A stretch of DNA of 64,000 nt, from NCBI GenBank assembly GCA_001606155.1, contig LODT01000028.1, forward strand, positions 782,735 through 846,734, in the 5' to 3' direction. Source of the DNA: Tieghemostelium lacteum. Taxonomy: Eukaryota > Evosea > Eumycetozoa > Dictyosteliales > Raperosteliaceae. The notes under the pieces were generated by a model. The model saw only the letters and a list, made by a program, of their open reading frames with translations, was not told the DNA's origin and made no database searches. Positions 1 to 64,000 of this stretch are shown here, piece by piece (the stretch's first letter is position 1; the number at the start of each line of letters is the position of its first letter). The translations under genes were made by a program, and so were the position numbers.

Positions 1-2214
1 GAATTGATTGGTTATTTGAGCTAGATGTTTTTCATCTTGAATCAAACGTTCTTTGGTGATGAGTACCTCAAAGAGTTCATCTAGGGTCTTGTCAGAGAGA
101 ACTGTGATTTGACCTTGAATTTGTTTTCTCAATTCATTTTGCATTGGAATCAAGAAGAAATCATAGCATTTTAACATTATATTCTTTACAATACGGGCAC
201 GAATGTCCTGGAATAATTTAGAGGATAAATTAGCTACTATAGACATGGTCTCTGCCTTGGATTTACTGGTGGTTTCTGAGAGTCTTTTGAGTTCCTTGTT
301 ATTATTCAATTCCCAATAGATTAATCTGGTGGTGTAAAACTCATCCATACATTTGTTCTTGCAGATTACACTGACCTCATTAATGAATTTAAAGTACATT
401 TCCTTGATGGCGTAGATGAAATATGGATGATCTTCAACAACTAGAAGTGTCTCAGAGGTCTTTGAAGAACCATTGGAAGATCCTTGATCTTTAGGATCGA
501 ATGACAATGAATTTCCACTGTTTTGACGACGTAATTGAATCTTCTTTTTGTTCTCAATCATCTTGTCGACAATATCAGCCAATCTCTTGAGAATGTAGGT
601 TTGTCTTCTAAAGAGTTGGTCAATGAGTGGTACCAAAAGATCTTTGGCTTTCTTTTGAGCAATATCACTTGCAGCCCATGCCAAGTTACTGACATTATGT
701 GGTCTATTTGACCCCAAACTAGTGGCAATCTCATCAGTTGACAAGTCACCCAATTCTACAACTTCAGAGATGTTTTTGAATTCCGATAACAATCTTTCAA
801 ATTGTTGACCACCATAGAGTTTACTGTCATGATACTGAACTTTCTTGGAGAGGTTCTCTAAAAGTTTGTGATTATAATCATACCATTCACCTACATCATC
901 TTGTTGTTTCTCTTCAGCTAAAGTCTGACCATTCAGTGCTGGGTTACCTTCCAGTGTACCACCAAATACTAGTTTCTCAATATTCTGAAGGAATTCCATA
1001 ACATAGTTACTGGCAATGACTCTGAGATTACCAGAATTCATATTAGAAATCTGGTTCTTTAGTCTAAGTAACTGGTCAGAGCTGTTCTTTCTGAATGATC
1101 TCAGACGTTTCAAGACCTCTGGAATAGACTCTTGGTATCTCTTCCAAGTCAACTCTGAGGCAAAGTGAATAAATGACTGAATACCCATGGATCTAGCATA
1201 CTTTTTATCAAATTGCAATTGTTCTAGAATCTCTTGATCCTTTTTGTTTAGTTGGTCACAAATATCACGAAGTTGGTCTTTGGTCTTACATTTGAGTCTT
1301 TGTTCATTGTTTGGAAGTGTAGTGAAGAAACAATTTGGTTTACTCAAATCCTGAAGATACTTGTTCAGATCCTTATTTTGAGTAAATGTTTGCAAATGGT
1401 CGTGGAATCTGTTGAATACAAAGATGGATCTGTCCAGTTTAGGGTCAATCTTTTTGGCAAATTCCATCAGTTCATTAGACTCCTCTAATGATGCTGAACT
1501 TTTTTCAACAAACACCAATACCTTGTGATCCTCTTGTGACTTACTAGACAATGACATTTGTAAATCATCCAAACTTGACAATTTAAAACCATTCTGAAGT
1601 GATGGGGGTTCTATTAAAACCATATTCAAACAATTCTTGTATTCAATAGTTATTCTAATGGGCACATTAGTCTTTGCATTTCTCTTTGTAATCTCCAATG
1701 TCAATTCATCCAATTCCACCTGTTTATCAATTTCAAAACTATTTAAAAATCTGTCTCTCTTTATAGTAAAAACAGGTTTCTCATTCAATAGATTATTAAC
1801 CATTGTAATAGCAATAGGTCTATATGTTGTACCTGCGATACCCAATGGTAATCCAATAAGTGATTCAATCAATATAGATTTACCACTTCCATCTTTTCCA
1901 AGGAATATAAATTCTGGTATTTCAATCTGTGTATTTAAACTATATTTTAGTTAGAATCTCTTATCTACCTTCTTCATCCTCCCTATATATATATATATAT
2001 ATAAAATTAATGATTTCCTTACTCTCTAGCTAGAGTCATAATCTTATTAAAAGATTTATAAAGGTCAATATATTTGTCATTATCAAAATTCAATGGAAAT
2101 GGTAATACCATTGATTTGGTGCTAAAAATATAATTTATATAGTATAATTAGAAAATCTGACTTTTTTGGTAATTTTTTGTAATTTTAGGTTTATAAATAC
2201 TTTGGTCTGTCCAT
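1..2214 (-). CDS. Dynamin-like GTPase, DRP5/ARC5 type, 5' part
   Basis: Large dynamin-family GTPase; in Dictyostelium the DRP5-like members (dlpA-C) act in cytokinesis. The gene runs off the left edge, so the C-terminus is missing. I read three exons: 2201-2214, 2023-2121 and below 1939, with GT..AG introns 2122-2200 and 1940-2022 that keep one frame. The first exon is only 14 nt; the protein starts MDRPNTKSMVLPF. The P-loop GKDGSGKS lies at residues 52-59, followed by a G2-like GTTYRP. Where dynamins have DxPG (G3) this protein reads LIEPPSL, and the G4 position (FVFNRFHD) is also non-standard, so nucleotide hydrolysis may be altered. A long helical stalk follows (SFIHFASELTWKRY onward). Family assignment rests on the P-loop, stalk and general layout. 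Which paralog it is cannot be decided. Confidence 0.75.
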
Positions 2215-2769
2215 ATCTCCTTATACTATAATTTGAATAAATAAAAATAAATAATTAAATTAAAAAAGTTTTGATAAATCAATCACACACTTAATAATAA
2301 TCAATAACCAATCAATTATTTTTACAAAAAAAAAAACAAAATAATAGATATTATGAAAATTGTAAAAATGGCGCCCTTCACTTTACCTCAGTATTATTAG
2401 AATTGAAATTTTTTTTATAACCAATGTTTTAAAATTATTATTAAATTTCATTATAAAATTTTATGATTCTGTTAATTCATTCCAAAGAATTAGAAAAATT
2501 ATAGATAATCCACATTATCTTTTTTTTTTTTATTCAATTGAAATTTATCATAAACCCCTTTTGAAATTCATTTATAATTTTTATATTTTTAATCATAGTA
2601 TTATTATAACAAACTACTTCTCTGATATAGATTTATTCAAGTGAGTTTTTATCTTTGAAAGCCAGAAGATAAAAAAAAAAAGAAGCTTGCAAATATTTAA
2701 TCCAAAAGGATAAATTTTTTTTTAAAATTTTTTTTTAAAATTTTTAATATACAACCATATGGACATATA
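2215..2769. other. Divergent intergenic region, dynamin-like / F-box genes
   Basis: AT-rich region between two divergently transcribed genes, with A/T runs typical of dictyostelid promoters. It also holds a plus-strand open frame at about 2367-2643, reading FYDSVNSFQRIRKI, with no ATG in frame. Nothing else recognisable was seen. Confidence 0.5.
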
Positions 2770-5398
2770 ATGGAAAACAGATCTTTAAAAAGAAGTAAGA
2801 ATTATTACTTGTGAATATAGGAGTAGTTTTATATGAATACGTATTGTTTAGATTTCATATTTTCACATAAGACCTCCTTTTTATTTTTTTTTAGTAAATT
2901 ATTAATAGAACTAACCAAATTATCACTATCCCACATTATATTATAAAAATTTTTTAGCTATATTAATTGATAAAGAAGATCAAGTAGAGGACAATGATCT
3001 TTTTTTAAATTACTATAAGAGATATAAATATATAAATGATAATAATAATAACAGCAGTTTTCTAGGTTTAAAAAATATATATAGTAACAATAACAACAAC
3101 AGTTTTAATTTTAATAGTTTTAATAATAATAATTATGGTATTATAAAGAAATTAGTAGTACCAGTACTACCTCAACTACAACTATTTGATTTTCTATCTA
3201 TAGAGATTATTATAAAGATATTCAACTATTGTAACCCATTTTATACACCTCTGATATATGTTTGTAGAGATTGGTATCAAATAGTACGAGATAATAAGGT
3301 ATCTCTATGGAAAGAGTTGAAGATATCGATAAACAGTAATAACAAACCCATTTTATTCTCACCAAAAAAATCTTTGGTTTTGTCCTACTTTAACAATGGT
3401 CATTGGAAGAGTCTACAATCCTTTTCAATCAATTCTATTGATTTTAAACCGGTTATGAATAGTCCTAAAAGAAACAAAAGACCATCTCACCATTCTTATA
3501 TTAATAATAACAACCACAACAACAATAACAGTATTACCTCATTTTCATATAATTCACCATACCATCAAAGTGAATCTACAACCATAAACTGTATCAATAA
3601 CTATAGTAATATAAATAACAGTAATAGTAACATTAGTTCAATACTAGATAATAGTAGTAATATTAATAATATGATTGATTATAAGTTTTTAAAGAATATT
3701 ATAAATTCTTTGGCATCTATAGAGAATCATAATCTTCGTACACTGGAATTGATATTACCAGTAAACCAAAAGCAACTTAATATGATAATGAAACAGTGCA
3801 GTAATCTAAAGAGTCTGTGTTTTAATAGTTTGTTGATTAATGATGACGAATTCAAACAAATATTCTCTCAACACAATCACCGACTGAAACAACTGTCTGT
3901 CATGATTGTAGGCCAATACAGTAACCTAGAAGAGTTTAATAACAAAAAGAACAATAACTGGTCCAACAAGAGCACCCTGTCACCGATGAGCCTGTACTCT
4001 ATAAGTGCCATGTCCTCTCTAAAGACACTAAAGTTCTCTCTCCTACCCCACTTTGGTAACTACAAGTCGATAGCCGAGCAACAATCAGAGATTCTGCAAA
4101 GTTCTCATGAAGGACAGGAATTTGATCGTTGCACAAGCAGTCTTGGAAAACTGACGAAACTTAGAGAACTTGAATTATCAAGTTGTGCCATCTCAGGAAC
4201 TGTTATAGAAGACCTGATTGTAAATAGCTTTGAAGGCCTGAATAAACTGGTGCTTTATAGAAACTCTTCATTGGCTCAATTGAAATTCACTTGTAATACC
4301 TTGCAGTCCATCCAGTTGTCGTGTCTGTCCATTCTCGAGTATATTGAGATCAACAGCAGTTCACTAGAGGAATTTGTATGTGAAGGTTGCGAAGCTTTGC
4401 AATCTACACTATTGTTCAGTCCTAATCTCCTCGATTTGTCATTTGAGTCTTGTTCAGGACGTTTGTCTCTCATGCAAGCTGATCGTCTACAAAACCTCTC
4501 ACTTTTTGAATGTTCAGATCTGACACAACAGTCTTTGGAAGATATACTAGATAGTCTACCTTCTCTGGAGACTTTATGCATCTATCTTCAACAGATTCAA
4601 AACCTTCGATTGGCAAGTGCTACACTCAAGTCACTGGATATTGAAGCATGGTCTGGTTTGCTAACTTGTGTTCTGGATTGTCCATCACTTGAGGATTTCA
4701 AAGCATCTGAATCCACTATAGAGACTCTCTATCTCAAAGGCAACAATATCTCTAATATAGCCTTGGATTTCTGTGACAGTTTGAGAACCGTTCTCATTGA
4801 TGTTCTATCTTGTAACCACTTTTCCTTCACACAAAATCACCCCTATAAAGGCTATTTAAATCTTCCACCAGTCGACCAAGATGAACAGGCCCAAATAGAG
4901 CAAACTGAGTTAGGCACTGAAGTTGAGGAGGATTCTGAATCTAGAATTAATAGATCGTATTTCTTGTCAACTAATCTGTTCTTGCAGTCACAGAATTTCA
5001 TTCAAAATTGTATAGTTTTAAGCTCCAATATCGTTGGTAAGATATCGACCAAGGTCGTTGGAAGCCTGTCGATTGAACAGAAATCTCAATCAACATTTTA
5101 CTACAATATCAGTAAAATTTGTAAATTTAATATCTATAAAGAGTCAAGCTCAGGTAAAGGCAGCAGTCCAAAGTTTATACCCATCCCAATTCAATCTCCA
5201 ACCAGTATTCACAATAACAACTATTATCTTCAACAACAACAGTACAATAACTATATAATGAATAGTCAGAACTGTAACAGTATGCCTATCAATTGTAACA
5301 CTAGTTATTATAGTACTGATAGTAGAGATAGTGCCTTATTTGATTATATAGATGAATATGGTGGAAACAGTAATTATCTATTTAATGGTTTCAAATAA
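2770..5398 (+). CDS. F-box protein with leucine-rich-repeat-like region
   Basis: Probable substrate receptor of an SCF ubiquitin ligase. Exon 1 is 2770-2794 (MENRSLKR), the donor is GTAAGA, the intron is 2795-2957, and exon 2 runs 2958-5398; the joined frame gives 821 residues. I chose this start because the frame is open upstream of the internal ATG at 3317 and contains a good F-box at residues ~80-128 (LFDFLSIEIIIKIFNYC, then VCRDWYQIV and LWKEL). Asn/Ser-rich low complexity precedes and follows it. Residues ~255-640 are repeated Leu-rich segments (LRELELSSC, LQSIQLSCLSILEYIEI) like F-box/LRR proteins. The C-terminal ~180 residues are polar, with Gln/Asn/Tyr runs. The substrate is unknown. 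It converges on the dUTPase gene. Confidence 0.8.
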
Positions 5399-5637
5399 CC
5401 ACAATTACCCAGTAAAAACTCTTATTTTTTTTTTTATAACAATTAATATAGTATCTTCAAATATATATATTTATCCATGTTGCTTTTTATAATAAAAAAA
5501 AAAAAAGTATTTTTAAAACACGTATATTCATTGTTCTATTTTATTTTCATGAGAGAGGTTATGTGTGCTTAAGTTATTATACAAAACACTAAAACTATCA
5601 ACATTATTATTTTTGTTTTTAAAGTAATAAAAAGTTT

Positions 5638-6153
5638 TTAGTTCTTTACACCAGTACTACCAAAACCACCAGAAGATCTTTCAGTATCATCTAAACTACT
5701 GACTTCAACTGGTTCTGGTGTTGAAATCTTTTCGAAAATTAATTGAGCAATTCTATCACCAATAGCAACTGTTATTCAAATGAAAAAATATTTATTAGTA
5801 TTAAATAATTTAAATACAAGCTATTATTCTTATGATTGTAACATACCTTTAAAATCAGTATCAGAGTGGTTAAATAAAATGACACCAACATTACCTCTGT
5901 AGTCAAAATCAATGACACCTGCACCGACATCAATTGAATTCTTCCATGCCAATCCAGATCTTGGAGCTACTCTTCCATAGGTACCTTCTGGAATAGCAAT
6001 TTGAATATCAGTCATAATTAATGCTTTACCTCTTGCAGGAACAATTGATTCTTGTGCACTTGATAAATCATATCCAGCTGCATCTTTTGATCCACGTTTT
6101 GGTATAGTTGCGTTTTCTGATAATTTTTTAACTCTGAAAATATCTTGAACCAT
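5638..6153 (-). CDS. dut: Deoxyuridine 5'-triphosphate nucleotidohydrolase (dUTPase)
   Basis: Hydrolyses dUTP to dUMP and pyrophosphate, keeping uracil out of DNA and supplying the dTMP precursor. Two exons: 5847-6153 and 5638-5768, with intron 5769-5846 (donor GTATGT); 145 residues, the usual length for the homotrimeric family. All five family motifs are readable: AAGYDLSSA (1), APRSGLAWK (2), [13 protein letters not shown] (3), GDRIAQLIF (4) and the C-terminal flexible arm [10 protein letters not shown] (5) that closes over the active site. The splice restores KVAIGDR exactly across motif 4. No targeting peptide is evident. A thymidine kinase gene lies about 3 kb away; both act in dTTP supply, but they are separate transcription units on the same strand. 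Confidence 0.95.
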
Positions 6154-6336
6154 TTTGTATTTCTGTATAAATTATTTATTATGATTTTAAAAATGTAATT
6201 AAAATTTTTTAATTCTAGTAAAACGAAATTCAAACGGTTTATTTTTTTTGTTTTAAATTTTTAAGCGGGTTTTATTCATAATGTTTTTGTAATTGATACC
6301 GATACTATCTTTTTAAAGATTTATTTATTTATTTGT

Positions 6337-7171
6337 TTAATAGTCTGTTGAGAATGTTAATTCTTTATTTTCTTCAAGCTCCTTGTTTAGTTTCTCAATT
6401 TGAGATTTCATAATTCTGAACCAAAGAAAATATTGGATGGTAAGGTTTTTGGATCTTTTTGAGAGATTTTAATGAATGCCAATGCTGCTTTGTCAGAGTC
6501 ACCAATTTGTGTTCCATCAACTGAGTTGAAATAGCCTTCTAATTCTTTTGTCTTGTATTCAGGGATTGGATTCTTTGCTACTCTTAGGTTACTTCCTCCG
6601 AGGAACTTAGTTCTGAAACTACCTGGAGATACTAATACAGATCGAACACCAAATTTAGAGACCTCATGATCTAAAGCAATAGTGAAACCGTTCAATGCAA
6701 ATTTAGTACCAATATAAGAGGTAAAATTACTAACTAAAGCTGTAAATGCTAAAAAGGAGGCAACATTTAAAATCAAACCTGAACCTTGACTACGTAAGTG
6801 TGGCATAACTTGTTTAACAATATTCATAACTGCAAATAGATTAATTTCATAGTTTAATTTGAAATCATCTAAAGAACTCTCTTCAACAGCCCAAGTAACC
6901 ATAACCAGCATTATTCACTACAATATCTATTCTACCAAATTTCTGTATTGTCTTTTCGACAGCACCTTTAACACTGGCTTCACTGGTTATATCTGTCTTT
7001 AGTACTAATAGATTATCAATTTTATCTTTAGATATTTGTTTTTCTAATTCCTGGTGATCTAGTAAGTGCTGTAACTTTGTATCCTTCCAATACAAGTTTT
7101 TGTACTAAGCTTAAACCTATACCCGAAGAAGTACCACTAACTAACCAAACTTTATTATTATTACTTGACAT
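6337..7171 (-). pseudogene. Short-chain dehydrogenase/reductase, frameshifted
   Basis: Classical SDR gene split across frames. From ATG 7171 it reads MSSNNNKVWLVSGTSSGIG, the cofactor glycine motif. A frame change near 7045-7055 leads to [15 protein letters not shown] and [10 protein letters not shown] second change at the CCC run 6890-6892 leads to [10 protein letters not shown]. The catalytic YxxxK is present (SYIGTKFAL), followed by VSPGSFRTKFL. A third change near 6416 is needed to reach the typical SDR C-terminal helix (IMKSQIEKLNKELEEN), ending at 6337. Three breaks in about 830 bp suggest a decaying gene, though at least one sits in a homopolymer and could be a sequence error. The family is certain; the substrate is unknown. 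Confidence 0.75.
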
Positions 7172-7519
7172 TTTAATTTATTATTATTCTTTACAATTGA
7201 ATTACTTTGGATATATTAAAAATCAAAATAATTAAATATATTTATAGTATAATTCCAATGTGATAAACATGATGTGTAAGTGTATGTTAGAAGCTTCTAA
7301 CAAGATATGAAAAAATATTTGTGCTGGATTTTGTAAAAAAGTTTCCAAAATTAGCAATTCGTTCAAATATTGCTATGCAAACTAATAAAATATTCCAAAC
7401 AGTTTATAAAATATCTTAAATTATTTTTTAGGGCAATCCAACAATTTTCTTGCTAAAAGCAGAGTCTCTCTCCCATTATTATTTTAATATTTACAATTAT
7501 TAACACAAATAATGGTATT
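7172..7519. other. Intergenic region upstream of SDR pseudogene
   Basis: AT-rich, no convincing ORF. The only structured element is the 18-bp palindrome at 7285-7302, listed separately. Confidence 0.5.
7285..7302. promoter_or_regulatory. 18-bp perfect palindrome with heat-shock-element core
   Basis: TGTTAGAAGCTTCTAACA is a perfect inverted repeat. Its core AGAAGCTTCT matches the HSF consensus nGAAnnTTCn. It lies about 115 bp upstream of the SDR pseudogene start. It could be a stress-response element or simply a chance palindrome; only two clear pentamers are present, while strong HSEs have three or more. Confidence 0.4.
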
Positions 7520-7721
7520 TTAGAGTGGATGAGTAGCAATATAGTTAATGGCCTTATGTTGTTCACGAGTTACTATTCCTCCAAAAATTTCACCATTATC
7601 TCTAATCTCATTCTACCAAATTGTTCATCATAGACCTCTTGCAGTATTTCTTAATTTTTCATAGTAAACATCTGTGAGTGGGACCCATTTTTTTGGTACC
7701 TGAAGTTGTAGTAGTTGAAAT
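7520..7721 (-). pseudogene. Unidentified gene fragment, frameshifted
   Basis: A minus-strand stretch that looks coding but changes frame about twice. After a plausible splice acceptor (tttccag, exon edge 7721) it reads FQLLQLQVPKKWVPLTDVYY then EKLRNTAR; a frame change gives VYDEQFGRMRLEI, and another gives RDNGEIFGGIVTREQHKAIN before a TAA at 7520-7522. No start or upstream exon could be found before the next gene. I do not recognise the family. It is most likely the decayed 3' end of a gene. Confidence 0.45.
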
Positions 7722-7916
7722 CTGGAAATGAAACTTATATTTTCTTTATGTTGTAATCAATTTAAAATATAATAATTTAAAAAGAAATAAATATTTAACA
7801 ACGAATATTCTAAAGAAATATTTTTTTCTAAATTTTTGAGTTTAATTTCTGAGGTTTAAAATTTTATAACAAAAACTGCAAAAATATCCACCCTGTTAAA
7901 ATTAAAAGAATAGAAG
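7722..7916. other. Short intergenic region before the DMT gene
   Basis: AT-rich, with no ORF or structured element seen; probable 5' UTR and promoter of the membrane-protein gene at 7917. Confidence 0.4.
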
Positions 7917-9026
7917 ATGGATTTAATATGGATATTACCATTGATGGTAGGAGCCTTTCTTTGGTCGATATCAGATGTTATTCAGGATGCTTGTATTAAA
8001 GAGGACGGAGGGGAAGATGAACATAAAGATAACGATAAAAAAGACTTGATATCTATCAGTGCTTTGAAATCAAAACACGAAGAAAGATTATCAGGTATAC
8101 AAGGATCACTGGTATCGGGATTAGTCATGTTGTTCGTTGTACTCTTTCTACACATGATTGTGGGAGACAAAGAGTTGTATGCCTACTATGACCACTACCA
8201 TCAAAATGCAGGAATTTCAGATGGACAGGGACCAGCTACAGGCGTGCATCCAAAGATCATCACAATAGCCGCAGTAGCTTCTGGATCATTACAATGCGCC
8301 CATTTAATCTATTTCCTAAAATCATTTGAAGGCAGTTCGTCGACAGTCATTGTACCATTGATGCAACTCAACAGTGTATTTGTGTTACCATTTACCATCA
8401 TTCTATCGATTCTCTCTCAGTTTTACCCCATTCTAGCAGCATTTCACAAAATTATAACATTTAAACATCTACTGGCGTTTTCATTAATCTTCATTGGAGG
8501 CTTCTACCCAAGTCTCGACGGAAACCTGTCGACATTAACCAAAGCCTCTTTCTGGCGACAATACTCAGTACGACAGATACTCATCAGTGACTTCTTTATC
8601 GCTGTCTACTATCTCCTGGTATCCTTTTGCACAAATGAACCAGGAGCAATGTCAAACAAGAGTTTCTTTATTCTCTCCATCTATGGAAATTGTTTGACTT
8701 TTTTGGTTTTGGTTGTGTTTCTCAGACAGTATAGGAAAGCAGCTCTCAGTCTCATGACTCTCTCTAGAAAATACATTCTACTAGCTGTAGCAGGTGAATC
8801 ATTTTCATTAGTTGGATACTTTTTCGTATCGATATCCTATCATCTCTATTATAATAGTGGTATTGTATCTGCTGCTGAGGGAGCTCTAAATCAACTATTC
8901 AATCTATTATTAGCAATATCTTTAAAGAAACTTTTTAATTTTGGTAGAGAAGTCGAAAGAATCAATGAGAAACTGTTCTCATGTTTAGTAGTATCAATAG
9001 GTTTAGTTTTAACATCTTCAATGTAA
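7917..9026 (+). CDS. Multi-pass membrane protein, DMT/EamA-like transporter
   Basis: Single-exon gene for 369 residues. I count about ten hydrophobic segments: near 3-20, 65-82, 112-133, 143-165, 183-197, 220-238, 250-267, 285-307, 318-336 and 350-369, with a charged loop (GGEDEHKDNDKK) after the first. Ten segments in two halves is the layout of the drug/metabolite transporter superfamily (EamA, nucleotide-sugar and NIPA-like). Motifs are too weak to name a substrate; a transporter of endomembranes or plasma membrane is inferred from topology only. The ATG follows an A-rich leader. The next gene (thymidine kinase) is convergent. Confidence 0.6.
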   Translation: MDLIWILPLMVGAFLWSISDVIQDACIKEDGGEDEHKDNDKKDLISISALKSKHEERLSGIQGSLVSGLVMLFVVLFLHMIVGDKELYAYYDHYHQNAGISDGQGPATGVHPKIITIAAVASGSLQCAHLIYFLKSFEGSSSTVIVPLMQLNSVFVLPFTIILSILSQFYPILAAFHKIITFKHLLAFSLIFIGGFYPSLDGNLSTLTKASFWRQYSVRQILISDFFIAVYYLLVSFCTNEPGAMSNKSFFILSIYGNCLTFLVLVVFLRQYRKAALSLMTLSRKYILLAVAGESFSLVGYFFVSISYHLYYNSGIVSAAEGALNQLFNLLLAISLKKLFNFGREVERINEKLFSCLVVSIGLVLTSSM

Positions 9027-9247
9027 AAAAAAAAAAATAACAATAATATCATCCACACCACACAGAAATTATTTAAATGGAATTCATTACACACCACACA
9101 CACTCCCACAATATATACACAGAGTATTACTCCTTTTTTTATGTTTTTGAATAAAAAAGCAAAGATAATATATATCTAAAATCTTTTATATATAAATTAT
9201 ATATAAATTGTATATAAATTATAATATAACATTCGAGTAAACTATAG

Positions 9248-9899
9248 TTATTTTTTATGATAACAACTTCTACAAACTGAAATATATTTATCAGTACCAC
9301 CAATCAATTCTACAGATTCATCAGAAACGGTTCTTTTTGAGAATGCAGCATCATTAAAACAAACCATACAAACTGCAGTCAGTTTGGTAATATCCTCTGC
9401 TTTACCAATGAGATTTAAAATGGTTGGGAATGGTTTTCTTTGAAATGTTCCATCTAGAGCTGCAATGATTACAATTTTACCTTTATTGGCAAGATCCTCA
9501 CTGAAATCCACAACATCTGGGAAAAACTGACCTTCGTCAATGCCAATTACATCATGTTCCTCTGCCTGCTTTTTAGCCTCCTCCAAAACAGTACAAGGCA
9601 TTGCATTGTAATTTTGTCTACATTTAAATTAAATTTACACTGTGTAAATATCTCACACTTTCTTATAGATTCGTTTTTTAAAATTATGTGGTGAAATGTT
9701 GGTGGAGTGGAAATAAAGAAATATACCTGTCATGTGTCGTCAGAAGATTTCTTTCATTCTCATTGTATCTAACATCCTTACTGTATTTTATCAACAAACA
9801 CTTTTTATTTGCAAAATTAAATCTTTTTATTCTTCTAATTAATTCTGTGGTTTTTCCACTAAACATAGGTCCAAATATTACTTGAATTCTTCCAATCAT
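9248..9899 (-). CDS. TK1: Thymidine kinase, TK1 type
   Basis: Cytosolic salvage enzyme phosphorylating thymidine to dTMP with ATP. Two exons: 9727-9899 and 9248-9617; intron 9618-9726 starts with GTATAT and ends in AG, restoring [11 protein letters not shown] across the join. 180 residues. The P-loop GPMFSGKT is at residues 10-17; the Walker-B-like motif [12 protein letters not shown] follows. The lasso substrate-binding region is present, and the structural zinc site has its two Cys pairs (CMVC and CRSC). This is the TK1/bacterial type, not the TK2/dNK type. The protein ends right after the last zinc pair, so it lacks the long C-terminal tail that carries the mitotic degradation signal in vertebrate TK1. 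Confidence 0.95.
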
Positions 9900-10298
9900 T
9901 GTTATTTTTTGTGGGAGTGTTTATTATTACTAATAATGTTCGCAAAATGAAAAATTTTTTTACATTTGGCGGTTTAGGGTGTAGAGATAAACCAGCTAAA
10001 AATTACTATAATTAATGATCAAAAAAAAAACAAAAATTTTTTTTTTACAACTTCACTTTTAATATAAATTAACAATGCCATTGGTTATAATTGAAAAGTA
10101 TTTATAGATTGATTACAAATTAGTGTGTCAATCTAAAATTTTCAAGTTTGAAAATATTTCACAAAAAACTTAGAAAAAAAAAATTTTTTTATTTATTTCA
10201 TTACTCTTTTTCTAACCCTTTTATCTCTTTTTCATTAAAATATTGTAAAAATATCTAGATATAATCACCCAAATAAAAAACTAAAGACTAAAGGAGAG
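9900..10298. other. Divergent intergenic region, TK / USP genes
   Basis: About 400 bp of AT-rich DNA with several A and T runs between two divergent genes. No ORF or RNA gene was recognised; it presumably holds both promoters. Confidence 0.4.
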
Positions 10299-13200
10299 AT
10301 GACAGAAAGCCCAGGAATAGCAAGTAACAGTAACAATACAGATACCAATAGTATAGGTTCTTTTGAATTGGTGAATAACACTCCTACAGAGATTGGCAGT
10401 TTTTCAGGTAAATAACACATTTTGTACTTAACACAACCCCCCCTTCTGTCTCTTTGTAGTGACAATGATTTAGATTATTTAAATATTCACTTTATAGAAG
10501 GATACATTGAATTTCTATAGAATTTCTTTAATTTTTTACTCCTATTCACTTCAAAAATTTTTGTGTTTTTTTTTTTTTTAATTTTTTTTTCTATTATTTA
10601 TAAATATCTTTTTTGTATTACTATTTATTGTTTAGAATATTTGTATAGATTTGATATTGAAGATGGAGAATATTAATCAATTTTATTCATCATCTTCATC
10701 ATCATCAACAGTAGGTGACATACAAACACCACCAACCAATTCACCTATAAATAGCAGTAGTAATGGTACCACCAACACAGAACAAGATGGATTTGATACA
10801 CCATTACACACAGAGAGATCTATTGACTCAGTTGATGTAAATAACCCAACAACACCAAACCCAGACAATAATAATAAAGATAATAATAGTACAACTACCA
10901 ATGGTACCAACTCACATAATGGAGACCAAATGAATGTTGATCAACAACAACAACAACAACAACAAACACATTCACAACCAGAACAACAAGATGTTGTATT
11001 AGAACCAGTTGAACTGGAACCTGAATTAACAAGTCAAGAAATACAAGAGCTAAAGTCAAAAGTAGTTAGAACCTCATTAGTTATAGGTGAGAAATGGTGT
11101 CCTGTCAATGCTATTTGGTATCACAAGTGGGCACAGAATTACTACACTCGTGATGACTTGGGTCCCATTGATAATAGTGTGCTATTGCAAGCAGATGGTG
11201 AAACAATGAGAGCAGGTCTCATTGAATCCAACCACTATATACTAGTTCCAGAGATTATCTACAAGAAACTAAAAGCTGTTTATGGCGGTGGTCCTGATAT
11301 CTACAGAAAGGTCATCAAGGGTACTTTTGCATCAAATAATGTCGATATGAAAATCCCATTCCCATTGCAATTTGTAAGATCAACAGATCTCACCAAAGTC
11401 ATTGACGGTTACGCTTTGAAATCAGAGTCTATTGCCTCTCTAAAGGACAGATACTGTAAAGTCTTTGGATTGGTACCTTCCGAAGTCAAGATTTGGGACT
11501 TTTACAAAAACAACAAACATGCAGAACTCAAACCACTTGAATACGTAAGCAACTCAAATCTTCTCGATAACCAATTAATCTTACTCGAGGAAAAGAATGC
11601 AGATGGAAGCTGGCCTGCTGACCAAAGACAAAGCTATTATAACTCTTACTATAATCACAATCAACGTACTGGTGCACCTAAACCCGGTATCACCGGTCTT
11701 ACTAACCTGGGTAACACATGTTTTATGAACTCTGCTCTCCAGTGTCTTTCCAACAGTTACCCCATCTCTAAATACTTTATCAACAACAAATTTGAAGATG
11801 ATCTCAACAAAACCAACCCACTTGGATGTAACGGTGAGTTGGCTCAAGAGTATGCAAATCTCATTAAACAAATTTGGAAAGGTGATCACACCTCAGTGGC
11901 ACCTAGAGGCTTCAAGGAGCAAATTGAGAAATTTGCACCACAGTTTGCAGGATACCATCAACATGACAGTCAAGAGTTATTGGCATTCCTTTTGGATGGT
12001 CTTCATGAAGATCTTAATAAAGTCAAAAAGAAGCCATTTATTGAATCTAAGGACTATGACGGTCGTCCTGATCAAGTGATTGCCAAGGAACATTGGGAAA
12101 TGCACAGATCTCGTAATGACTCTGTTATTGTTGACTGGTTCCAAAGTCAACTTAAATCCAAGTTGGTATGTCCAGAATGTGGAAAGATTAGTATCACTTT
12201 TGATCCTTTCATGTACCTTTCATTGCCATTGCCAACCAACAGCAAGAGATTGTTTAATATATTGGTAATTAAATTGGATAGTACCACTTCAATTGTTGAG
12301 GCTGTTGTTTCAATGGGTGCCTTCAGTGAAGTTATGGCTATTGTCTCTAGAGAGACTACAATTCCTCTGGAAAACATGGTATTTGCAACCACTTCCAATG
12401 CTAGTATCTCTAAGATTATAAAACCAGAGACTGCAGTCGATTTGATCAATCTCCGTGACTTGGTTGTAGCCTATGAGATTCAGACTAAAGATCCAGAGAA
12501 TCCAGAGGTTACATTCCAACAATTGAAAGTTCAAATGAAACAAACTGCTGCTAATTACTATAGTACCGCTCTTAGATATCCATTGATTCTTTCTGTTCCT
12601 TCCACTGTCGATTCTATGGAATCATTATATGAATGCATTCTCAATAGAATCAAACCAGCTCTAAAGAATGAAGATGAGATTCGTCAGATATTTGAACAAA
12701 ATCAAGAACAATATCAACAACAGCAACAACAGAAAAAAGAACAAGAAGAAGAAGAAAGAAAGGAAAAAATGACTGTTGATGGTGACAATCATCAACATGG
12801 AAATAGTGCAGATCATGATGATGAAGCTCCACATGGTCCTTACGGTCACCATGTTCACAATCATCGTGGGATGAGCTATGGTTCCGGTGGATATGATCGT
12901 GAACGTGATTTTCAAATGCGTTTTAATAGTATTGGAACCTATCCATCATCATCCTACTTTTCAGGCAGCAGATATGGACAATCACCACAATTACCAACTG
13001 ATCCACGTTTGATCTTCCAAATCTATGAAAATGTAAAATCATCACATGGGTATCTTGGATCAAGTCAAGCCCAAGCAGTTTCATTCCCAATTAAAGCATC
13101 AGAATTGGTTTTATTATGGGAAGAAAACTTTGAAAAATACCTTGACCCTGATTATTGCTCACCATTCCAAAAGTCACCACATCACAGAGATATCCCATCA

Positions 13201-13908
13201 GAACAAGATATCACATTGGAACAGTGTATTGAGTTATTTACAACCGAAGAGAAACTTGGTGAACAAGATCCATGGTATTGCAATCAGTGTAAGAAACATC
13301 AGAGAGCTACCAAGAAATTTGATATATGGTCTGCTCCACCCATTTTAGTTGTTCATCTCAAGAGATTCTCTTACAAGAGAACTCTTCGTGATAAATTGGA
13401 TATTGTTGTTAAATTCCCTCTAAAGGATTTAGATTTGTCTCCATTTGTCCTCAATAAGGATCAACCATCTCCAGTCTATGATCTCTATGCTGTATCTAAT
13501 CATTTTGGTTCTTTAGGTGGAGGACATTACACTGCCTTTGCCCTTAACGAACTTGAAAATACCTGGTATAGATTTGATGATAGTTCTGTCTCTGAAACTC
13601 AAAATCCAAATAGTATCGTATCTGATGCTGCTTATGTATTATTTTATCGTAGAAAAGATACCCATAATCCCGATTTTCATTTACATCAATCTTTACAATC
13701 TGAAACTCCAACTACAAATTCAGATTCAACTACTACTACCACTACAACTTCTACAGAAACTAATAATAATAATAACAACAATAATAATAATACAAATAAT
13801 ACAAATGATACAACATCAACAACAAACAATACTACTCATGAAAATGGTAGTGATCAAAATACCACTACCAATGGTAACAATAGTGTAAATGGTCATAGTG
13901 ATATCTAA
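10299..13908 (+). CDS. Ubiquitin carboxyl-terminal hydrolase, USP4/11/15 type
   Basis: Cysteine deubiquitinase. Exon 1 is 10299-10407 (MTESPGIASN...), intron 10408-10648, exon 2 10649-13908; 1122 residues. Join: GSFS then DLILKMENINQ; the acceptor tatag at 10644-10648 is the one that keeps frame. Low-complexity Ser/Asn/Gln leader, then a DUSP domain at about 165-290 (GEKWCPVNAIWYHKW), a ubiquitin-like segment, and the USP core. The Cys box is GLTNLGNTCFMNS with catalytic C394; the His box GGGHYTAFAL carries H996, followed by WYRFDDSSV. Zinc-ribbon pairs CPEC and CNQC are present. The two halves of the core are separated by a Gln/Glu/His-rich insert near 700-780, as in USP4/15. A Thr/Asn-rich tail ends the protein. 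It looks catalytically intact, unlike the USP-like domains of the RNF213-like genes. Confidence 0.93.
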
Positions 13909-14163
13909 AGATATATTTCAAATAAATAATATTTTTATCCTTAAATTTTAAAAAAAAACCAACAAATACCCCCTACTCTATAACCACTAAAATGTGAACC
14001 TTTTATCCCCAAATGTGTTTATTTTTAATTCTATTTGTTGAAACAACACACACTTTTTATTACCTTTAATTAATTTTTTTATAAATTTTAATTATTTATT
14101 TCAGCAAACAAGGCAATTTTTTAGTTTTTCAAAAGTAATTGAAAAACCTCAGGCTACAACAGA

Positions 14164-15981
14164 ATGAAAAATAGTTATAAAATTGTAGTGTTTGTAGTCG
14201 TAATGACATTGATCATTATTATAAATTACAACACTACATTAAATCTGTATACCAAGAATGCCGAAGAAAAGAATAATAAACATCCAACTAGAAATGATAA
14301 TAGAGATTATAATAATGATAAGAATTCTGCAGAGGTTGTAAATCCAATTGATAGAGAGGGTGATACTCCTGATGAAAGTGATCCTAGAGTAAAACCACAA
14401 CAGAATGGAAATAACAATAATAATAATAATAATAAGAATTTCAATGATTTTGATGATGATCAAGATGACTTCTCTTCTAATGGAGATTCAGATGATTTTG
14501 AAATTAACAAATATATTAATAACAATAATAATCTAGATGAATCTGATGAATCTATTGAATTTCAAGTTAAACCAACACCATCTGTTGACAATAAGGAGAT
14601 GATTAAAGATCAAAGTAAAATAACTGTAAATTTAGAGAAATCAATATCTAATTGGAATAGATGGGATTTAGAGTCTTTAAAGAAATCTGAACCTGTTGAA
14701 CATTGCCATTACTCTAATCATAGAGATTACAATGAGTCACCTGTTCATGTTGTAGTTGAAAATCGTCAATCTCCTGCTGAATTGGAGAATTGTGATATAC
14801 CTTGCAGAGCCTCTGATTCAAAATACATTGATGCCTCTGTATATTCTAGAGATGAATGTACAAAATCAATTTATACAACTTTGGAAAATGTTCCACCTCA
14901 TAGTATGTATTTAATAATATCATTGATCTATATAATGTTTATTCTAATAGGTTTTTAATTGGAAAAAGTGAAATTTGATATTGTATCTACAACTTCAATG
15001 AAAAGTGATGTTCCTATTGGATATTATAGTTGGAGAGAGTATCCTTATTATAGAAAACCAAAAGATAAGGTTTATGATGATAATCAGGGTTTAGTTGCAG
15101 CTTTTATTTCAAATTGTGGACCACATAAGAGATTGGATTGGATAGAGAGATTGCAAAAGGCTGGCGTTAGAGTGGATAGTTATGGTAAATGTTTGCATAA
15201 CAAGGACATACCTAAAGATAGAAATGGTCTGCCTAGTGATTATAATGGCGAGAAGATGGAAATTGCCTCTACTTATAAGTTTACAATGGCATTTGAGAAT
15301 GCTAATACTGATGACTATGTGACTGAGAAACTGTTTGGTATACTGACAGTTGGATCAGTACCTCTATACGACGGTGCTGCTAATGGTAGAGACTTCTTTC
15401 CAACCCCAGATGCCGGTATTTTGGCAAATGATTTCAATTCGCCTGAGGATATGGCTAAACATTTACTCTATTTGAACTCGAATGATACTGCTTATAGGGA
15501 GTATCTGAGATGGAAGACTACAGGCCCCACAAAAGACTGGATGTCTTTGATTGACAATTCTCTCTATAGTAGAGAATGTAGAACTTGTATAAAGACAGCT
15601 GATTTACATAGAAAAGTGGTAGGTAGAGTATTGCCTTCAAACTCTACTCATTTGGAGACTTTGATAAATGTACCAAAGACCTTTACAAAAGAGGATGGTA
15701 TTGTGGTTTATGTTAGAGAGAAATCAAAATTTTGGTTCCATGCATTACAAGTCCCATTTGGAACAACCTATCAACAGTTAAAAGAGATCTTTAGTAAGAA
15801 TATTCCACATAATGGTGATTTATATCAGGCCTATGACTATTGGTCAAAAGATCTCATCATTTCAGACAAACTTCATTCTAATCAAATTATCAATCTCAAA
15901 CAAGAACAAGAAATTGAGGTGCAATTTGTAGATTTGAATTTCTTTTGGGATTCTTTTAATACAATAAATAAAATTAAATGA
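14164..15981 (+). CDS. Alpha-1,3-fucosyltransferase, GT10 family
   Basis: Golgi enzyme moving fucose from GDP-fucose to N-acetylglucosamine-containing glycans. Type II membrane protein: a hydrophobic anchor at about residues 6-24 (VVFVVVMTLIIII), an Asn/Asp-rich stem, then the catalytic region. Exon 1 is 14164-14902 and exon 2 14969-15981. The 66-nt intron (GTATGT...AAAAAG) is a multiple of three and holds the only in-frame stop; splicing gives ENVPPHMKFDIVSTTSM and 583 residues. The GT10 signature FTMAFENANTDDYVTEKL starts near residue 351, followed by GSVPLYDGA; SNCGPHKRLDWIERLQ is the usual donor-domain start. The C-terminal ~140 residues extend past the catalytic domain. Acceptor specificity cannot be read. 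Confidence 0.88.
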
Positions 15982-16235
15982 ATAAATCTATTGTAAATAA
16001 AAAGCCAACACCACCCTTTATAGATTTGGTAAATACCATACACACACTAGTAATGTTTCTGTCAACAAATCCATTGGTAAAAAAAGAATACAAATTAAAA
16101 TACTACATAAAAAAAGGAATTATCAAAGAGAACAATGGAGATATTAATAGTTTCTTAAATTCTAGTTTACTTTTCCTGATATTTCGTTGTTTAGATTTAA
16201 ATAAGTTTTTCAGAAAGATGAATCAAATCCATTAA
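15978..16235 (+). CDS. Doubtful small ORF overlapping fucosyltransferase stop
   Basis: An 85-codon frame whose ATG overlaps the fucosyltransferase stop (ATGA). The product (KPTPPFIDLVNTIHTLV, then LNSSLLFLIFRCLDLNKFF) has an ordinary amino-acid mix rather than low complexity, but no family is recognised. In a eukaryote, translation from this position in the same transcript is unlikely. It may be part of the 3' UTR, a separate small gene, or a lost exon. Confidence 0.15.
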   Translation: MNKSIVNKKPTPPFIDLVNTIHTLVMFLSTNPLVKKEYKLKYYIKKGIIKENNGDINSFLNSSLLFLIFRCLDLNKFFRKMNQIH

Positions 16236-16458
16236 TCAAATTTAAATAGAAGATGATTACTTGAGCTTTTGAATTGAATAGTACCTGAATTTGGAAAATT
16301 ATCAAATATTATCTATTAATTTTATTTATACATATAACATTTGAAAAAATTAAAACTTATACTTTGAGGAAATAAAATAACGTAAATTTTTAAGTTGATC
16401 TCTTCCACACAAATCTTATACAAAATTTTTTTTTTTCTATCAATAATTTTTCATTACA
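16236..16458. other. Intergenic region before RNF213-like copy A
   Basis: AT-rich leader ending in a run of T residues about 20 bp before the ATG. No other feature seen. Confidence 0.4.
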
Positions 16459-19400
16459 ATGGGAGATCCTCTTGATGCAAATAAGTCCTATAGTGAACAA
16501 TATGGGCAAAATAATAATAGTATGAACAGTAACAATAGGAATAACCCTTTTCTACAAAACCAACCAATGTATGATAGCGCTTTAATTAATCAATTGTCAC
16601 AACAACAACAAAGACAATATATTACACAATATCCACAGCAGCCACAACAACAACAACAACAACAACAACATCATATGTATGGAAATTTACATGGATTTCC
16701 AAATACATTCCAGGGACCCCCAACACAACACAATAACCAATATATAGGAATACAACACTCACAAGATGGACCATATATACCAAAACCAATGCCAATTGAT
16801 AATGCTATGTTTGGTAGAAACGTCTATCAAATTCCAATACAAGATGTTGATATGGGACAACCAATACGTTATACAGAAAATCAATCAACACCATCATCAT
16901 CTGAATACTCTACACCTCCATCTATTCACTCTATGTCTATGGAAAATCAATCATCTTCTATTGCATCTATGGATTATAATATGGAATCTTCAGATTTACC
17001 AAACAATGATAACACAGGTGTTCAAGGTGTTTTTTCTAGATTAACTAGAATTAAAAACTTGTTTGCTCTAACACCCAGTATACCAAAGATTCCTGTAGAT
17101 TTCTTTGAAAAACCACTAGAGGAACTAGTACCAAAAATGGCACAGGCTGATAAAAAGGCATCAAGTTACTACTATGCTGATACCTTATTTAAAATTGAAG
17201 CCAATACCATCTCAGAAAGTTCAGCTATAGAAGCTGTACTAAAAAACATTGATAAAGCATCACATGACTCAGAGAAAAAGAAACTCATTACAATGTTTAA
17301 CTATTCCACCTTTCATAACCTTTTAGTACCAATGGTATTAATGGCTGTAAGATTTGATAGGTAAGTAGATATTAACCTCCTTTATGGTAATATAGATAGG
17401 ATACACTAACTATTAATTTAATTACTATATAGTGATTCTAGTGTATTAAGACATTTAAATTCAAAATCATTAGTTTTGAATAACCTTTTCAAAGTCATAG
17501 ATCCAAGAATGAAAGGACATGTTGAGAAGTTTATTGAAAAGCATATTGGTAATATGAGTTTGGAATTGAAGATTCAGATTGTTGTAAACTTTGCTGAATA
17601 TGTTCCACCTAGTCAGACTAAATTCCCAATGTTGAATTCAGTTTTTGATGAATTTGATAAATTAGCACAAAATGAACAGTTGAATTCGTCAATCAAGAAT
17701 GTAATGGCAAAGTTAAAGACACCAGCTAGAAAGAATGTTTTTAATATTCTGAAGCAACGTTATAATCTGTCTTTATCAAGTATATATGCAGAGTCACAGA
17801 GTGCCTACGCCATCAGAATCAAAGGTCAATATTTACTGTTATTCTTGATTACTGAGATTGAATGTGAACTCACTATAGCCAATGAATTCATTTATGATGT
17901 CTATAGAGATATTGATAAGATTGTAGATCTTCAAATTCTCACTATTCGTGTCAAGATTGCTTGTAGATTTTTAAAGAAACTGAATAATGAAGAGAGAAAA
18001 TTGTGTGCTAAGATATTGTATAGATTGTTTATCTATGACCCTGAATCATTCCTGAGACATGTAATTCCATTGCACTTTGACAATAGACAGTATGTCGATG
18101 AAATTCTTCAGCATTTTGAATCACAATTCACAGGTGATAAAGCTATTATGCTCTTCTCGGCAATCTGTAAATCAGAGGAATACTATGACTATTTCTCACC
18201 AGTTCTTCATAATCTATTAAAGAAGAAGGATGACAATCCAAAGAATAATATGAAGTGTCTGATGGAGGTATTTAAATCTCAACATGAACATCTAAAGAAA
18301 CTTCAACTTGCATTTCTAGATAGTGCCACTCCTCACAATATAAGTCTTATCTTTCTAAATTGTCCAAATTCACAGTTTATTCCAACTAATAAGCCTGTGA
18401 ATCAATTTAATTCCATTTCACTGATTTCTCAAGGTGAAACTGAATACCTAGCTCAAATGGACAAAAGAATGGTTTTAGACTCTACCACCAAACTCAGTTA
18501 TTTCTTGTATTGTCAAGATGTTGTGCAGAATCTAGTTTCATCATTTGAAGATCTTCAGACTAAAACTTACCTTACTGGTAAACTCAATGCATTCCTTTCT
18601 GGCTATGGTGAGAGGTTACCAAATACCTTACCATTCTTGATACTCCTAACAGAACTCATTCGTAATGTTCGTCTTTTTGTTGACTATAATAACATTTATC
18701 AAGATGTTGTCACTAAATTCTGGTTGTTACGTAAGAATGAGAGAGCACATTGGAACAGTCAGTGTAATGAGTATTATCAAGTACTGGATAATTTCATTAA
18801 TAACCTCATGTACAGTCTACAAACTATCAATAGCAGTTATGAACCCACCAAGAGAGATCTCTATATGAACTACTATAACATTCTAGTTTCATTTCAACAA
18901 AACAATTTGGTATCTATTGATTTAATTGAGTTCAACTACAGAAACAATGTTAAACGTCTGGAGAACCTTATGAAGATCTCGACAGTGTTGAACGAGTACT
19001 ATGGTTTTAGAATTGAGGATGGTAATGCACAAGCTGATCTACCTATAACTGACCGTATTGCAATACAAGAAAAGAGAATTATATCAGCTCGTGGGTCTAA
19101 AGGTGACTATTTCAAGAATCTTCAGAGTCTTGACATGATGATTCATTTCTCTCTAGTTGAACCATCAACATTCTTCCAAATCATCTTTCAGTTCTTTTTT
19201 GATAATGAATATCAATTAGATATTGCAATGGAGTCTACTAAAGTGTACATGAAGAAACTAGTTGACACTGATCTCACTATTCCATTGAATGATGTTTGTA
19301 ATAAGATATCAAATATCAGAGAGGAACAATATCAGAAAGAGTTACAAATCATCTCTAAGTATTTCTACCCTACCAAGAACTATGATGGTGACACTTTAAT

Positions 19401-22400
19401 CTCTCTAAAGTTATTCATTGACAAGGCTACCCTTCTCTTTGGTCTCAGAGATAACATTGTTCATCTCAAATCCTTTGTTGATAACTGTAAATATTTGAAT
19501 ATCAAAGGTCTTGATACTTCAATTCAACAAATTATAGAAAGAGTTGTTTTCATCATTAGAAATAACAAGTCAGTTCGAGAGGCAGAAGCTACAATGCAAG
19601 AAATCAACAACAAATACATTGGGTCACTAAACCACCACCATTTGTCCATCTTTAAATGTATTACACCTGAACTCATGGATTTCTATTCATCATTCTTTAC
19701 ATTACAATCATTTGATGATAACATTCAAATTACATCATTTAATTTGATTGGTGATCAGAAGAACTCAAATCTCTTGGATAATTCAGTTTATCTCAAGAAT
19801 TTATTGTCTGATATCATTCAACATAAAATGGATTTTGAAAAGAAAGGTGTAATCACTGAATACGAGTTTAAAGATTTCTGTAACATGATTGCTAAGATCT
19901 TCCAAAACAATACCTCTACCACCCAAAATATCTTGAAATTTGTAAATGATAATCTTTCACACATCAAGAGTCTTTTGAAAACTGGTGGAACTCAATCATC
20001 CCAGAGTTCATTACAAACTGCTATTGCAATTCTTGAAAGTTCACATTTCAGAAGTGATGCAAGTAAATCAGCATCTGGATCTGTTGGATGGTCTCTCACA
20101 ATCAAGAAATCATCACACATCTTGACTCACGATAAAGTTGAAGATTGTGTACAGGGTCTAACCATCTTCTCCACACAAGATAATCAAGAAAACAAGAAAC
20201 ACATTGAAACATTCAAAGATCTCTTTATCATCTTACAAAGTATTCATTCACTCCACATTGAACTTGATAGACTCTATCATCCAGAATTCATTGATGGAAC
20301 CATTACTTTTGATGTTTCTGGTAAATCCATTGATTCACTTCTTGCTTTGGAAAAGAAATATGATTTAATGATTACCAATTGGAAAACAATTATCCAAAGT
20401 CTTCCAAGACAACTTCTATTATTACGTGCACCTGGTATTTCAAGTCTTATCAGTCTCCTCAGAGGATTACTGAATGAAAATAACCCCAAGGGTAATGTTG
20501 ACAAGTTTGCAACTACTTTACTTAGATTCATGAAATATTGTATAACTGCTGAAGTAATCAATATCCAAGTGATAAAGAACACCATCATTGGTATTGGTGA
20601 TGCTCTATTTGCATCAAAAGAACCAACTAATTTCCTAAATCTATTTATTCCAAAATATTTAGAATCATTGGGGATTGATGATGATGATAGTCCACCAAGA
20701 AGAAATCAGAATGAGACAATATTCACTTTTGTACCTCTGGAGAAAAAGAGTAATCTTTTGAATGCTCTCATGCAATTGAATCAGTCATTGCCACATCCAA
20801 GACAACTCTTCTATGCTCATTCATTCAAACAAGATATTGATTTCTTCTTTAAAATAGTTGCAAGATTCCCAGATGAAACATTCTTTGTCATTGGAATTCC
20901 TCAAGAGAAAGAGAAACTTCTCAATTGGATTTCTAAACATTTCGCTGAAAACACCATAATGGACTTGGCAAAAGTCTATTTTGTCTCAACTGAAGAATCT
21001 GCTGCTAATAGTGAGATATTTTCATTCCTTTCTCAACACCAAACTCCATTCAATGAAGATTGGTCAAATTTCAAAGAACAATGGAAGAATAATTGTTACA
21101 AGAACTCTCATTTGAGACATGTAAAGAATTCACAATCAGTTTCATTGAACTTGGTTAAAGGTGTTTCTGGAAGTGGTAAATCTCATTATATCAGATCAAA
21201 ATGTAAAGGTAAACAAACCATTACAGTTCTAGTTCGTCATGAATTTGATTTGAATACTCTTGTCGAAAAGATCAGTTTACTCAAAGACAACAAAGAAGTA
21301 TTCATTCATTTCATCATTTCACCATTGTGTTCATTTGATGTTCTCAATCAATGTTTATACCCACTGATTGGATTTGGATTCATTTTTGGCAGTAAAGGAC
21401 ATTTTATCAATATTGATGAAAGTCTATCAAGTATATTCATTGAAATTGGGTCACCATTGGACAGTATTAATGGAAACTTCCAAAACTACAATGATTATGT
21501 ACAACAATCAATTCCAATTGTTTTCAATTTGGCAAACCATGAAAACCACAATATGCAATGGGATATAACTGATATTGAACGAACATGTTTCTCATTCACC
21601 AAATCTAACATGATTGAATATCCTGATATTAAAGCAGGAGATGGAGTTTCATTTGATGATTATCTAGCACACATCAGAAACATTATTGATAACAAATTGA
21701 AAATCAAACAATCTGTTAATTTCCTTAAAGAAGCTGGTTTCTGTATTCCAAGAAAGAATTTCCTCAGCCTTATGCATGAAAGATTACAATTTTTGGATGT
21801 ATATTACCAAAATTTGAAAAAGTATAAAGACATCAGTGAGAATCAAGCCTATGATGAAAAAGAGAGAATGTATATCAGTGGTACTATGAAAACTTTCCTT
21901 ACATGTGAGGAACTTTATAATGTACTCTTATTGGAATCCATTCAGTTATCTGATCCACATTACTCATCTGTTGATGAAATCTGGAAGAATCCACCATTGG
22001 TTACTTCAAGATCCATCTTGTACTCTGTGATTGAAGATGAAGTAGATATTAAACCCATTGTTGACTTTATCGATTTTAGTGGAAAGGGTAATGTTCTTCC
22101 CATTAATAAGCAACATGCATTGTTCTCTCTCCAAAGAGCCAAAGAAAAACCAAAGGAATTCAAAACTGCAATTTCAAATTCATTCAATATCACAACCAGA
22201 ACCTATATCATTAACGATTTGTCAAATCAATATGGGTTTGTTCTGACAAATGAGTTGGCTCATAGATTGGTAATCTTGAACAACAAGATCAAAACACAAA
22301 GATCTTTGATTCTTACTGGTGATACTGGTGTTGGTAAGACTTTTATTCTGATTTTCTATTCATTGTTAATCAATGCCTCCAATAATGCCATTCCAGATAT

Positions 22401-25400
22401 CATCTTTGATATTAAAGAAACTGTCAACAAAATTCTGAAAGAACCATACTACAAAGAGTTTAAATTGAAACCAATCACTATAGATGAAGATACAACATAT
22501 GGAAAGATTCCTGGTAATTGTAATGTTAACCACATTATTGATGCCATAAAACAAATGTACAATTATGAACCACAACCTCAACCCCAAGTTCAACCTCAAC
22601 CCGTAGTTAATAACGCTCAACAACCTAATGAACAAGCTGTTGTAGTTCCACCACCAAATCCTCAAGTTGCCAGAGCCAATCTCTTCAGTAAGATGGAACA
22701 ATCAATCAAAAAGATTCTATTGGAGAATCAATTGGTTTTCTTACCAAATACATCACCTTTGAATTTGATTAAGTCTTCAGCAGAAGACCAAAAGATCATC
22801 ATTAAGTTGGAACAACTGGTTTCGATGACCAAAGAGATGTGTTCAGTTAAATTCCAAAATCTATTCCATCGTATCATCATGCACAAGAAATTCAGCTCAA
22901 AAGAATTCAAAATCTTTGTTTTGGATATTGTAAGACAATCTTTTGAATTATCTAAAATTGATATAACATTGAAAATGGTTGTTTTCATTGATGAATTCAA
23001 TACAAGTCCTGATGATACTCTTGCTTTGATCTCTGAAATATTCATTGATGGAACACTTGATGGTGAAGGTCCACTTCCTAATAATATCTTCTGGATTGGT
23101 GCAATGAATCCATTATTAGAGTCTAAGGATAATATCAACTACACTGGTAAGACTAATGAAAATAATTTGGCATTCATTGTTCAAGAAATTCCACCATCAA
23201 TGAAGAATCTATTCTTTGATTATGGAACTTTCCAAGTCCAACAAGAAGAGAACTTTGTTGACACTCTCTTTAATTATCAACCTATTGTTGAAGAGAAAAT
23301 AAGTTATGATGATTTGTCAGTCTACAAGAAACATTTGAGAGATAGTATTCTCATTGGTCAAAGAACTCTCAGAAATGCAAATCAATCAAAGACTCATGTT
23401 TCAATCAGAGATATCATGAGATCGATTGATATCTATAAATTCTTCAAGACTGATATTGGTATTCTAATCTTGAGATGCTATTTCCCTAATATCGATAAAG
23501 AAAATGACAGCTATCTCATTCATTGGTTGGCTATTATATGTTCATTCTACATGACCTACGTCTATAGAACTAGTATTCAAAACACCAAGAGAGATGATAT
23601 GATTTCTGAATTTGAAGCATTAATCCTCAGTAACAATGTAGACCAACTCACCAACAGAATGTCATCTATGAAAACATTCCAATCAATATACTCTTCAATG
23701 TGTGATGAAGGTGTAACTAAACTCCCAGAAGGTATTGCCAGAACTGATTCACTACAATTGAATATATTCTTTACCATTGTCAGTATTGGATGTGGGATCC
23801 CATTATTAATCATTGGACCTCCTGGTTGCAGTAAAACACTCTCTTTCTCAATTGTTTTAGATAATATCAACACTCATAAAGATGATAAATCATCATTCTA
23901 CTCACTCTTCCCAAATGCAGTTGCATACAGATACCAATGTTCTGAACACACAACTGATGTTGAAGTCAAATCAACTCTTGATCGTGCAATTGAAAGACAA
24001 AAGTTTGTTGGTGCTGCCAAAGAGAATCGTGTTAGATGTATTATTCATTTCGATGAAGCTGGTCTTGTTGATGAAAGACTTTCACCAATGAAAGTAATGC
24101 ATGATTATCTTGATAAACTATCTCAGAAAACAAAACAAACTCAAGCACATGAAGATATTTCTATCATTATCTTATCCAACAAGATGTTAGATGCAGCCAA
24201 AGCCAACAGAATGTTAATTCTATTACATCCTCCAACAATCTCTGAAGAAGATGAGAAAGCATTGGTTATGGGTTGTCTCTTTGGATACAAGAAACAATTA
24301 TCCAATCATGAACATTTCATTTGTAATGCATTATCTAATAGTTATAAAATGGTCAATCAATTCTCAAAAGGAACCAAGGAGAATCTCTTCCATCAAAGAG
24401 ACTTTGTTTTCTTCCTCAGACATCTTCAGAGATCTTATCAGAAATTTGGATCAATCACATCAGAAGGTCTTTTAAATTCATTAGAAAGACATTTCAATGG
24501 TATCCCTTTGAATGATTTCCAAAATCTTGTTACTATCTTCTTTAGAAATCTTAATCTAACTGAACTCTCAAAGAATGATAATACCATTCTGAGAATTCAA
24601 GAATCACTTCAAGAAAGACTCTCTGATGGACAAAACCCCAATACCAGTGCATTCAGATACATGATGCTCATTGATCCATCTGAAAATGAAACCTCATTGA
24701 TGATTCTCAAAGAACTTGGAATCAAACATAAAGTCATCAGAATTGGTGGTTTTGAAAAAGACAGAACACCAGAATCTTTGGTATCAGTTGTCAGTAAAAT
24801 CAAGAATGAAATGGAACTTGGTGGTACTGTTGTATTGGTAAATACTAAACCAATTGATTCATGTTTCTATGATGTATTCAATAGATATTTCCAAATTGTG
24901 CATGACCCCAATGGAACTGTTAGATTCGTTGCAAATGTATCATTTGGTACTCACAGTGCAACATGTTATGTTCATCCAGATTTCAAGATCATTGTTCATT
25001 TACCATTGAGTCAAATGAAGAGTACCCACTTACCATGGTTGAACAGATTTGAGAAATACTATCTCTCTGTTGATCAACTTCTAAACCACTTCATTTCCAC
25101 CAATAACAAAGAAAAGAAATCATTCTTTGAATTACTGTTGACATCTGCTAAACATTTTGTTGATGAATTCCATCACAAGAACACCAATAACTCATTATTG
25201 TTTGGATATTCAAATGAAACAATTTCGTCATTGGTTTATCTGATTGCCAAGAAATCTATAGTTGAAAACAATGCAACAATCAATCCATACAGAGTTCAGA
25301 ATTTCAATGCTGAAAACGAAGAAGACCAAAAACAATCTCAAGAAAGAAACGAATTCCGTCACTTCAATTGGAAATTGTTGCAAATTGCCAGACCAGAGTC

Positions 25401-28400
25401 TATATTCAAATGTAAATCACTTCCAAAGTCTTACATTAAAGAATATCTCATCTATCAAGAGCATTTCAATTGTTTGAGATTCCTTCATTATCTCTATGAC
25501 GATTTCAACAATAAGAACAACAGTCCAAACATTCAATTCAACAAATGGGTTCTCTACACCAGAACATCATTGATATTCCATAGATTGAAAGATAATGAGT
25601 ACATTGATGCATTCTATCAGATTCTCGCAAAGAACATCAGTCCAACCATCAGTAAAGACACTTTGAAAATCATTCAACTCCACACTATAGATTCAACTAA
25701 CAAGTGTAATGATGAAATGAAATCATTCAAGGAGTCTAAAACTCAAAATATCTTGATGGTATTTGCAGATTTAACATTAGTCAATCAGAACCAGATCAAT
25801 TACATTCTGGAATCATTTGATAACACTTATAATAAGATTATGATTATTGTTTGTCATTTCCCACCAGAATACTCAATTTACAATCAATCCAAGATTCACT
25901 CTATTTTCCTCAACAATACTGAATACCTCTACATTGATTCATTTGGTATTAATGTTGATTCTTCTATTACTGAATCCTCTGCAAAGTTGGTGAATCAAGA
26001 TATCAGAAGTTGGGTTGCACAAGCATATGGTATTGAAGTTAAAGTCAATCAAGAATCTCTATTCCAATCATTCAAATCCATGTTTTATGAGCATCTTCGT
26101 ACCATCTCACAAGAACTCATTTATATCCCAGGGCCACTCATGAGAGGTGTTCCACAAATGAAGGGTAACGAACAGATATTCTACAACAACAATTTGAAGA
26201 GATATGAATTGGTTGAGGGTATCTTTAAAAAGAATGAAGTTTGGGTTTACCAAATCATTGACCAATTTGTTAAAAATTGGGGTTCTAAGAATATCTTGAA
26301 TGAAATCATCACCAATATCTCAACTCTCATCAATACTGGTCGTTTGGTTAGATCTTTCATTGACTCTATAAAAGATTCGTTGACATCTTATTTCTATCCT
26401 GTAATAAGTCAAATCTATAAAATGATGTTCAATTATAGATGCTATTTAGAATTGGAGAACATTCAACCACAATCATCAGAACAAGAATTAGTAAGTCTTT
26501 TCATTGGTAGTATTAAACTACCAAAGATCTCAGAGAATATAACACAGAGATTTGAGCCAATTAAACTACTTCCACCTCTATTCCCATTCCAAATTGCCAA
26601 GTTACCTCTATATGACTCCATTTCTCTTGTCTATGATAATTATTTCAATGCATTCATTAACTCTGTAAAGATGAAGTTACAAAAAGAGGTACAAGAGAAG
26701 TTTGAAGAGTTTATTAAAACAAGACCAATTAATGTTCTCAATGATTTCTTGGCTAACCAAAACGATTTCAACAATAGTTTCAGATTTGATTATCTGACTA
26801 GAACAATGAAGATTGAAGAGAATCTATTTAGATTACTTAGTAATCTCCTGTTAAATCTTAACCAGGTAAAGACTAATTCAGTCACACAATTCTTTGTCAC
26901 TAACTATTTCTACAGTCACTTGGTATTGTTCATTCGTTCTATAATATATCCAGTTATCAACCTGAAAAGAGATTCTACAGTTGAGTCACATAAACACATA
27001 AAGAATGAATTTATCAAAAATCTTGATCATTCCATTGTAAGTTCTTACAATGATACCAAGAAACTCAAGAGTCAATTAATATTGAACTCATTCAATGCAC
27101 TAGGATCATTCATTGAAAGAATATTGGATAGTGATGAAGTAAACATTGATGATGTTGTTGAATGGATGACTGCAACAAGAGAAATGCTCAATAGATCACC
27201 TATCGAATCAACTCTTTTGAATATCTCTGATATCAAGGAAACTAAAGAAACCAAAGATCTAATTGAACAACACAAGAGAACTGCCATCAGAATCAGTTCT
27301 CTCTACCACATTTTCCTCTTCATCAGCAGTAACTTTGAGAAATCACATTTCATTCCAGTTATCAAATCACTAAAACACATCAAATATCATGATTCTCTTT
27401 CTGAACAAAGTATCATTCTTCTTCTCAGCCAACTTCTCAACCTCAACAAACAACTTTCACTTGAGAAACCAGGTCTTTCAATCAGTCTTGAGGTAATCTT
27501 GGATATCATTGAACCATTGGCATTGATGAAGAATGAATCAAATCTCAATGAATTCTTACAACTCTGCAATGGAATTGACCAACTTCCAAATGGAATGAAA
27601 GTACCACCAATTCCAATTGGATGGTATACCAGTATCCTCTCAATTCATTTACAAAAGTACAGAAACAAAGTAAACGAATTATCTTCTAAAATATTCTTTG
27701 GAACTGGAATTTTGGAATTTGTCACTCCAAATTCATTATCCAACAACAAAATCATTGATGATTTCATCAATTGTTCACTTCCACCAACTCATAAATCATC
27801 TAAACTCGCTGATTGTCTCTATTACCTCTATCTTGTTGAATATCAAGATTCCAAGAAGAAGCTAACAATCATTGATGCAATTGAAGAGAGAACCAAACAA
27901 CTTACTGGTTACAACTACGATAGAGCCCATAATTTACCAATGAAAATCAATACCATTGCTCTTGAGACTTGGTTAATTGAAACATTCTGTGAAATGTTAT
28001 CAAGAGAAGGTAAATCAAATGAAATTCTCAACAATAGAGATTTCACAATACTTTTGAAATCAATATTTAAAGTTGGATTGGGATCAAACAATACTCCAAC
28101 AATGGAATATCAAAACAGAAATAACCAGTTACTCTTTATCAATAAGATTGCTGATCAACAAATTCTCTTTAAACTACTTCAAGATAAAGCCTTCCTCGAT
28201 GAATTCTCTCTTGATAACTTGCACTTGAATAACAATATCAATGACAGCAACCAACACAGTCTTCCATTTGTCTATCTCGAAGGAAATATTCATTTATCAT
28301 TCTTCATGAAAGTTAAAACCACACTTTCAACAACACCTCTAAATATGACTACTTTGGTAAATGAAACTGCAACTCCAATTCTCAAAGGACTCTTCAGATC

Positions 28401-31400
28401 ATCCATGTTCATTCTTCTCTACCAAGATTACATTGCTGGTAAAATTCTCACTCCTTACCAAAACATTCTTGCTGACAAGGCTTTGAAAACTCATTTCCAA
28501 CTTGACCCAGTTTTGAGAATCTACGAAAAAATCATCAACAATTCATTTGGAGATAATATATTTGATGATATTCTCAAAAGAGATGTAAACAAGAGTAAAG
28601 ATGATACAACAATGTCACATATGATTATTAATTTTGTTGCAATGTCACTTGGTTCCAATGATAAATCTTATCTCTTCAATCTCACAAGAGATCCATGGAA
28701 GGTTTGCAGTCAGTACTTCCCAGCTTGTGATGTTGGACACATGTTCAGAGACTGTGGTATGAGACATAATGAAAAAGATATCACACAAACAATGGGTTGT
28801 AATATTCAAAAGAAATATATTGTATCATCAACAAGTTGGTCAATATTCGCTTACACTGTCAGTGTTTATCCTGAACATTTGGCTAGATTCAATAATGATC
28901 AACTTCATTTCTCTTCTCAATTGGATAACAAGACTTCAATCAATGCATTGATTTCCTATGTATTTGAAAGAGGATTCTATTCAATTGTTGATGTCAAAAA
29001 CAATCCTGAAAACATTAAGCTCCATGTTGAACCATGTCACTTCCTCTCAGAATTCATCTATGAAGTTTGGAAACACTCTTACGAAACCAACAACCCAGCA
29101 ATGAAATCATTCTTTACAGCAGATAAAGATGCATTGGCATATGAAAACCAAATTCTAATTCCTATCATTAACAAACTCTATATCGAGTATCCAGTTAAGA
29201 GTGCACATCTCATTAACATGATTGAAAAACAATCTGTTAAACATGCCAACTATCTCAAGATTAGACATGAGATGACCAAGGTTTACAACTCACCAATCTA
29301 CTCATTCAAATTCATTAAGGATTATATTTCATCATTCAATGATCCTAAATTGAAAAACCTCAATTTCTTCTTAAATCAAGTAGATATGGTTTGCATCTCC
29401 ACTCAATTCCCTTATCTAATCAATTTCTTGAAACTCTTCTTCCAACATTTCAGAGACCGTCTCACTCAAGACCATATTAACTGGACCTTCATGCAAGTGT
29501 ATAATTACCTCATTGAACAAAACTATGAAAATATCTCATCTTTGGCCTCATTGAAACATTCTTGGGATAAATTAAAGATTTCATGGGAAAAAGTTACCAA
29601 ACAAATTCAAGAACTGAGAGTTGCATGTGAAGCACAAGAATCACCACAAATTAAAGATGATACTCCTATATCTGCATTCTTACCTCTTATCGAGGGAAGT
29701 AATGGTGCCATTATTGACACATTAGATACTTGGATGAATAAAACTCAAGAAGAGTGCTTGAATCTCTTGGATGATATAGATATGGAACCACTTTCAGATC
29801 CACTCAGAAAGATTATTGGTGGACTTCAACCAGATGTTTCCAAACATGATATCACTGATATACCAATGGAATATGGTGACAACTTCTTGTTGATTGGTTC
29901 AGATTTCACCCCAGAAACATTCCAATCCTATCTCATCAAGAATATCTCACACTACCAACACTTTGAAAGAGATAAATTCCGTCCAAATCTCAGTAAGATT
30001 CAAACCAAGATGATTGTATCCTACATGTCTGGAAAGATCAATGCAACTGGTCAATTGAAATCATTCAAGAATAAATTCCCATTCAAGAAACAGGTGGCAA
30101 TTCATATCAAGGATAAGAAACCAGAGTCAAAAGTTCAAGATAAAGTTCCACAGTCCATTAAAGATCTTCAATCTATCATTGAACAAGTAAATGTATTATT
30201 CTACAAGAAAGACTCTGATCAACAAACATTGATAAAACTATTATCATTGTGCAAGAATCACGATATTCTTGATGATGTTGCTCGTTATCTAGGAAGAACA
30301 TGCAACAAGATCAACAATGAAAAAGAGGATCCAAATCCCGACATTAACATTGTAGAGTACACTGGTGAATCTAATCTATCAAGAGAAATTGTTCACACTC
30401 TAAAACAAATTCCATTGAAATCACTCTTGAAAGTCTGTGATCTCATCATTGATGAATACCTCTCTTGCGGATATCTTTACAGTAATTTGATTCCAGAATT
30501 CACCAATCAATTGAACCAACAATATAAAACTCATTTCACAGATTTGAAGAACAACATGGTCTCTGAGTTCTATCAAGGACAAATGACTCAAGAAAAATTG
30601 AAAATCTTTATTGAATTCCTTAAGAAGATTCTCACCAAATTCACATCTAATGAATCAATTCAATCTATCAAGGTCAACATCAATGGTTTGTTTTATGATA
30701 AAGTAAATGAATATATTTTGGAAATCTGTCAATCAATACCCAATCCATTCAAACACACTGATATCCAATCAATGTGTGAAAAGAAGATGCCAATGTCAGT
30801 CTATCCTCTCTTTTTGAGATCTATTCATGAAGTGCTCTCAGTTGCTCTATCTCAATTTGAAGAAACTGAAAAATCCACACCTTACAAGGAACCATACACT
30901 AGTGATGTACATAACTATGAAAACACTCAAGATCAAGATGAAGAGCAAGTAGATGAAGAAAATGGTCAAGAACAAAACAACAATCAAGAACATGACCAAA
31001 GTGAAGACCAACAAGCTAACTATCAAGAAGAAGAAGAGATTGAAAAAGACTTGAATATTGATATTCTAGGTTACCATAATAATGAAAAAGATGATGACGA
31101 TGATGATGATGATGAAAATCAACAAAATGAAGAAGACCATCACCTCTCTCCTCTGGATATAACCTATGGTACATTCTCTCTCAGATCAATTCAACCTCTA
31201 GCTAAAGATTTTCCAAACTTCCGTCACTGCATTTACAATTGGATTAGATATATGCCTGAATTTGACAATCTATTGGCTGTAAATATCAAAGGTCAATTAG
31301 AAAGATTACAAAACTATCTTATTCTATTCAGAAAGAAATCACAAAGTACCAAACATCTGACTCCTATCGATGTTGAAAAATTAGATACACAATTTGGATT

Positions 31401-33820
31401 AGATACACCAATTTTCAGTCACTCTGATCCTGTGGAAACTATGATTACTTACCTTGATGCCATCTCTAATATTGACCAGACCACTAAAGAATATTACAAT
31501 TGGAGTATCAGAACACATTGTAAGACTTGTAAAACATCATTTGATCATATGAATATCAAATTAGCAGTATCTCCATTCTCAGTTGCCAAACAAGGGGACA
31601 ACTCTCTTTCTGATATCTTCACCAAGAAAATCAATTTCAAATCAATCAACCATCACCCAGCATGTAAACACACTCCAACCATTGAAATTCTTTCACTTCC
31701 AAGATACCTATTCGTCCCAATCAATAGAATTGAATCAAGAGATATCCACAACAGAGTACCAGTAGTCAATGACACAAGAATTGATTTGAATGAAAACATT
31801 TTCATTCCAGCAACACTAAAGAACAAGAACAATTCTTATTCAATTAATGGAGTCATGGTATGTACTTTATTTATTCCTTATTTTACAATTACATAATATA
31901 TTATTAACACTCTAATTATAGTCAATTGAAGAAAATGAACTTTTCACAATTAAAATCAAAAAAGATAACATGTTTGTAAGATGCTCAAATAGAAGCAATA
32001 ACATTGTAATTGATGAAAATCACCATAACTTTACTCAATGTGAAACAAATTGTGTAATGGTTGTTTTGAAATTAGAAACAAGTTATTATGATGAAAATCA
32101 AAGAGAAGATTTAGTTGTTGATGATAACCAACGATATGTTGATGAAATTGATGATTCTCCTTTAGATAACCCAGTTGTTAAAACACCTAAACCACAACAG
32201 CAAGGTCTGCCAATAGGAGTGCAAATTGAACAACCTCCTAAATCCAATATTCAAAATTTCCGTCACCCTGTCATCCAGAATCAATCTCACTATTCACAAC
32301 AAAATTTCAATATTGGTTTCAATAATCCAAAGATGCAACAAAATATAGTTCCACCACAACAACAGCAGCAACAGCAACAACAACAGCAACAACAACAACA
32401 ACAGCAACAGCAACAACAAGATGTGAAACAAATTCCAACAATGCCTACCTATAAACCACCTACACCACAATTACAACAAAAGGTAGAGAAATCAAATATA
32501 GTTGGTGAAAATTCCTCAGCCAAAGATATCCTCATGAGTAAGTTAGCTGATTTGTCATTGAGTAAGCCTATAGCAAAAACAAATCCAACTCCAATACAAC
32601 AAGAAGTTAAACCTTTGCCAATCAACAAACCTCCTACAACTACAACCACAACAACTTCTGGGGTCAACAACCCAATTATACCAATTAACAAACCTCCACA
32701 AACTACCACTACAACTACAACAACTTCTGGTATCAATATCCCAACAATGCCAATCAACAAACCACCACAAACTACGACTACTAGTTCTCCTGTCTATCAA
32801 CCTACTCCTGTAACTCCCCCAAGTACACCATCACCAAATCCAATACCAACATCTCCTCTAACTGGTAGTTATGGTATTGGTTCTTCTGTTAATAATCCAT
32901 TAACCAAATCAGTGAACGATGATGTTACTCTTGGTGTAACCAATGTGCCATCTCCTAATTCTCAAGTCACTGCAAGTGGTATTGTTAAATCCAAAGCTGA
33001 GTTACAAGTTATCTATGATAAAGGACCAAAAGAGTGGATAAATACTCTAAAACTACCAGAAACATCTAAACAACAGTTAATCAAATCACTAGAGGCCAAT
33101 AATATTAGTGATTTCATTTCACTCTTCAGATCAACTCCAACTGATTGGGAAAAACTAGTACCTGCACTTGCTGTCAGAAATATCTTGTTAAAGTTTGTTG
33201 AAAATCTCAAGAAATCATTCCTTGATCAAGGTGTCATCACAGAACTCAATTTACTCGCTGGATCAGGTGTAGTAAAAACAAAAGAACAACTTCAAGAGAT
33301 ATTCGATGGAGGTGTCATTCAATGGATTAACACTTTGAAATTTGGTCAAAAATCCAAAGATGAGATTATCAGTGCACTGGAATCATCAGAATTGACTGAT
33401 TTCTTCTTCCTCTTCAATTTCACACAATGGAATGTTTTATTCCCAATTGAGAGCAAGAGAAATATTCTTACTGGATTCGTAGAAAAACTCAAACAACAAT
33501 TCATCCAAGCCTCTGTCTTTACAATTGATGATTTAATTTCAAGTCCAATTACCAAATCCAAAGAAGAATTAGAAAAAATCTATAATAATGGTTCAATTGC
33601 ATGGATCAATTTATTCCACATGACCGAAAGATCTAAACTTGATCTCAACAACATAATAGTTTCACAAGGCATTGAAGATTTTCTCTTTACATTGAACTAT
33701 ACTGATTGGGATATCATCCCATCTGTCAATATTAGATCTATCATTTTACAACATCTTGGAAAATTGAAATCAGCATTCATCTCTCATGGTATCATTGACC
33801 CAGATGATTTAGTATTTTAA
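16459..33820 (+). CDS. RNF213: RNF213/mysterin-like giant AAA+ protein, copy A
   Basis: Three exons (16459-17360, 17433-31857, 31922-33820) give about 5741 residues. Order: Gln/Asn-rich leader (1-200); helical arm (~200-1500); AAA+ region with P-loops GVSGSGKS (1544), GDTGVGKT (1930, Walker B VVFIDE ending at E2155) and GPPGCSKT (2429, Walker B HFDE, E2509). The stretches LSNKMLDAAKANR and LPWLNRFEKYYL are diagnostic of RNF213. An E3-shell-like helical module follows (~3060-4300) with CDVGHMFRDCG at 4066, where RNF213 has its RZ finger. There is no RING. Then come a helical segment (~4540-4800), an acidic stretch, a USP-like domain without catalytic residues (~4884-5180; CKTC at 4997), a Gln/Thr/Pro linker and three ~90-residue repeats (5459-5741). 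RNF213 ubiquitinates bacterial lipopolysaccharide and coats lipid droplets in animals; the function here is inferred from homology. Confidence 0.9.
30477..30934 (+). repeat. Segment of copy A nearly identical to 60011-60467 in copy C
   Basis: Codes for YSNLIPEFTNQLNQQY through HNYENTQD. The matching stretch in copy C (opposite strand) differs at only a few bases by eye, whereas flanking copy A and C sequences are clearly more diverged or not aligned. This points to recent sequence transfer between the genes. Confidence 0.8.
32357..32419 (+). repeat. CAA/CAG repeat, 21-residue polyglutamine
   Basis: Twenty-one consecutive Gln codons mixing CAA and CAG in exon 3 of copy A, within the disordered linker before the tail repeats. 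Mixed codons suggest moderate stability. Such tracts are common in dictyostelid proteins. Confidence 0.9.
32970..33810 (+). repeat. Three tandem ~90-residue protein repeats in copy A tail
   Basis: Each unit follows the pattern K(S/T)K-x-(E/Q)L, a Gly then W(I/V)N, SK, DF-x-x-(L/F), W, RNIL or RSII, LK-x-x-F and a final (G/S)-(I/V). The units begin near VKSKAELQVIYDKG, VVKTKEQLQEIFDGG and ITKSKEELEKIYNNG. Copies B and C carry the same three units. The units are mostly helical by composition; I do not recognise them as a known family. Confidence 0.85.
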
Positions 33821-34165
33821 ATTTAAAAAATAAAATTAGAACTCCATTCAAACAAATAAATATTTTAGTAGTCATTTTAAATTATCTATACTTAAATAAC
33901 TTTTCAATATTTAAAATTAATACAAACCTGTTTTAGAATTGGATGGGTCCACGTATATCTCAGACAAAACAATAAAGTAATTCTAGCACACAAAACCTCT
34001 ACTCTACTAAACTTTTAAATAGCACACACACAGTCTTACAATCACAGTCTACAAATCAAGATCCTGGGGAAATACTCCTTTGGAAATCACACACTCCCTC
34101 TCTCTCTTTAGTTAAGTACATGTACTGCTTTTGCTAATGCTTGGATATCTCTTTCAGGAAGAGGT
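33821..34165. other. Convergent intergenic region, copy A / S28 peptidase
   Basis: AT-rich 3' flanks. On the minus strand, 34112-34171 reads KPLPERDIQALAKAVHVLN then stop, in a frame shifted relative to the annotated peptidase end, and may be its original C-terminus. Nothing else seen. Confidence 0.4.
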
Positions 34166-35632
34166 TTATTCTAGCCATGTTGAAAATATAGATAATGTTT
34201 CATTACGGACTTCAAAGAGATTATTTGGTTCAGAACATCCACCTGGACATCCACGTAAATCTACACAATGACCACAGTTTTCACAAGTTACTACAAATAA
34301 TGGTTCAGTTGCATATTCTTCATGAAGTATAGAGCTACGAGACCATGGATCTTGACTTCCTTCAGTGAAAATGATATTAGTTCCAGCAGTGTGGTTACCA
34401 CCATAATAATAGTTTACAGCTTCTGTATCAGGCCACAATTGTGAGCCGTCTTTTAGCAATCCAAATACCTGTAGACAATGATCTTTATGATATGTCATGT
34501 TTACAAATGATGATCTAATACTACCTGAAGATGGTGCATTTTGGAAGTATCCAAATTCAGTGCAAACTATATAATTTAAATATATTAGGAATCAATTAAG
34601 AGTGATAGAGTTGTGTAGAATAAACATACCTTGATACCACCATTGTCTATCTGCTTTTTCAATGTCATGAGTGGTATTTTGTTGCCATGAAGTAGCATAT
34701 TCAGCAGGAGTACCTAAATAGACACCCCATACATTAGCAGTATAATTGGCATAGGTTGCCAACATATCTCCATTGTTGTTCATTGCGTTAATTAGTGGTA
34801 AACATAACTGATCATGGAAACCGTATTGAATACCTTCAGCCATACTATCAGCTAACCAATAGAAAAAGTCACCATCCTCAACAAGAGTTTGTGCATTAAA
34901 CATGGTTTTAATTTTCAAACCATTACCAGAAAGTACATAGAGTTCAGCAGTTTTAGTAACCAATCTCAAGGCATCTGCACAGTCATTACCTGCAGAATGT
35001 GCAACCCATTCATCAAATGCTGTGAAATCCAAAATGGCATTCACTACACCGCTACTGGCTAAAGCACCCACTGTAATGTGAGGGAATTTCAATCTAAACC
35101 AAGCTGAAAGGGCACCACTGTAGCTGCCTCCAATGGTTATAATCTTTCCATTGAAATTGGTAATGTTTTGGGCAAAGTCCAAAACAAAATTTGCCAAATC
35201 ATTTAGAGCCTGTTGAGAGGTGAGGAATTTGAGGTTCTCTGTAGAGAGGTCTTGGAAAGGTGAAGAGTTTCCATAGTATCTATGTTCAAGTGTAACAATC
35301 AATGCACCTAAAGCCTCTGCATAGATAACAGTAGCATCTTGCTGAGAAGATGGTGGTCCACTAACAGGACCTTCACCATTTATATATAAAATAATAGGAC
35401 CACCTTTATTGTAGTTATAGTATAAGTCATTATACCAATATCTCTGTGCGAATGTTCTCTGATCTTGTTCATCATAGTGATTCAATATCTGATTATACCA
35501 GTAGTATTGTGTAATATTAGGATTAGATTCAATAGATTGTTTTTTTGGGAATGGTAAAGGCCAAGCATTACAATAACAACTAATCAATCCCAAAATCAAT
35601 AATAATAATAGGAATGGTCTAGTGATCATCAT
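34166..35632 (-). CDS. Serine carboxypeptidase, family S28
   Basis: Secreted or lysosomal prolyl-carboxypeptidase-like enzyme cleaving after proline. Exons 34630-35632 and 34166-34566, with intron 34567-34629 (GTATGT...ATATAG); the join restores WWYQVCTEFGYFQ, an S28 hallmark. 467 residues. I chose the ATG at 35632 because it places a signal peptide (MMITRPFLLLLLILGLI, then CNAW) at the N-terminus; the upstream in-frame ATG at 35698 adds a Lys-rich stretch unlike a leader. Nucleophile S170 is in GGSYSGALSAW; the acid is in SQDPWS and the His in NCGHCVDL. Several Cys (CENCGHC, CPGGC) suggest disulfides. In a phagotroph this is likely a phagosomal digestive enzyme. Divergent from the neighbouring cytidylyltransferase gene. 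Confidence 0.9.
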
Positions 35633-35916
35633 ATCTCTCTGATTATAGATTTTTATAAAATAATTTTTTTTGAATTTTTTTTTTTTAATCAAACTCAAAA
35701 AAAATTAAGTGTACCTAGATTGAGATAATTAATAAATATTTATAAATAAAACTTTTTTTTAATATAGCTGTATTTTATTTATTGTAACACAGCAATAATT
35801 GAAAAATAATTTATTTTTTTTTTATTTTTTTAGAGAGTTTGAAATTTGAGTTGAGATTTTTTTTGGTGTGTGATTCTTGATTACTTTTTTTTTATCTATA
35901 GATAGAAAATTTAAAA

Positions 35917-36915
35917 ATGACAAAAAATAAAAGAAAGTCAATTGAAAGAAAAGATAAAGATAATAGAAAAAAGAATGGTGATAATAGTAAAAAAGAAGAT
36001 AAGAAAATTAAATTAGATAAACAAGAGACTACTACAACTACAAATAATAATAATAATAATAAGGAGAAAGATAAAGTTGAAGAAGAATATGTAGATCCTA
36101 ATAAGAAAATTAGGGTTTATGCAGATGGTATATATGATCTATTCCATTTTGGGCATGCCAGATCATTACAACAGGCTAAATTACTATTTAACAATACTTA
36201 TCTGATAGTTGGTGTTTGTAATGATGAAGATACACATAAACTAAAGGGTAAGACTGTAATGAACAGTCTAGAGAGAGCTGAATCTCTTAGACATTGTAAA
36301 TGGGTGGATGAGGTCGTTGAAAACGCACCTTGGATAGTCACACAAGAGTTTATAGACAAACATCAAATTGATTTTGTAGCTCATGGTGAAGATTTGTGTT
36401 TGGATAAAGAGGGTAATGATGTCTACCAATTCGTAAAAGATCAAGGAAAGTTCAAGACTATAAAGAGAACTGACGGTATATCTACCAGTGATATTATTCT
36501 GAGAATTGTAAAAGACTACGATAGTTATGTAAAGAGAAATCTCGCAAGAGGATACACAGGCAAACAAATGAATGTCGGTGTGTTTAAAGAGAACAGTTTA
36601 AAAGTTGAAGAGAAAATTGAAAAGTTTAAAACCTCACTAAAAGACAGACTTGACCAGTTTAAAGTTTGGTCAGATTCTACAGAGTTTAACATTGTCAATT
36701 TCCTTCAAAAGTTTTCTAATAGAATCCCATGGGACAAGATTAAAAACAAGTCACCTACAACCATGGTAGATCTCAATGAAGACCCATTATCACCTGATAC
36801 TATTGACATTCTAAATAGTGGTCCAAATAGCTCTGGCTTCTTGGATGATTTTCTACAACCTAATGATGATCAAGAAGAAAATGAAGAAGGTATTCAATTT
36901 GATCATGATGAATAA
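35917..36915 (+). CDS. PCYT1: CTP:phosphocholine cytidylyltransferase
   Basis: Rate-limiting enzyme of the Kennedy pathway: CTP + phosphocholine gives CDP-choline for phosphatidylcholine synthesis. Single exon, 332 residues. A Lys-rich N-terminus (possible nuclear localisation signal) and a Thr/Asn run precede the catalytic domain. This starts at [20 protein letters not shown] with the nucleotidyltransferase HxGH motif at residues 77-80, and includes [11 protein letters not shown] and the second signature [11 protein letters not shown]. After it come an amphipathic helical region ([20 protein letters not shown]) that in the family binds membrane and controls activity, then an acidic Asp/Glu-rich end. 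It is choline rather than ethanolamine type because it has one catalytic domain. Confidence 0.93.
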
Positions 36916-37294
36916 TCCTAAATACCAAACCATCCAAACTATTATTGTATTTTATTTTTTAAATATCCCTCTCCTCTATATTTTTCTTCTGAATAAACCC
37001 TTAATATAATATATTAACCCACACACTCATTCATTTTTCCTATTTTGATCAAAAAACATAAGATGAACCTGGTAAAATTGTTCTATTTCTGTGTTGGTAT
37101 TTTAAATGAATGTCAAATTTTACCAGTGTTAACCTGGTAAGAAATTAAAAATATCTTTTGTTGATTTTTAAAAATCTAATGGGTTTTTTCATAATTTTAA
37201 AAAATATAAAAAGAACAAAATGGAATCGATAGCAATTGTATAAGACAATTATAAATACACTAAAATATATATATTAAAATTAAATAATTAAAAA
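36916..37294. other. Intergenic region, cytidylyltransferase to CRAL-TRIO gene
   Basis: AT-rich tandem spacer. It contains the inverted repeat at 37069-37126 and a direct repeat AACCTGGTAA at 37066-37075 and 37131-37140. No ORF seen. Confidence 0.5.
37069..37126. repeat. Inverted repeat, 11-bp arms
   Basis: Arms CTGGTAAAATT (37069-37079) and AATTTTACCAG (37116-37126) are perfect complements separated by 36 bp. They lie about 170-225 bp upstream of the CRAL-TRIO gene start. Possible hairpin in the RNA, bound regulatory site, or chance. Confidence 0.5.
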
Positions 37295-38207
37295 ATGGAT
37301 TATATTAGTAATAACGAAACACCTTCTGGATATGGAATTTTAAAGAACCTCACTCAAGAGGAGTTGACAGCATTACAAGCTTTTAAGAGTCACCCAAGTG
37401 GTGTTACCAATGGTGGGTTTAATACACATAACCAATGATTTAAGCCAACATTTGTTAACATTTGTTTTGATAATATATAGGTATTGAAGATCAATATTTA
37501 ATGATATATCTATTCTCAAAAAAATTGGATGTTGAAAGAGCTGTAGTATTATTAACTAATAATTTAGCATTCAGAAAGAAATATAATGTACCATTTCCTG
37601 TTAGAAAGAGAGACGTAAATCCAGAACTTGCTAAAAAAGCATCAAACTACGCAGCTACAGGTCACAAAGATACTCTAAATAGAGCTATCAGTTATTTAAC
37701 ACCATCTAAATTGGTACCAAAAGACTACCCATTAGAAGAATATATCACTCATTTGTTTTGGAATATCGATCAGACTTGTCATGAAAGTGCGGTATGCCAT
37801 AGAAATGGTTTAGTTATAGTAGAGGATCTTAAAGATATCTCAATATTCAAACATGTTGACAGTAGAATGAAATTAGATAGTGGAAAATCAATGAGTGTAT
37901 GTATACATTCTACATCTTTTACATTATTTATAATTAAATGTAATACTAATGTATTATGTAACTATAGGATATATTTCCAGGTAGAATTGCAGCAATCTAT
38001 TTATTACACACACCAATTTATATCAGACCATTGTTGGCATTTGCAAAAACTTTTGTAAAGTCTAAACTGATAAAGAGAGTACACGTTGTAAAATCTAAAG
38101 AATTGTTATTTGAATATTTTGAAAAACATCAAATAATAACAGAGTTTGGTGGTTCAATGGAATTTCACTATGCTGACTATTTTGACAAACTACCATCAGA
38201 CTATTAA
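37295..38207 (+). CDS. CRAL-TRIO (SEC14-like) lipid-binding protein
   Basis: Likely cytosolic lipid-transfer or lipid-sensing protein. Three exons by frame and splice signals: 37295-37412, 37481-37896 and 37968-38207, giving 257 residues. The donor of exon 1 could be 37413 (GTGGGT) or, less likely, 37401 (GTGTTA); the second donor is a clear GTATGT. The N-terminal CRAL-TRIO-N part reads DQYLMIYLFSKKLDVERAV; the lipid pocket reads NGLVIVEDLKDISI and DIFPGRIAAIYLLHTPIYI, then KLIKRVHVV and the gate region EFGGSMEFHY. Length and layout match small SEC14 family members. Bound lipid unknown. Confidence 0.82.
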
Positions 38208-38659
38208 ACAACCAAATAATAGCCTACATACATATTTATAAAACAAAACAACTCTTGTAATAATTCAAGTATTTTATGATAGATATTCTATCTATAAATA
38301 AACAATAATTTATTACTTAACTAATACCTCACCCATTGTGATAAAAAGTCTAATTATAGATTACCAGATTTCAAGATATCCACTACAAAAAAAAATCTTT
38401 GTTTATTTATCTACTTATGATTGAAATGTAAAAAATGGTGTAAATTTAGGATATTAATATTTTGAGTTGAGAAATCAATTGAAAAAATTTTTTAATAAGA
38501 ATATTTTTTCACTCTCACAGGATACTAATGAAATTCACAGAAACGTGATTTTTTCAAATTCAAAAAGACCTATTAATTTTTTGATGTCATAAGGCCTATT
38601 TGATTTTATTTTTTATTTTTACGACTAGTATTATTATTTTTATTTATAAATTGGGTGCA
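38208..38659. other. Intergenic region before surface-protein gene
   Basis: AT-rich, with A/T runs and no coding frame or RNA gene seen. Confidence 0.4.
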
Positions 38660-41600
38660 ATGCAACAACTCAAATTATTTGTATTATTATTTATTGTATC
38701 AACACTTTTTTTTTAATCAAAATTGTGTATTTTCAGTTTCGTTAACTTACCAGAATCTAGCTCCATACGTTTGGAATTCAATTGGCAGTTGGTTACCACA
38801 ACAAATCCCTACCGCCATTGATATTGCTAATATTATTACAAATGGCGATAATTGTGTGGCTTCGGGTAGTATTGTAGCATCATCTATTGTAATTGGTTCC
38901 ACAGTAGCCAATACAATATGTGCACTTGAAATTAGAGATTCAGTGACAGTTTCAACATCAATTACAGTGTACCCAAGCTCATTATTAAATCTAAACACAT
39001 CATCAATTATTCAATCTGCCACATTATCTATTAGAGGTCAAGCAAATAATAATCAAAATGTGGAATTAAATACCGATTTAACAATTCCAGGTTCAGGTAG
39101 TTTAACAAATAATATCGGTAAATATTAATAATTTTTAATTTACAAAATTATAATTTATTGATTAATATTATTTTTTTTAAATTTAACAAAAAATACAGGA
39201 GCATCAATTAAAATTTCAAAATTAACAACTATATCAACAGCAAATGGAAAATTTACAAATTATGGTAGCTCTGATCTTACCGGATTAAAATCAAATGGTG
39301 TAGTTAATTACACTAATACCCAATCAAATATCTTACGTCCAACTGGTATTTCTGGAACAATTGATGTTTTATTTCAAGGATCCAGTCAATTTAATTTAAA
39401 TAATTCAACAGTTGAAGTCTACAATATAGAATATATGGAGTTATATGTATGTAAATTCTTAAATTTCAAAAGGTTATAAATATTAATTAAAATATAATAA
39501 TTTTTTTAAAAAGGGTACATCATCTTTAAATATAAATAATTCAACATTTAGATATATTTACCCAGTCTATGATGAAGATAACTTAATTTATGGTGTATAT
39601 TCACCCTATGCCACCTCACAAACCAATGTTATAGATTCAACTTGGGTACAAAAAAATTCATCTATATGGCTAGCCACTGGTTCCACCATGACTTTGACAA
39701 GATCAAGTCTAAATATTGAAGGTTATAGTTTTAATGCTCAAAACACTGCCAAATTATTTGCCTATGATTCTACATTGGAAATATCTGCATTTTTCTTTTT
39801 CGAAGTATGTATATTTAATCAATTACATTCAACCTAATTAAACATTAATATTAATATAAATCTAAATATATTAAAAGAACAAAGCCACATTGTACACACT
39901 TAACACAACTATAAATATTGTAGATGACTATTTTGGAATATTTGATAATGCTGTTGTGACATTAGAATCATCAAGAATGACTCTAACCAATAGTAATATT
40001 AATGAAACTCAAATTACAGGTTTACTCAACAACGCTACAATGTTTATTAAGAACAGTAATCTAACTTTGGATGCAGATTTCTTAATTTCTGATAACTCTA
40101 CAATGCAAATAAGTGATTCTTCAACACTCTACATTGAAAAGGAAATGTTAATGTCTGGTGATGGTTCAATAGACATGATGAACAATTCTCACATAATCAT
40201 TAACAATAACATGTCAATGACTGAGATGTCCTATTTCCACACTTACTCTGGATCCACTATAGTTATTAATGGAGATTTGGAAGTCTATGATCAAGGTGAT
40301 TTTACATTCCAAGATTCAACAGTCACCATTACTAGCTCAATGATATTAGAAGCCACCGACTACTATAGTATTATAAATGGTTCTACTGTTTATGTTGATG
40401 GTTCATTTAAATCAGATGCAGAGCTACAAATGATAAACTCCAATATAAGAATACGTTTAAATTTCTCAAGTGCCACTAAACTTGTAGCTATTGGTACTAG
40501 TACTGTCATTGAATCTGGTAACTATGTAATTGCAGATGAGTTCTCAGGTCAGGCATCCAACTTCACCTTACAAAATGGTAATTTCAAAATCAAAGCTAGA
40601 GCTTCTTTCTCATGTGAAGGTTGCATAATCAATATCCTTCAAGGTGAGTTCACCCAAGGTTCCAAATCAAATGTAAATCTAGTAAACACTGTATTTGGTA
40701 ACGATGATGGTAAAGTTGAGACTGAGGGTAATATCCTTCTACAGGAATCTGGTATCACAAATAAGGGTGACTTCATCTTGCGTGGTGATATCACAGCTGA
40801 TAGTTCATTCAATTCACTCTCTTATATTTCCAATCGTCTATCTGGTAGATCAGTTCAATCTGGTAGTTATATAGTTGACAATCAAGGTTTATTCCAAATC
40901 AACGGTGTCAATAAATCAACCATTGCAGTAGCTTTCAAGAACAGTGGAGGTAAATTATATGTCAGTCAAGACAGTCATATCGAAGTCTTGGAGCAGACAA
41001 ATGGTTCTATTATATTAGATGGAAAGAGCTTGTCAACTAGTCAAGTCGTCACCATTAGTGGAGGTACACTTGAAGGTCATGGTACAGTAAATGCCGTAAA
41101 TGGTATTGACAATCAAGCTAATATAGGTAACAATGAGAATGTAAATAAGATTCAAATCAACGGTTCACTAACTCAGAATGGTGAACAATCCTCTGTGACT
41201 GCCTATATCACCGAAGATGATAACACCTTGATATCAGCCTCCGAAGAAGTTGTTTTAAACGGTACTCTTACAGTACGTATCGAAGACACAGTCTCTGACA
41301 AGAACCAAACCAAACAAATCATTACCTCTAATAGCCAAGTAACTGGTCAATTCAAGAAAATCAATGTTGTTTTCTACAACAAAGAAACCAAAAAAGAGAC
41401 ACAACCTTGCAAACCAATCGAAACTGAAAAAACTGAAAAAGGTTTTGCAGTACTCTTAAAATCTGGTAATACTCCATCTAGTACTTCTAATTGCGATGGT
41501 ACTAGTAACAGTTCAACAGATAACAACACTGAAGAGGGTAAGAAATCTATAAAAACTCCTCTGATTATTGGTTTGGTAGTTGGTATAGTTGGTTTATCAG

Positions 41601-41716
41601 CTGCAATCACACTGGTTCTCCTCTTTAAAAATAGAATATCCACTAAACTCTTTTTCCAAAAGACTCTTGATAAAATTGAAAGATTAAGTGTAAAAGATAA
41701 ATCAATACATCAATAA
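38660..41716 (+). CDS. Type I membrane surface protein with beta-helix-like repeats
   Basis: Exons 38660-39117, 39199-39446, 39514-39804 and 39878-41716, all with GT..AG ends and continuous phase after the first. The ATG at 38660 opens a signal peptide (MQQLKLFVLLFIVSTLFF), but the frame then stops at a run of nine T (38706-38714); the downstream frame (NQNCVFSVSLTYQN) needs eight. This is either a sequence error or a disabling change. The ectodomain is rich in Ser, Thr, Asn, Ile and Val with short repeating units (NSNLTLDADFLISDNSTMQI) typical of right-handed beta-helices or adhesins, and many N-glycosylation sites. A membrane segment (PLIIGLVVGIVGLSAA) and a short basic tail end it. Role perhaps adhesion or recognition; no specific family identified. 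Confidence 0.75.
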
Positions 41717-41729
41717 ATTTGTACATCAT

Positions 41730-44700
41730 ACTATTTTATGGTTAATTTGTAATACTTATTAATAAAAGAGATGTTTATTTAAATTACAAAATCGCTTGGT
41801 TGAACAACACCATGAATGATGAGTGCTGATTTTAATTTATCAAGATGTTGTAAAAAGATACTTCTGGTAGAATCATAGTTATAAATCTCATTCCAATTAG
41901 AATTTGAAATGTTGAATATATAAAGAAAATCATTATTGAATATTTCTATTTTTCCATTGAAATAGTCTTTAGAGTCTTGTGTCATGTTGAATGAATTTAT
42001 CCATATTTTTGTTCCATTTTTAAATATCTGTTGTAACTCTTCTTTAGTTTTGGTGATTGGATTTGAAATTAAATCATTATTAACTATTATAGAATGAGAT
42101 AAGAATTGGTGTTTGATTTTATCCACAAATCCAATGAAGATATTTCTACTTATTTCTATTGGTAATAGATTATCCCCACTGTGTGAAATTGAAGAGGAAG
42201 AAGAAATCTGTTAATCTAAATGAATTTAATGCATCGATAAGTTCATCTTTGGACTTTTGATTAAAATTCAGAGAATTTACCCATAAAATGACACCACTAT
42301 TGAAAATCTCTTGAAGTTGGTCTTTTGATTTTGTGCTACTAGATATTCTATCACTAAGACTCCTCTCATTGATTATACCATGTTCAAGGAATGATTTCTT
42401 GAGTAATTCAAATAATTTATATAGCATGTTCCTTAGTGTTGGTTCTGGAACTAGTTTTTCCCATCCACTGATTGGCATGGTAAAAATGGAAATATAGTCA
42501 GTTACTTCTTTTGAACCCAAAAAATTTACCAATTCTTTTGGTCCTCTTTCATATAAAATTTGTAGTTCAGCTTTATCATATTGAAATAGTGCCTCATTCT
42601 TACTATTAATATTATTTATATTATTACTATTATCATTATTTATATTACTATAGATGTTGGTATCTGGTTGAAAATTGTCAGGAGTATTACTATATTTAGA
42701 AATTTGAAGTTCTATGTCTAAAGTGTCTATCTCGATTGAATTAACTTCTAAAATAATAAGAGAACAATTATTTTCATATGGACTAAAATCAAGTCCATTG
42801 ATAATATTTGTACCCGATTGGAGTGAGCTCGAGATAAAGTTATTATTTTTTTTAGATAACATGGAATACACTACTTTATCCCTAGAAATTTCACTATACT
42901 ATATATGAAGTTAGTAAAAATTCTTTTGAATTATAGTTGAGATCACTTACCAAAACTGAATGAATTTTAATTGAATAGTCTTCTAGGTCTTGGGGAGATG
43001 TAATAGTTTCATTTAAAACTATTCTAAAATCTCTAGCTAGCTTTTTAGGTTGTAAAATATTATGTAAACTTGGTTCTTCAATTCTGTCAATTGGAACAAA
43101 AATGTATTTTGGATGACTTTCAACTTCATATGTAAGTTTATGCCCGCATGGTTGTTTAATGTGGTCACCAACCAATAATTTCTCGTTGAGGATAGTTGAT
43201 AAATACACGGGTTCTAAATCAGAATCAATGCCAGAGAAGGAATCTAATGGTACATAAATGTCAGGATGATTACATTTAGTATTACAGATCACACAAAATG
43301 AAGTGATGGTCCATGTAAAGTATTTTAGTGCTTCTGGGTGAATTTCTGAGATTTTGTCCAACAGTTTAACCAACAAACCAATTGGTTTGTCAATTGGCTG
43401 ATCATTTGATAATTCCATACACTCTAATAATAGGTTATCTAAATTTTGGATATTTAAATATAAATGAGTTGTAGATTGTGCTTCCTTTTGGAATTTTGCA
43501 ATGGATTTTTGTAATGGTCCAGTTTGAGAAAAAATTAAATTATTAAACTCTGGACAATAACGAATCCAATGGTAAATGCTTCTACGTAGACCATTAACAT
43601 CATTATCAAGTGGTGTTATATGAATAGTTGAACATGGTTGATAGATAGCATCAATAACTTCAGTGTTTTCTTCATTTACATAAAATGCATCAATAGGTGT
43701 ATAATCATCAATGTTGTCTTGATTATGATTATCAGATGTGTTGGTACCTTCTCTATCTGAAGAAATTTCAATAGATTTTTCCAACTCTTGGTCTATAGGT
43801 AGCGAAAAATCCTCTATGGTTATAGTGAGCTCATCAATTTCTGATTTTGTGAATGGCAAATTACTTAAAGAGTTTGAGTTTATGGAATGGTACATCTTTC
43901 CAGATAAAACTGTAATCATTAATTTGTTTTGAATTTCCATTAGATCAGGCTTGAATTGATCTCTATAGTTTGTTTGATAATAGGAGATGTTCTCTTTCAA
44001 AAAGGATTCAAATGCATTTGGTGTTAAATTTGAACCCAATAGAGAGAACTTGTTTTCAGTATTTTCAATATCCATGTCCATGATATCACACTTAGATCCA
44101 TCAAAACTACTTATAACATTCTTCATAGATTCTGATAAATTTTCATCTTCAATTTCATCTAGAATTCTCATAGTTTTACTCTGAATTTTTATCCACTCAT
44201 TGATAATATCCAAAATAGCACCAGTATTGGCCTCTGAAAGTGGTAAAATACTTTTTATAGGTGTTTCATCATTGATTTTTGGTGTGGATCTTGGATAAAT
44301 ATAGTCTCTAATCCTGTTGGAAATGAGTACCCATATTTTCTTTAGTTCTCTCCATGAGTTTTCCAACTTGGTCAAAGATAATGTATCATATTTTTGGTCA
44401 AGTAGATACTTGTGTATTTGTGGAAAATTCCAATTTAATTGATCTGCACTCAGATACTTTTGGAAATGATGAGAACATAGCTTCAAGAAATTAATGAGGT
44501 TGGGAATATACTCTGAAATTGATAACATATCAACTTGATTCAAGAAGAATACTAGAGCTTTGAGTTTAGAATCATTATTAGATGTAATGAAATCTTTGAT
44601 GAATCTGAATGAGTAAATTGGTGAACTGAAGGATTTGGCTAATTCTTGTCTAATCTTTAGATATTCAGCATGTTGTTTGGATTTCTTTTCAATCATCTGA

Positions 44701-47700
44701 AGAATTAATTCGTTCCTTTTTGGATATTCGTCATAGATTTTGTTGATGATTGGGATTAATATTTGATTTTCATAATCCAATGCTTCATTTTCAGAGCAAT
44801 AGAATGATTTCATTGATGTATTCTCGTTGAGTTGATAAGAGTGTTCCCAAACATCATATATGTATTCTGAAATGAATTGGCATGGTTCTAAATGGAGATG
44901 GAGGTTTTCTGGATTGTTCTTGAATTCTTTAATTGATGAGAGTCCAAAATTAAATACATAGGAGACCAATTCATTGGTTGAAGTCTTGTTTTCCAATTGT
45001 GGCGAGAAATCTAGTTGTTTATCATTGAATTTTTCCAAATATTCAGGGTATACACTGATAGCGTAGGCGAGTATTAACCAACTTGTTGATGATACAATGT
45101 GTTTCTTTTGAATGTTACCTCCCATTGTTGAAGTGAAATCTTTATCATTGTGTTTCATTCCATAATCTCTGAACTTATGACCAGCATCACAGGCTGGAAA
45201 ATAGTTACCTGCAACTTTTAATAGATCTCTTGTGAGATTGAAGAGATAAGATTTATCATTGGAACCAAGTGACATTGCAACAAAATTAATAACCATGTGT
45301 GAAATTGATGTTTCAAATTCATTTTTGTTGGCATCTTTTTTGAGAAGATTATCAAGTAAATTGTCTCCAAATGAATTATTGATGATCTTTTCATAGATTC
45401 TCAAAACTGGTTCAAGTTCGAAATGAGTTTTCAATTTCTCATCAGTAAGGATACTTTGGTATTGTTTGAGAGGTTTTTCTTCATTGTAATCTTGGAAGAG
45501 AAGTATTAACAATGATGATCTAAAAAGTCCTTTGAGAATTGGAGTTTCAGTTTCATTTACCAATTCACTCATATTTAGAGGTGTTGCCGAAAGAGTTGTT
45601 TTAACTTTCATGAAGAATGGATAATGAATATTACTTTCAAGATGGACAAATGGAAGCTTGAATTGGTGGCTAAAGTCAAGTGTGTGATCCATATATAGAT
45701 TACCAAGAGAGAATGAATCTAAGAACTTTTTATCTTGAAGTAGGTTAAAGAGAGTTTGTTGATCACCAATCTTATTGATGAAGAGAAGTTGATTCGATCT
45801 ATTTTGGTATTCTTCTGCTGATGAACGTTGGGATTCGTCTACTTTAAATAGAGAGTTTAGGGTGGTGAATACTTTGTCATTTAGAATAACACTTGTTAAA
45901 CCATCATTTGTCAGTATTTCACAGAATTTTTCAATCAAGAATGTCTCTAGAGCAATGGAGTTGATTTTCATTGGTAGATTATTCTTTGGGTCTTTTTTAA
46001 ACTTCTCCATTAGATTACTTCTCTCAAAAATTATATCCAGTAAGGTAAGGTTCTTTTTTGGGTCTTCATAACCCTCTACTACTGAATGATAGAGACAATT
46101 GGCAAGTTGAGATGATTTATAGTCTTGTGGAAGAGAGAGATTTAGGAAGGAATCAATTATATTATTACTTAATAATGGTGAGACAAACTCGGAAATATTA
46201 TTGGTTGCAAATATTTCAGCAGAGGTTTTCATTACTTGTTCACGAGATTCTTGTAGTTGACTTGATATCATTGATGTGTACCAACCTTCTGGTATTGGAA
46301 GAGATGCTGAATCATTTGTTATACTATCAGTTCCATTACACAGTTTCAACAGTTCATTGAGATTTGTTTCATTCTTCATCAATGCCAATGGTTCAACGAT
46401 ATCCAAAAGTACTTGGTTAGGTATAAAAAGGTCATGGCTTTCTTTTGGTAGCAGTTGGTTCAGTTGAAGGAGTTGTTGAAATACTTTCAAGATACTTAAT
46501 TCAGCTAGAGTATCATGATATTTGATTTGTTTTAGTGATTTGATGAGAGGAGTGAAATGTTGATTTTGAAATTTACTGCTGATGAAGAGGAATATTTGGT
46601 GGAGAGTGTTGATTTTGATTATGGATTTCTGATGTTTTTCAATATTATCTTTGGTATCTTTAAAATCAGAGATCATCAAAAGAGTTTGTTGGACAGACGA
46701 TCTATTGAACATTTCTCTTGTTGCATTCATCCATTCAACAATATCATTAATGACTATTTCACTGCTCAAAATTTCATCAATAAAGAATTCGAGTGCATTG
46801 AATGAATTCAATATTAATTGTTTCTTGAGATTCTTGGCATCATTGAAATTTATCAGAATGGAGTTTTCTATATCCTCTATAAATTGATTCTTAATGACTG
46901 TGTATTGTAATTTTGCTGAATCTCTTTTGAGATTAATTACTGGGTAGATGAAAGAGATTATAAAGAATACCAAGTTACTGAAGAAGTAGTTGGAGACAAA
47001 TAGTTGTGTTACTGAATTTGTCTTGTGGTTATTAAGTTTTAATAATAGTCTATTAATTACTTCAAATAGATCTTTATCAATCTTCATTGTTCTGGTCAGA
47101 TAATCAAATCTGAAATGATAATTTAAACCTGGGTAATCATGGTTGTTATCTAATAATTCATTTAGACCCTTAATCGATGATTGATTGATGAATTCATAGA
47201 ATTTCTCTTGAATACTTTTAGGTGACTTATTTCTAAGCTTATCTAAAGTATAGATAAAATAATTTTGGTATAGATTGGAAATTGTGTCATACAATGGTAA
47301 TATGGAATAACCATCTGAGAGTAGAAGCTGGAATTGTTTTAATATCTTGGAATTCTTTGGAATACTAATAGTTTCTATGAATTTACTGACCAATTGTTGT
47401 TCAGGTGATTGTGGTATAATACTCTTCAAGGTATTAATTGAACGATAATTGAACAACAAACTATAACATGTTTCTATATATTGGTTGAACACGGAGTAAG
47501 ATTTGGTTTGAATCATTATACCTCTTGAATTACTAGATTGATTTGGATCTAAAAATGTATCTAATGCCCTATTCAATCCAAAATGTTTGATAAATTGGTC
47601 AATGATCTGATTAACCCAACTTTCATTATATTCAAAGATAGTTTGGGCCATTTTCAATCTTTTTGACTTGTTGGTATAGAAAAGTAGTTCATTCTTATCT

Positions 47701-47795
47701 AATTGATATTCCTCAATATTTGAGGGCTCAATAAAGAGATTAAATGAAATTGTGTTGAGGTGTTCATAAAATTTTATATTATACACCTTTTTGAG
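41730..47795. repeat. Duplicated block, copy B side
   Basis: Direct-repeat partner of 53955-60010. From about 43.7 to 46.9 kb the offset to the partner stays exactly 12249, so there are no net indels, and base differences are few. A 15-base insertion in B near 46910 ends this. Towards both ends (exon 3; 47.0-47.8 kb) differences increase. Covers E3-like module, USP-like domain, tail repeats and 3' UTR. Confidence 0.85.
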
Positions 47796-50434
47796 AGTCT
47801 CTAAATTGGGATTGGATTGGATTTCACATTCAATCCAACTATTAATGTCATATGGCTCTGAGTATGGTATCAGTTTTTTTTCCCAATTGTCATATGGATT
47901 TGACTCAAAATCAATGATAAAATTACACACATTCACATGTGATTTCAATGAAATTTGCTTGCATATCTGAGAAATATACATTGGTAGATCTGATTCACCA
48001 GAGAAATCGAAAATGTTCTTATCAATGTTTAGATCTGTATTTTCTTTCTTAATCTTGTCAGAGACTCTAACAAGGAAATGGGAGAAATCATCGAGAGTGT
48101 GATTCGTACAGAATGATAATAGATTGACCCATGTGTTTCGGTCAATTTCGGAATAGAACTTTGGATCATTGATACCTACAATACTTAATTGCAGATTTTT
48201 AATAAACTGTGGGTAGAAATATTTTGTGATAATTCTCAACTCTTTTTGGTAAATTTCTTCTTTGAATAATGATATTTTGCCAAGGATATCATTTAAAGCG
48301 ATTGATGGATCGTTATCAACTAACTTTTTAATATACAATGTAGTAAATTCCATTACTTTGTCCAATTCTTTTTCTTTCTCAAAATAGAATTGAAAGACTA
48401 TTTTGAAGAACTCTGATGGCTCAACCAGTGTGAAATGAATCATTCTATCCAAAAGAACTTTGTCTCTGAAACATTTTCCATTTATACCATTAGCAGAACA
48501 AATACTCTGTTCTTGAATATCAACTCTTTCTTTGATTGGATAATTGGACAGATCACCAGAATCTATAGCAAATCCATAATATTCGTTGAGGATGTTTGTG
48601 ATTTTAATGAGGTTCGCTAGACGCTTTAACAAGGTGTTGTGGTACACTTCTACTGATTCAATGGATACCAAATTAGTCTGACCATAAAATGAAAGAATTT
48701 TATAGTGATTAATGTACATTTCCTTTTTAGATGATTCGAAACAATTTCCAATGCTTTTAAGACTATTGTTTAGAGTATTGATGAAGTATTCCAGCAATTG
48801 AATGTATTCGTTGTATTGGCTTTTCCAATGTACACTATTATAGTTTTTCATCAAGCCAAATCTACAAACAACATTATGATAGATGTTATTTTCGTAAGTA
48901 AATACATGTACATTACGAATGAGTTCCGTGAGTAGGACTAAATATGGCAAGGTATTTGGAAGGGAATTGTATTCCAAGAGTGTTTGTATTGTATTATACA
49001 TTGTAATTTGAATATCATAAGTTGTACTATTGTAGGAAAGATCTTTAATTACACTACCAACAATATCTTGGCAATATTTCCAATATCTCATTCTGATACT
49101 GATATCCAAAGTGGTAATATTGTCTACTAAATAGTCTTTTTCTGTGTCAGATATTTTTGTAAAGAATCTTAAAATGGGTTTCATATTCACTGTTGTGATT
49201 TCAACTGTTGTGGTGGGACAGTGAAGAAAAATTAGACTGGTTAACTGAGGGGGAGAGTTTTTTAAAATATCAGATTGGAGTTCTTTTAGATATTCATGTG
49301 GCGATTTGAATAGTTCAATCATGCATTTCATGTTATTCTTCAGCTTATCTCCCATCTTCAGCATTTCTTCAAGAATTGGAAAAAAAAAGAAATAGTATTC
49401 TTTTGAATTGGTGATGGATGTTAATAGCATGTAAATATTGTCATCAAGGTGGAGTTGTGACTTAAAATAATGAAGAATCTCATCGATAATTGGTTTGTCA
49501 AAGTAGACTGGGACTACAAGATGAAGAAATGATGTGGGGTCACAGATGAACAACCTGTATATGATAACGGTACAGTAGTCTCTCTCTTGTAGATTGAGTC
49601 TCTTTAGCAGTATACATGCAAATTTACAACGAAATTTGAGAATCTCTAAATTGTAAACCTTTTGGATATCTATATACATATCTTCAATGAATTCATTGAC
49701 AATAGAGAGTTCCCAGTCAATGTGAATAATAAAGTCTAGTATTAAAAAATGGTGCATAGCTCGGATAGCAGTGTATGGCTGTGAAACTTTGTAATGTTGA
49801 TTGAAAATGTGAAATACAGCCCTTCTGGCATGGGTTTTCAACTTGACCAATACCATCTTGAAAAATGATATTATATTTTCATCCATCTCTTTTGTATCTA
49901 AATCTTTCAAAAGTGCCCTTAAAATTGGATTGAATGTGGAATATTCAGTAAAGTTTACAGCAATCTGAATTTTTTTTGCCAAGGTCATATCCCCAATATG
50001 TTTATTAATACAAATCTCTACAAAATCTTTCATTCTATTGTCTATTACTATGAATAGGTGATCCCAAATCAAAGATGGTAGGTGTTGAAATACACTGGCA
50101 TCACTGTGAGAATTATATTAATATAAGATGAAAGAAAGATAATATAACTACTGATCTACATACCATTCAAATCTCACTGCCATCAATACCATTGGTGCCC
50201 AATGGTTATGAAAAGAGTTTTGAGCAAACATATCAATGAGCTTCTTTCTCTCTGATTCATGTGATGGTTTATTAATGGTTTTTAAAACATCTTTTATTGC
50301 TTTTTTTTCATCGATAGTATTTGATTCTATTTTTAATAATGTATCTTTATAAATATACATTGTGATACTTTTTGAAATGTGATAAATGTTTGGTCTCTAA
50401 TTGTGTTGTTATCTTTATCAAGAGGATCTCCCAT
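41779..50434 (-). CDS. RNF213-like protein copy B, AAA+ core absent
   Basis: Exons 50164-50434, 42951-50103 and 41779-42898. The start MGDPLDKDNN matches copy A. The protein (~2850 residues) has a shortened leader, the helical arm (SQPYTAIRAMHHFLILDF to ITKYFYPQ), then jumps to a segment that in copy A lies far downstream (VNLLSFCTNHTLDDFSHFL), then the E3-like module (from FYEHLNTIS), the USP-like domain (DNDVNGLRRSIYHWIRY; CVIC) and three tail repeats. No P-loop is present: the whole AAA+ region of copy A is missing. Two one-base frame breaks occur in homopolymers: a T run at 50369-50373 (A run in the coding strand) and a C run at 42174-42177. An alternative start is the ATG at 50360. Either a shortened family member or an early pseudogene. 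Confidence 0.75.
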
Positions 50435-50784
50435 ATAATTTGGCTTCTAAACAAAAAAAAATTTTTTTGGTTTAATCAATATCTTAAAAATTTAAGTTTC
50501 TCTATGAATATCAAAGGCTTTAAAACAATGATTTATTAAAAAAATGTAACAACCTTAAAATATATTTAGTTTTTCTATTAAGAAAATTAAAAAGCTTTTG
50601 CTTCTAGTATTTATTTGAGCCATTTATTTATTATTAAAAAGTGGGATTTCTATTAATAATAATAACTCTATATCTACAATCAACAATAATAATAATAAAA
50701 TCAATAGCAGAAAAAAAAGAAATATAGGTAAAAATTGAAAATAATTTACTTTTGATGGGTGATTATTAATAATTTGTTTATAGA

Positions 50785-50785
<1 letters not shown>
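50435..50785. other. Spacer between copy B start and transposase gene
   Basis: AT-rich. Part of it (50622-50707) could be an upstream exon of the transposase: it reads in frame through NNNNNKINSRKKRNI to a GTAAAA donor at 50729, joining the acceptor at 50783-50784, but no ATG was found. No clear piggyBac terminal repeat was seen here. Confidence 0.4.
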
Positions 50786-53200
<2,415 letters not shown>

Positions 53201-53583
53201 TATTTAAAATAAAATATATCCTTTATTCTTTTTTGTCCTTTTTAATCATGATTTTGTATTTTTTGGTCAATATGTGTGTCTAATTAGACAAAAAAATTGT
53301 CGAACACACTTTGACTGTTTCACATTTTAAGGGTTAATGTTTGTTTTTCAACAGAAACCCTATTCAAAAAAAAATAGAAATGAGTATTTAATCTTTTTCA
53401 TTTGCATTATGTGATCCCCTCCATATTTCTCATAAACCAGGTGATTAAAAAAAATTTTGTTTTTTTTAAATTTAAATATTTAATGAGATAATCATATCAC
53501 ATGAAAGGTATTATTACAGTCAATGATTTCGCAATTTTCAAACCTAATACAATAAACAATGAATTTGAAAAGTTATATCAACA
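53201..53583. other. Spacer downstream of transposase gene
   Basis: AT-rich. Contains the perfect palindrome TGTCTAATTAGACA at 53277-53290 and the string GGGTTAA at 53331-53337, which resembles a piggyBac right end at a TTAA target, but no matching left end was found. No supported gene. Confidence 0.45.
53277..53290. repeat. 14-bp perfect palindrome
   Basis: TGTCTAATTAGACA, about 75 bp after the transposase stop. It could be a subterminal transposase-binding site of the element or chance in AT-rich DNA. Confidence 0.4.
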
Positions 53584-53958
53584 TTGATGGCTGAATTCAT
53601 AAGAGTGTTTCCACAACACATAAATGTATTCTGAAAGGAAATGGCATGGTTCACGTCGTGTCTAAATGAATATTTAGGTTTTTTTGATTGTTCTTGAGCT
53701 TTTCGATTGATGATAATCCAATTTCAAAAAGATAAGAGACTAAAGAATTGATTGCAACATCATTTAATATTTCCAAATGTATACACTGATAGAAATATTT
53801 CTTTTGAAAGTTACCCCCATTGATAAAGTAATATCAATATCATTGTGTATCATACCATAGTCTCTGAACATGTGTCCAACATCAAAAGCTGGAAAGTTCA
53901 ATGATCTTGTGAGATTGAAGAAAAGTTTTATTATTGGAACCAAGTGACTTTACAATGC
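53584..53958 (-). pseudogene. Relic of an RNF213-like E3 module
   Basis: About 370 bp aligned by eye with 60.70-61.16 kb of copy C module 1: shared landmarks include the reverse complements of the codons for SYE near the start, a FR-DYG-like stretch, and FNLTR/LGSN at the end. It has several small deletions and frame breaks and no open reading frame. It directly abuts the 3' flank of copy C. It shows that a further copy of the module once existed here. Confidence 0.75.
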
Positions 53959-56900
53959 CAAATGGTTAATTTGTAATAATTATTAATAGAATAGATGTTT
54001 ATTTAAATTACTAAATCACTTGGTTGAACAACGCCATGAATAATGAGTGCTGATTTTAATTTATCAAGATGTTGTAAAAAGATACTTCTGGTAGAATCAG
54101 AGTTATAAATCTCATTCCAATTAGAATAGTTGAATACATAGAGAAAATCATTATTGAATATTGTCTCTATTTTACCATTGAAATAGTCTTTAGAGTCTTG
54201 TGTCATGTTGAATGAATTTATCCATTTAATTGGTCCATTATAATATATCTGTTTTAACTCTTCTGTAGTTTTGATGATTGGATTTGAAATTAAATCATTA
54301 TTGACTATTATAGAATGAGATAAGAATTGGTTTTTGATTTTATCCACAAATCCAATGAAGATATTTCTCCTGATTTCTGGTAATAGATTATCCCATTTTG
54401 TGAAATTGAAGAGGAAGAAGAAATCTGTTAATCTAAATGAATTTAATGCATCGATAAGTTCATCTTTGGACCTTTGATTAAAATTCAGAGAATTTACCCA
54501 TAAAATGGCACCACCATTGAAAATCTCTTGGAGTTGGTCTTTTGATTGTGTGTTACTAGATATTCTATCACTTAGATTCCTCTCATTGATTATACCACCT
54601 TCAAGGCATGATTTCTTGAGTAATTCAAATAATTTATATAGCATATTCCTTCGTGTAGATTCTGAAACTAGTTTTTCCCATTCACTGTGTGGCATGGTAA
54701 AAATGGAAATATAGTCAGTTACTTCTTTTGATTCCAAAAATTTTACCAATTCTTTTGGTCCTCTTTCATAAAAAATTAGTAGTTCAGCTTTATCATATTG
54801 AAATGGTGCCTCATTCTTACTATTAATTTTAATATTATTTATATTATTATTTTGATTATTATTATTATTATCAATATCATTATCATTATTTATAATACTA
54901 TAGATGTTGGTATCTGGTTGAAAATTGTCAGGAGTATTGCTATATTTAGAAATTTGAGGTTCTATGTCTGACGTGTCTAGATAGATTGAATTAACTTCTA
55001 AAATAATTAGTGAACAATTATTTTCATATGGACTAAAATCAAGTCCATTGATAATATTTGTACCCGATTGGAGTGAGCTCGAGATAAAATTATTATCTTT
55101 TTTAGTTAACATGGAATACACTACTTTATCCCTAGAAATTTCACTATACTATATATGAAGTTAGTAAAAATGCTTTGAAATATAGTTGAGATCACTTACC
55201 AAAACTGAATGAATTTTAATTGAATGGCCTTTTAGGTTTTGGGGGGATGAAATTGTTTCATTTAAAACTATTCTAAAATCTCTAGTTAGCTTTTTAGGTT
55301 GTAAAATATTATGTAAACTTGGTTCTTCAATTCTGTCAATTGGAACAAATATATATTTTGGATGACTTTCAACTTCATATGTAAGTTTATGCCCGCATGG
55401 TTGTTTAATGTGGTTACCAACCAATAATTTCTCGTTGAGGATAGTTGATAAATACACGGGTTCTAAATTAGAAACAATGCCAGAGAAGGAATCTAATGGT
55501 ACATAAATGTCAGGATGATTACATTTAGTATTACAGATCACACAAAATGAAGTGATGGTCCATGTAAAGTATTTTAGTGCTTCTGGGTGAATTTCTGAGA
55601 TTTTATCCAACAGTTTAACCAACAAACCAATTGGTTTGTCAATTGGCTGATCATTTGATAATTCCATACACTCTAATAATAGGTTATCTAAATTTTGGAT
55701 ATTTAAATATAAATGAGTTGTAGATTGTGCTTCCTTTTGGAATTTTGCAATGGATTTTTGTAATGGTCCAGTTTGAGAAAAAATTAAATTATTAAACTCT
55801 GGACAATAACGAATCCAATGGTAAATGCTTCTACGTAGACCATTAACATCATTATCAAGTGGTGTTATATGAATAGTTGAACATGGTTGATAGATAGCAT
55901 CAATAACTTCAGTGTTTTCTTCATTTACATAAAATGCATCAATAGGTGTATAATCATCAATGTTGTCTTGATTATGATTATCAGATGTGTTGGTACCTTC
56001 TCTATCTGAAGAAATTTCAATAGATTTTTCCAACTCTTGGTCTATAGGTAGCGAAAAATCCTCTATGGTTATAGTGAGCTCATCAATTTCTGATTTTGTG
56101 AATGGCAAATTACTTAAAGAGTTTGAGTTTATGGAATGGTACATCTTTCCAGATAAAACTGTAATCATTAATTTGTTTTGAATTTCCATTAGATCAGGCT
56201 TGAATTGATCTCTATAGTTTGTTTGATAATAGGAGATGTTCTCTTTCAAAAAGGATTCAAATGCATTTGGTGTTAAATTTGAACCCAATAGAGAGAACTT
56301 GTTTTCAGTATTTTCAATATCCATGTCCATGATATCACACTTAGATCCATCAAAACTACTTATAACATTCTTCATAGATTCTGATAAATTTTCATCTTCA
56401 ATTTCATCTAGAATTCTCATAGTTTTACTCTGAATTTTTATCCACTCATTGATAATATCCAAAATAGCCCCAGTATTGGCTTCTGAAAGTGGTAGAATAT
56501 CCTTTATAGGAGTTTCATCATTGATTTTTGGTGTGGATCTTGGATAAATATAGTCTCTAATCCTGTTGGAAATGAGTACCCATATTTTCTTTAGTTCTCT
56601 CCATGAGTTTTCCAACTTGGTCAAAGATAATGTATCATAATTTTGGTCAAGTAGATACTTGTGTATTTGTGGAAAATTCCAATTTAATTGATCTGCACTC
56701 AGATACTTTTGGAAATGATGAGAGCAAATCTTCAAGAAATTAATGAGATTGGGAATATACTCTGAAATTGATAACATATCAACTTGATTCAAGAAGAATA
56801 CTAGAGCTTTGAGTTTAGAATCATTATTAGATGTAATGAAATCTTTAATGAATCTGAATGAGTAAATTGGTGAACTGAAGGATTTGGCTAATTCTTGTCT

Positions 56901-59900
56901 AATCTTTAGATATTCAGCATGTTGTTTGGATTTCTTTTCAATCATCTGAAGAATTAATTCGTTCCTTTTTGGATATTCGTCATAAATTTTGTTGATGATT
57001 GGGATTAATATTTGATTTTCATAATCCAATGCTTCATTTTCAGAGCAATAGAATGATTTCATTGATGTATTCTCGTTGAGTTGATAAGAGTGTTCCCAAA
57101 CATCATATATGTATTCTGAAATGAATTGGCATGGTTCTAAATGGAGATTGAGGTTTTCTGGATTGTTCTTGAATTCTTTAATTGATGAGAGTCCAAAATT
57201 AAATACATAGGAGACCAATTCATTGGTTGATATCTTGTTTTCCAATTGTGGCGAGAAATCTAGTTGTTTATCATTGAATCTTTTCAAATATTCAGGGTAT
57301 ACACTGATAGCGTAGGCGAGTATTAACCAACTTGTTGATGATACAATGTGTTTTTTTTGAATGTTACCTCCCATTGTTGAAGTGAAATCTTTATCATTGT
57401 GTTTCATTCCATAATCTCTGAACTTATGACCAGCATCACAGGCTGGAAAATATTTACCTGCAACTTTCAATGGATCTCTTGTGAGATTGAAGAGATAAGA
57501 TTTATCATTGGAACCAAGTGACATTGCAACAAAATTAATAACCATGTGTGATATTGATGTTTCAAATTCACTTTTGTTGGCATCTTTTTTGAGAAGATTA
57601 TCAAGTAAATTGTCTCCAAATGAATTATTGATGATCTTTTCATAGATTCTCAAAACTGGTTCAAGTTCGAAATGAGTTTTCAATTTCTCATCAGTAAGGA
57701 TACTTTGGTATTGTTTGAGAGGTTTTTCTTCATTGTAATCTTGGAAGAGAAGTATTAACAATGATGATCTAAAAAGTCCTTTGAGAATTGGAGTTTCAGT
57801 TTCATTAACCAATTCACTCATATTTAGAGGTGTTGCCGAAAGAGTTGTTTTAACTTTCATGAAGAATGGATAATGAATATTACTTTCAAGATAGACAAAT
57901 GGAACCTTGAATTGGTGGCTAAAGTCAAGTGTGTGATCCATATATAGATTACCAAGAGAGAATGAATCTAAGAACTTTTTATCTTGAAGTAGGTTAAAGA
58001 GAGTTTGTTGATCACCAATCTTATTGATGAAGAGAAGTTGATTCGATCTATTTTGGTAATCTTCTGCTGATGAACGTTGGGATTCATCTACTTTAAATAG
58101 AGAGTTTAGGGTGGTGAATACTTTGTCATTTAGAATAACACTTGTTAAACCATCATTTGTCAGTATTTCACAGAATTTTTCAATCAAGAATGTCTCTAGA
58201 GCAATGGAGTTGATTTTCATTGGTAGATTATTCTTTGGGTCTTTTTTAAACTTCTCCATTAGATTACTTCTCTCAAAAATTATATCCAGTAAGGTAAGGT
58301 TCTTTTTTGGGTCTTCATAACCCTCTACTACTGAATGATAGAGACAATTGGCAAGTTGAGATGATTTATAGTCTTGTGGAAGAGAGAAATTTAGGAAGGA
58401 ATCAATTATATTATTACTTAATAATGGTGAGACAAACTCGGAAATATTATTGGTTGCAAATATTTCAGCAGAGGTTTTCATTACTTGCTCACGAGATTCT
58501 TGTAGTTGACTTGATATCATTGATGTGTACCAACCTTCTGGTATTGGAAGAGATGCTGAATCATTTGTTATACTATCAGTTCCATTACACAGTTTCAACA
58601 GTTCATTGAGATTTGTTTCATTCTTCATCAATGCCAATGGTTCAACGATATCCAAAAGTACTTGGTTAGGTATAAAAAGGTCATGGCTTTCTTTTGGTAG
58701 CAGTTGGTTCAGTTGAAGAAGTTGTTGAAATACTTTCAAGATACTTAATTCAGCTAGAGTATAATGATAATTGATTTGTTTTAGTGATTTGATGAGAGGA
58801 GTGAAATGTTGATTTTGAAATTTACTGCTGATGAAGAGGAATATTTGGTGGAGAGTGTTGATTTTGATTATGGATTTCTGATGTTTTTCAATATTATCTT
58901 TGGTATCTTTAAAATCAGAGATCATCAAAAGAGTTTGTTGGACAGACGATCTATTGAACATTTCTCTTGTTGCATTCATCCATCCAACAATATCATTAAT
59001 GAATATTTCACTGCTCAAAATTTCATCAATAAAGAATTCGAGTGCATTGAATGAATTCAATATTAATTGTTTCTTGAGATTCTTGGCATCATTGAAATTT
59101 ATCAGAATGGAGTTTTCTATATCCTCTATAAATTGATTCTTAATGACTGTGTATTGTAACTTGAGATTAATTATTGGGAAGATGAAAGAGATTATAAAGA
59201 ATACCAAGTTACTGAAGAAGTAGTTGGAGACAAATAGTTGTGTTACTGAATTTGTCTTGTGGTTATTAAGTTTTAATAATAGTCTATTAATTACTTCAAA
59301 TAGATCTTTATCAATCTTCATTGTTCTGGTCAGATAATCAAATCTGAAATGTTCATTTAAACCTTGGTGGCTATCTAATAGTTCATTTATATCCTTAATC
59401 GATGATTGATTGATGAATTTATAGAAATTCTCTTGAATACTTTTAGGTGACTTAATCCTAAGTTTATCTAAAGTATAGATAAAATATTTTTGGTATAGTT
59501 TTGAAATTGTGTCATACAATGGTAATATGGAATAACCATCTGAGAGTAGAAGCTGGAATTGTTTTAATATCATGGAATTCTTTGGAATACTTATAATTTC
59601 TATGAATTTACTGACCAACTGTTGTTCTGGTGATTGTGGCTTAATTCTCTTCAAGGTATTAATTGAACGATAATTGAACAACAAGCTATAACATTTTTCT
59701 ATATATTGGTTGAACACGGGGTAAGATTTTGTTTGGAGAAAAATAAAATCTTTTAATTGGTTTGGATCAAATATATCTAATGCCCTTTTCAATCCAAAAT
59801 GTTCGACAAATTGGTCAATGATCTGACTAACCCATATTTCATTAGATTCAAAGAGAGTTTGGGCCATTTTCAATCTTTTTGACTTGTTGGTATAGAAGAG

Positions 59901-60010
59901 TCGTTCATTCTTTTCTAATTGATATTCCTCAATATTTGAGGGCTCAATAAAGAGATTAACTGAAATTTTGTTGAGGTGCTGATAAAATTTTATATTAAAC
60001 ACCTTTTTGA
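53955..60010. repeat. Duplicated block, copy C side
   Basis: Partner of 41730-47795, same orientation. Contains the second E3-like module, USP-like domain, tail repeats and 3' UTR of copy C. The tail exon here keeps a full frame where copy B has a one-base break. Confidence 0.85.
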
Positions 60011-63000
60011 GATCTTGAGCGTTTTCATAGTTATGATTATCACTAATGTATGGTTCCTTGTAAGGTGTGAATTTTTCAGTTTCTTCAAATTGAGATAGAG
60101 CAACTGAGAGTACTTCATGAATAGATCTCAAAAAGAGAGGATAGACTGACATTGGCATCTCCTTTTCACACATTGATTGGATATCAGTGTGTTTGAATGG
60201 ATTGGGTATTGATTGACAGATTTCCAAAAGATATTCATTTACTTTATCAAAAAACAAACCATTGATATTTACCTTGATGGATTGAATTGATTCATTAGAT
60301 GTGAATTTGGTGAGAATCTTCTGAAGGAATTCAATAAAGATTTTCAATTTTTCTTGAGTCATTTGTCCTTGATAGAACTCAGAGATCATGTTGTTCTTCA
60401 AATCTGTGAAATGAGTTTTATATTGTTGGTTCAATTGATTGGTGAATTCTGGAATCAAATTACTGTAAATGAAATCTTTGGTAAACTTGGGTGAATAGAT
60501 TGGTGAACTGTGAATTTTTGCCATCTCTTGTCTTAACTTGAGAATGTTGGCGTGACCAACTGATTGCTTTTCCAACATTTTGATTTGAGTTGATATCTTG
60601 GATGGGTACTCTAAATAGAGGTCATTGATTATTGGAATCAATACCTTTTCTTCATATACTAATACATCAAAATCAGAACAATATATTGATTTCATTGATG
60701 CATTGCTGAATTCATAAGAGTGCTTCCATAACACATAGATGTATTCTGAAATAAATTGGCATGGTTCTAAATGGAGGTTGAGGTTTTCTTGATTTTTCTT
60801 GAATTTTTCGATTGATGATAAACCAATTTCAAATACATAAGAGACTAAAGCATTGATTGATGTCTTTTCCTTTAGTTCACATGAAAACTGAGTGATTGCA
60901 TCATCATTTAATATTTCCAAATGTTTAGGATATACACTGATGGTGTAAGCTAATATAAACCAACTTGTTGATGATACAATATATTTCATTTGAATGTTAC
61001 CTCCCATTGTTAAAGTAATATCATTGTCATTGTATATCATACCATAGTCTCTGAACATGTGTCCAACATCACAAGCTGGGAAGTATGCACCTGCAACTTT
61101 CAATGGATCTCTTGTGAGATTGAAGAGATAAGATTTATCATTGGAACCAAGTGACATTGCAACAAAATTAATGATCATATGAGACACTGTTGTATCAAAC
61201 TTGCTTTTGTTGTCATTTCTTTTGAGAATTTTATCCATTGAACTGGTTCCAAATGAATTGTTGATGATCTTTTCATAGATTCCCAATACCGGTTCAAGTT
61301 CGAAATGTGTCTTTAAACTTTTGTCATCAAGAATTTTTTGGTATTTAATTGGATGGAATGGTGTGGCAATGTAATCTTGATAGAGCAAGATAAACAATGA
61401 TGATCTGAAGAGTCCTTTGAGAATTGGAGTTGTTGATTCATTTACCAATTCCTTCATTCTTAGAGGTTCTGTTGAAAGTGTTGTTTTAACTTTCATAAAG
61501 TAGGATAAATGAGCATTTCCTTCAAGATATACAAATGGAAGACTGTAATGGTACATGGGATCTATAGATTTACCTAGATATAAGTTATTTAGGGAGAATG
61601 AATCTAAGAACACTTTATCTTGTAGGAACTGGAAGAGAGTGTGTTGATTATCAATCTTATTGATAAAGAGTAATTGGTTATTTCTATTTTGGTATTCTTC
61701 AATTGTTGGAGTATGGTTTGAACCAACTTTAAAGAGTGATTTCAAAAGAGTTGTGAAATCTTTGTCATTTAGAATCTCTTTGTATTTTCCTTCTCTTGAT
61801 ACCATATCACAGAAGGTTCCAATTAACCATGTCTCTAGAGCAACAGCACGAATTTTCATTGGTAGATTATGTTCATCATAGGCTAAAATTAGATTTTTTC
61901 TTTCTTCAATTGCGCCAATAATTGTTAATCTCTTCTTGGGATCTTGGTATTCAGTAAGATAGAGGTAATAGAGACAATCAGCAAGTTTAGATGATTTATG
62001 AGTTGGTGGAAGTGAACAATTGATGAATTCACCTATTATTTTGTTAGTTGATAATGTATTTGGTGTTACAAAATCTAGAACACCTGTATCTTTTAATATT
62101 TTAGATGACAGTTCACTGATGATTATTCTCTGCTCTGGTAAATGAACGGAGAGAATATTGGTAAACCAACCCACTGGCGGTACTTTCATTCCATTTGGAA
62201 GTTGATCAACTATTCCACTGCAGAGTTTCAAGAGTTCGTTGAGATTGGATTCAGCCAAAGCCAAGGGTTCAATGATATCCAACATAACATCAAGGCTTAT
62301 TGAAAGACCTGGCTTTTCTTTGGAAATACAGTAATCAAGTTGATGTAGTTTACTGAGAAGTTTAATGATACTTTGCTCAGAACGGGTGTCGTGATACCTG
62401 ATATATTTGAGTGATTTTATAACTGGAATTAGATTTGATTGTTCATAATTACTGATGATGAAGAGGAAAATGTGGTAGAGTGAGTTGATTCTGATGAGAT
62501 CTTTGGTTTGATTACTATCAGAAGTATTCAATAGATTAGAGTCAATAGGAGATATATTGAACAATTCACGAGTTACATTTACCCATTCTACAATATCACC
62601 AATGTTAATATTATCAGCATCCATTATTCTATTAATAAATGATCCAAAGGCATTGAATGAATTCATTGTCAACTGATTTTTAAACTTCTTGGAATCTATG
62701 TCAGAATTACTGTAAGTGAGAATTAAATTCTCAATATTCTTGATGTATATATTAGAATTCATTTTAAAACGAATGATTGTTCTGATATTGGCTCGAATAA
62801 ACAATACTAATGGATTGAAGAAGTTCTTGAAGACAAATAACTGAGAAACAGATAGTGTCTTTGCATTCAATACTTTTACCAAAAGGTTATTGAACATTTC
62901 AATAAAATCCTCTTCAATTTTCATAACTCTGGTGAAATAGTCAAATCTGAATTTGAAATTTAGATCTTCGTTTTTAGACAAAAGATCTTGAAGAAGTTTA

Positions 63001-64000
63001 ATTGGTAGAGATTGAATATACTCATCAAACTTTACTAATACTTTTGTTACTTCTTGATTGGTATATGAACTGATGAAGGTTTGGAAATAATTGTCAAATA
63101 TCATTGAAATTGATTCAAATAGAGGTAGTTTAGGAGTAATAAGAATAAGTGGGTCAGATAGTGAAATTGGATTATATCTCTGAGAGGTATTCTCTGATAG
63201 AACAGGAAGTTTAATACCTTTAATGAAAAGACTAATTAACTCTTGTTCGAGTGATTGTGGATGAATGGCCTCTAAGACTGAGTAACATCTATTATTGAAC
63301 ATCTTTTGATAGATTTCACTGATTACTGGATAGAAATACGATGTCAATGAGTCAATTATCGAATTAAAGAAAGATCTAACCAAATGACCAGTGTTGATAA
63401 GAGTTGAGATGTTGGTGATAATATGAGTTAAAATATTTTGAGTACTACAATGGTAAATAAATTGGTCAATTATATGAACTAACCAAATTTCATTCTTTTT
63501 AAATATACCTTCAACCAATTCGAATCTCTTTATATTGTCAGCGTAGAAAATTCTTTCATTAGAGCTATTTGGGACAATTCTAGTTGAGATTGTCACTCCT
63601 TCACAAATAGTTCGAAGATGTTGATAAAACATAGGTTGGAAGGATTGATAGAGTGATGGGTCTATTTTAACGGTACTGAATCCATAAGAGTGTGTAATCA
63701 AGGCTCTGATATCGGGGTGAACCAATTCGAGAGATGATGCAGTGATTGGATTATCTCCATTCATGCCAAATGAATCAATGTATAGAAATTCAGTGTTGTT
63801 GAGGAAATTAGATTGGATCTTGGGTTGATTGTGAATGGAGTATTCGGGTGGGAAATGGCAAATAATGATCATTTGTTTGTTGGTGATGTTATCAAATGAT
63901 TCCATGACGCAATTGATTTGGTTCTGATTGGCTAATGTTAAATCTGCAAATACCATCAAAAACGTGTGAGATTTAGAATCGTGGAATGATTTCATTTCAT
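54003..64000 (-). CDS. RNF213-like protein copy C, two tandem E3-like modules, 5' part off window
   Basis: Exon 3 is 54003-55148 and the big exon 55200 to beyond 64000; the 51-bp intron (GTAAGT...ATATAG) sits where copies A and B have theirs. At the right edge the frame is still open (EMKSFHDSKSH aligns with EMKSFKESKTQ of copy A), so an AAA+ part may lie upstream. Order on the protein: E3-like module 1 (64.0-60.47 kb; CDVGHMFRDYG near 61.06 kb), a 457-bp piece almost identical to copy A (60467-60011), module 2 (60.01-56.0 kb; from LKKVFNIKFYQHL; CDAGHKFRDYG near 57.43 kb), USP-like domain (DNDVNGLRRSIYHW; CVIC), and three tail repeats. Module 2 onward is almost identical to copy B. No frame breaks seen. 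Likely a functional member with a duplicated module. Confidence 0.85.
60011..60467 (-). repeat. Segment of copy C nearly identical to 30477-30934 of copy A
   Basis: Links the two E3-like modules of copy C. Left edge: KFTKDFI joins YSNLIPEF; right edge: YENAQD joins LKKVFN. Copy A has about 1.1 kb more sequence before YSNLIPEF and an acidic tract after the matching YENTQD, so both edges are recombination joints. Confidence 0.8.

What the first reader, a model, noticed from the sequence alone, without database searches (positions are those of the whole stretch)
16459..33820. RNF213-like AAA+ giant fused to a USP-like domain and a new repeat tail
Seen: RNF213-type AAA+ motifs (GDTGVGKT, GPPGCSKT, LSNKMLDAAKANR, LPWLNRFEKYYL), no RING, then a USP-like domain and three tail repeats in one protein of ~5741 residues. 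Known: animal RNF213 has AAA+, RING and RZ-finger E3 parts but no USP-like domain. Inference: a dictyostelid-specific architecture joining ligase-like and deubiquitinase-like folds, possibly for handling bacteria.
Basis: partly seen in the sequence, partly recalled or inferred. Interest (0 to 1): 0.85.

Follow-up and report, generated by a model that had tools for sequence, protein, structure and literature searches.

The report
RNF213-like amoeba giant with pseudo-deubiquitinase
A slime-mould-like genome carries a small family of giant motor proteins related to the human antimicrobial protein RNF213, most of which carry what looks like a disabled ubiquitin-removing domain and new helical repeats, and none of which shows the ubiquitin-attaching fingers known from RNF213.

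Summary
Exons 16459-17360, 17433-31857 and 31922-33820 give 5741 codons without a stop. RNF213-specific AAA+ homology is strong (profile E 4e-49; only RNF213 chains matched). The host genome holds five copies with the AAA core and one without. Paralogs D and E read AAA core, USP-like domain and tail repeat(s) in one uninterrupted ORF, so the fusion is not a gene-model artefact. The USP-like domain is supported at profile level (colinear match to six true USPs, well above controls), but single-sequence support is weak: Pfam UCH E 1.9e-4 in paralog E, below the family cut-off, and nothing for this copy. In the preferred alignment the catalytic cysteine is Asn (A, D, E) or Gly (B), and this copy has no histidine at the catalytic place, so it is a probable pseudo-USP; another register would keep a Cys. 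No RZ finger was found in any copy and no RING in the regions scanned. The tail repeat (one to three per gene) is a confidently predicted helical bundle, weakly SAM-like. Best reading: an RNF213-type AAA+ machine that docks on ubiquitin-marked targets through a dead USP domain and assembles through its tail. Function is inferred; 'ligase joined to deubiquitinase' is not supported; 'dictyostelid-specific' was not testable.

The parts
16459..17360 (+). Exon 1; aa 1-238 are a Q/N-rich leader mostly without matches in paralogs, conserved part starts near aa 217-239; start codon not proven
17361..17432 (+). Intron 1 (GT...AG)
17433..31857 (+). Exon 2 (N-terminal arm, AAA+ core, post-AAA region, first four fifths of the USP-like domain)
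21160..21183 (+). P-loop GVSGSGKS, position of RNF213 AAA2 (assignment inferred from order)
22318..22341 (+). Walker A GDTGVGKT (AAA3 by order), identical in paralogs A-E
22978..23001 (+). Walker B VVFIDEFN (AAA3), identical in paralogs A-E
23815..23838 (+). Walker A GPPGCSKT (AAA4 by order), identical in paralogs A-E
24040..24066 (+). Walker B IIHFDEAGL (AAA4; [IV]IH[FL]DEAGL in A-E)
22903..25194 (+). Region with significant RNF213-specific homology (about aa 2125-2888)
25228..31077 (+). Post-AAA region, aa 2900-4849, where RNF213 carries RING and RZ; neither found, no PDB match of the profile up to E 10
31159..31857 (+). Pseudo-USP domain, exon-2 part (aa 4877-5109); preferred position of catalytic Cys is Asn4896 (a Cys follows at 4900); conserved C4997-x2-C5000 and C5045-x-H5047
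31858..31921 (+). Intron 2 (GT...AG); absent in paralogs D and E, where the reading frame is continuous
31922..33820 (+). Exon 3 with stop codon
31922..32083 (+). Pseudo-USP domain, C-terminal part (aa 5110-5163)
32084..32980 (+). Low-complexity linker rich in Q, T and P
32981..33268 (+). Tail repeat 1 (aa 5463-5558)
33269..33547 (+). Tail repeat 2 (aa 5559-5651); predicted helical bundle, pLDDT 90.6
33548..33817 (+). Tail repeat 3 (aa 5652-5741)
41782..50393 (-). Paralog F: N-terminal arm, post-AAA region, USP-like and tail; AAA core missing; reading frame breaks inside the second tail repeat
54006..64000 (-). C-terminal part of paralog B (continues beyond the window): duplicated post-AAA module, USP-like domain, three tail repeats

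Best explanation
The gene encodes an RNF213-related AAA+ mechanoenzyme without recognisable E3 fingers. An ATP-driven, probably dynein-like ring (shown: RNF213-specific homology and intact AAA3/AAA4 Walker motifs; the ring itself is inferred) is coupled to a USP-like domain that probably lacks catalysis (profile-level evidence), which most likely serves as a binding module for ubiquitin or a ubiquitin-like protein (inferred), and to tail repeats that most likely mediate self-assembly or partner binding (inferred from a helical-bundle model with weak SAM resemblance). Proposed sequence: other ligases mark a target such as a bacterium, vacuole or lipid droplet; the pseudo-USP docks the machine on the mark; ATP-regulated assembly builds a coat. 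Confidence in the anatomy is about 0.85; in this mechanism as a whole about 0.33.
For: RNF213-specific homology with Walker A/B of AAA3 and AAA4 identical or nearly so in 5 of 5 AAA-bearing paralogs. USP resemblance: UCH E 1.9e-4 over profile positions 22-245 of 254 in paralog E. hhalign of the A/B/D/E profile against six true USPs of the same genome scores 39.4 (P 8.5e-5, probability 60); 60 column shuffles reach at most 21.4, the reversed profile 15.8, and 32 other windows along the protein (A/D/E rows) at most 21.5, while the domain with those rows scores 46.6. Foldseek ranks USP entries 1-12 even from a poor model. Catalytic Cys column: Asn, Gly, Asn, Asn in A, B, D, E. Same order in one ORF in D and E. 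No RZ in any copy at E 1 genome-wide; no RZ or RING in the regions scanned. Tail repeat model pLDDT 90.6. ATP-dependent coat formation by RNF213 on pathogens is published (PMC11549300, passages).
Against: The E-paralog UCH match (21.5 bits) is below Pfam's cut-off (23.9), D has E 0.21, A and B none. A genome-wide UCH search at E 0.01 recovered none of the family copies, and the profile finds no USP in the PDB by sequence up to E 10. The USP model has pLDDT 41. The Cys register is uncertain: one alignment pairs the catalytic Cys with Asn4896, the other with a gap, and a shifted register would keep Cys4900 with the Asn three residues on, in A, D and E. No ubiquitin-binding residue was tested; pseudo-DUBs also act as scaffolds and USP52 cleaves through non-conserved residues (PMC10919355, passages). 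Paralog C lacks the domain. SAM resemblance has Foldseek E 2.6 and no sequence support. No expression data; the coat role is analogy.
Confidence: 0.33

Rival explanations
1. The post-AAA region is a diverged RNF213 E3 module that still transfers ubiquitin through an unrecognised site, and the pseudo-USP positions ubiquitin or substrate for it.
For: It follows the AAA core as the RNF213 E3 module does. A short conserved motif (ACDxGHxFRDCGM...MGGN) falls about where the RZ finger would lie (RNF213 position recalled) and loosely recalls C-x2-GH and GECG (an RZ sequence of this genome). In RNF213 the RING is dispensable for autoubiquitylation (PMC7311170, passages).
Against: No RZ or RING hit in 5 of 5 copies scanned at E 10, none for RZ in the family genome-wide at E 1, none in the motif alone in 4 of 4 peptides. 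The GH histidine is absent in D and E, the DCG cysteine is Tyr in B and C, and the CPxC pair is missing. In RNF213, mutating RZ metal ligands ablated activity, and a Cys4462/His4483 dyad is proposed as catalytic (PMC12075652, passages). No PDB match of the region's profile up to E 10.
Confidence: 0.25
2. The pseudo-USP is a rigid scaffold or protein-binding platform that does not contact ubiquitin; the machine remodels membranes or lipid droplets.
For: Pseudo-DUBs are described as allosteric activators or scaffold components (PMC10919355, passages). The domain is divergent between paralogs (36-44% identity to A) and absent in C.
Against: Nothing specific; binding surfaces were not tested.
Confidence: 0.25
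3. The USP-like domain is an active deubiquitinase, either with Cys4900 as nucleophile in a shifted register or through a non-canonical residue as reported for USP52.
For: A Cys lies four residues after the preferred position in A, D and E, with an Asn three residues further on as in canonical USPs; precedent for USP52 (PMC10919355, passages).
Against: That Cys is Ser in B; GNTC is absent in 4 of 4; copy A has no His between aa 5091 and 5143, where the catalytic His should fall; by eye a His is near the place only in E. The shifted register needs a one-turn deletion.
Confidence: 0.13
4. The USP resemblance is chance, or the architecture is a gene-model artefact of adjacent genes.
For: No UCH hit for A or B; genome-wide UCH search misses the family at E 0.01; AlphaFold confidence is low.
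Against: Controls; colinear near-whole-domain UCH match in paralog E; continuous ORFs in D and E.
Confidence: 0.05

Closest known systems
RNF213 / mysterin (vertebrate AAA+ E3 ligase)
   Same: RNF213-specific AAA homology, order of nucleotide-binding AAA units with intact AAA3 and AAA4 motifs, giant single chain with a large C-terminal half
   Different: No RING, no RZ finger, no CBM20 hit in copy A; post-AAA region not detectably similar; added pseudo-USP domain and tail repeats; tandem and dispersed copies
USP family (UCH, PF00443) and its pseudo-members USP39/Sad1 and PAN2/USP52
   Same: Colinear profile match, C-x2-C and C-x-H at the zinc-finger position, LPxYxFxPxxR core strand; probable loss of catalytic residues as in USP39
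   Different: Fused to an RNF213-type AAA+ core; not recovered by the genome-wide UCH search; Asn or Gly at the preferred Cys position
SAM domains (Eph receptors)
   Same: Small helical bundle; 8 of 13 Foldseek matches carry SAM in the title
   Different: E 2.6 at best, TM 0.54/0.64; no sequence profile support
DUSP-UBL-USP (USP4/11/15-like by domain order, recalled) gene at window 10636-13908
   Same: True USP of the same genome, used as a yardstick
   Different: Separate gene with a canonical GNTC motif and GHY

Membership tests
RNF213 E3 ligase family | RNF213-specific AAA+ core with competent AAA3 and AAA4 | tested here: met
   (motifs only; activity not tested)
RNF213 E3 ligase family | Six AAA units forming a dynein-like ring | tested here: inconclusive
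   Three P-loops seen and significant homology only over about aa 2125-2888; ring not modelled
RNF213 E3 ligase family | RZ finger with metal ligands and catalytic Cys/His | tested here: not met
   the genome's two RZ hits lie elsewhere
RNF213 E3 ligase family | RING finger | tested here: not met
   no RING-like Cys/His cluster among columns conserved in 4 of 5 or more of A-E (by eye)
RNF213 E3 ligase family | E3 shell/core/CTD fold | tested here: inconclusive
   No sequence match of the profile to PDB chains, RNF213 included, up to E 10; fold not modelled
RNF213 E3 ligase family | CBM20 carbohydrate-binding domain | tested here: not met
   No Pfam hit in copy A at E 1; other copies not scanned; a diverged domain could be missed
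USP deubiquitinases | USP fold | tested here: inconclusive
   Profile evidence for it is good; Pfam cut-off not reached, genome-wide search misses it, structure model too poor
USP deubiquitinases | Catalytic Cys in the GNTC motif | tested here: not met
   Motif absent in 4 of 4; preferred column Asn in A, D, E and Gly in B; register not certain
USP deubiquitinases | Catalytic His | tested here: not met
   Not at the place in A, B, D by eye; a His lies at about the place in E
USP deubiquitinases | Ubiquitin binding | not testable with these tools
   needs protein
SAM domain | SAM fold and sequence profile | tested here: inconclusive
   Fold weak; sequence not supported

The most novel reading that the evidence does not exclude
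A lineage of RNF213-type machines in amoebae is not a ligase but a ubiquitin reader: a dead USP domain recognises ubiquitin laid down by others, and repeat tails polymerise the machine into an ATP-regulated coat. This would make the AAA+ coat-former the ancestral part of RNF213, and the E3 fingers a separable addition.
Probability: 0.18. Interest if true: 0.8.

Novelty: new variant of a known kind. Interest (0 to 1): 0.57.

Why it matters
RNF213 is a human antimicrobial and Moyamoya-disease protein in which the roles of ATPase, coat formation and ligase are hard to separate. Natural relatives that keep the ATPase core but lack the known E3 fingers, and carry a ubiquitin-enzyme-like domain instead, could show what the core does on its own, in a group of bacteria-eating amoebae that can be genetically modified. 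The cluster also shows duplication, deletion and mosaic similarity among giant genes, as is often seen in defence genes (recalled, not tested).

Tried and rejected
(1) Pfam on the USP-like domain: no hit for A and B; D E 0.21, E 1.9e-4 with 21.5 bits, below the 23.9 cut-off. (2) Genome-wide UCH search: 30 matches at E 0.01, none in this family. (3) PDB sequence search with the four-sequence USP-like profile: no USP, two weak designed proteins. (4) AlphaFold of the USP-like exon-2 part with three window sequences: pLDDT 41, unusable by itself; Foldseek gave 240 matches, none at E 0.001, of which 44 of the 50 listed are USP-family entries by title (chains not checked), best E 0.19. (5) SAM homology of the repeat: hhalign finds only a 12-column out-of-register match; its score of 17.7 is just above the maximum of 100 shuffles (16.5) but is no domain match. 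(6) A vestigial RZ finger: no Pfam support. (7) Relatives in viral or prokaryotic contigs: none by the pattern-based scans. (8) Papers (search listings): RNF213 with Dictyostelium, 3 papers; RNF213 with amoeb*, 20 of 21 listed; mysterin, homolog and amoeb*, 0; RNF213 with ubiquitin-specific protease domain, 3; RNF213 evolution/protist terms, 20 of 94 listed. By title none is about an amoebozoan RNF213 or an RNF213-USP fusion. Searches did not force RNF213 and none of the 10 rows listed in each held it, so they say little. Subscription papers and preprints are mostly not in that library, and a database annotation may exist. (9) Separate genes: rejected because D and E are uninterrupted.
Full report
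Gene model. Splicing out 17361-17432 and 31858-31921, both GT...AG, gives 5741 codons with no internal stop. The start codon is not proven; the Q/N-rich leader is not conserved. The window lies in contig C23 of a 23.33 Mb, 43-contig genome. Its size and composition fit the dictyostelid Tieghemostelium lacteum, but that name is recalled and was not tested.

A family, not a single gene. With 900 aa of the AAA region, the genome gives five matches: A (this gene), B and C (same contig, minus strand, within about 55 kb downstream of A), D (C23, about 1.73 Mb) and E (C42). A sixth copy, F (window about 41782-50393, minus strand), keeps the N-terminal arm, the post-AAA region, the USP-like domain and the tail but lacks the AAA core, and its frame breaks in the second tail repeat. 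The post-AAA region has nine matches: seven full length in six genes (B carries it twice) and two short remnants with stops. The USP-like domain has five matches: A, B, D, E, F; C lacks it. The tail repeats have ten matches: seven strong ones, all in this family, and three elsewhere at E 0.026 or worse. Repeat numbers are three in A, B, C and F, two in D, one in E.

The fusion is real. In D (ORF of 5046 codons) and E (5050 codons) the AAA core, USP-like domain and tail repeat(s) lie in one uninterrupted frame.

AAA+ core. phmmer of A (aa 1302-3634) against the PDB gives nine sequences under E 0.1, all RNF213, best 5e-39. A five-paralog profile gives nine under E 0.01, all RNF213, best 4.4e-49, over about aa 2125-2888. 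GDTGVGKT with VVFIDEFN, and GPPGCSKT with [IV]IH[FL]DEAGL, are kept in A-E, and a further P-loop G[VIP]SGSGK[ST] lies before them. This matches RNF213, where AAA2 holds ATP and only AAA3 and AAA4 are competent (PMC7311170, passages seen). Assignment to AAA2/3/4 is by order.

No recognised E3 part. Over aa 2900-4849 or its equivalent, 0 of 5 paralogs hit a RING or RZ model at E 10 (for B only its first module; HMMER drops most matches above about 0.1). The five-paralog profile hits nothing in the PDB up to E 10, and conserved Cys/His do not cluster as a zinc finger (by eye). A genome-wide RZ search at E 1 finds two places, neither in this family; the C11 one reads as an NFX1/ZNFX1-type helicase by eye. 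A motif near aa 4065-4092 (ACDVGHMFRDCGM...TMG) sits roughly where RZ would be (RNF213 position recalled) and loosely recalls it, but four peptides give no RZ hit (one typed peptide was inexact) and the key residues vary between paralogs. In RNF213, mutating RZ metal ligands ablated activity and a Cys4462/His4483 dyad is proposed (PMC12075652, passages), while the RING is dispensable (PMC7311170, passages). Ligase activity is therefore unsupported, though not excluded.

USP-like domain. Single sequences are weak: Pfam UCH gives E 1.9e-4 (21.5 bits, cut-off 23.9) over profile positions 22-245 of 254 in E, 0.21 in D, and nothing in A or B. The genome-wide UCH search lists 30 matches at E 0.01, none of them in this family. 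A profile of A, B, D and E against six true USPs of the same genome gives hhalign score 39.4, P 8.5e-5, probability 60, with the C-x2-C, the C-x-H and the LPxYxFxPxxR strand in order. Controls: 60 column shuffles reach at most 21.4; the reversed profile 15.8; of 33 windows along the protein (A/D/E rows) the one that lies over the domain start scores 41.4 and the other 32 at most 21.5; the domain itself with those rows scores 46.6. AlphaFold on the exon-2 part with three window sequences failed (pLDDT 41), but its Foldseek list starts with 12 USP entries, and 44 of the 50 listed rows (of 240) are USP-family by title, all at E 0.19 or worse. That is supportive only, since Foldseek also uses sequence.

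Probably dead, not certainly. In the global alignment the catalytic Cys falls on Asn4896 of A; the same column is Asn in D and E and Gly in B. The local low-threshold alignment puts it against a gap. The GNTC motif is missing in 4 of 4. A shifted register with a one-turn deletion would pair the catalytic Cys with Cys4900 (Cys in A, D, E; Ser in B) and keep the Asn three residues on; I judge it less likely because it breaks the gapless match to the PxF end of the helix. Copy A has no His from aa 5091 to 5143, where the catalytic His should fall, and by eye only E has one near the place. Non-canonical activity, reported for USP52, cannot be excluded (PMC10919355, passages).

Tail. The repeat (about 93 aa) folds with confidence in the best models (five models: 90.6, 89.8, 66.5, 60.2, 59.4) as a helical bundle. 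Foldseek gives 13 matches, none at E 0.001; 8 of 13 carry SAM in the title, best E 2.6, TM 0.54/0.64. Sequence profiles do not support SAM homology. I call it a new repeat, weakly SAM-like.

Selection and mosaic history. Nei-Gojobori dN/dS is below 1 in all 11 comparisons run: for example dN and dS of 0.048 and 0.163 for A-B AAA, 0.224 and 1.18 for A-D AAA, 0.53 and 2.5 for A-E USP (saturated), 0.61 and 1.26 for A-B USP exon, 0.18 and 0.41 for A-C tail. A and B are 91% identical in the AAA region but 38% in the USP exon, which suggests homogenisation of the core beside a diverged C-terminal half. A piggyBac-type transposase lies between F and B. Such features are often seen in defence loci (recalled); positive selection was not tested.

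Mechanism. Shown: architecture, ATPase motifs, USP profile match, missing GNTC motif, missing known E3 fingers. Inferred: loss of catalysis, ubiquitin reading by the USP-like domain, assembly through the tail, coat formation by analogy with RNF213 (PMC11549300, passages). Whether the arrangement is dictyostelid-wide could not be tested; scans of viral and prokaryotic contigs with the AAA core gave no relative.

Noticed in passing
window 10636-13908 (+): A true DUSP-ubiquitin-like-USP gene (UCH E 1.5e-74; USP4/11/15-like by domain order, recalled) about 2.5 kb upstream of the giant gene.
   Followed up: partly
window 41782-50393 (-): Paralog F lacks the whole AAA core but keeps arm, post-AAA region, USP-like domain and tail, with a frame break in the second tail repeat; truncated gene or decaying copy.
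   Followed up: partly
window 54006-64000 (-) and beyond: Paralog B carries the post-AAA module twice in one ORF and lacks most of the stretch matching aa 600-1156 of A.
   Followed up: partly
window 50756-53200 (+): Transposase of piggyBac type (DDE_Tnp_1_7, E 5.2e-28; type recalled) between paralogs F and B.
   Followed up: no
window 16459-33820 versus paralog B: AAA region 91% identical (dS 0.16) while the USP exon is 38% identical (dS 1.3): mosaic, suggests gene conversion of the core.
   Followed up: partly
window 53563-53916 (-): Remnant pieces of the post-AAA region with stop codons, downstream of paralog B.
   Followed up: no
window 14959-15981 (+): GT10 fucosyltransferase-like gene (E 2.4e-34) next to the giant gene.
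   Followed up: no
L015 (C11:365676-365834): RZ finger in an NFX1/ZNFX1-like helicase, E 1.1e-22, the stronger of the two RZ hits in the genome.
   Followed up: no
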